A stretch of 29,951 nt of DNA from an uncultured Ruminococcus sp. (GTDB lineage Bacteria; Bacillota; Clostridia; Oscillospirales; Ruminococcaceae): assembly GCA_900752785.1 (NCBI GenBank), contig CAADWP010000038.1:1-29951 (forward strand), given 5' to 3'. Shown here in pieces: positions 1 through 29,951 of the stretch. Within the stretch, counting starts at the first letter, position 1. Each line of letters begins with the position of its first letter. A program made the translations under genes and the position numbers. The notes under the pieces are model-generated. The model made no database searches, was not told the DNA's origin, and saw only the letters and a list, made by a program, of their open reading frames with translations.

Positions 1-794
1 CGAGTAAAAGCCCTGTCCGTTCTGCCGAAGATGTGGACGAGGTTGCTTTGTCCTTTGCGGAGGTCAAAATGCTTGCCACAGGCGATGAGCGTTTTAAGGA
101 AAAAATGGATTTGGATATTCAGGTTTCCAAGCTTAAAGTGCTGAAACAAAGCTACCTTTCCGAGCATTATGACCTTGAGGACAGGATACTCAAGCACTAT
201 CCGCAGACCATTAAGGAGTATGAGCAGCGTATTGTCTGCTATGAAGCCGATACCGTTCTTGCCGAGCAGAACAAGCCGCAGGGCGAGGAAAAGTTCTGTC
301 CTATGACCCTGCGGGGGATTAAGTACACCGAAAAGGCAGCCGCAGGCGAAATGTTAATCGCTATCTGTAAGGAATATCCGCTGTCTGCACCCACCGAAAT
401 CGGCAGTTACCGTGGCTTCAAAATGGAAGTTTTTTATGATACGGTCAATGCTCACTACTGTCTAAATCTTTGCGGAAAGGCAAAGTACAAGGTAGATTTA
501 GGCTCTGACCCTCTGGGAAACCTGACCCGAATTGAAAACGAGCTTGCAAAGTTCCCTGCCAGACTGGAAGTTGCCAAGACTAAAAGAACGGAAACTATCG
601 CACAGTTTGAAACCGCAAAAGTTGAGGTACAAAAGCCTTTTGCCTTTGAAGATGAGCTGAAAGAGAAATCGGAACGGCTGAACGCTCTGAATATCGAATT
701 GAATTTAGACCAGAAAGCCCCTGCCGTACTTGATGCCGAGCCAGAGCAAAGTGACGAGCCGCCCGAAAGAAAATGTGAAAATCGGGAGCGATAA
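1..794 (+). CDS. C-terminal end of a very large ICE protein, probably helicase/methylase family (5' truncated by window)
   Basis: The reading frame is open from the first bases of the window, so the true start lies upstream and only about 264 residues are visible. The visible part is charged and largely helical. One segment (about GVKYTEKAAAGEML-like through KVDLG) resembles the region near the C-terminus of the SNF2-helicase/N6-methylase fusion proteins (often over 2000 residues) that sit before DUF3991/Toprim genes in Tn1549-like elements. No helicase or methylase motif is inside the window, so the family call rests on position and the look of this tail. The last 30 residues are acidic and low in complexity. 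It ends at TAA, 77 bases before the next gene, which has its own promoter. It could instead be another large conjugation-associated protein. Confidence 0.55.
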   Translation, partial: SKSPVRSAEDVDEVALSFAEVKMLATGDERFKEKMDLDIQVSKLKVLKQSYLSEHYDLEDRILKHYPQTIKEYEQRIVCYEADTVLAEQNKPQGEEKFCPMTLRGIKYTEKAAAGEMLIAICKEYPLSAPTEIGSYRGFKMEVFYDTVNAHYCLNLCGKAKYKVDLGSDPLGNLTRIENELAKFPARLEVAKTKRTETIAQFETAKVEVQKPFAFEDELKEKSERLNALNIELNLDQKAPAVLDAEPEQSDEPPERKCENRER

Positions 795-808
795 AGTTAT
801 TTGCAGAT

Positions 809-837
809 TTGTATTGCCCCGCTTTGGGCAGTATAAT
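809..837 (+). promoter_or_regulatory. Sigma-A-type promoter with a palindromic spacer
   Basis: A -35 box TTGTAT (809-814) and a perfect -10 box TATAAT (832-837) are separated by 17 bases. The spacer is almost wholly an inverted repeat, TGCCC (815-819) and GGGCA (826-830), which could be an operator for a repressor. It would drive the small gene at 872 and perhaps genes further downstream. Confidence 0.6.
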
Positions 838-871
838 AAGGGCAGATAGTTACAAGTCGGAGGTGTAAACG

Positions 872-1201
872 ATGTCTGGAGCGTTTAGATTTGAAACCTT
901 TATAGATACCCATAGCAATATATTCAACGAATATCTAAGCTCTGTTGTCGTCAATCTCTCTAAAGAGAATGAGGAATACAAAGCCATTCAGGACGAGATT
1001 GAAAGTCTGTATCAGCAGTATCCGAAAGTGTTGGGTGTGTTTGATACGGAACAGGCAACGGAGCTTACAAAGGAAGAATGTGCCGCTGTTATCAAAGTTA
1101 TGGAGTTAAAGAACAGACTGACCGATATGGAAATGCAGTCGGTTTACTTCCGTGGCTGTTATGACAGCGTTGGGTATCTGAAAAAGGCAGGAATTTTATA
1201 A
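872..1201 (+). CDS. Small conserved-looking ICE protein of unknown function (109 aa)
   Basis: I do not recognise a named family with certainty. The start ATG follows a strong ribosome-binding site (GGAGGTG, about 8 bases upstream). The protein is soluble, acidic and probably all-helical. Its first half (FIDTHSNIFNEYLSS) and its end (YFRGCYDSVGYLKKAGIL) resemble small proteins found between the helicase and Toprim genes of clostridial elements. It has no membrane segment, signal peptide or cysteine cluster. It is preceded by its own promoter and followed by a hairpin, so it may be a single-gene transcription unit. Base composition matches the transfer genes and not the AT-rich gene that follows. 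Confidence 0.7.
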   Translation: MSGAFRFETFIDTHSNIFNEYLSSVVVNLSKENEEYKAIQDEIESLYQQYPKVLGVFDTEQATELTKEECAAVIKVMELKNRLTDMEMQSVYFRGCYDSVGYLKKAGIL

Positions 1202-1212
1202 CCGAACAAAGG

Positions 1213-1242
1213 CGGCATTGGCGTAAAGCTGATGCCGTTTTT
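1213..1242 (+). terminator. Rho-independent terminator after the 109-aa gene
   Basis: CGGCAT (1213-1218) pairs with ATGCCG (1232-1237) and is followed directly by five T residues. It lies 12 bases after the stop codon. Confidence 0.6.
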
Positions 1243-1257
1243 ACATAGCCGAAAGGT
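1242..1257 (+). repeat. Left copy of a 16-bp direct repeat flanking the cargo gene
   Basis: TACATAGCCGAAAGGT here matches TACATAGCCGAGAGGT at 2244-2259 in 15 of 16 positions. The two copies bracket the AT-rich gene at 1308-2234 together with its promoter. Confidence 0.65.
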
Positions 1258-1276
1258 AGAAAAATTCATACCTATA

Positions 1277-1285
1277 TGGTATAAT
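1277..1285 (+). promoter_or_regulatory. Extended -10 promoter of the cargo gene
   Basis: TGGTATAAT is a perfect TATAAT box at 1280-1285 with the TGn extension. The matching -35 position (TAGAAA, 1257-1262) is poor, as is usual for extended -10 promoters. The predicted transcript start would be only about 15 bases before the ATG at 1308. Confidence 0.55.
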
Positions 1286-1307
1286 TCGACTGGAAAGGAT
1301 GATGAAT

Positions 1308-2234
1308 ATGGCTACATTTAAGGATAGAGATGTATTTGAATTTTGCGAAAAATTATTTGAGAAGTTAAAGAAACAAGATAATGGCTATTTCCCACATAGA
1401 CACGATAAACAGGTCTTTGATAAAGCTGCGGAACATTTTAGTATAAGTGTTGATGAGGTTGATAGGATATATGACTCATATACAAAACTTGCTGCTAAAG
1501 CAGAGATGATGAAAATCAATAGATTGCCAAAGGCAAAACGGAAAGCTGCAATGATGCGTAAGCTGCAAGATATTGTGTTGCATAATAAAGATTTACCATT
1601 TTACAAAATTGAAGGCGAGCCATCAGAGCCAATAATCCCTGCAACAGATATTATTGAAGAAGAATTTAAAGATAGCATAGCCGAGATTGCACAGTCAGGG
1701 TGGACAATTCCGTTGACAATAGATATTGAGAGATTAGACGAGTTGAGGGCGTGTTCTTCAAATCATACAGATATTGATGCGTTTTTCTCAACATTTTATT
1801 CTGATGATGAATTAGATGATTTGTATGATACTATTTATAATTCTATTGATAATTTGGGACAAAAGAAAAGATTTGAAGAGTGTTATATAATTTTCAAGCA
1901 GGGATTATATTCATCTTGTCTGACAACTTTGACCACGATTTTAGAGGGTGCAATTTCTACTTTTGGTGATGACCCTAAAGATGTAAGAATAATGAGAATA
2001 TGTAATTTCCACGCAGAAGAAGAAAGAAATAATGGAAATAAAATCAAAAGTTTATGTTGGCAATCAATGTATGAATATACGAAGTTGTTATTTGAGAAAA
2101 GCGATTTTTCAAAAGCAGAACCAGATGAAGCTAATCGACATTGGTTAGTTCACGGACGAACAAGTCAAATTGGAGATAAATTGGATTGTATTCGTTTAAT
2201 AAATGCACTTGCCACCTTATCAAATTTAAAATAA
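1308..2234 (+). CDS. Cargo protein with a C-terminal HEPN-like RX4H motif; possible abortive-infection-type RNase
   Basis: The protein has 308 residues if translation starts at ATG 1308, which is 8 bases after AAAGGA. The upstream in-frame ATGs at 1299 and 1302 overlap or abut that site. I see no membrane segment or signal peptide. Near the C-terminus NRHWLVHGR holds an R-x4-H pair, the spacing used for catalysis in HEPN-domain RNases. It sits in the helix-rich setting (YSSCLTTLTTILEGAIS earlier, then NRHWLVHG) seen in several phage-defence and Abi-type proteins. The N-terminal half shows no motif I can name. The gene is clearly more AT-rich than its neighbours, has its own promoter and terminator, and is flanked by a direct repeat. 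These features mark it as inserted cargo. RNase activity and a defence role are inferences. Confidence 0.6.
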   Translation: MATFKDRDVFEFCEKLFEKLKKQDNGYFPHRHDKQVFDKAAEHFSISVDEVDRIYDSYTKLAAKAEMMKINRLPKAKRKAAMMRKLQDIVLHNKDLPFYKIEGEPSEPIIPATDIIEEEFKDSIAEIAQSGWTIPLTIDIERLDELRACSSNHTDIDAFFSTFYSDDELDDLYDTIYNSIDNLGQKKRFEECYIIFKQGLYSSCLTTLTTILEGAISTFGDDPKDVRIMRICNFHAEEERNNGNKIKSLCWQSMYEYTKLLFEKSDFSKAEPDEANRHWLVHGRTSQIGDKLDCIRLINALATLSNLK

Positions 2235-2243
2235 CACAGAATA

Positions 2244-2259
2244 TACATAGCCGAGAGGT
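2244..2259 (+). repeat. Right copy of the 16-bp direct repeat flanking the cargo gene
   Basis: TACATAGCCGAGAGGT is the partner of the copy at 1242-1257. Its last bases form the left arm of the hairpin that follows the cargo gene. Confidence 0.65.
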
Positions 2260-2283
2260 TTTCACAGCGAAAGCCCCTCGGCT
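2249..2283 (+). terminator. Hairpin after the cargo gene, terminator-like
   Basis: AGCCGAG (2249-2255) pairs with CTCGGCT (2277-2283), followed by TATTTCATTTT. The T-tract is interrupted, so termination may be partial and allow read-through into the Toprim gene. Confidence 0.45.
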
Positions 2284-2314
2284 TATTTCATTTTCAGGAG
2301 GTGATGATGATTGA

Positions 2315-3298
2315 ATGAGAAGTAACCGACCCTATGTGCAGCTTGACCCTGCCGTGATTGAGCAGGCACGACAGATGGACTTGCTTTCTTACTTGCAGAG
2401 GTATGAGCCAAGCAACCTAAAGCGTGTGGCAGGTAATGTCTATTGCACGAAAGAACACGACAGCTTGAAGATTTCCAATGGTAAGTGGTACTGGTGGTCG
2501 AGAGGTTTCGGCGGTGTTTCTGCCCTTGATTATCTCATTAAGGTCAGGGAGTATAGCTTTGTGGAAGCCGTGGAAATGCTCACAGGTATTACGGCAGACT
2601 GGAAGCCGCCGCCTGTTTCCGCACTCAAAGACGAGCCAAAGGTATTGCTCCTGCCACCGAGAAACCATGATTGTAACCGAGTGACCGACTACCTTTTCGG
2701 GCGTGGGATTGACCTTTCTATCATACAGGACTGCATTGCAGACGGTACGATTTTTGAAAGCGTTAAGTACCACAATGCCGTTTTTGTCGGCAAGGACGAA
2801 AGCGGAACGCCCAAGTATGCCGCCTACCGCAGCACGATAGGCAGCTCCTTTAAGGGCGACGCATCGGGCAGTGACAAGCGGTATTCGTTCCGACTTCTGG
2901 CAGATAACCCCGTAACTTCGGTGCATTTATTTGAAGCCGCCATTGATTTATTGTCCTATGCTACCTATCTAAAGCGTGAGGGCAAGGACTACAAATCAGA
3001 AAATCTGCTCTCTCTTTCGGGTGTATATCAGCCAAAGAAAGAGATAAAAGACAGCAAAATTCCCATAGCACTAACAACATTTTTGAACGCCAATCCCCAT
3101 ATTAAGACTATCTTTCTGCATCTGGATAACGACAAGACAGGCAGGCTTTGTACTGCCACCTTAAAAGAATTGTTGCAGAAAGACTACCAAATCGTTGATG
3201 ATCCTCCGCCTGTCGGCAAGGACTTCAACGATTTTTTATTGTCCTATCTGGGGATTGTAAGACCGATTTCAAGCCGTGAAAGGAGTGATGCCCGTTGA
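2315..3298 (+). CDS. DUF3991 and Toprim domain protein (primase-like)
   Basis: The 327-residue protein begins at ATG 2315 after AGGAGGTGA; the same frame is closed just upstream, so this start is secure. The N-terminal ~90 residues (YCTKEHDSLKISNGKWYWWSR, then GGVSALDYLI) resemble the CHC2 primase zinc-finger fold, though its cysteine set is degenerate. A DUF3991 segment follows (about residues 110-170, ending KYAAYRST). A Toprim core comes last: the acidic residue of VHLFEAAIDLLSY (about residue 208) and the D-x-D of FLHLDNDKTGR (about residues 270-274). Proteins of this architecture are standard in Tn1549-like elements, where they may prime or process transferred single-stranded DNA. That role has not been proved. 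Confidence 0.85.
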   Translation: MRSNRPYVQLDPAVIEQARQMDLLSYLQRYEPSNLKRVAGNVYCTKEHDSLKISNGKWYWWSRGFGGVSALDYLIKVREYSFVEAVEMLTGITADWKPPPVSALKDEPKVLLLPPRNHDCNRVTDYLFGRGIDLSIIQDCIADGTIFESVKYHNAVFVGKDESGTPKYAAYRSTIGSSFKGDASGSDKRYSFRLLADNPVTSVHLFEAAIDLLSYATYLKREGKDYKSENLLSLSGVYQPKKEIKDSKIPIALTTFLNANPHIKTIFLHLDNDKTGRLCTATLKELLQKDYQIVDDPPPVGKDFNDFLLSYLGIVRPISSRERSDAR

Positions 3299-3386
3299 AT
3301 GTCTGCTGATATTGCCCCAAGAAAACAATCAAACCACAACAGATTTTAAGAATGAAAGCGAGGATTTAACCATTGAAAAAGTATGA
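3288..3386 (+). pseudogene. 32-residue ORF, probable stump of a TnpW-type small protein
   Basis: An ATG at 3288 sits just downstream of AAAGGAG, inside the end of the Toprim gene. Its frame runs 32 codons (start MPVECLLILPQ, end DLTIEKV) to TGA. In related elements a small TnpW-family protein follows the Toprim gene, and its conserved part (an IGKTTYxVxxHFS-type stretch) would be expected right after this N-terminus. Here it is missing, and the frame runs into the next gene instead. I infer a deletion that removed most of the TnpW gene. It could also be a functional short leader coupled to the next gene. The TnpW identity is from memory of the family. Confidence 0.35.
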
Positions 3387-3675
3387 TGTAACTCTGATAG
3401 GACACTATGAAAAGACCATTGCCGTTTATGCCGACAGCCCCGAACAGGCGGCGGAAAAGGTAAGGATTATTCTTTGCGATACCGACCTTATCGACTTTTC
3501 TGACGATGATTTTGATTACGGAGAAGCGGATATTCAGGAAGCCGATGAGGAAAGAACGGCAGAAAACAGAGCCGATGATGAGGACGAGGACGAATGTCTA
3601 AAGCACGAGGATTGTTCGGACTGTCCGTACTTCTGCCCGATGTGTGGAGAGTGCCGTCTGGAGGACGAGGACTAA
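3373..3675 (+). CDS. DpnD/PcfM-like small acidic protein with a C-terminal cysteine cluster
   Basis: This 100-residue frame appears to use a TTG start (3373), with GAGG about 9 bases upstream; no in-frame ATG offers a full-length alternative. The N-terminal 30 residues (YDVTLIGHYEKTIAVYADSPEQAAEKV) fit the DpnD/PcfM-like beta-beta-alpha repeat seen in small plasmid and ICE proteins. The middle is strongly acidic. The C-terminus carries C-x2-C-x3-C-x2-C-x2-C (about residues 82-95), a likely metal-binding knuckle. It overlaps the 32-residue ORF by 14 bases, and its start codon falls in the presumed deletion junction, which may explain the unusual TTG. The function is unknown. Its place between the Toprim gene and oriT suggests a DNA-processing accessory. 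Confidence 0.6.
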   Translation: MKKYDVTLIGHYEKTIAVYADSPEQAAEKVRIILCDTDLIDFSDDDFDYGEADIQEADEERTAENRADDEDEDECLKHEDCSDCPYFCPMCGECRLEDED

Positions 3676-3688
3676 GTAATGTCTTACC

Positions 3689-3761
3689 AAGCACTGAATT
3701 TGATTATCCAAAAGTCTTTGGATACCAAATTCGCTTGTTAGGGGGCTGCCCCTAATACCCC
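3689..3761 (+). other. Candidate origin of transfer (oriT)
   Basis: An imperfect inverted repeat (GAATTTGATTATCCAAA at 3696-3712 against TTTGGATACCAAATTC at 3717-3732) is followed by a G-then-C-rich stretch, GGGGGCTGCCCC (3741-3752), and TAATACCCC. It lies directly before DUF3789, mobC and the relaxase gene. An inverted repeat next to a short nic-like motif upstream of mobC/relaxase is the usual design of MOBP oriT sites. I cannot place the nick. Confidence 0.45.
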
Positions 3762-3785
3762 GATATGAGAAAGGAGTTTTTAAGA

Positions 3786-3935
3786 ATGAGTGAGTTCCTG
3801 TTTTTTACCATCGGCACAATGCTCGGCGGTCTGGTCGGTGTTGTGCTGATGTGCTGCTTGCAGATTAACAGGCTCTCCAAAAAGGAGGGATTGGAAAATG
3901 AGAAAGCGAAGCGTCCAGATACTTTTCCGTCTTAA
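3786..3935 (+). CDS. DUF3789-like small membrane protein (49 aa)
   Basis: The frame starts at ATG 3786 after AAAGGAG and encodes 49 residues. Residues 2-25 form one hydrophobic segment with small residues (FFTIGTMLGGLVGVVLMCCL), followed by a charged tail (KKEGLENEKAKRP). This is the pattern of DUF3789 proteins, which accompany the relaxase genes of these elements. It overlaps mobC by 38 bases in another frame, so the two are probably translationally coupled. The function is unknown; a membrane role near the transfer machinery is possible. Confidence 0.65.
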   Translation: MSEFLFFTIGTMLGGLVGVVLMCCLQINRLSKKEGLENEKAKRPDTFPS

Positions 3936-4227
3936 CGAGGAAGAAGCCGAGTATCTTTATGAGCTTGTGCGAAAATCGGGTCGCTCAAAAGAAGCGTTCC
4001 TTAGAGAAATGGTAAAGGGCTATCAGCTCTGCGAAAAACCCGACCCCGAATTTTACAGGATAATGCGTGAGCTGTCTGCCATCGGCAACCGTATCAATCA
4101 GCTTGCCGCCAAAGCAAACGCCCTGAACTTTATCGACACGCCGATGCTCCGTGAGGAAGCAAGGAAGTGGCACGATTTTCAGCTTGATGTCCGTAAAAAG
4201 TATCTGCTTCCCCGAAAGGTATCTTAA
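3898..4227 (+). CDS. mobC: MobC-type relaxosome accessory protein
   Basis: The 109-residue protein opens with a short basic beta-strand (KRSVQILFRLNEEEAEYL) followed by helices, as in ribbon-helix-helix relaxosome proteins. The segment ELSAIGNRINQLAAKAN (about residues 60-78) is the signature of the bacterial mobilisation family MobC. MobC binds oriT and helps the relaxase reach the nick site. It begins downstream of AAAGGAGGGA, inside the end of DUF3789, and its stop TAA shares a base with the relaxase ATG. That arrangement ties the three genes into one translational unit. Confidence 0.9.
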   Translation: MRKRSVQILFRLNEEEAEYLYELVRKSGRSKEAFLREMVKGYQLCEKPDPEFYRIMRELSAIGNRINQLAAKANALNFIDTPMLREEARKWHDFQLDVRKKYLLPRKVS

Positions 4228-5633
4228 TGGCGGTGTGTGAAATCTGGGATGTAAAAGGCAGGCTCGACCACCCGATAGACTATGCCGAAAACCCAGAAAA
4301 GACCGCCAACCCCAAATACACCGAAGCCGACTTGCAGGCGTTGGTCGATGTAATGGAGTATGCCACCAACAAGGACAAGACGGAAAAGCGGTTTTTCGTC
4401 ACAGGGGTCAACTGCGATACTGCCACCGCCAGAGATGAAATGATGATTGCCAAAGCTGAGTGGAACGATGAAAGCGAGATTGTCTGCTATCACGGTTTCC
4501 AGAGCTTTAAGCACGGCGAGGTCACGCCAGAGGTTGCCCACGAGGTCGGCGTAAAACTTGCCGAAAAGATGTGGGGCGACAGGTTTCAGGTCATCGTTGC
4601 CACCCACTTAAATACCGAGTGCCTGCATAACCACTTTGTCGTAAACTCTGTTTCCTTTTTGGACGGGAAGCACTACCACGATAATAAAGCCAACCTGCGG
4701 CTGCTCCGTCAACGCTCCGATGAGCTTTGCAGGGAGTATGCTTTGTCTGTCATTGAACACCCAAGCGGAAAAAAGAAACCCTATGCTTTGTATCAGGCTG
4801 AAAAGAACGGTATGCCCACAAGGGATAATGTGGCTCGGCAGGCGGTGGACGAAGCTATCAGCAAATCGTTTACGCTCAAAGACTTTGACCGCCAGATGGC
4901 AGAGATGGGCTACCGTGTGAGCTTTGACCCCAACCGCAAATACTGGACGATAATCGGCAAAGGTTGGGAACGCCCAAAGCGATTATATAAGCTCGGAGAG
5001 GATTACACCAACGAGAGGATTACGGAGCGTATCAGGGAAAATTCCTATGCCGTAAAATTTTCCAGATTTGCCGAGCCGCAAAAAACCGTACAGGTTTTCC
5101 GTGTGAAAGGCTCACTCAAAAATGCGAAAAAAATCGGCGGCTTGCGTGGGCTGTATCTCCACTACTGTTACAGGCTCGGTATCCTGCCAAAAAGCAGAAA
5201 ACAGAATTATGCAAGGCTTCATTATCTTTTGAAAGATGACCTGATGAAGATGGAAGCCATATCACAGGAAACAAGGCTGCTCTGCCGCAATCGGATTGAT
5301 ACGGTGGAACAGCTCTTGTCATATAAAGGCTCTCTGGAAACGGAAATGTCGGAGCTTACCGAACAGCGAAAGGAACTGTATTCCAAATCCCGCAAATCAG
5401 GCGGCGAAGAAAAAGAAGCGGTCAAGGCTCGGCTTACGGAAATTACGGAGAGAATGAAATTCTTACGGAAGGAGGTCAGACTATGCGGGGGCATCGAAGC
5501 CCGTAACGATACCCTCAAAGAAAAGCTAACAACCATACGGGCAGATGAACAGCAAGGAAAGGAGTTGATGACGAATGAACACAGGCGGCGAAGCGGCAGA
5601 ACAAATCGTCCGAATGAGCTTGGAGGGCTTTGA
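4227..5633 (+). CDS. Relaxase (MOBP, VirD2/MobA-like HUH endonuclease)
   Basis: The 468-residue protein holds the metal-binding histidines of HUH relaxases in THLNTECLHNHFVVNSVSF (His127, His134, His136). A tyrosine-bearing N-terminal segment (DHPIDYAENP) and YHGFQSFKHGE (about residues 88-97) also fit relaxase motifs. The C-terminal third (from about residue 330) is rich in charged heptads and likely coiled-coil. It would nick oriT, stay bound to the 5' end and lead the strand to VirD4. Translation is coupled to mobC through a one-base stop/start overlap, and its end overlaps the PcfB gene by 59 bases. Confidence 0.92.
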   Translation: MAVCEIWDVKGRLDHPIDYAENPEKTANPKYTEADLQALVDVMEYATNKDKTEKRFFVTGVNCDTATARDEMMIAKAEWNDESEIVCYHGFQSFKHGEVTPEVAHEVGVKLAEKMWGDRFQVIVATHLNTECLHNHFVVNSVSFLDGKHYHDNKANLRLLRQRSDELCREYALSVIEHPSGKKKPYALYQAEKNGMPTRDNVARQAVDEAISKSFTLKDFDRQMAEMGYRVSFDPNRKYWTIIGKGWERPKRLYKLGEDYTNERITERIRENSYAVKFSRFAEPQKTVQVFRVKGSLKNAKKIGGLRGLYLHYCYRLGILPKSRKQNYARLHYLLKDDLMKMEAISQETRLLCRNRIDTVEQLLSYKGSLETEMSELTEQRKELYSKSRKSGGEEKEAVKARLTEITERMKFLRKEVRLCGGIEARNDTLKEKLTTIRADEQQGKELMTNEHRRRSGRTNRPNELGGL

Positions 5634-6387
5634 GGTCGCTGCCAAAATTACAGGTGCAGGTGCGAAGAATATCGCAATCCTTTTGTATTCCATTCTCAAA
5701 GAAGAACAGAAAACAAAGGGCAAGGCAAGGCTTACGAATATGCTCCGTTCTGGCAAGGAGTTAAAGGTATTTACCGTAAGGAACAGCGACCTGAAGAAGT
5801 TTACGCAGGAAGCAAAAAAGTACGGCGTTCTTTATTGTGTCCTTGCAGACCGTAAAAACAAAGACCCCAATGCGGAGGTCGATGTGATTGCCCGTGCGGA
5901 GGACGCATCGAAAATCAGCCGCATTGCGGAACGCTTCAAACTGGCATCGGAAGCAACGGCTTCTGTTGTGACCGATGTGGAGAAAGCCAAAGACGAAAAG
6001 GCAGGTCAGCCAGAGCCAGACATCGGCGTACAGGACAAGGCAGAGAAAGACAAGCTCTTAGATGCCCTGATGGGTACGCCAATCCAAAAGGAGGAAAATG
6101 CTCCAAACCCCTCGGTGGCAAAGACCGAAAAATCCCCTCTGTCCGAGCCTACCTCAGAGCAGCCAAAGAAATCCGCAGAGGGGGCTACTATGACTAAGGA
6201 GAAACCTTCGGTCAAAGAGGAACTGCGGAAAATCAAGGAGAGCCGAAAAGAGCAGGAAGCAGATACTTCTTCTGCCCTGGACAAAAGCTCCGCTTCTGAC
6301 AGGGCGAAGAAGCCGCCCGCAGGCAAGACGGAGCATAAACAGCCCCAGAAGCGGAAAAGAAAACCAAAATCCAAAGAAACGAGGTAA
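5575..6387 (+). CDS. PcfB/DUF3801 family conjugation protein
   Basis: The start ATG follows AAGGAAAGGAG inside the relaxase gene. Residues 1-130 match PcfB (DUF3801): VRMSLEGFEVAAKITGAGAKNIAILLYSILKE, then KVFTVRNSDLKKFTQEAKKYGVLYCVL. The remaining ~140 residues are a low-complexity tail rich in Lys, Glu, Ser and Pro, ending in a basic stretch (KRKRKPKSKE). In pCF10, PcfB is required for conjugation and is thought to aid delivery of the relaxosome to the coupling protein. Its place between relaxase and VirD4 fits such an adaptor role. Confidence 0.85.
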   Translation: MNTGGEAAEQIVRMSLEGFEVAAKITGAGAKNIAILLYSILKEEQKTKGKARLTNMLRSGKELKVFTVRNSDLKKFTQEAKKYGVLYCVLADRKNKDPNAEVDVIARAEDASKISRIAERFKLASEATASVVTDVEKAKDEKAGQPEPDIGVQDKAEKDKLLDALMGTPIQKEENAPNPSVAKTEKSPLSEPTSEQPKKSAEGATMTKEKPSVKEELRKIKESRKEQEADTSSALDKSSASDRAKKPPAGKTEHKQPQKRKRKPKSKETR

Positions 6388-6392
6388 ACAGT

Positions 6393-7256
6393 ATGAGCAT
6401 TTATGATGTATTCAGCGGCGGCAGCAAGCCCTTTGATAAAGCGGAATGGGCTGCCCAGAAGCAGGCACAGCGGCAGGAAGCCTATGAGCTGATTGACAAC
6501 ACCTGCTCCGAGATGATGGCAGACGGCGAGAGCTTCCGCCAGTATCTTGATGTGCAGGGGCGTTTTGACCGCTACTCGGTGGCGAACGCCGTTTTAGTAT
6601 CGGCACAGATGCCCGAAGCGACACAGCTCAAAGATTATAACGCTTGGAAGCAGAGCCGTGTCTATGTGAACAAGGACGCACAGAAAATCGTTATCCTTGA
6701 GCCAAGCAAGGAGTACACCCGTGATGACGGCACGAAAGCGGTAGGCTACAACGCAAAGGTGGTCTATGACATTTCCGAAACATCGGCAAAGGACAGGCAG
6801 CAGGCACAAGAGCCGAAAACGATGCGTGAGCTTGTATCGGCTATGATTGATGCAAGCCCCGTTCCCTTTGTTCCCGTTGCCGACCTTGAAATCCCTGCCT
6901 ACTATGACAGTAAACAGCAGACGATTTTCATTAAGACAGGGCTTACGGAGGAACAGCTCTTTGTGAGTATGGCAAAGGAAGTGTCGGCGGCGGTTTTCGA
7001 TTTCAAGCATAACGAGAGCCGTGATGCTTCCGATTTCAAATCCTTCTGCGTTGCCTATATGGTCAGCACCCGTTACGGCGTGGACACCAGAGGTTTCAGT
7101 TTTGACAGGCTTCCGAGGGAGTTTTCGGAAATGGACACGCAGGTATTCAAAGGCGAGCTTGGCTCGATGCGTGATGTTCTGGGCGAAATCCAGAGCGATA
7201 TGTTTAAGAGCCTTGAAAAGAACAAGCCGCCGAAGAACAAAGAGCAGGAACGCTAA
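6393..7256 (+). CDS. ArdC-like N-terminal domain protein (probable ssDNA-binding)
   Basis: The 287-residue protein contains RFDRYSVANAVLVSAQMPEATQLKDYNAWKQ (about residues 52-83), which matches the ssDNA-binding N-terminal domain of ArdC antirestriction proteins, including the NAxLI-like segment. The middle (ADLEIPAYYDSKQQTIFIKTGLTEEQLFVSMAKEV) resembles the start of an ArdC-type metallopeptidase-like domain, but the HExxH zinc motif is absent. I therefore expect binding without proteolysis. It lies 5 bases after PcfB in the same operon. A role in shielding the incoming single strand is an inference from the family. Confidence 0.75.
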   Translation: MSIYDVFSGGSKPFDKAEWAAQKQAQRQEAYELIDNTCSEMMADGESFRQYLDVQGRFDRYSVANAVLVSAQMPEATQLKDYNAWKQSRVYVNKDAQKIVILEPSKEYTRDDGTKAVGYNAKVVYDISETSAKDRQQAQEPKTMRELVSAMIDASPVPFVPVADLEIPAYYDSKQQTIFIKTGLTEEQLFVSMAKEVSAAVFDFKHNESRDASDFKSFCVAYMVSTRYGVDTRGFSFDRLPREFSEMDTQVFKGELGSMRDVLGEIQSDMFKSLEKNKPPKNKEQER

Positions 7257-7271
7257 TCGGAGGTGCAGCCT

Positions 7272-7469
7272 ATGAAAGAAGAACGATACCACATCGCACT
7301 TGACAAGTACGACAAGAATATCGTTATCAATGCTTTGAACACCTTGCGTACACGGCAGTTGCAGGAGGAACGCCCCACCGACCCTGTTGATGAGCTGATT
7401 GACAAGGTGGCGAACGCCCCGACAAAAAAGGTCAGGGTCATTCCGTGCAGGTGCAATGAGGAACGATAA
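7272..7469 (+). CDS. Small ICE protein of unknown function (65 aa)
   Basis: ATG 7272 follows CGGAGGTG; an in-frame GTG at 7263 overlaps that site and is a poor start. The protein is charged (MKEERYHIALDKYDKNIVINALNTLRTRQL, then PVDELIDKVANAPTKKVRVIPCRC) with no membrane segment. Similar small proteins regularly precede the VirD4 gene in this element family, but I know no function. It overlaps the VirD4 gene by 14 bases, which suggests coupled translation. Confidence 0.65.
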   Translation: MKEERYHIALDKYDKNIVINALNTLRTRQLQEERPTDPVDELIDKVANAPTKKVRVIPCRCNEER

Positions 7470-9249
7470 CGACCAAAAGACGGGCTTAATCCTTTCTATC
7501 TGCGGCATCGTTCCTGTTGTATGGCTTTCCCTGCTGACAGCACCCTATGTCAGCGGCGGCATCGTGGAGATAGTCAGCGGCTTATCCGTAGCAGTAAATA
7601 ACCCGTTTTCCATAACGGTGTGTGAGGACAGCGTAAAGACTGTCCTTATTTTTTTGCTTGCCTACGCTATGGGCATCGGCATCTATTTCTCCACACGCAG
7701 GAACTACCGCAGGCGGGAGGAACACGGCTCGGCAAAATGGGGCAATACAGGTACTCTCAACAAGAAGTACCGAGATAAAAACCCGTTCGAGAACAAACTG
7801 CTCACGCAAAATGTGCGTATCGGCTTGGACGGAAAGAAGCACCGCCGAAACTTGAATATTTTGGTCTGCGGCGGTTCTGGTGCAGGTAAGACAAGGTTTT
7901 TTTGCAAGCCCAACGCTATGCAATGCAACACCTCTTTCGTGGTGCTTGACCCAAAGGGCGAAATCGTCCGTGACATTGGCGGTCTGCTCGAAAAGAAAGG
8001 TTATGAGGTGCGTGTCCTTGACCTTATCAATATGCACCGCAGCCATTGTTACAACCCCTTTGTGTATCTTCGGAACGACAACGATGTGCAAAGGCTTGTG
8101 ACCAATCTCTTTAAGGCGACCACCCCGAAAGGAAGCCAGTCGCAAGACCCGTTCTGGGATACGGCGGCGAGTATGCTGCTTCTGGCATTGGTATTCTATC
8201 TCAAATATGAAGCACCGCCAGAGGAACAAAACTTCCCGATGGTTATGGAGCTTTTACGGGCAGGCGAAGTGCGTGAGGACGATGACAGCTATATAAGCCC
8301 TCTTGACGAACTCTTTGACCGTCTGGAGATGGTAAACCCAGAGCATATCGCCCTCAAGTATTACAGGGATTATCATTCAGGCTCGGCTAAGACCTTAAAG
8401 AGTATCCAGATAACCCTTGCCGCAAGGCTTGAAAAATTCAATCTGGAGAGCCTTGCAGGGCTTACTGCCACCGATGAGCTTGACCTGCCAAGTCTGGGGG
8501 AAAAGAAAGTCGCTTTATTCGCCCTGATACCAGACAACGATACGAGCTTTAACTTTCTTGTGTCGATTTTATACACGCAGCTCTTTCAGCAATTATTTTA
8601 TCTGGCAGACCACAAGTACGGCGGCAGCCTGCCCGTGCATTGCCATTTTATTATGGACGAGTTTGCCAATGTTTCCCTGCCAGACGATTTTGACAAGATA
8701 CTGTCGGTTATGCGTTCCCGTGGCGTGTCGGTCAGTATCATCCTGCAAAATCTGGCACAGCTCAAAGCCCTGTTTGAAAAGCAATGGGAAAGCATCGTGG
8801 GCAACTGCGATGAGTTTTTGTATCTGGGCGGCAACGAGCAAAGCACCCATAAGTATGTGTCCGAGCTTTTAGGTAAGGAAACCATTGATACCAACACCTA
8901 CGGGAAAAGCTCTGGACGAAGTGGGAACTATTCGACCAACTACCAGATGTCAGGGCGTGAGCTGATGACCCCAGATGAAGTGCGTATGCTTGATAACCGC
9001 TACGCACTTCTTTTTGTGCGTGGCGAGCGACCTGTTATGGATTTTAAGTATGACATCTTAAAGCACCCCAATGTAAAACTGACTGCCGACGGAGGTCAGC
9101 CGCCCTATGTTCACGGCGAGCCGACACAGGCGGTTGCGACCCTTGTGTTTGACAGCGAAATACCTGATAACGCCGTAAGCGTTATGCCTGTCAGCACTTC
9201 CTATGAACTTCTGTCCGATGAGGACTTAGAAGAAATATTCAACATCTAA
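7456..9249 (+). CDS. virD4: VirD4/TraG-type conjugative coupling ATPase
   Basis: I choose ATG 7456 over the more upstream frame opening at 7399, since the first hydrophobic helix then sits at residues 10-30 and the gene overlaps its neighbour by only 14 bases. A second membrane segment lies at about residues 62-78, followed by RREEHGSAKWG. Walker A is GGSGAGKT (about residues 139-146); Walker B is FIMDEFANV (about residues 397-405). The C-terminal region has the usual QNLAQLKALF and NCDEFLYLGG stretches of the TraG/VirD4 family. At 597 residues it is of normal length. It links the relaxase-DNA complex to the type IV channel at the membrane. Confidence 0.95.
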   Translation: MRNDNDQKTGLILSICGIVPVVWLSLLTAPYVSGGIVEIVSGLSVAVNNPFSITVCEDSVKTVLIFLLAYAMGIGIYFSTRRNYRRREEHGSAKWGNTGTLNKKYRDKNPFENKLLTQNVRIGLDGKKHRRNLNILVCGGSGAGKTRFFCKPNAMQCNTSFVVLDPKGEIVRDIGGLLEKKGYEVRVLDLINMHRSHCYNPFVYLRNDNDVQRLVTNLFKATTPKGSQSQDPFWDTAASMLLLALVFYLKYEAPPEEQNFPMVMELLRAGEVREDDDSYISPLDELFDRLEMVNPEHIALKYYRDYHSGSAKTLKSIQITLAARLEKFNLESLAGLTATDELDLPSLGEKKVALFALIPDNDTSFNFLVSILYTQLFQQLFYLADHKYGGSLPVHCHFIMDEFANVSLPDDFDKILSVMRSRGVSVSIILQNLAQLKALFEKQWESIVGNCDEFLYLGGNEQSTHKYVSELLGKETIDTNTYGKSSGRSGNYSTNYQMSGRELMTPDEVRMLDNRYALLFVRGERPVMDFKYDILKHPNVKLTADGGQPPYVHGEPTQAVATLVFDSEIPDNAVSVMPVSTSYELLSDEDLEEIFNI

Positions 9250-9263
9250 AGGAGGATTTATCT

Positions 9264-9626
9264 ATGAAATTTTTTAACAAGAAGGACACCCAGAAGAAAG
9301 TAACCACAAAGCTGCCCATGACGGGCAAGGTCAGAACGGGTTTCCGCCGCTACTGCGTGGCGGTGCTTGCCCTCACGATGGTGCTTGGCACATCTATGAC
9401 CGCCTTTGCTGCCAATGACCCCATTCAGGTCGTCAACAACCTTTCCGATTTTATCTTCGGTCTGGTAAGGGCTGTCGGTATGATTATGCTCGGCTTCGGT
9501 ATCGTGCAGGTGGGCTTATCCCTCAAATCCCACGACCCGTCCCAGAGAGCGAACGGCTTTCTGACCCTTGCAGGCGGCGTAGTCATTACCTTTGCAAAGG
9601 AGATTTTGACCCTCATCACAGGCTAA
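9264..9626 (+). CDS. Maff2 family, VirB2/TrbC-like small membrane protein
   Basis: The 120-residue protein has a basic N-terminus, a hydrophobic stretch and a cleavage-like site (MTAFAAND, about residues 44-52), so it is probably processed. Two membrane helices follow (IFGLVRAVGMIMLGFGIVQVGL and LTLAGGVVITFAKEILTLI). The layout of a long signal sequence and two short helices is that of VirB2/TrbC pilin-like subunits. The sequence matches the Maff2 proteins of Tn1549-like elements. RBS AAAGGAGG lies 7 bases before ATG, 14 bases after virD4. Confidence 0.85.
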   Translation: MKFFNKKDTQKKVTTKLPMTGKVRTGFRRYCVAVLALTMVLGTSMTAFAANDPIQVVNNLSDFIFGLVRAVGMIMLGFGIVQVGLSLKSHDPSQRANGFLTLAGGVVITFAKEILTLITG

Positions 9627-9655
9627 TTCCCCATATCCAGAGGACAAAAGACAGA

Positions 9656-9694
9656 GCATATCGGGCAGATCACTTCGTGGGCTGCCCGATATGC
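9656..9694 (+). terminator. Strong hairpin inside the transfer operon, terminator or RNA-processing signal
   Basis: GCATATCGGGCAG (9656-9668) and CTGCCCGATATGC (9682-9694) form a perfect 13-bp stem with a 13-base loop, followed by CCAATTTT. The T-tract is short, so partial termination or mRNA stabilisation of the pilin-like gene are both possible. Confidence 0.55.
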
Positions 9695-9719
9695 CCAATT
9701 TTAACAAGGAGGTGGTCGA

Positions 9720-10556
9720 ATGTCTGATAACTGGGTCGTACAGAACTTGGAGAACGCCCTGAATACTTGGAATGAGAAGTTGGCTGAAATATGGCAGCTC
9801 GTTACCCAATCCCCAGAGCAATTCAAGGGCGGTACGATATGGAATGTGATTGTAAATATCCACGGTGCGTTGCAGGCTATCGGGCTTGCCCTGCTCGTGC
9901 TGTTTTTCGTCGTAGGCGTGATGCGTACCTGCGGTAACTTTGCAGAAGTGAAGAAACCCGAACACGCATTGAAGCTTTTTATCCGATTTGCCCTTGCCAA
10001 AGGTGCGGTCACTTATGGTCTGGAGCTGATGATGGCTCTGTTTAAGATTGTGCAGGGCGTTATCTCTACCATAATGAACGCCGCAGGCTTTGGAACGGCA
10101 ACACAGACCGTCTTGCCCTCGGAAATCGTGACCGCCGTTGAGGACTGCGGCTTTTTCGAGAGTATCCCATTGTGGGCGGTCACGCTCATCGGCGGTCTGT
10201 TCATTACGGTACTCAGTTTCATTATGATAATGTCGGTGTACGGCAGATTTTTCAAACTCTACCTTTATACCGCTATCGCCCCTGTTCCTCTTTCTGCCTT
10301 TGCAGGAGAGCCGAGCCAGAGCGTCGGCAAGAGCTTTATCAAGTCTTATGCTGCCGTGTGTTTGGAGGGTGCAATCATAGTGCTTGCCTGCATCATCTTT
10401 TCGCTCTTTGCAGCGACACCGCCTGCGGTCAATCCCGATGCGGCGGCGGTCACAATGGTATGGAGCTATGTCGGGGAGCTTGTATTCAATATGCTCGTCT
10501 TGGTCGGTGCGGTCAAAATGGCAGACCGTGTTGTCCGTGAAATGATGGGCTTGTAA
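9720..10556 (+). CDS. VirB6/TrbL-like conjugal transfer membrane protein (CD1112 type)
   Basis: The 278-residue protein has about six hydrophobic segments (near residues 55-75, 95-120, 155-180, 185-200, 215-235 and 255-270) and the motif SVYGRFFKLYLYTAIAPVPLSAF. That motif marks the VirB6/TrbL-like family of clostridial elements. An N-terminal amphipathic segment (LENALNTWNEKLAEIWQL) comes before the first helix. The protein would form part of the inner channel of the type IV secretion system. ATG 9720 follows AAGGAGGTGG and comes just after the hairpin at 9656. Confidence 0.88.
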   Translation: MSDNWVVQNLENALNTWNEKLAEIWQLVTQSPEQFKGGTIWNVIVNIHGALQAIGLALLVLFFVVGVMRTCGNFAEVKKPEHALKLFIRFALAKGAVTYGLELMMALFKIVQGVISTIMNAAGFGTATQTVLPSEIVTAVEDCGFFESIPLWAVTLIGGLFITVLSFIMIMSVYGRFFKLYLYTAIAPVPLSAFAGEPSQSVGKSFIKSYAAVCLEGAIIVLACIIFSLFAATPPAVNPDAAAVTMVWSYVGELVFNMLVLVGAVKMADRVVREMMGL

Positions 10557-10569
10557 GGGAGGTGCTATT

Positions 10570-11010
10570 TTGGAAGTCAAGATAAATAAAGAAATCCGTA
10601 ACTACACGGAGAGTATGTTTTTCGGACTGTCACTCAGGCAGTTCATTTTTTCTGTCCTTGCCTGCGGCGTGGCGGTTGGCTTATTCTTTCTGCTCCGCCC
10701 GCACTTTGGAACGGAAACGCTCAGTTGGGTGTGCATCTTAGGTGCGTTCCCCTTTGCGGCTATGGGCTTTATCAAGTACAACGGTATGACCGCCGAGCAG
10801 TTTGTCTGGGCGTGGATAAAGTCAGAGTTTCTGATGCCGAAAAAGATTGTATTTTTGCCCGACAATCTCTATTACGAAGCGTTGAAGCCGACCATTGAAG
10901 CCCACGAAAAGGGCTTGCCTGCCGTGCCAAAGAAGCAAAGGGCAAAAGCACAGAAGAAACCAAAGAAAGCAAAAAAGCGTAAGGAGGTAGACGATGTTAA
11001 AAACGCTTAG
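10570..11010 (+). CDS. PrgI family (VirB3-like) transfer protein
   Basis: The protein starts at TTG 10570 after GGGAGGTG. It begins EVKINKEIRNYTESMFFGLSLRQ and has two adjacent membrane helices (about residues 22-42 and 52-70), then FIKYNGMTAEQFVWAWIKSEFLMPKKIVFLPDNLYYE. This is the PrgI pattern. PrgI proteins act as the VirB3 partner of VirB4 at the membrane. The C-terminal tail is strongly basic (KKQRAKAQKKPKKAKKRK). The gene overlaps virB4 by 17 bases, as is typical for this pair. Confidence 0.88.
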   Translation: MEVKINKEIRNYTESMFFGLSLRQFIFSVLACGVAVGLFFLLRPHFGTETLSWVCILGAFPFAAMGFIKYNGMTAEQFVWAWIKSEFLMPKKIVFLPDNLYYEALKPTIEAHEKGLPAVPKKQRAKAQKKPKKAKKRKEVDDVKNA

Positions 11011-13327
11011 AAATCTGTTCAAGCAGGACAAGGATAAATTTGTTGTGCCGAAATCGGTGCAGAGCGTTATCCCGATAAAGACTATCTGGGCAGACGGTAT
11101 TTTCCTTGTCGGCAGCAACAAGTACGCAAAGACCTTTAAGTTTGAGGATATAAACTATACCGTGGCAAGCCGTGAGGACAAGGAAGCAATGTTCCTTGAA
11201 TACTCGGAGCTTCTCAACGCTCTCGACAGCGGTGCGACCACGAAAATCACAATCAATAACCGCAGGCTCAACAAAGCGGATTTTGAGCAGACCATTCTTA
11301 TTCCTATGTCCGATGACGGTCTGGATAAGTACCGCACGGAATACAACAAGATGCTGCTTGATAAGGCAACGGGGGCTAATTCTATTGTGCAGGACAAATA
11401 TGTGACGGTATCGGTCTGCAAAAAGAACATTGAGGAAGCACGGAACTACTTTGCCCGTGTGGGTACTGACCTTATCGCCCATTTCTCCAGACTCGGCTCG
11501 AAATGCACGGAGCTTGAAGCGGAAGAAAAGCTCCGTATCTTTCACGACTTCTACCGCACAGGAGAGGAAACGGCGTTCCGTTTTGATATGTCACAGACGA
11601 TGCGGAAAGGTCACGATTTTAAGGACTTCATCTGCCCCGATACCTTTGAGTTTGAAAAGGACTACTTCCGTATGGGCGACAGATACGGGCGTGTGATTTT
11701 TCTCAGGGAATACGCCGCTTATATCAAGGACAGTATGGTGGCGGAGCTTTGTGAGCTGAACCGTAATATGATGCTCTCGGTTGATGTTATACCCGTTCCC
11801 ACGGACGAAGCTGTGCGTGAGGTGGAAAACCGACTGCTCGGCGTGGAAACCAATATCACGAACTGGCAGAGGAAGCAAAACCAGAACAACAACTTTTCGG
11901 CGGTCATTCCCTATGACCTTGAACAGCAGCGAAAGGAAAGCAAGGAGTTTCTGGACGATTTGACGACCCGTGACCAGAGAATGATGTTCGCCGTGCTGAC
12001 AATGGTGCATACCGCCGATACCAAAGAGCGGCTTGACAATGATACGGAAGCCCTGCTCACGACAGCCAGAAAACATCTCTGCCAGTTCGCCGTGCTGAAA
12101 TATCAGCAGATGGACGGGCTGAACACGGCTCTGCCTTTTGGCGTAAGGAAGATTGATGCCCTGCGTACCCTGACAACGGAGAGCCTTGCGGTGTTCATTC
12201 CGTTCCGTGTGCAGGAAATCTACCATAAGGACGGCGTGTATTATGGACAGAATGTTATCAGCAAAAATATGATTATCGCCAACCGCCGCCATTTACTGAA
12301 TGGTAATTCTTTTATCCTCGGTGTGTCTGGTGCAGGTAAATCCTTTACGGCAAAGGAGGAAATGACGAATATCATTCTGACCGACCCCAACGCCGATGTT
12401 ATCATTATAGACCCAGAGCGTGAGTATTCGCCGCTTGTAAAGGCAATGCAGGGCGAGGTCGTCCACATCTCGGCAACGAGTGAAAACCATATCAACGCTA
12501 TGGATATGAACTCTGATTACGGTGACGGTGCAAACCCTGTCATCTTAAAATCAGAGTTTATTTTATCCCTTTGTGAGCAGCTCATCGGCGGGGCAAGTCT
12601 GGGGGCAAAGCAGAAATCCATCATTGACCGATGCACGGCAAGTGTGTACCGCTACTATCAGCAGGGCAACTATCAGGGAACGCCGCCGACCTTACAGGAC
12701 TTCCGTGAGGAACTTCTGAAACAGGATGAGCCAGAAGCAAAGGAAATCGCCCTTGCCATCGAGCTGTTTACAGACGGCTCTCTGAATACCTTTGCCAAGC
12801 ATACCAATGTGGACACCCACAGCCGTCTTATCTGCTATGACATTCTGGATTTGGGCAAGCAGTTACAGCCTATCGGTATGCTTGTGGTGCTTGACAGCAT
12901 CTTAAACCGTATCACGCAGAACAGAGCCAAAGGCAGAAATACTTTCATTTTCATTGATGAGATTTATCTGCTCTTTCAGCACGAATACTCTGCCAACTTC
13001 CTGTTTACCCTCTGGAAGCGTGTGCGTAAGTACGGTGCGTACTGTACGGGTATCACGCAGAATGTAGACGACCTTTTGCAGAGCCATACGGCAAGGACGA
13101 TGCTTGCCAATAGTGAGTTTATCATTATGCTCAATCAGGCATCGACTGACCGTATCGAGCTTGCCAAGCTCCTTAATATCTCCGACCTTCAGATGAGCTA
13201 TATCACGAATGTGGGTGCAGGTCAGGGGCTTCTAAAGGTCGGCAGTTCCCTTGTGCCGTTTGTCAATAAATTTCCACGCAACACAGAGCTTTACAGGCTG
13301 ATGACGACCAAGTTTGGGGAGGTGTAA
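10994..13327 (+). CDS. virB4: VirB4-like conjugative transfer ATPase (CD1110 type)
   Basis: This 777-residue protein carries Walker A GVSGAGKS (about residues 443-450) after ANRRHLLNGNSFIL. Walker B lies in NTFIFIDEIYLLF (about residues 650-662), and a TraC-like C-terminal helicase-fold segment follows (GITQNVDDLLQS, then LANSEFIIMLNQ). The N-terminal half (residues 1-400) is the VirB4 regulatory region and includes EYAAYIKDSMV. The full family length is present with no break. It powers assembly of, and transport through, the type IV channel from the cytoplasmic side. RBS AAGGAGG lies in the end of the PrgI gene. Confidence 0.95.
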   Translation: MLKTLRNLFKQDKDKFVVPKSVQSVIPIKTIWADGIFLVGSNKYAKTFKFEDINYTVASREDKEAMFLEYSELLNALDSGATTKITINNRRLNKADFEQTILIPMSDDGLDKYRTEYNKMLLDKATGANSIVQDKYVTVSVCKKNIEEARNYFARVGTDLIAHFSRLGSKCTELEAEEKLRIFHDFYRTGEETAFRFDMSQTMRKGHDFKDFICPDTFEFEKDYFRMGDRYGRVIFLREYAAYIKDSMVAELCELNRNMMLSVDVIPVPTDEAVREVENRLLGVETNITNWQRKQNQNNNFSAVIPYDLEQQRKESKEFLDDLTTRDQRMMFAVLTMVHTADTKERLDNDTEALLTTARKHLCQFAVLKYQQMDGLNTALPFGVRKIDALRTLTTESLAVFIPFRVQEIYHKDGVYYGQNVISKNMIIANRRHLLNGNSFILGVSGAGKSFTAKEEMTNIILTDPNADVIIIDPEREYSPLVKAMQGEVVHISATSENHINAMDMNSDYGDGANPVILKSEFILSLCEQLIGGASLGAKQKSIIDRCTASVYRYYQQGNYQGTPPTLQDFREELLKQDEPEAKEIALAIELFTDGSLNTFAKHTNVDTHSRLICYDILDLGKQLQPIGMLVVLDSILNRITQNRAKGRNTFIFIDEIYLLFQHEYSANFLFTLWKRVRKYGAYCTGITQNVDDLLQSHTARTMLANSEFIIMLNQASTDRIELAKLLNISDLQMSYITNVGAGQGLLKVGSSLVPFVNKFPRNTELYRLMTTKFGEV

Positions 13328-13331
13328 AGGT

Positions 13332-13736
13332 ATGGCAGATATTAAATTCAAAAGTGCGGCTCACCGTGATTTCTTTCTGGAAAATATGATGAAAAGCAGG
13401 GTCAACGACTGTTATCACAGGGCATTTTTCTATGTAATGGGAATTGCATCGGAAACGAGGGCAAACATTAACCAGATGTTTGACTTTAAGACCGACTGTA
13501 TTGTGCCAGAGGGTATGCACGGCGGTTGGCAGACAAGCGGAACGGTCAAGGTCTGCCACCTTGCTTTCAATCTCTGGAACGGATATGCGGAGGAAGGACG
13601 GGAACGGTTTTTCACGCCAGAGGAATTATTCTGCTGCGAGTTTGCCCCGTATTTTATGGAGGGCATTAAGGTCAGGTATCCCGAATATTGCAGGGAACTT
13701 CCCACACCAAAGCAGCAGACAGACAATGTTCGATAA
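13332..13736 (+). CDS. DUF6075-like protein of unknown function
   Basis: ATG 13332 follows GGGAGGTG that overlaps the end of virB4. The 134-residue soluble protein has the block DCYHRAFFYVMGIASETR and the block HGGWQTSGTVKVCHLAFNLWNGYAEEG, then FTPEELFCCEFAPYFMEGIKVRYPEY. These match what I remember of DUF6075. There is no known catalytic motif, but several conserved-looking His, Cys and Trp residues suggest a folded domain. It is a regular companion of VirB4 genes in clostridial elements. A role in transfer is only inferred from position. Confidence 0.7.
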   Translation: MADIKFKSAAHRDFFLENMMKSRVNDCYHRAFFYVMGIASETRANINQMFDFKTDCIVPEGMHGGWQTSGTVKVCHLAFNLWNGYAEEGRERFFTPEELFCCEFAPYFMEGIKVRYPEYCRELPTPKQQTDNVR

Positions 13737-13749
13737 CGAAATACCCTAC

Positions 13750-13779
13750 GGGCATACCATTATGCCCATAAAATGGGCA
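13750..13779 (+). promoter_or_regulatory. Two mutually exclusive hairpins before the sortase gene
   Basis: GGGCAT (13750-13755) can pair with ATGCCC (13762-13767), while the same ATGCCCAT (13762-13769) can pair with ATGGGCA (13773-13779). The second stem ends about 10 bases before the ribosome-binding site AAAGGAG of the sortase gene. No T-tract follows, so I favour an mRNA-level role over termination. Confidence 0.35.
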
Positions 13780-13801
13780 GGAACAAAGAAAGGAGCAATC
13801 A

Positions 13802-14575
13802 ATGAAAAAATATAAGATGCAGATTTGTGTAGCTGCCGCCGTACTGCTTTTCGCAGCGGCGGTTTTTTGCGGCTTTCAGGTGTATCACCACTATGCACAG
13901 GTGGACGAACAGACCGAAGCCTTTGAGCAGATAGCCGAGCTGGTGGAGCAGACCCCAGATACCGAGGGCGTTCCCGATGATACCCCTGTCAGCGAGGGCG
14001 AAGATGTGCTTGCAAAGTATAAGGAGTTGTATTTGCAAAACGAGGATATGGTCGGTTGGATTTCTATTGCCGGCACGACAGTCAATTATCCCGTGATGCA
14101 GACACCCAATGACCCCAACTTTTATCTGAAGCACAACTTTGAAAAGGCGTACAGCGATTTGGGAGTGCCGTATATCCAAGAGGACTGCGACCTTGCCGCA
14201 AGCGATAATCTTATTATTTACGGACACCACATCAAAGGGCAAAAGATGTTCGGGGCGTTGGAGAGCTACAAGGACAAGGACTTTTATGAGGAACACAAGA
14301 GCATTCAGTTTGATACCCTGACCGAGCAGGCAGAGTATGAAATCGTAGCCGTGTTCAAGACCGTTGCGTACAGCTCCGAGGGCTTCCGCTACTATGACTT
14401 TGTAGATGCCGAGGACGAGAAAGCCTTTGACGAGTATGTAAGCAAGTGCAAGGAGTTTGCCCTGTATGATACGGGCGTGACCGCCGAATACGGTGACAAA
14501 CTCATTACTCTTTCCACCTGCGAATATTCCGCACAGAACGGCAGGCTTGTGGTGGTAGCAAAAAAGATTGCCTGA
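13802..14575 (+). CDS. srtB: Class B sortase
   Basis: The 257-residue protein has an N-terminal membrane anchor (residues 6-27), an acidic linker, and the sortase fold from about residue 68 (LYLQNEDMVGWISIAGTTVNYPVMQ). Catalytic residues are visible: His142 in IIYGHHIKGQ, Cys240 in LSTCEY and Arg248 in NGRLVVVAKK. Spacing and the QNxDxVGWIxI start are typical of class B. Sortases join surface proteins to peptidoglycan; here the substrate may be an ICE-coded surface protein outside the window. RBS AAAGGAG lies 8 bases before ATG. The gene sits between DUF6075 and the wall hydrolase, in line with cell-envelope work during mating. Confidence 0.92.
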   Translation: MKKYKMQICVAAAVLLFAAAVFCGFQVYHHYAQVDEQTEAFEQIAELVEQTPDTEGVPDDTPVSEGEDVLAKYKELYLQNEDMVGWISIAGTTVNYPVMQTPNDPNFYLKHNFEKAYSDLGVPYIQEDCDLAASDNLIIYGHHIKGQKMFGALESYKDKDFYEEHKSIQFDTLTEQAEYEIVAVFKTVAYSSEGFRYYDFVDAEDEKAFDEYVSKCKEFALYDTGVTAEYGDKLITLSTCEYSAQNGRLVVVAKKIA

Positions 14576-14608
14576 CTGCTCCAGAGCTTGTAAGAAAGGA
14601 GGGCTTCT

Positions 14609-16384
14609 ATGGCAGATATAAAAACCAGAGATGCGGTCAAAGGTACGATAAAGACCATAGACAAAGCCGCCGTTGCTTCCGAGCGAATGAAATCCGCTTA
14701 TGCCAAGACAAAGGATAAAGCGGAACAAGGGTATTATGCGGACGAAAGCTCTGCCACCGAGTACGCTGCCGACAGAGTTTCCTGTGCTTCCGAGCGTGTG
14801 ACCGAGGAAGGCGTACACCAATTCAATAAACAGGGTCAGAAAAGTATTCAGACCACACAGGAGAATATCGGAAAGACAAAGGACAAGATTGCCGATTTCA
14901 AGCAAAAGCGGGCTGCCAAAGCCGCCGAGCAGAGAATGGAAAGGAATATGTCAGAACAACACGGCTTGCAGATCCGTCACGGAACTGCAAGCCGTTCTGC
15001 TGCTCCCGATATGCCCCAGAGTGGGAAAAGCCAGCTCATAAAGACCCGTCAGCAAAGCAGGAAAACCATTAAGACCACCGCCCGAAATGCAGAAAAGGCG
15101 GTAAAGTCTACGGCGAAAGGCTCGGTCAAAACAGCCGAAAGAGGTGTAAAAACCGCACAGGCTACCTCTAAGGCAACAATCAAAACTGCCGAGCAGACGG
15201 CAAAGGCAACGAAAGAAGCGGCAAAGGCTTCTGCGAAAGCCGCCCAGAAAGCGGCACAGGCGGCAAAAGCCACCGCAAAGGCAACTGCGGAAGCAACCAA
15301 AACAGCGGTCAGAGACACGATTGCAGCAGTCAAGGTGATTATCGCAGGAACAAAGGCTCTTATCTCTGCTTTGATAGCAGGCGGTTGGGTTTCTGTTGTG
15401 ATAATTTTGATTGTTGTCCTCTTTGGTTGTGCCGTTTCTCTGTTCGGCGGTGGTGGCGGCAGCAATGCCTATACGCCTGTCAGTGCGGAGGTGGAAGCCT
15501 ATGAGCCATTGATACAGAAATATGCCAAGCAATACGGTATCCCTGAATATGTTGAGCTTATCAAGGCGGTGATGATGCAGGAAAGCGGCGGGCGTGGGCT
15601 TGACCCGATGCAGGCGGCGGAGGGAAGTTTTAATACACGCTATCCCCACGAGCCGAATGGTATCCAAGACCCTGAATATTCAATCCAATGCGGCGTACAG
15701 GAATTAAAGGCAGCCCTTATCTCTGCGGAAGTGGAAAATCCGATTGATATGGAGCATATCAAACTTGCCTTGCAGGGCTATAATTTTGGAAACGGCTATA
15801 TCTCGTGGGCGAAAACCAACTACGGCGGTTATTCCTATGCAAATGCGGTAGAATTTTCCACCATGCAGGCACAACGGTTAGGGTGGGAAAGTTACGGCGA
15901 CACACAGTATCCCGCCCATGTGTTACGCTATTACCCGTATGGACGGGCGTTCACAAGCGGCGGCAATCAGGCAATCGTGGAGGTCGCCCTGACACAGCTC
16001 GGTAATGAGGGCGGTCAGCCCTATTGGTCGTGGTACGGCTTTGACAGGCGTGTGGAATGGTGTGCCTGCTTCGTATCGTGGTGTGCCGACCAGTGCGGCT
16101 ATCTGGACAGCGGTATTGTGCCGAAATTTGCAGGCTGCGTAGATGGGGCAAATTGGTTTAAAGGCAATGGGCAATGGCAAGACCGAAACTATGAGCCGAC
16201 AGCAGGTACTATCATCTTTTTTGATTGGGAGAACGACGGAGAAACCGACCATGTAGGTATTGTGGAGAAATGTGAGAACGGTGTTGTTTATACCGTTGAG
16301 GGTAACTCAGGAGATGCTTGCAGACAAAACCAATACAGTGTTGGAAGCAGCTCAATTTATGGTTATGGTATCCCTGCTTATTAA
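14609..16384 (+). CDS. Membrane-anchored lysozyme-like plus CHAP cell-wall hydrolase
   Basis: This 591-residue protein has three parts. Residues 1-245 are a highly basic Ala/Lys/Thr-rich region that is probably long helix (repeated KATAKAT, KAAQKAAQ patterns). A membrane helix follows at about 250-278 (ALIAGGWVSVVIILIVVLFG). The outer part has a lysozyme-like domain (about 290-410) with the likely catalytic Glu in MMQESGGRG. After it comes a CHAP amidase/endopeptidase domain (about 450-591) with Cys in VEWCACFVSWC (about residue 484) and His in TDHVGIVE (about residue 547). It corresponds to the VirB1/CwlT-type enzymes that open the peptidoglycan for the transfer channel. It is the last gene of the transfer operon here and is followed by a bidirectional terminator. 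Confidence 0.92.
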   Translation: MADIKTRDAVKGTIKTIDKAAVASERMKSAYAKTKDKAEQGYYADESSATEYAADRVSCASERVTEEGVHQFNKQGQKSIQTTQENIGKTKDKIADFKQKRAAKAAEQRMERNMSEQHGLQIRHGTASRSAAPDMPQSGKSQLIKTRQQSRKTIKTTARNAEKAVKSTAKGSVKTAERGVKTAQATSKATIKTAEQTAKATKEAAKASAKAAQKAAQAAKATAKATAEATKTAVRDTIAAVKVIIAGTKALISALIAGGWVSVVIILIVVLFGCAVSLFGGGGGSNAYTPVSAEVEAYEPLIQKYAKQYGIPEYVELIKAVMMQESGGRGLDPMQAAEGSFNTRYPHEPNGIQDPEYSIQCGVQELKAALISAEVENPIDMEHIKLALQGYNFGNGYISWAKTNYGGYSYANAVEFSTMQAQRLGWESYGDTQYPAHVLRYYPYGRAFTSGGNQAIVEVALTQLGNEGGQPYWSWYGFDRRVEWCACFVSWCADQCGYLDSGIVPKFAGCVDGANWFKGNGQWQDRNYEPTAGTIIFFDWENDGETDHVGIVEKCENGVVYTVEGNSGDACRQNQYSVGSSSIYGYGIPAY

Positions 16385-16391
16385 GAAAAGG

Positions 16392-16434
16392 GGCAAAAGA
16401 AAAACCAGAGGTTTAATCCTCTGGCTCTTTTGCC
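16392..16434. terminator. Bidirectional terminator between the transfer operon and the XRE gene
   Basis: CCAGAGG (16405-16411) pairs with CCTCTGG (16418-16424), and GGCAAAAGA pairs outside it with TCTTTTGCC. The A-rich left flank and the T-rich right flank let it serve both strands. It overlaps the last codons of the minus-strand XRE gene. Confidence 0.75.
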
Positions 16435-16772
16435 TTACATAGTCCGTTTACCGTTGCTTCTATGACGGAAAGCTCTTTATCGTCTAATTTGTTGAGCTGT
16501 GCGTCTAAGCGTCTGCGGACAGAACTTTTTTCGACTTCTTTATTTGGAAATATGTACTCGTCAACAGACACATCGAACATCGTAATAAGCTGGATAAACA
16601 GCTCAATACTTGGATACTGCCCCTCGTTTTCGATAGATTGAATGTGTCTGGGAGCATAGCCGATTATGCCAGATAGCTGCTCCCTTGTCATCCCTTTGGC
16701 TTCACGGGCTTTTTTAATTGCCTGCCCAATCGGCGTGAAATCAAAGTCAAAATGATTGTTCCTTTCGTCCAT
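16413..16772 (-). CDS. XRE/Cro-type transcriptional regulator
   Basis: The 119-residue protein has a helix-turn-helix domain at about residues 12-68 (IGQAIKKAREAKGMTREQLSGIIGYAPRHIQSIENEGQYPSIELFIQL), the classic XRE layout. A C-terminal helical tail follows, probably for dimerisation. It is the only minus-strand gene in the element part and is transcribed away from the sigma/ABC module. The start at 16772 faces a 230-base intergenic region that holds an 11-bp inverted repeat, its likely operator. I infer that it represses itself and the divergent module. The inducing signal is not visible. Confidence 0.88.
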   Translation of the reverse strand: MDERNNHFDFDFTPIGQAIKKAREAKGMTREQLSGIIGYAPRHIQSIENEGQYPSIELFIQLITMFDVSVDEYIFPNKEVEKSSVRRRLDAQLNKLDDKELSVIEATVNGLCKAKEPED

Positions 16773-16847
16773 TAGCTTACCACCTATCCTCTGAAAATCT
16801 TACCTTTATATTTTACAGAGATGTGGCTTCTGATTAAACGATGCGAA

Positions 16848-16888
16848 ATCTCTTGCAACGAGAGATAAAATATCCTATTGCAAGAGAT
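16848..16888. promoter_or_regulatory. Inverted-repeat operator, probably for the XRE regulator
   Basis: ATCTCTTGCAA (16848-16858) and TTGCAAGAGAT (16878-16888) are exact reverse complements, with centres 30 bases apart (about three helical turns). Each half ends in a TTGCAA box followed by GAGATAAAA or CGAGAGATAAAA, so the half-sites also read as a direct repeat. It lies between the XRE start and the forward promoter. Confidence 0.6.
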
Positions 16889-16908
16889 AAAAATTCATAT
16901 TTATATAG

Positions 16909-16937
16909 TTGAGGACATGGGCTCAGATAGTTATAAT
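16909..16937 (+). promoter_or_regulatory. Promoter of the sigma/ABC/VanY module
   Basis: TTGAGG (16909-16914), a 17-base spacer and a perfect TATAAT (16932-16937) lie 20 bases after the operator. The leader to the sigma gene start at 17078 is then about 135 bases. Confidence 0.65.
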
Positions 16938-17077
16938 AATAAAACGTGTTTGAGTTCATTCACATAATTCGAGAATAAAAATTTTGATTTGGACTATCCT
17001 TTTATGTGTTTCAATCGTTATACATTATAGAACGGGATAAAGATTTTGAACTTCTAATAATGGGAAAGGAGGATTTT

Positions 17078-17623
17078 GTGCAAAATGATTTTCTACTAAT
17101 CAGAAAAATGAAAAAAGGTGATGATGATGCACTTGATTTATTTGTCCACAAATATTATCAAGACATTTTAAACTATTGTCATTATCATTGCTCTGATAAA
17201 ACGTATGCAGAAGATTTGGCACAGGAAACCTTTGTACATTTTTTCTCAAAATTATCTGATTATCATTATAGGGGAAAAACCTTGAATTACTTATATACGA
17301 TAGCCAGCAATCTGTGTAAAGATTATTTGAAGAAAATAAAGGAGATACCTCTGGAAGAAAATGAAATAGTGGAAGAAAACCAAATGGAAAATATTCTGAA
17401 TAAAATTTTGGTAGAGCAGGCTTTAAAGCAATTACCAGTTGAATTATGTGAAGTACTTACACTTTATTATTTTCAAGAGTTAAAACTTACAGAGATTTCC
17501 GACACATTACAAATAGGACTTCCTCTGGTAAAATATCGTTTACGAAAGGCGAAAATTCAGTTGGAGGAAGTTTTGAGAAAGGAGGAATATGATGAATTTG
17601 GAAGAAAGAATGAAAATGTATAA
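17078..17623 (+). CDS. ECF-like sigma-70 family sigma factor
   Basis: I prefer GTG 17078, which follows AAAGGAGG by 6 bases; the frame opens earlier at 17006 without a good ribosome-binding site. The 181-residue protein has a region 2 (FVHKYYQDILNYCHYHCSDKTYAEDLAQETFVHFFSKL, about residues 22-60) and a region 4 helix-turn-helix (LKLTEISDTLQIGLPLVKYRLRKAK, about residues 133-158). There is no region 3, so it is of the ECF type. It overlaps the next gene, a membrane protein in the usual place of an anti-sigma factor. It likely directs expression of its own cluster in response to an envelope signal. That target is inferred. Confidence 0.88.
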   Translation: MQNDFLLIRKMKKGDDDALDLFVHKYYQDILNYCHYHCSDKTYAEDLAQETFVHFFSKLSDYHYRGKTLNYLYTIASNLCKDYLKKIKEIPLEENEIVEENQMENILNKILVEQALKQLPVELCEVLTLYYFQELKLTEISDTLQIGLPLVKYRLRKAKIQLEEVLRKEEYDEFGRKNENV

Positions 17624-18353
17624 GGAATCTGTACAAGTCAAATCTAAAGAAGAAAAAATACAGGAAACAATCTGTAAATCAAAAAATGCCTTTTTTATGG
17701 CAGAACAAGAACGAACGCTTTCTTACCACGAATTTTTATGGACACAGCTTCGTGTGATACAAAAAAGATGGTGGGTTCTTCAATTTATGCTTCTGGTAGC
17801 GTTATGGATTGCCTTAAGTTCTATCCATGATGAAATATATATTAAAAGAAGCATGGGTGTAGCAGCGGCACTGTTTGTAATCCTTATTATTCCCGAATTG
17901 TGGAAAAACAGGTCATGTGAGTGCATGGAAATCGAAGCAGCCTCATATTATTCGCTTAAACAAGTATATGCAGCGCGCATGTTATTATTTGGCGTTACAG
18001 ATGTTTTTTTGATTACTCTGTTTTTAGGAACCGCTTCGGCAGGGTTGAACATTGGGTTGTCAGAATTAGTTGTTCAATTTCTTTTTCCGCTTTGTGTTAC
18101 TTCTGGTATCTGTTTTGGAATCTTATGCAGTAAATATTCATTCAGTGAAACAGTTGCTATTATTCTGTGCGTTATATGGAGTGCAGTATGGCTTTTTGTT
18201 GTTTTGAATGAAAATGTATATACAATGGTAACTATTCCTGTTTGGTTAGCTTTACTGGGAGCAACAATACTTTTTCTTATTCTTACTGTATGCCGTATTT
18301 TAAAGAACTGTAATCAATATTTGGAGGTGTCACTTGATGAAATTAGAACTTGA
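17592..18353 (+). CDS. Multi-pass membrane protein, candidate anti-sigma factor or ABC permease partner
   Basis: I do not recognise a named family. ATG 17592 (a second ATG is at 17589) follows AAAGGAGG within the sigma gene. The first ~55 residues are charged and cytoplasmic. At least five hydrophobic segments follow (about residues 62-80, 88-102, 130-155, 160-180, 185-205 and 212-235), with a Cys/Glu-containing loop (RSCECMEIEAASYYSLKQVYAARML). Overlap with the ECF sigma gene suggests it holds the sigma factor at the membrane. Overlap with the ABC ATPase gene suggests it may be part of that transporter. Either role is an inference; the two are compatible. Confidence 0.6.
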   Translation: MNLEERMKMYKESVQVKSKEEKIQETICKSKNAFFMAEQERTLSYHEFLWTQLRVIQKRWWVLQFMLLVALWIALSSIHDEIYIKRSMGVAAALFVILIIPELWKNRSCECMEIEAASYYSLKQVYAARMLLFGVTDVFLITLFLGTASAGLNIGLSELVVQFLFPLCVTSGICFGILCSKYSFSETVAIILCVIWSAVWLFVVLNENVYTMVTIPVWLALLGATILFLILTVCRILKNCNQYLEVSLDEIRT

Positions 18354-19224
18354 TGGTTTAACAAAAGAATTTGGTGATTTTACGGCTGTAAATCATATAG
18401 ACCTTACTATGACAAACGGTGTATATGGTCTTTTAGGCGTAAACGGAGCAGGAAAAACAACCTTGATGAGAATGCTGTGTACCTTACTAAAGCCTACAAG
18501 CGGAACCATATATTGTAATGGGAAAGATATTTTTAGTATGGATAGCGAATACCGTAAACTGTTGGGATATTTGCCGCAGGAATTTGGATTCTACCCCGAA
18601 TTTACCGTAGAGGACTATTTACTTTATATTGCAGCCTTGAAAGGAATCCGTCCTGTTGTCGCAAAAAAACGTGTAAAAGAGTTAATTGCTAAGGTTGGTC
18701 TTTCAAAGGTAGCAAATAAAAAAATGAAAAAATTATCTGGCGGTATGAAGCGCAGGGCAGGAATTGCACAGGCTATGTTGAACAACCCGAAGATTCTGAT
18801 ACTTGACGAACCGACGGCAGGGCTTGACCCGAATGAAAGAATTAGATTCCGAAATTTGATTAGCGAACTTTCAGAGGACAGATTAGTATTATTATCCACA
18901 CATATTGTTTCTGATATTGAATATATAGCCAATGAAATTTTGTTGATGAAAGACGGAAAACTTATGCACAAAGGAACCGCAGACGAAATAATAAATTCTA
19001 TGACGGAAACGGTCTGGGAATGTTTTGTGGAAAAGAACATGGTATCTGATTTTATGAAAAAGTATAAAATTTCAAATATGAAATCAGAAGCAGACGGTGT
19101 TATCTTAAGAATTATTTCCCATGAAAAACCATTTGTAAATGCCCAAAGCGTAGAAGCTTCGTTAGAAGATGTATTCTTATATTATTTTGGAGAGAAGGCA
19201 GGTGATGAAAATGCTGCGATTTGA
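18337..19224 (+). CDS. ABC transporter ATP-binding protein
   Basis: ATG 18337 is preceded by TTGGAGGTG. The 295-residue protein has Walker A GVNGAGKTT (about residues 34-42), Q-loop YLPQEFGFYPEF, signature LSGGMKRR (about residue 134), Walker B LILDEPTAGLDP, and H-loop LLSTHIVSD, all intact. The C-terminal ~80 residues follow the ABC-2 exporter type (CcmA/BcrA-like) with LEDVFLYYFGE at the end. It would energise the permease encoded next. It overlaps both neighbours. The transported substrate cannot be read from the sequence; antibiotic-peptide export or target protection is one possibility. Confidence 0.93.
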   Translation: MKLELDGLTKEFGDFTAVNHIDLTMTNGVYGLLGVNGAGKTTLMRMLCTLLKPTSGTIYCNGKDIFSMDSEYRKLLGYLPQEFGFYPEFTVEDYLLYIAALKGIRPVVAKKRVKELIAKVGLSKVANKKMKKLSGGMKRRAGIAQAMLNNPKILILDEPTAGLDPNERIRFRNLISELSEDRLVLLSTHIVSDIEYIANEILLMKDGKLMHKGTADEIINSMTETVWECFVEKNMVSDFMKKYKISNMKSEADGVILRIISHEKPFVNAQSVEASLEDVFLYYFGEKAGDENAAI

Positions 19225-20416
19225 AATAAAAAAGGTGTTTTCTAAAACTAAAAACAGGATAACAATTATAGTTTTGCTTGTGATACTTATTGCGACCAGT
19301 ATTTTAACGATTAACAGAGTTGAGTATGTTGACGAAAGCGGGAATCATTTAACAGGTATTTCGGCAGCAAGAAACCTTAGAGAAGCCAAAAACGAATGGT
19401 CAGGCTACCTGACGGAGGACGTTTTCCAAAACGTTCTTGAAGAAAACAGAAGTATTAACAATGAAGCATCATCAGATAGCATTGAGGAAGAAAATAAGAG
19501 ATTTGCAAAGAAACAGGGGATTTCAACAATCAGAGATGTTATCAATTATGCGTTTAGCGAATACAGAGATTATAATGATTTTGCCATTGATAACATTTCT
19601 GATGATGAAGCCAGCACTGTCTATGAAAGAAGAATTTCTACTTTAAAAGAATATCTTGATTCTGGAGAAGAAACATTTACAGAAAAAGAAAAAAGTTTTC
19701 TGATTCAGCAATATGAAAATTTAGATACACCTTTTTATTATGAATATATGGACGGTTGGTCAGCATTACTGCAAAACATATCAACATTTATACTGATTTT
19801 GGCATTAGTGATAGGTTTTTTTGTGTCTGGAATATTTTCAGACGAATTTCAGACAAAAGCGGATTCCATTTTCTTTTCAACCAGATTAGGAAGAAATAAA
19901 GGTGTTCTATCAAAAATAGGGGCGGGTCTTACGATTGTTTCAGCTTTCTATGCAGCTTTTGTATTTTTATATACGTTTATTGTCCTTTCGGTGTTGGGAA
20001 CAGATGGAGCAAACTGTCCGATTCAGTTAGATTTATGGAGAAGTGCATATAATGTGACATTTTTACAGGCATATTTGCTGATTGTGGCAGGTGGTTATAT
20101 TGGCACATTGTTCGCTTCCATGTTAGCAATGCTGGCTTCGGCTCTGACACGTTCTACACCAACTGCAATCATTGTACCCTTTATTATATTATGTGCATTT
20201 CCGTTTTTAAGCAGAATTATTACTTTACCGGGATTATGCTCTTTCTTCCCTGACCAGTTATTAGAAATTTATTTGGATATTAAAGAAGCTGGACTTGTAA
20301 CATTGGGAGGTAAAGTAACAACAATAGCAACCGTTATTGTTCCTGTATATGCCGTGATATGCTTGATTCTTCTACCTATACTGTATAAGGTCTACAAAAA
20401 AACGGAGATAAAATAA
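19205..20416 (+). CDS. ABC-2 type transporter permease
   Basis: I choose ATG 19205 (another lies at 19211), giving about 403 residues and a 20-base overlap with the ATPase gene. One membrane helix lies near the N-terminus (TIIVLLVILIATSILTI). A large extracytoplasmic domain of about 140 residues rich in acidic and polar residues follows. The C-terminal half has about five more helices, starting at LLQNISTFILILALVIGFFVSGIF. This is the layout of ABC-2 permeases with a long first external loop. Such permeases can sense or export cell-wall-active peptides. It ends at TAA directly before the VanY-like gene. Confidence 0.85.
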   Translation: MKMLRFEIKKVFSKTKNRITIIVLLVILIATSILTINRVEYVDESGNHLTGISAARNLREAKNEWSGYLTEDVFQNVLEENRSINNEASSDSIEEENKRFAKKQGISTIRDVINYAFSEYRDYNDFAIDNISDDEASTVYERRISTLKEYLDSGEETFTEKEKSFLIQQYENLDTPFYYEYMDGWSALLQNISTFILILALVIGFFVSGIFSDEFQTKADSIFFSTRLGRNKGVLSKIGAGLTIVSAFYAAFVFLYTFIVLSVLGTDGANCPIQLDLWRSAYNVTFLQAYLLIVAGGYIGTLFASMLAMLASALTRSTPTAIIVPFIILCAFPFLSRIITLPGLCSFFPDQLLEIYLDIKEAGLVTLGGKVTTIATVIVPVYAVICLILLPILYKVYKKTEIK

Positions 20417-21121
20417 ATGAAGCGATATACAAGACGAAAAAGCTATAAAGTGAAAATATTATTTAGCCTGCTGTTTTTAATAATCTTGTGTATGATGGCA
20501 GGCAAGGTACTTAATTCAGATTTTACATTACTCCCTCTTGATAACATAACACATCATGTTGCCAGTGGGGATAATGGTTGGAATCTGATTCTTGTAAATC
20601 GCAATAGTTATATTCCTGATGATTATAAAGTAGAACTTACAGAATTATCAAATGGGGAAAAAGTAGATTCCAGAATTTATCCAGAATTGCAGGAAATGTT
20701 TAATGACGCAAGGGCGCAAGGGTATGGTTTATTTGTCAGAGAGGGGTATAGGACGCAGGAAGAACAACAGCAGCTATTGAACGAAAAGATAGAAGCGTAT
20801 GAAAATGAAGGAAAATCGAAGTCCGAAGCGAAAAAACTTGCAGAGCAATGGGTGGCAATTCCTGGAACCAGTGAACATCAGTTAGGAATTGCGGTTGATA
20901 TAAATGCTGACACTACAAAAAGTTCAAGTGATGATGTATATAGCTGGCTTGCGGAAAATGCTCATAAATATGGCTTTATAAAGCGTTACCCCTCAGATAA
21001 AACAGATATAACTGGTGTCATAAACGAACCTTGGCATTATAGATATGTTGGAAAAGAAGCCGCTTTGGAAATATATTCTCAGGGAATGTGTTTAGAGGAA
21101 TATATAGATACGCTGGAATAG
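20417..21121 (+). CDS. VanY-like D-alanyl-D-alanine carboxypeptidase (M15B)
   Basis: The 234-residue protein has an N-terminal anchor (residues 12-30) and an M15 peptidase domain. Zinc ligands and the catalytic base are visible: GTSEHQLGIAVDI (His154, Asp161) and NEPWHYRYVG (Glu204, His207). FVREGYRTQEEQQQL supplies the usual Arg. Enzymes of this type remove the last D-Ala from peptidoglycan precursors or cross-bridges outside the membrane. The start codon comes right after the permease stop, so it is in the same operon. No vanH/A/X genes lie nearby, so it should not be read as glycopeptide resistance by itself. Envelope remodelling with the ABC exporter is more likely. Confidence 0.9.
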   Translation: MKRYTRRKSYKVKILFSLLFLIILCMMAGKVLNSDFTLLPLDNITHHVASGDNGWNLILVNRNSYIPDDYKVELTELSNGEKVDSRIYPELQEMFNDARAQGYGLFVREGYRTQEEQQQLLNEKIEAYENEGKSKSEAKKLAEQWVAIPGTSEHQLGIAVDINADTTKSSSDDVYSWLAENAHKYGFIKRYPSDKTDITGVINEPWHYRYVGKEAALEIYSQGMCLEEYIDTLE

Positions 21122-21138
21122 AATGGAGGTTGAGGTAT

Positions 21139-21315
21139 ATGGAATGGGTGTATTGCCCTATTTGCAAAAATAAAACTCGAACTAAAATACGAAAAGATAC
21201 AGAGTTGATAAACTTTCCTTTGTTCTGTCCGAAGTGTAAACAAGAAAGTGTAATCAATGTGACAAAACAAAAAATAACAGTTGTAGAGCCAGACGCTAAG
21301 ACGCAGAGCCGATGA
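21139..21315 (+). CDS. Cysteine-rich KTR domain protein (58 aa)
   Basis: ATG 21139 follows GGAGGTTGAGG. The protein reads WVYCPICKNKTRTKIRKDTELINFPLFCPKCKQE and has two C-x2-C knuckles (CPIC, about residues 6-9; CPKC, about residues 30-33) and the KTR motif (KNKTRTKIR) that names the family. It is a small zinc-ribbon protein often found on conjugative elements next to regulatory and resistance genes. Its function is not known. It lies 17 bases after the VanY-like gene and its end runs into the terminator hairpin. Confidence 0.85.
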   Translation: MEWVYCPICKNKTRTKIRKDTELINFPLFCPKCKQESVINVTKQKITVVEPDAKTQSR

Positions 21316-21356
21316 ACTTGTGAAATGAAATCACAGTTTGTCGGCTCTGTTTTTAT
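21304..21356 (+). terminator. Rho-independent terminator of the sigma/ABC/VanY/KTR operon
   Basis: CAGAGCCGA (21304-21312) pairs with TCGGCTCTG (21341-21349), with an inner TGTGA/TCACA stem, followed by TTTTTAT. It overlaps the last codons of the KTR gene. Confidence 0.85.
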
Positions 21357-21374
21357 ATAATCACAGGTAGGACA

Positions 21375-21412
21375 AGCCCACCGAATAAAAAAAACGGTGC
21401 TTTTGGTGGGCT
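21375..21412. terminator. Second hairpin, possible terminator
   Basis: AGCCCACC (21375-21382) pairs with GGTGGGCT (21405-21412). The loop holds a run of eight A. The right flank (GTATTGTC) is not T-rich, so it might act on the minus strand or be a protein site. Confidence 0.4.
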
Positions 21413-21436
21413 GTATTGTCACGCTTAAATGAATGC

Positions 21437-21472
21437 CCCTCTAAACCCGTTTTGAGTTTGGAGGGATTTTTT
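21437..21472 (+). terminator. Third hairpin with T-tract, terminator
   Basis: CCCTCTAAAC (21437-21446) pairs, with one G-U wobble, with GTTTGGAGGG (21456-21465), followed by ATTTTTT. From here to about 21635 I see no gene and no clear motif. Confidence 0.65.
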
Positions 21473-21635
21473 ATGTGTTGGTCTAATACCATCACGCCGC
21501 TGTTTATAAGAAGCGGCAACTATTTACATAGTATCACGAATAAGCGAGGATAACCTGTTAAAAAAATCCCTGCTTGGGCGTGGTACTCTTATACCTCGAA
21601 AGTAGATGTCAAATCGCTACAAAATAGAAGTGATT

Positions 21636-21678
21636 ATGCTTATATCCGCATTGGCTTGACAGCCTTTGCGGATTTTTT
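21636..21678 (+). promoter_or_regulatory. Leader mini-ORF overlapping a terminator: possible attenuator
   Basis: A seven-codon ORF (MLISALA, 21636-21659) runs into a hairpin with T-tract: ATCCGCA (21644-21650) pairs with TGCGGAT (21667-21673), with an inner GGCT/AGCC stem, followed by TTTTTCG. A ribosome on the mini-ORF would cover the left arm and prevent the hairpin, the usual design of translational attenuation. The ribosome-binding site is weak. Confidence 0.45.
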
Positions 21679-21743
21679 CGTGTCGCTTTTTGTAAAAACG
21701 CAGGACAAGCCTAATTCTGGCGTTGGATGCCGTTCACCGCCTG

Positions 21744-21775
21744 CCAATCTGAATTTTTCAAAAAATTCAGATTGG
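21744..21775 (+). promoter_or_regulatory. Perfect 15-bp palindrome reaching into the ribosome-binding site of the sigma-like gene
   Basis: CCAATCTGAATTTTT (21744-21758) and AAAAATTCAGATTGG (21761-21775) are exact reverse complements separated by CA. The last two G of the right arm are the first two bases of the GGAGG site (21774-21778) that serves the GTG start at 21787. As RNA this would be a stable hairpin that limits ribosome access. Confidence 0.65.
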
Positions 21776-21786
21776 AGGAAACAGAA

Positions 21787-22251
21787 GTGTTTGACAACAC
21801 AAATCCCTATACAATCCGTTTCGAGGAAACGGACGGCAGAAAACGCTACTTTGTAGCATTTACAGATGGGCAGGGTAACTTCCGAGAAACAGAGGTTTCA
21901 AAGGCTGTTTATATGGAGTTTTGCCACTTTATCAAGCGTGAGCGTAATCTTCGCAGGTCTGATGAAAGGCATTTGGAGCAATCGGAACTGACCGAGGAAA
22001 CGCTTTGCAGACGGGCGGTACATAAGCCAAAGCCTGTTGACGATGCGGTAAACGATAATATCCGAATGGAACGGCTCAACCGAGCAATTATGGAACTGCC
22101 CGAAATACAAAAGCGGCGGTTTATGCTCCACTTCGATTTAGGCTTAACCTATGAGCAGATTGGAGCTATGGAGGGCTGTACGAAAATGCCTATCAAGCGT
22201 TCTATTGACAGGGCGATTGAAAAAATTCGCCTTGCATTAAAAAACTTTTGA
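21787..22251 (+). CDS. Sigma-70 region 4-like regulator (Tn916 ORF7-like)
   Basis: GTG 21787 follows GGAGG by 8 bases. Codons upstream in the same frame run through the palindrome and are unlikely to be translated. The 154-residue protein has an N-terminal part with TIRFEETDGRKRYFVAFTDGQGN and a C-terminal helix-turn-helix of sigma region 4 type (ELPEIQKRRFMLHFDLGLTYEQIGAMEGCTKMPIKRSIDRAIEKIR). It lacks region 2, so it is a partial sigma factor like those that control excision and transfer genes in Tn916-like elements. The leader mini-ORF, terminator and palindrome upstream suggest tight post-initiation control. Confidence 0.8.
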   Translation: MFDNTNPYTIRFEETDGRKRYFVAFTDGQGNFRETEVSKAVYMEFCHFIKRERNLRRSDERHLEQSELTEETLCRRAVHKPKPVDDAVNDNIRMERLNRAIMELPEIQKRRFMLHFDLGLTYEQIGAMEGCTKMPIKRSIDRAIEKIRLALKNF

Positions 22252-22282
22252 TTTTTAGGGGCTACTTATAGCTTCTGAGTGT

Positions 22283-22321
22283 GGAAACAGGTGAAGGGAT
22301 AAAAACCTTTGCCTGTTTTCC
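22283..22321 (+). terminator. Hairpin after the sigma-like gene, likely terminator
   Basis: AAACAGG (22285-22291) pairs with CCTGTTT (22312-22318), with an inner AAGG/CCTT pair, followed by TCCTTTG. The T-run is weak. Confidence 0.5.
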
Positions 22322-22367
22322 TTTGTGTGGCGAAAACGGGATTGCACCTTGAAAACTGAATACCCAT

Positions 22368-22816
22368 TCGCCAAATACTTCCTCTTTGTGATTGTGATGA
22401 GCATAAGCGTGTGTAGCGATACGCCAAGACCTGCCGATTAGCAGAAAGCGTTGAAAGGTGGTGAGCGAGTAACTATCGACTCAAAATATCGGGCAGCTCC
22501 CGATTTCGCCATAACCCACAAAGAGCATAATGGTACTCCCGTCCAGTCATAGTCCGAGCGTGATTAAACCGTCGCAGGCAATGAGGGCGGCTCTGTCAGA
22601 ACGACAGTTGGGGTGGAACCCCCGTGGCGTCAGTTAGCTGCTGACCGTTTGGCGACTTCCCTGCGTGTTATAACGCATTGCATTTCGGGGTGTCGAGGAC
22701 AAATTGAAATGCTCCTATCATAAAGCCAAACGCAAGGCGGTCTATGGAAACAGAGTTTTGTTTTATGCTCTCCCGACCTTAAATACTTCCTTGTGTTTGG
22801 CTGCCTACATAGGCAG
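22368..22816 (+). ncRNA. Gene-free region with many nested stems: candidate structured RNA or mazF leader
   Basis: The 600 bases between the sigma-like gene and mazF have no convincing ORF but hold many perfect complementary arms. These are TCGCCAAA (22368-22375) with TTTGGCGA (22648-22655), closing a ~290-nt domain; CTCTTTGTG (22382-22390) with CACAAAGAG (22517-22525); and ATCGGG with CCCGAT (22488/22499). Three short hairpins then stand in a row: CTGTC/GACAG at 22593, GGGG/CCCC at 22610 and GTCAG/CTGAC at 22629. After them come GCATTTC (22680) with GAAATGC (22706), and AGCCAAACGCAAGG (22724) with CCTTGTGTTTGGCT (22789), which has one G-U pair. CTGCCTA/TAGGCAG (22801-22816) competes for the end of the last stem. 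I do not recognise a known RNA class. The strand is inferred from the neighbouring genes. Confidence 0.5.
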
Positions 22817-22853
22817 AAATCTCTTGCCTAAATTCAGATAGGAGGTCAAACAA

Positions 22854-23222
22854 ATGGAGAAAACGATTAAGCGTGGGGATATTTACTACGCAGAACTTAA
22901 CCCCGTTATCGGCTCGGAGCAAGGAGGTACACGCCCTGTACTTATCATTTCTAATGATATAGGAAACAGGCATAGCCCCACGGTTATCGTTGCCGCTATC
23001 ACGAGCCGAGTACACACAAAGGCAAAGCTGCCCACCCATACTGCTATCAGAGATTTTGAGGGTCTTAACAAGGACTCTATTATTTTGCTTGAACAGATAC
23101 GTACTATTGATAAGAAGCGTTTACAGGAATATATCGGTATGCTTTCCGAAAGTGAGATGGCAAGAGTTGATAAGGCTCTTGCCATTAGCGTTTCGCTGAA
23201 CATACTAAAAGGTACAAATTGA
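22854..23222 (+). CDS. MazF/PemK-type endoribonuclease toxin
   Basis: The 122-residue protein begins [47 protein letters not shown] and continues [31 protein letters not shown]. This is the full MazF/NdoA (PemK) fold with the RP-V-I and T/S-S active-site blocks. MazF cleaves mRNA at short sites. RBS AGGAGG lies 9 bases before ATG, and CCTA/TAGG (22827/22839) may fold over it. No MazE-like antitoxin gene is adjacent on either side. The antitoxin may be elsewhere, or the protein may be controlled through the unusual leader RNA. A terminator follows. Confidence 0.9.
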
Positions 23223-23257
23223 TGATTTCATAGAAATTCGCACATTGGTCATTTGAT

Positions 23258-23292
23258 GGCTGTACTTCTATAATTGAGGTACAGCCGTTTTA
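23258..23292 (+). terminator. Terminator after mazF
   Basis: GGCTGTACTTC (23258-23268) pairs, with one G-U pair, with GAGGTACAGCC (23276-23286), followed by GTTTTAATTT. Confidence 0.8.
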
Positions 23293-23311
23293 ATTTAGCG
23301 GAGGTAGACAG

Positions 23312-23464
23312 ATGGAAGATGTAAAAGTATCTAATGGTGCAGATTGCCAACTTGAACAAAAATGTGACGAGAAAGAACGATTTGACAAATTTATGAATGT
23401 GATGGTGCAAATCGTAGAAAAGTACGGGCAGTCAGTTTTGCAGGATTTAGATTGTGTTGCGTAG
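23312..23464 (+). CDS. Small acidic protein of unknown function (50 aa)
   Basis: ATG 23312 follows GCGGAGGTAG with normal spacing. The frame encodes 50 residues (MEDVKVSNGADCQ, later FDKFMNVMVQIVEKYGQSVLQDL), acidic and probably helical, with three cysteines. I do not recognise it. It sits 55 bases before the recombinase gene, so it could be a recombination accessory, an orphan antitoxin or a non-essential reading frame. Its stop codon lies inside a perfect hairpin. Confidence 0.5.
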   Translation: MEDVKVSNGADCQLEQKCDEKERFDKFMNVMVQIVEKYGQSVLQDLDCVA

Positions 23465-23475
23465 AAATACGCAAC
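23456..23475. promoter_or_regulatory. Perfect 8-bp hairpin before the recombinase gene
   Basis: GTTGCGTA (23456-23463) and TACGCAAC (23468-23475) flank a GAAA loop. No T-tract follows. The GNRA-type loop suggests an RNA structure or protein site upstream of the recombinase ribosome-binding site. Confidence 0.45.
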
Positions 23476-23518
23476 CTTACATAGAAACATTTTCCTATAT
23501 TTATTATGGAGGTGCAAT

Positions 23519-25465
23519 ATGAACAGAGAAGGAAAAAAGTGCGTTCTGTATCCAAGAGTTAGTACAGAAATGCAGGTTGATGGATATAGCCTTGAGGGTC
23601 AGAAAAACGGATTAAAACGATTTGCAGACCGAGAAGAAATGGAGATTGTCGGCATTTATGAGGATGCAGGAAAGTCGGGAAAATCTATTGAGGGTCGCCC
23701 TGCGTTTAAGAAAATGCTTTCTGATATTGGGAATGGATTGGAAATAGATTATATTCTGGTATATAAACTTTCCCGATTTGGCAGAAATGCAGCAGACATA
23801 TTAAATTCATTAGAGTATGTGCAATCCTACGGCGTAAATCTGATTTGCATTGAAGAAGGGATTGACTCATCACAGACAAGCGGCAAACTGTTAATATCTG
23901 TCCTTTCTGCTGTTGCTGAAATTGAAAGAGAGAATATTATCGAGCAGACGATGAATGGTCGCAGAGAAAAAGCAAGACAAGGCGGTTGGAATGGCGGATT
24001 TGCTCCGTATGGATATTATTTGAAAGACAATCAGCTTTTAATAGAAGAAAGTGAAGCGGCGGCTATTCGCATTATATTTGAGAAATTTGCAGGCTCGGAT
24101 ATAGGGTACGGCGGTATCGCTAAATATCTTAATTTGCAAGGAATAAAGAAAATACCCCGACAGAATGGTACTTTGGAAAATTGGAGTGGTCATCTGGTGA
24201 GGCAGATATTAGACAATCCTGTTTATTGTGGCAAAATTGCTTATGGTAGAAGAACAAGGGAAAAAGTTAAAGGCACGAAAAATGAATATAAGCAGGTACA
24301 CGCCGAAGATTATATATTAGAGGACGGGCAGCACGAAGGTATTGTCAGCGAGGAATTATGGCAAAAAGTTCACGCTAAGCGTGTAGCTACGGGAATAAAG
24401 CAACCGTCCAAAACAGGTAAGGATAGGTCGCACCTTTTAACTGGTGTGTTGAAATGCCCTCTTTGTGGAAGCCCGATGTATACCAATAAGCACGCTTGGA
24501 CAAATAAGGACGGCACATATAAAGAAGTGTACTATTATATTTGTGGCAGAAATAAGCAGGAGCGTGGTCATTATTGTGAGTACAAAGCATCGCTAAGAAA
24601 AACAGATATAGAGCCGCTTGTTATCGAAGCAATTAGAGAGTTAGTAAGTGATAAGAGCTTTGCAAAGGAAATTAAAAAACGATTTGGTGTCCAGACCGAT
24701 ACGAGCAAAATAGATAAGGAGCTTGCAAATTATGAAAGTAAGTTGAAAGAGGTTGATTTGAACAAAGCCCGTTTGGAACGGGAAATTGACAATCTTCCTG
24801 CTGATGCAAAATATCGGGAACGAAAAATCCACGATATGACAATAAGACTTGATGGACTGTATGACACAATAGTGGAGTTGGAAGAACGAATTGAAGATGC
24901 AAAATTGCGAAGAAGCTCTATTGAGATGGAAGCAATCACGCTTGAGAATGTTTACAGAATTATGGAGAACTTCAGCAAACTTTATGCTATAATAAGTGAC
25001 GAGGAAAAGAAAAGCCTTGTTTCCTATCTGATTAAAGAAATTCAGATATACCCTAACGGCACATCAGACAGGATTTTGAAGTCGATAGAGTTTAATTTTC
25101 CGATTTATCGTGACGGACGGGAGATAAGGAAACTTTTGTGGGAAAACGGTAATACCGTTGAGACGGTATGTCAGTTAGTTCTGAGAAATCCGGTAACACA
25201 TATCAACATTGATGTGGACGTAGAGGAACTGGTGCAGGATAAGAGAGGGGCGGCAACCTATGGGCAGATCAAGGATTACGTTCTTGAACATAGCGGCTTG
25301 AAGGTCAGCAGCTTGTATATCGCACAGGTAAAGCAGAAATGCGATATTATTGAACGTGAGAATTATAATAAATCAAAATCAGAGGATGCCAAGCAGCCGC
25401 AATGCCCGCCGGAAAAAGAAGTAGCTATTATGGAAGCATTACGATACTATGGAATGATCAAATAA
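23519..25465 (+). CDS. Large serine recombinase (integrase/excisionase of the element), C-terminus fused to an RlmD-like tail
   Basis: The 648-residue frame starts at ATG 23519 after TGGAGGTG. It has a resolvase-type catalytic domain with nucleophile Ser15 in YPRVSTEMQ, and YKLSRFGRNAADIL and EIERENIIEQT further on. A recombinase domain follows from about residue 150 (GGFAPYGYYL). A zinc ribbon lies at about 313-360 (CPLCGSPMYTNKH, then CGRNKQERGHYCEY), and a coiled-coil region at about 400-490. This is the TndX/TnpX group, which integrates and excises conjugative transposons. TndX has 533 residues. Here the recombinase proper seems to end near residue 545-550, after IEFNFPIYRDGREIRKLLWE. The remaining ~100 residues look like the end of the host methyltransferase RlmD, read through the att junction. 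Confidence 0.93.
   Translation: MNREGKKCVLYPRVSTEMQVDGYSLEGQKNGLKRFADREEMEIVGIYEDAGKSGKSIEGRPAFKKMLSDIGNGLEIDYILVYKLSRFGRNAADILNSLEYVQSYGVNLICIEEGIDSSQTSGKLLISVLSAVAEIERENIIEQTMNGRREKARQGGWNGGFAPYGYYLKDNQLLIEESEAAAIRIIFEKFAGSDIGYGGIAKYLNLQGIKKIPRQNGTLENWSGHLVRQILDNPVYCGKIAYGRRTREKVKGTKNEYKQVHAEDYILEDGQHEGIVSEELWQKVHAKRVATGIKQPSKTGKDRSHLLTGVLKCPLCGSPMYTNKHAWTNKDGTYKEVYYYICGRNKQERGHYCEYKASLRKTDIEPLVIEAIRELVSDKSFAKEIKKRFGVQTDTSKIDKELANYESKLKEVDLNKARLEREIDNLPADAKYRERKIHDMTIRLDGLYDTIVELEERIEDAKLRRSSIEMEAITLENVYRIMENFSKLYAIISDEEKKSLVSYLIKEIQIYPNGTSDRILKSIEFNFPIYRDGREIRKLLWENGNTVETVCQLVLRNPVTHINIDVDVEELVQDKRGAATYGQIKDYVLEHSGLKVSSLYIAQVKQKCDIIERENYNKSKSEDAKQPQCPPEKEVAIMEALRYYGMIK
25145..25175. other. 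Predicted attachment site (attR) at the element-chromosome boundary
   Basis: The palindrome AACGGTAATACCGTT (25145-25159) is followed by GAGACGGTATGT (25160-25171). The second part encodes ETVC, which fits the HVETVC motif close to the end of the RlmD catalytic domain. Serine recombinases of conjugative elements commonly integrate next to their own gene, and rumA/rlmD is a known ICE target. The exact crossover cannot be placed without the left end. Confidence 0.5.
25160..25465 (+). pseudogene. rlmD: Displaced 3' fragment of host rlmD (rumA), in frame with the recombinase
   Basis: The last ~100 codons of the recombinase frame do not resemble a recombinase. They read VETVCQLVLRNPVTHINID, ATYGQIKDYVLEHSGLKVSS, LYIAQVKQKC and QPQCPPEKEVAIMEALRYYG, which I recognise as the extended C-terminus of the 23S rRNA (uracil-1939-C5)-methyltransferase in Clostridia. 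Insertion of the element would have cut the host gene here. The 5' part with the catalytic domain should lie at the other end of the element, outside the window. Whether the host enzyme keeps function through a tail supplied by the element cannot be seen. Confidence 0.6.
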
Positions 25466-25472
25466 TGCTTTT

Positions 25473-25519
25473 GAGAAACCGCTGTGTGGCTAAGGTCATG
25501 CGGCGGTTTTCTCTGTTTG
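25473..25519 (+). terminator. Terminator after the recombinase/rlmD tail
   Basis: GAGAAACCGC (25473-25482) pairs with GCGGTTTTCTC (25503-25513) with one bulged T, followed by TGTTTG. It is probably the original rlmD terminator. Confidence 0.65.
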
Positions 25520-25539
25520 TAACTTTTCAAAAAATGCCC

Positions 25540-25568
25540 TTGACATTCTGATGCTTTTTTGTTATCAT
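25540..25568 (+). promoter_or_regulatory. Promoter of the MarR gene
   Basis: A perfect -35 TTGACA (25540-25545), a 17-base spacer and -10 TATCAT (25563-25568) are followed at once by the inverted repeat at 25570. Confidence 0.8.
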
Positions 25569-25569
25569 A

Positions 25570-25583
25570 TGTAGCATACTACA
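25570..25583. promoter_or_regulatory. MarR-type operator 1 (marR promoter)
   Basis: TGTAG and CTACA flank CATA. The site covers the likely transcription start, so bound protein would block the promoter. The core TAGCATACTA recurs in variant form at 26055 and 29799. Confidence 0.65.
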
Positions 25584-25600
25584 CGTGGAGGTGAATCCCA

Positions 25601-26017
25601 GTGATGAAGAACGATGTCGGATACCTCATTAAGCGCATCAATGATAAGCTGGCGGCGAGAGCCGATGCGGAATTAAAGCAATTCAATTTAACGATGTCCC
25701 AATGCCGGGTATTTCTGTATCTGAGCAGCCGGGGCGGGCAGGCAACCCAGAAAGAAATCGAAACCTTTTTGGACGTTGCTCATCCGACCGTTGTGGGCTT
25801 GGTTTCCCGCATGGAGCTGAATGGCTATGTAATATGCTGGCCCTGCGAAGATGGGCGCAATAAGTATGTCAAACTGACGCCGCAGGCAGAGGCCATCGAC
25901 AAGGATATGCAGCGGAATCAGCTGGAAAACGAGGAAATGCTGTTAGCCCCCCTTTCCCCGGAGGATCGTGAGCGGCTGAGAGATTTGCTGCTGACCGTTG
26001 CAGAACATTTGACGTAA
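25601..26017 (+). CDS. MarR family transcriptional regulator
   Basis: GTG 25601 lies 9 bases after GGAGG; ATG 25604 is the alternative. The 138-residue protein has the MarR winged helix (LTMSQCRVFLYLSSRGGQATQKEIETFLDVAHPTVVGLVSRMELNGYV, then DGRNKYVKLTPQAEAI for the wing). MarR proteins repress efflux genes and let go when they bind a phenolic or drug ligand. Its own promoter and the following ABC and MATE genes carry matching inverted repeats. The gene has a GC-rich codon pattern like the ABC genes, unlike the element's accessory module. Confidence 0.92.
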   Translation: MMKNDVGYLIKRINDKLAARADAELKQFNLTMSQCRVFLYLSSRGGQATQKEIETFLDVAHPTVVGLVSRMELNGYVICWPCEDGRNKYVKLTPQAEAIDKDMQRNQLENEEMLLAPLSPEDRERLRDLLLTVAEHLT

Positions 26018-26040
26018 AAGCCGATGGATAATCGGCTTTT
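26016..26040 (+). terminator. Terminator overlapping the marR stop codon
   Basis: AAAAGCCGAT (26016-26025) and ATCGGCTTTT (26031-26040) form a 10-bp stem with a 5-base loop. The right arm supplies the T-run. It separates marR from the ABC operon, which must then have its own promoter or depend on read-through. Confidence 0.75.
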
Positions 26041-26054
26041 ATATAGCTCTAAAG

Positions 26055-26068
26055 TGTAGCGTACTACA
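26055..26068. promoter_or_regulatory. MarR-type operator 2 (ABC operon)
   Basis: TGTAG and CTACA flank CGTA, the same arms as operator 1. It lies 23 bases before the ABC gene. I do not see a clear -35/-10 pair next to it. Confidence 0.65.
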
Positions 26069-26091
26069 TACAAACAAATTGGAGGTTCAAC

Positions 26092-27843
26092 ATGATAAAA
26101 ACCTTATTGAGGAGCCTGCGGGAATACAAGCGAGGCTCCATTCTCACGATCCTGCTCTCCATTCTGGAGGCAGCGTTTGAAATCCTGATCCCGCTCCGTA
26201 TGGCAGATTTGATCGATCAGGGAATCGACTTGGGAAACATGGCAGCCGTCTGGAAATTTGGCATCGCCATTCTGATTTTTGCCGCTCTGCAATTACTGAC
26301 AGGCGTTCTTTCCGCACACATTGCGGCGAAAACCTCCGTAGGGTTTTCGGCAAATCTGCGACAGGATATGTATGACAACGTGCAGACCTTTTCCTTTTCC
26401 AATATTGACAAGTTCTCCACTGCATCCATCGTCACCCGCCTGACCACCGATGTGACCAATATTCAGAATGCCTATCAAATGCTGCTCCGCATGGCAGTGC
26501 GCGGCCCTGTCATGCTGGTATTTTCCATGATCGTGTCTTTCCGCATCAACACGGCCATTGCACTCATTTTCCTTGCGGTTATTCCCATTATGGCGCTGCT
26601 GCTCCTTTTGATTATTCGCAAGGTCGGGCCGCTTTTTAACCGGGTGTTCCATACCTACGACGAGCTGAACAATGTTGTCCAGGAGAATGTCAGGGGCATC
26701 CGTGTGGTGAAATCCTTCAATCAGGAGGACCACGAGATCAAAAAGTTCAAAGGCATTTCACAGAGCATCTATGAGGATTTTGCCGCCGGGGAACGGCTGT
26801 TGGCGTTCAACTCGCCCATTATGCAGTTTTTCATGTACGCCTGCATGATCTTGATTTCGTGGATCGGGGCAAAAGCGATCGTTGCCAGCGGCAACAACGC
26901 AGTGTTGGGCATGACCACCGGTGACCTGACAGCACTCTTTTCCTATGCAACACAGATTTTGATGGCGCTGATGATGCTCTCCATGGTCTTTGCAATGATC
27001 ACCATTTCTCTTGCATCAGCCTATCGTATTGCGGAAGTGTTGGAGGAAAAAACGGATATTGACAATCCCGCTGACCCAATCATGGCAGTCAGGGACGGCT
27101 CGATTTGCTTTGAGCAAGTAAGCTTTGCTTACTCGACCGAGACCGACAAAAAGGTGCTGAGCGACATTGACTTCTCTATCGCCTCCGGGCAGACCGTTGG
27201 CATCATCGGCGGCACGGGCTCTTCCAAGTCGAGCCTCGTACAGCTCATTCCGCGGCTCTATAACGTGAGTTCCGGTCAGTTATTGTTGGGCGGCGTGGAT
27301 GTGCGTAAATATGATTTTGACGTATTGCGCAATGCCGTTGCCATGGTGCTGCAAAAGAACGAACTGTTCTCCGGCACAATCAAGGAAAATCTGCGTTGGG
27401 GCAATGAAAATGCCACGGATGAAGAAATCGAGGAAGCCTGTCGTCTGGCCTGTGCAGATGAGTTCATTCAGAGCTTCCCAGACAAGTACGATACCTATAT
27501 TGAGCAGGGCGGCACCAATGTATCAGGCGGTCAGAAGCAGCGGCTTTGTATCGCCCGCGCTCTGCTGAAAAAACCAAAGGTTCTGATTCTGGACGATTCC
27601 ACTTCTGCTGTTGATACCAAAACGGATGCTTCCATCCAAAAATCTTTTGCGGAGTTTATTCCGAATACGACCAAAATCATCATTGCTCAGCGTGTCAGCT
27701 CCGTACAGCACGCCGATCGAATCGTTGTTATGGACGATGGTAAAATCGCAGCGTGCGGAACGCATGATGAATTGCTGAAAACCTGCGATATTTACAGAGA
27801 AGTGTATGAATCCCAGAAGAAAGGAGACAGCGACCATGAATAA
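26092..27843 (+). CDS. Half-size ABC exporter with a degenerate ATP site (first subunit of a heterodimer)
   Basis: The 583-residue protein has six membrane helices in residues 15-320 and a nucleotide-binding domain from about 340. Walker A is GGTGSSKS (about residue 373), with Ser for the last Gly. The signature is VSGGQKQR. Walker B is VLILDDSTSAVD, with Asp for the catalytic Glu, and the H-loop is IIAQRVSS, with Gln for His. Asp and Gln at these two places mark the non-hydrolysing site of heterodimeric drug exporters such as BmrC/BmrD and TM287/288. It lies 7 bases before the start of the second subunit, with an operator for MarR upstream. Substrates are probably drugs or lipids. RBS TTGGAGG. 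Confidence 0.92.
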   Translation: MIKTLLRSLREYKRGSILTILLSILEAAFEILIPLRMADLIDQGIDLGNMAAVWKFGIAILIFAALQLLTGVLSAHIAAKTSVGFSANLRQDMYDNVQTFSFSNIDKFSTASIVTRLTTDVTNIQNAYQMLLRMAVRGPVMLVFSMIVSFRINTAIALIFLAVIPIMALLLLLIIRKVGPLFNRVFHTYDELNNVVQENVRGIRVVKSFNQEDHEIKKFKGISQSIYEDFAAGERLLAFNSPIMQFFMYACMILISWIGAKAIVASGNNAVLGMTTGDLTALFSYATQILMALMMLSMVFAMITISLASAYRIAEVLEEKTDIDNPADPIMAVRDGSICFEQVSFAYSTETDKKVLSDIDFSIASGQTVGIIGGTGSSKSSLVQLIPRLYNVSSGQLLLGGVDVRKYDFDVLRNAVAMVLQKNELFSGTIKENLRWGNENATDEEIEEACRLACADEFIQSFPDKYDTYIEQGGTNVSGGQKQRLCIARALLKKPKVLILDDSTSAVDTKTDASIQKSFAEFIPNTTKIIIAQRVSSVQHADRIVVMDDGKIAACGTHDELLKTCDIYREVYESQKKGDSDHE

Positions 27844-29757
27844 GAAAAACGGACAGGTTTCGGGAGATAGGATGCAGAAGCAGCAATTTGACACCAAGAC
27901 ACTGCGGCGGCTGCTTTCTTATATGAAGGACTATAAGGGACAGCTCATTTTTGTGGTGATTTGCATTTTGCTCAGCGCCATTGCGTCCGCTGCCTCGGCG
28001 CTGTTCCTGCAATCCCTGATCGACGATTATATCACACCGCTGCTCACAAGCTCTGCCCCGGTATTCACACAGCTTTTGAAGGTGCTGGTCGTGATCGGCG
28101 CAATCTATCTGATCGGTGTTCTTGCCACGCTTTTTTATAACCGTATCATGGTAACCATTGCACAGGGAACGCTGAAAAAGATTCGGGACGAAATGTTTGA
28201 AAAAATGCAGCGCCTCCCCATCCGCGCCTTTGATACCCGCACCCACGGCGATATTATGAGCCTTTATACCAACGACACCGATACCCTTCGCCAGATGATC
28301 GCACAGTCCATGGCGCAGCTCATTTCCTCGGTCTTACCATCGTGGCGGTATTGGTTTGTATGCTCTATGTCAGCTTTTATCTGACACTGGTTGCAGTGCT
28401 GGTCATGCTTCTGATCTTGCAGATCGTCAGGGTGGTCACTGAAAAGATCGGCGGTTTCTTTCTGATGCAGCAGAAAACGCTTGCGGATGTCAACGGTTAT
28501 GTGGAGGAAATGGTAAACGGGCAGAAGGTCATTAAGGTTTTCTGCCATGAGGAAACCGCAAAAAAGGAGCTTGCCGAAAAAAACCGCACATGGGCAACTG
28601 CCGCCGCCAGTGCCAACGGCTACGCCAACTCCATGATGCCTATGATGAATGCCCTTGGCTATGTGCAGTATGTCATTATTGCGATATTGGGCGGCTATAT
28701 GGCAATTTCCGGCGGTACCAACATCGGTTTGCAGGGAACGGGGGCGCTGACACTTGGCGCAATCGCTTCTTTCCTGACGCTTTCCCGCAATTTCAACAAC
28801 CCCATCTCTCAGATTTCCAACCAGTTCAACTCCATTGTGACGGCGCTGGCAGGCGCTTCCCGCATCTTTGCATTCATGGATGAGCAGCCGGAAACCGACG
28901 AGGGCTATGTAACGCTGGTGAACGTCGAGGAAACGAACGGCGAGCTGCGGGAAACTGAAAAGCATACCGGAATGTGGGCGTGGAAGCATCCGCATCACGA
29001 TGGAACGCTGACCTATACCAAGCTGGAGGGGCGCGTTGTATTTGACCATGTGGATTTCGGCTATACGCCGGACAAGACCGTTCTGCATGACATTTCCCTT
29101 TATGCGGAGCCGGGGCAGAAGATCGCCTTTGTCGGTGCAACGGGCGCAGGCAAGACGACCATTACCAATCTCATCAACCGTTTTTACGACATCGACGACG
29201 GCAAGATTCGCTATGATGGCATCAACATCAATAAGATCAGGAAAGCCGACCTGCGCCGCAGCCTAGGCATTGTCCTGCAGGAAGTGAACCTCTTTACCGG
29301 AACGGTGATGGAAAACCTGCGCTACGGAAATCCGGATGCCACCGATGAGGAATGTATCACGGCTGCAAAGCTGGCAAATGCGGACGGTTTTATCCGGATG
29401 CTGCCGCAGGGATACGATACGGTTCTGAAAGGTGACGGCAGCGGTCTTAGTCAGGGGCAGCGGCAGCTTATCTCCATTGCCCGCGCTGCGGTGTCCGACC
29501 CGCCGGTGATGATTCTGGACGAGGCAACTTCCTCCATTGACACCCGAACCGAAGCGTTGGTACAGGGAGGTATGGACAAGCTGATGAAAGGGCGGACGGT
29601 GTTTGTCATCGCTCATCGCCTGTCCACGGTACAGAACTCGGACGTGATCATGGTGCTTGACCACGGACACATCATCGAACGAGGCAATCACGAAAAGCTG
29701 ATTGCTGAAAAAGGCACCTATTATCAGCTTTATACCGGCGCGTTTGAGCTGGAATAA
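27836..29757 (+). pseudogene. Second half-size ABC exporter, frameshifted within the membrane domain
   Basis: The frame that starts at ATG 27836 (RBS AAAGGAG) encodes helices 1-3, reaching QSMAQLISSV. It then runs into a different frame and stops at 28384. The rest of the protein continues from about 28342 in the frame one base earlier (AVLVCMLYVSFYLTLVAVL) to 29757. One extra base near 28335 would restore a 640-residue protein of normal size. Downstream motifs are intact: Walker A GATGAGKTT, signature LSQGQRQ, Walker B VMILDEATSSID with Glu, and H-loop VIAHRLST. It is the hydrolysing partner of the previous gene. No slippery heptamer is visible at the break, so I favour a true one-base deletion or an assembly error over programmed frameshifting. 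Confidence 0.85.
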
Positions 29758-29798
29758 CCATTACTCACTGGTGTCGGTGGGTATCTTTTAGAACAAAA

Positions 29799-29814
29799 CG
29801 ATAGCACACTATCG
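29799..29814. promoter_or_regulatory. MarR-type operator 3 (MATE gene)
   Basis: CGATAG and CTATCG flank CACA. The core TAGCACACTA matches TAGCATACTA and TAGCGTACTA of operators 1 and 2. It lies 16 bases before the MATE start codon and 5 bases before its ribosome-binding site. Confidence 0.5.
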
Positions 29815-29829
29815 CGTTTGGAGGAAATT

Positions 29830-29951
29830 ATGGAAAATAATAAGTCGATGGAAGTCTTTGCGAAGGCACCGATTCGCAAAGCGGTTTTACAAAACGCACT
29901 GCCCGCAATGGCGGCGATGCTCATGGTGCTGATCTACAATCTGGCGGACAC
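29830..29951 (+). CDS. MATE family efflux transporter, N-terminus only (cut by window end)
   Basis: ATG 29830 follows TTTGGAGGA. The visible 40 residues have a polar head and KAPIRKAVLQNALPAMAAML, then VLIYNLAD. This is the first helix of a MATE multidrug/Na+ antiporter, in which an NLAD-T motif is typical of the family in Clostridia. The frame is open to the window end. It belongs to the same efflux locus as the MarR and ABC genes. Confidence 0.75.
   Translation, partial: MENNKSMEVFAKAPIRKAVLQNALPAMAAMLMVLIYNLAD

Follow-up and report, generated by a model that had tools for sequence, protein, structure and literature searches.

The closest described system is canT of Tn916 (Wirachman and Grossman 2024), which according to its authors acts in cis and in one orientation only, is processive, is effective on foreign terminators, works without other Tn916 genes and does not act in trans (PMC11658703). 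Processive antitermination by a nascent RNA is likewise reported there for put of HK022, EAR of B. subtilis eps and conAn of pLS20, in the last of which the RNA acts with a protein (PMC11658703). The main text of the canT report contains no mention of pemK, Rfam, boxA, NusB or Tn1549, and its authors regard the reading of activity from predicted structures as complicated (PMC11658703). A further point of comparison is the boxA of rRNA operons, the NusB/S10 site, which is discussed in PMC4807359 mainly for Rho-dependent termination.

The window analyzed here is the whole stretch of 29,951 nucleotides from an uncultured Ruminococcus sp., and the region of interest (22252-22853) lies between two genes of the plus strand, the strand of all features described below unless stated otherwise. 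Upstream is a gene for a sigma-70 region-4 protein (21790-22251; Pfam Sigma70_r4_2, 4e-07; ORF listed from 21727), in the same position as orf7/orf8 in Tn916; downstream is mazF/pemK (22854-23222; Pfam PemK_toxin, 5.3e-38), directly upstream of which there is no ORF of at least 60 aa as a candidate antitoxin. The large serine recombinase of the element (23519-25465; Pfam Resolvase, Recombinase and Zn_ribbon_recom) follows, and the interval that separates it from mazF, downstream of the RNA, holds a terminator-like hairpin (23255-23289; 14-bp stem, -21.9 kcal/mol, z -6.8). Another such hairpin, with a T-poor tail, stands after the recombinase gene (25475-25510; 16-bp stem, -27 kcal/mol, z -6.9). 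A 50-aa ORF (23312-23464) between mazF and the recombinase has no Pfam match and has a relative at the same place in the similar element L001; small ORFs occur before other recombinases as well. Between the transfer genes and the right end, the window carries a cargo (17006-21121) with an ECF-type sigma factor, an ABC transporter and a VanY-family carboxypeptidase, for which no blastn match of at least 150 nt was found in the otherwise similar L001 element.

An earlier note on this DNA had described the region as gene-free and strongly structured, and this observation was right. There is no ORF of at least 60 aa on either strand of 22252-22778, and only the end of an antisense ORF (22779-23039) reaches the 3' part of the region. 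The minimum free energy of 22252-22853 was -211.5 kcal/mol, compared with a shuffle mean of -175.4 (z -4.84; none of 20 shuffles as good), and eight perfect Watson-Crick arm pairs of at least 8 nt were found, compared with a shuffle mean of 2.1 (reached in none of 200 shuffles). The excess is modest at a minimum of 7 nt (13 observed, reached by 11 of 200 shuffles) and weak at a minimum of 9 nt (two observed, reached by 14 of 200). The further suggestion of a new non-coding RNA of conjugative elements stands as regards a structured non-coding RNA with compensatory changes; it is not new as a sequence family, since Rfam RF02913 covers a part of it and canT of Tn916, described in 2024, is a homologue.

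The Rfam search envisaged in the earlier note gave RF02913 at 22527-22627 (41.2 bits; gathering cut-off 34.8), the sole match at the gathering threshold in the whole window. To our knowledge, this family, named "pemK", is without a known function. Its model has 61 positions, to which three covarying pairs were added before release 15 according to PMC11701678, and the box, the helices P1 and P2 and the 3' hairpin described below lie outside it. By blastn, 22527-22626 is 82% identical to positions 4001-4100 of the pCF10 locus (L081), of which 4001-4101 scores 55 bits with RF02913. The pMG2200 locus (L084) scores 57.8 bits, and its element, which carries vanB genes, is presumably of the Tn1549 type. 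Among the 20 plasmid matches listed of 31 records, 10 match the core stretch of about 100 nt at 82% and nine match at 75-81%, and one covers 22569-22704 at 71%; among four phage records, two match the core stretch at 82%, a third covers some of that stretch, and the fourth (H21), aligned from its own first base on, is 78% identical to 22640-22848. No RF02913 match was found in the 49,999 of 65,774 nt of pLS20 that were scanned. In pCF10, the core stretch lies between a helix-turn-helix gene and an excisionase gene, which we take to be orf8 and xis of a Tn916-type element (names partly from PMC11658703).

The core thus identified is 82% identical to the heart of canT. The canT(S3) mutation changes the ATA at nt 283 after the orf8 stop (PMC11658703). 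With the pCF10 copy taken as the Tn916 sequence, the orf8 stop ends at L081 3718, so that S3 corresponds to 4001-4003, the three bases (ATA) with which the RF02913 match opens, and canT(delta162) corresponds to 3947-4108 and takes out the whole core. The start of the core, AUAAUG(A/G)UACU, is unpaired in the Rfam model and is the part hit by S3 in Tn916. Both mutations are reported to lower conjugation about 100-fold and to leave less than 5% in a 452-bp reporter (PMC11658703). According to the same report, S3 had little or no effect in a 400-bp canT fragment and some shorter fragments were active too (PMC11658703), which we count against a settled view of what S3 breaks. The likeness to canT extends beyond the core (82% identical, S3 site included): both RNAs lie between sigma-like genes and the recombination module in the same orientation, and both have a box, P1 and P2 in the same order. 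They differ in what comes next, which is mazF and a serine recombinase in the window and xis/int in Tn916, and the window RNA has an extra 3' module.

A common plan was drawn from an alignment of 23 mazF-type sequences, window included (A1), compared with Tn916: box, P1 5' arm, P2 5' arm, hairpins, P2 3' arm, core, hairpin and P1 3' arm. In the window, the boxA-like sequence CCTTGAAAACTGAATA (22347-22362) stands 180 nt before the core and 5 nt before P1, the helix that closes the domain (22368-22376/22647-22655). Within P1 lies P2 (22382-22390/22517-22525), whose 3' arm stands one nt ahead of the core, with internal hairpins at 22407-22424 and 22488-22504 (each with 99.3% of cells paired in A1, the second with one pair changed on both sides); a third hairpin (22629-22645; 99.3% of cells paired) connects the core to the P1 3' arm. 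In Tn916, P1 is AGTAATCGAATA/TGTTCGATTGCT (L081 3860-3871/4115-4126) and P2 is CGATAAGAA/TTCTTATCG (3877-3885/3990-3998), with arm letters unrelated to those of the window. We know of no earlier description of this plan of box, P1 and P2 around the RF02913/canT core.

A1 goes back to 80 mazF loci, in 62 of which the core was recognized by pattern; 15 had no accepted match, the matches in three (L009, L046 and L063) were judged spurious, and eight of these 18 core-less loci have about 300 nt or less before mazF. Nine box-less loci were left out, and 23 of the 24 non-redundant rows were kept (L077, at 51% identity, was removed). In the resulting structure, 98.8% of 1691 cells are paired, compared with 38-50% in slid versions, a contrast that favours the structure because it was derived from A1 itself. 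The compensatory changes for which the earlier note had proposed to look are present: 11 pairs changed on both sides, compared with a shuffle mean of 5.3 (none of 500 shuffles reached 11), and one P1 pair occurs as GC in 12 rows, AU in 10 and GU in one. The helix that the note had placed around a domain of about 290 nt is P1, which proved real and conserved (100% of cells paired; P2, 99.5%). Measured by this yardstick and with gaps taken as unpaired, the 14-bp stem that it had proposed (22328-22341/22498-22511; 77% of cells) and the competing 7-bp hairpin (22328-22334/22367-22373; 79.5%) are not conserved helices. The 9-bp arms at 22522-22530/22763-22771 (68%, gaps again unpaired) were likewise rejected as a conserved helix.

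Support independent of A1 is provided by the pairing of P1 and P2 between clusters. From the 106 of 152 rows with a box score of at least 14/16, by a consensus fitted to these data, 35 clusters were selected for presence of the box and few shared 8-mers, with arms that differ in letters; the other 46 rows lie outside this comparison. The mean contiguous helix score was 8.67 for P1 and 7.76 for P2, compared with 6.21 and 5.84, respectively, for the best of 2000 partner permutations, in anchored windows chosen after the duplexes had been viewed. Within these short windows, single clusters exceeded the 95th percentile of swaps in 20/35 cases for P1 and 22/35 for P2, with weak P1 in L151 (score 4), L129 (5) and L152 (6) and weak P2 in L123 (5.5). 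RNAduplex energies alone separate weakly, the own partner beating 95% of swaps in 11/35 clusters for P1 and 5/35 for P2. For canT, this comparison offers a fold that is backed by co-variation between clusters.

The box of the window shares 14 of 16 bases with the box of the rRNA operons in L176 and L202, which may not be those of the host. In L176 this type of box (TGTACCTTGAAAACCGCATA) lies in the rRNA operon between 5S and 23S, and in L202 it follows 16S and 5S; in the window, a closed RNA domain follows instead. When the rRNA box was used as an outside query, a match of at least 12/16 was found upstream of the core in 24 of 59 clusters, whereas shuffles predict 0.75. In eight genomes, all known holders of RF02913, a degenerate form of the box occurred 46 times, compared with two occurrences of its reversed control. 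Of the 30 box places that were fetched, 13 have the core downstream by pattern and two lie in rRNA operons. The box was absent or poor (below 12/16) in the other 35 of the 59 clusters, including that of pMG2200, and the 452-bp canT fragment, which is active, lacks the TGTTCT side of the 16-nt box, its first base (L081 3844) lying two bases into it; these two observations argue against a strict need for a full boxA. Recruitment by the box of the host Nus factors used on rRNA is plausible but unproven. The same box is also found at L177 1501-1515 (with copies in L182, L192, L196 and L197) ahead of a GC-rich stretch that holds, as read in L177, GATACTTCC and GGGGGGAACCC. No RF02913 match was found in L177 or L182, and these loci may represent a diverged class of the same RNA.

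Matches to RF02913 above the cut-off came from 95 of 293 genomes sampled in the class, from 22 of 299 sampled in the phylum and from none of 14 controls (the centre genome G001 being counted in both the class and the phylum samples), with up to 12 matches in one genome. Gene context was read from the 58 best-scoring matches of the class and phylum samples (L115-L172), which were not chosen for mazF and in which near-duplicates were kept; a script selected the neighbouring ORFs, considering just the RNA strand (55 first downstream, 47 second downstream and 52 upstream), and the families overlap. Of the 52 upstream ORFs, at least 26 are sigma-like (Sigma70_r4_2). The first downstream ORF was HTH_17 in 12 of 55 loci, Resolvase in 10, PemK in six, ParA-type in five, TnpW in four and Tn916-Xis in three; the second was Resolvase in 15 of 47, Phage_int_SAM_5 in 12, Phage_integrase in seven and ParB in five. 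As PemK accounts for only six loci and Xis-like and recombinase genes are more frequent, MazF is one of several neighbours.

This context bears on the idea, raised in the earlier note, of a switch-like leader for the toxin, taken here as one that would control mazF only, by attenuation or a hidden ribosome-binding site, with the 3' stem as a possible switch. The family is typed "Cis-reg" in Rfam, and the 3' part of the window RNA has elements that would suit such a role: CTCCTATC (22712-22719) can pair with GATAGGAG (22837-22844), the Shine-Dalgarno sequence of mazF, as a perfect 8-bp pairing in eight of 23 aligned rows including the window (GU allowed), and the stem of the 3' module (22725-22801; helix 10 of A1) has 97% of cells paired and four pairs changed on both sides. 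A small hairpin in two parts (22810-22830; 96.4% and 93.7% of cells paired) stands ahead of the ribosome-binding site of mazF. However, the Shine-Dalgarno pairing is kept in 64.7% of cells (gaps taken as unpaired), the 3' stem is not universal among homologues and is missing in L028 and L054 despite the presence of mazF in both, and only in the six of 55 sampled loci mentioned above, a minority, does the RNA precede the toxin to which the family owes its name. Since the same RNA precedes other genes in most of the sampled elements, a toxin switch as its main role is unsupported, and we consider a leader devoted to mazF unlikely. The Shine-Dalgarno pairing and the 3' module could act as an added local layer of control on mazF translation.

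It is very unlikely that the region is a stand-alone small RNA or a DNA-level site for recombination or replication, a reading to which its strong fold and its position near the recombinase might point. By the account of its authors, canT is active in a single orientation and has no effect in trans (PMC11658703), and both in the window and in Tn916 the RNA is read towards the recombination genes. No promoter-like site is listed on the plus strand of 22200-22700, and this includes the stretch near 22330-22370 where the earlier note had proposed to look for a promoter. In addition, GU pairs are kept in P1 and P2, which favours RNA over a DNA site.

ToxN-type type III toxins share the MazF fold. 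Together with the lack of an ORF of at least 60 aa between the sigma-like gene and mazF that could be a protein antitoxin, this fold would suit an RNA antitoxin (type III-like) binding the neighbouring toxin, yet that reading is hardly credible, as there are no tandem repeats in 21700-23300, the RNA is conserved in elements without an adjoining mazF (PemK in 6/55) and shows no regular linkage to the toxin, and in Tn916 it is reported to be an antiterminator (PMC11658703). On the gene context and the absence of tandem repeats, the toxin-specific switch and the RNA antitoxin were both rejected.

Transcription of the transfer genes in these elements can be considered from the opposite end, the left end of the window's own element lying outside the window. 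The L001 element shares 94% identity with positions 1-1257 of the window, 91% with 2244-11557, 90% with 11558-16848 and 94% with 22290-25167. At its left end, a host methyltransferase gene, whose frame continues into the element, is followed by two terminators (the first of 13 bp) with a small ORF between them, and then by parA and parB. A host gene at the boundary was sought only in L215, where an RNA uracil methyltransferase gene (7474-9153, minus strand) adjoins a related element and its frame continues into the element. Elements in G005, G006 and G591 are collinear with the window at 76-86% identity and have parA at the same side. Strong terminators with a T tail in the direction of transfer were found within 1.3 kb before parA in all four collinear elements (two, two, two and one), an arrangement that resembles T1 in Tn916. 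A further parA locus (L219) has one; it is counted apart, since it lacks collinearity with the window and only about 5 kb separate its parA from the RNA of G002. Altogether, the five parA regions hold eight strong terminators, compared with four on the opposite strand, which are weaker, and with 0.1 for each shuffled region; the L224 and L219 regions are not independent, as they are 87% alike over the last 400 nt. An excess of sense terminator-like hairpins was not seen in the 1.3 kb downstream of the RNA (28 sense, 37 antisense and 6 shuffled in 59 clusters). In L086, L093, L118, L124, L125, L127 and L128, a parA-like gene follows RF02913 at a distance of about 200 nt. Genes of this kind stand first at the left end of related elements, so that end may carry the RNA too.

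Taken together, we estimate with a probability of roughly 85%, judging from sequence comparison, that the region codes for a cis-acting RNA of the canT type, a processive antiterminator situated at the right end of an integrative conjugative element, and the best reading is that this antiterminator is tied to no particular downstream gene. The homology of the core to canT of Tn916, the conserved fold, the varied gene context and the terminators before parA in relatives support this interpretation, whereas a terminator-like hairpin of 15 bp that stands after the sigma-like gene and ahead of the box (22283-22320; -21.9 kcal/mol, z -5.1; tail not a clean T run) counts against it. Transcription would begin upstream of the sigma-like gene and copy the RNA at 22347-22655; the nascent RNA would fold into box, P1, P2 and core and stay with the elongating polymerase, which would then ignore terminators. 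In the integrated element, read-through would reach only mazF, the recombinase and what comes after, and in the excised circle, the transcript from the right end would cross the joined ends and the left-end terminators into parA, parB and the transfer genes. As the transfer region of the relatives is headed by parA with terminators before it, such an RNA would have to overcome them. We infer that the RNA of the window is active, is transcribed from upstream and contacts the polymerase, and, more tentatively, that the Nus factors which the host uses on rRNA are recruited through its boxA-like sequence.

A wider hypothesis, which we consider possible but rather doubtful, is that the RF02913 class as a whole consists of processive antiterminators in which a boxA copied from the host rRNA signal loads NusB/S10 and the P1-P2-core structure makes the complex resist intrinsic terminators. 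If true, an RNA alone would do the job of the lambda N protein, with an rRNA antitermination signal borrowed from the host, and the boxA-like sequence opens such a mechanism by host factors to direct testing. The core of an experimentally shown antiterminator belongs to an RNA family that takes its name from a toxin gene, a link that was not found stated in our literature search, which did not extend to the paper that named the motif. Our analyses suggest that the coupling of transfer genes to excision by a terminator and an antiterminator is common in Clostridia.
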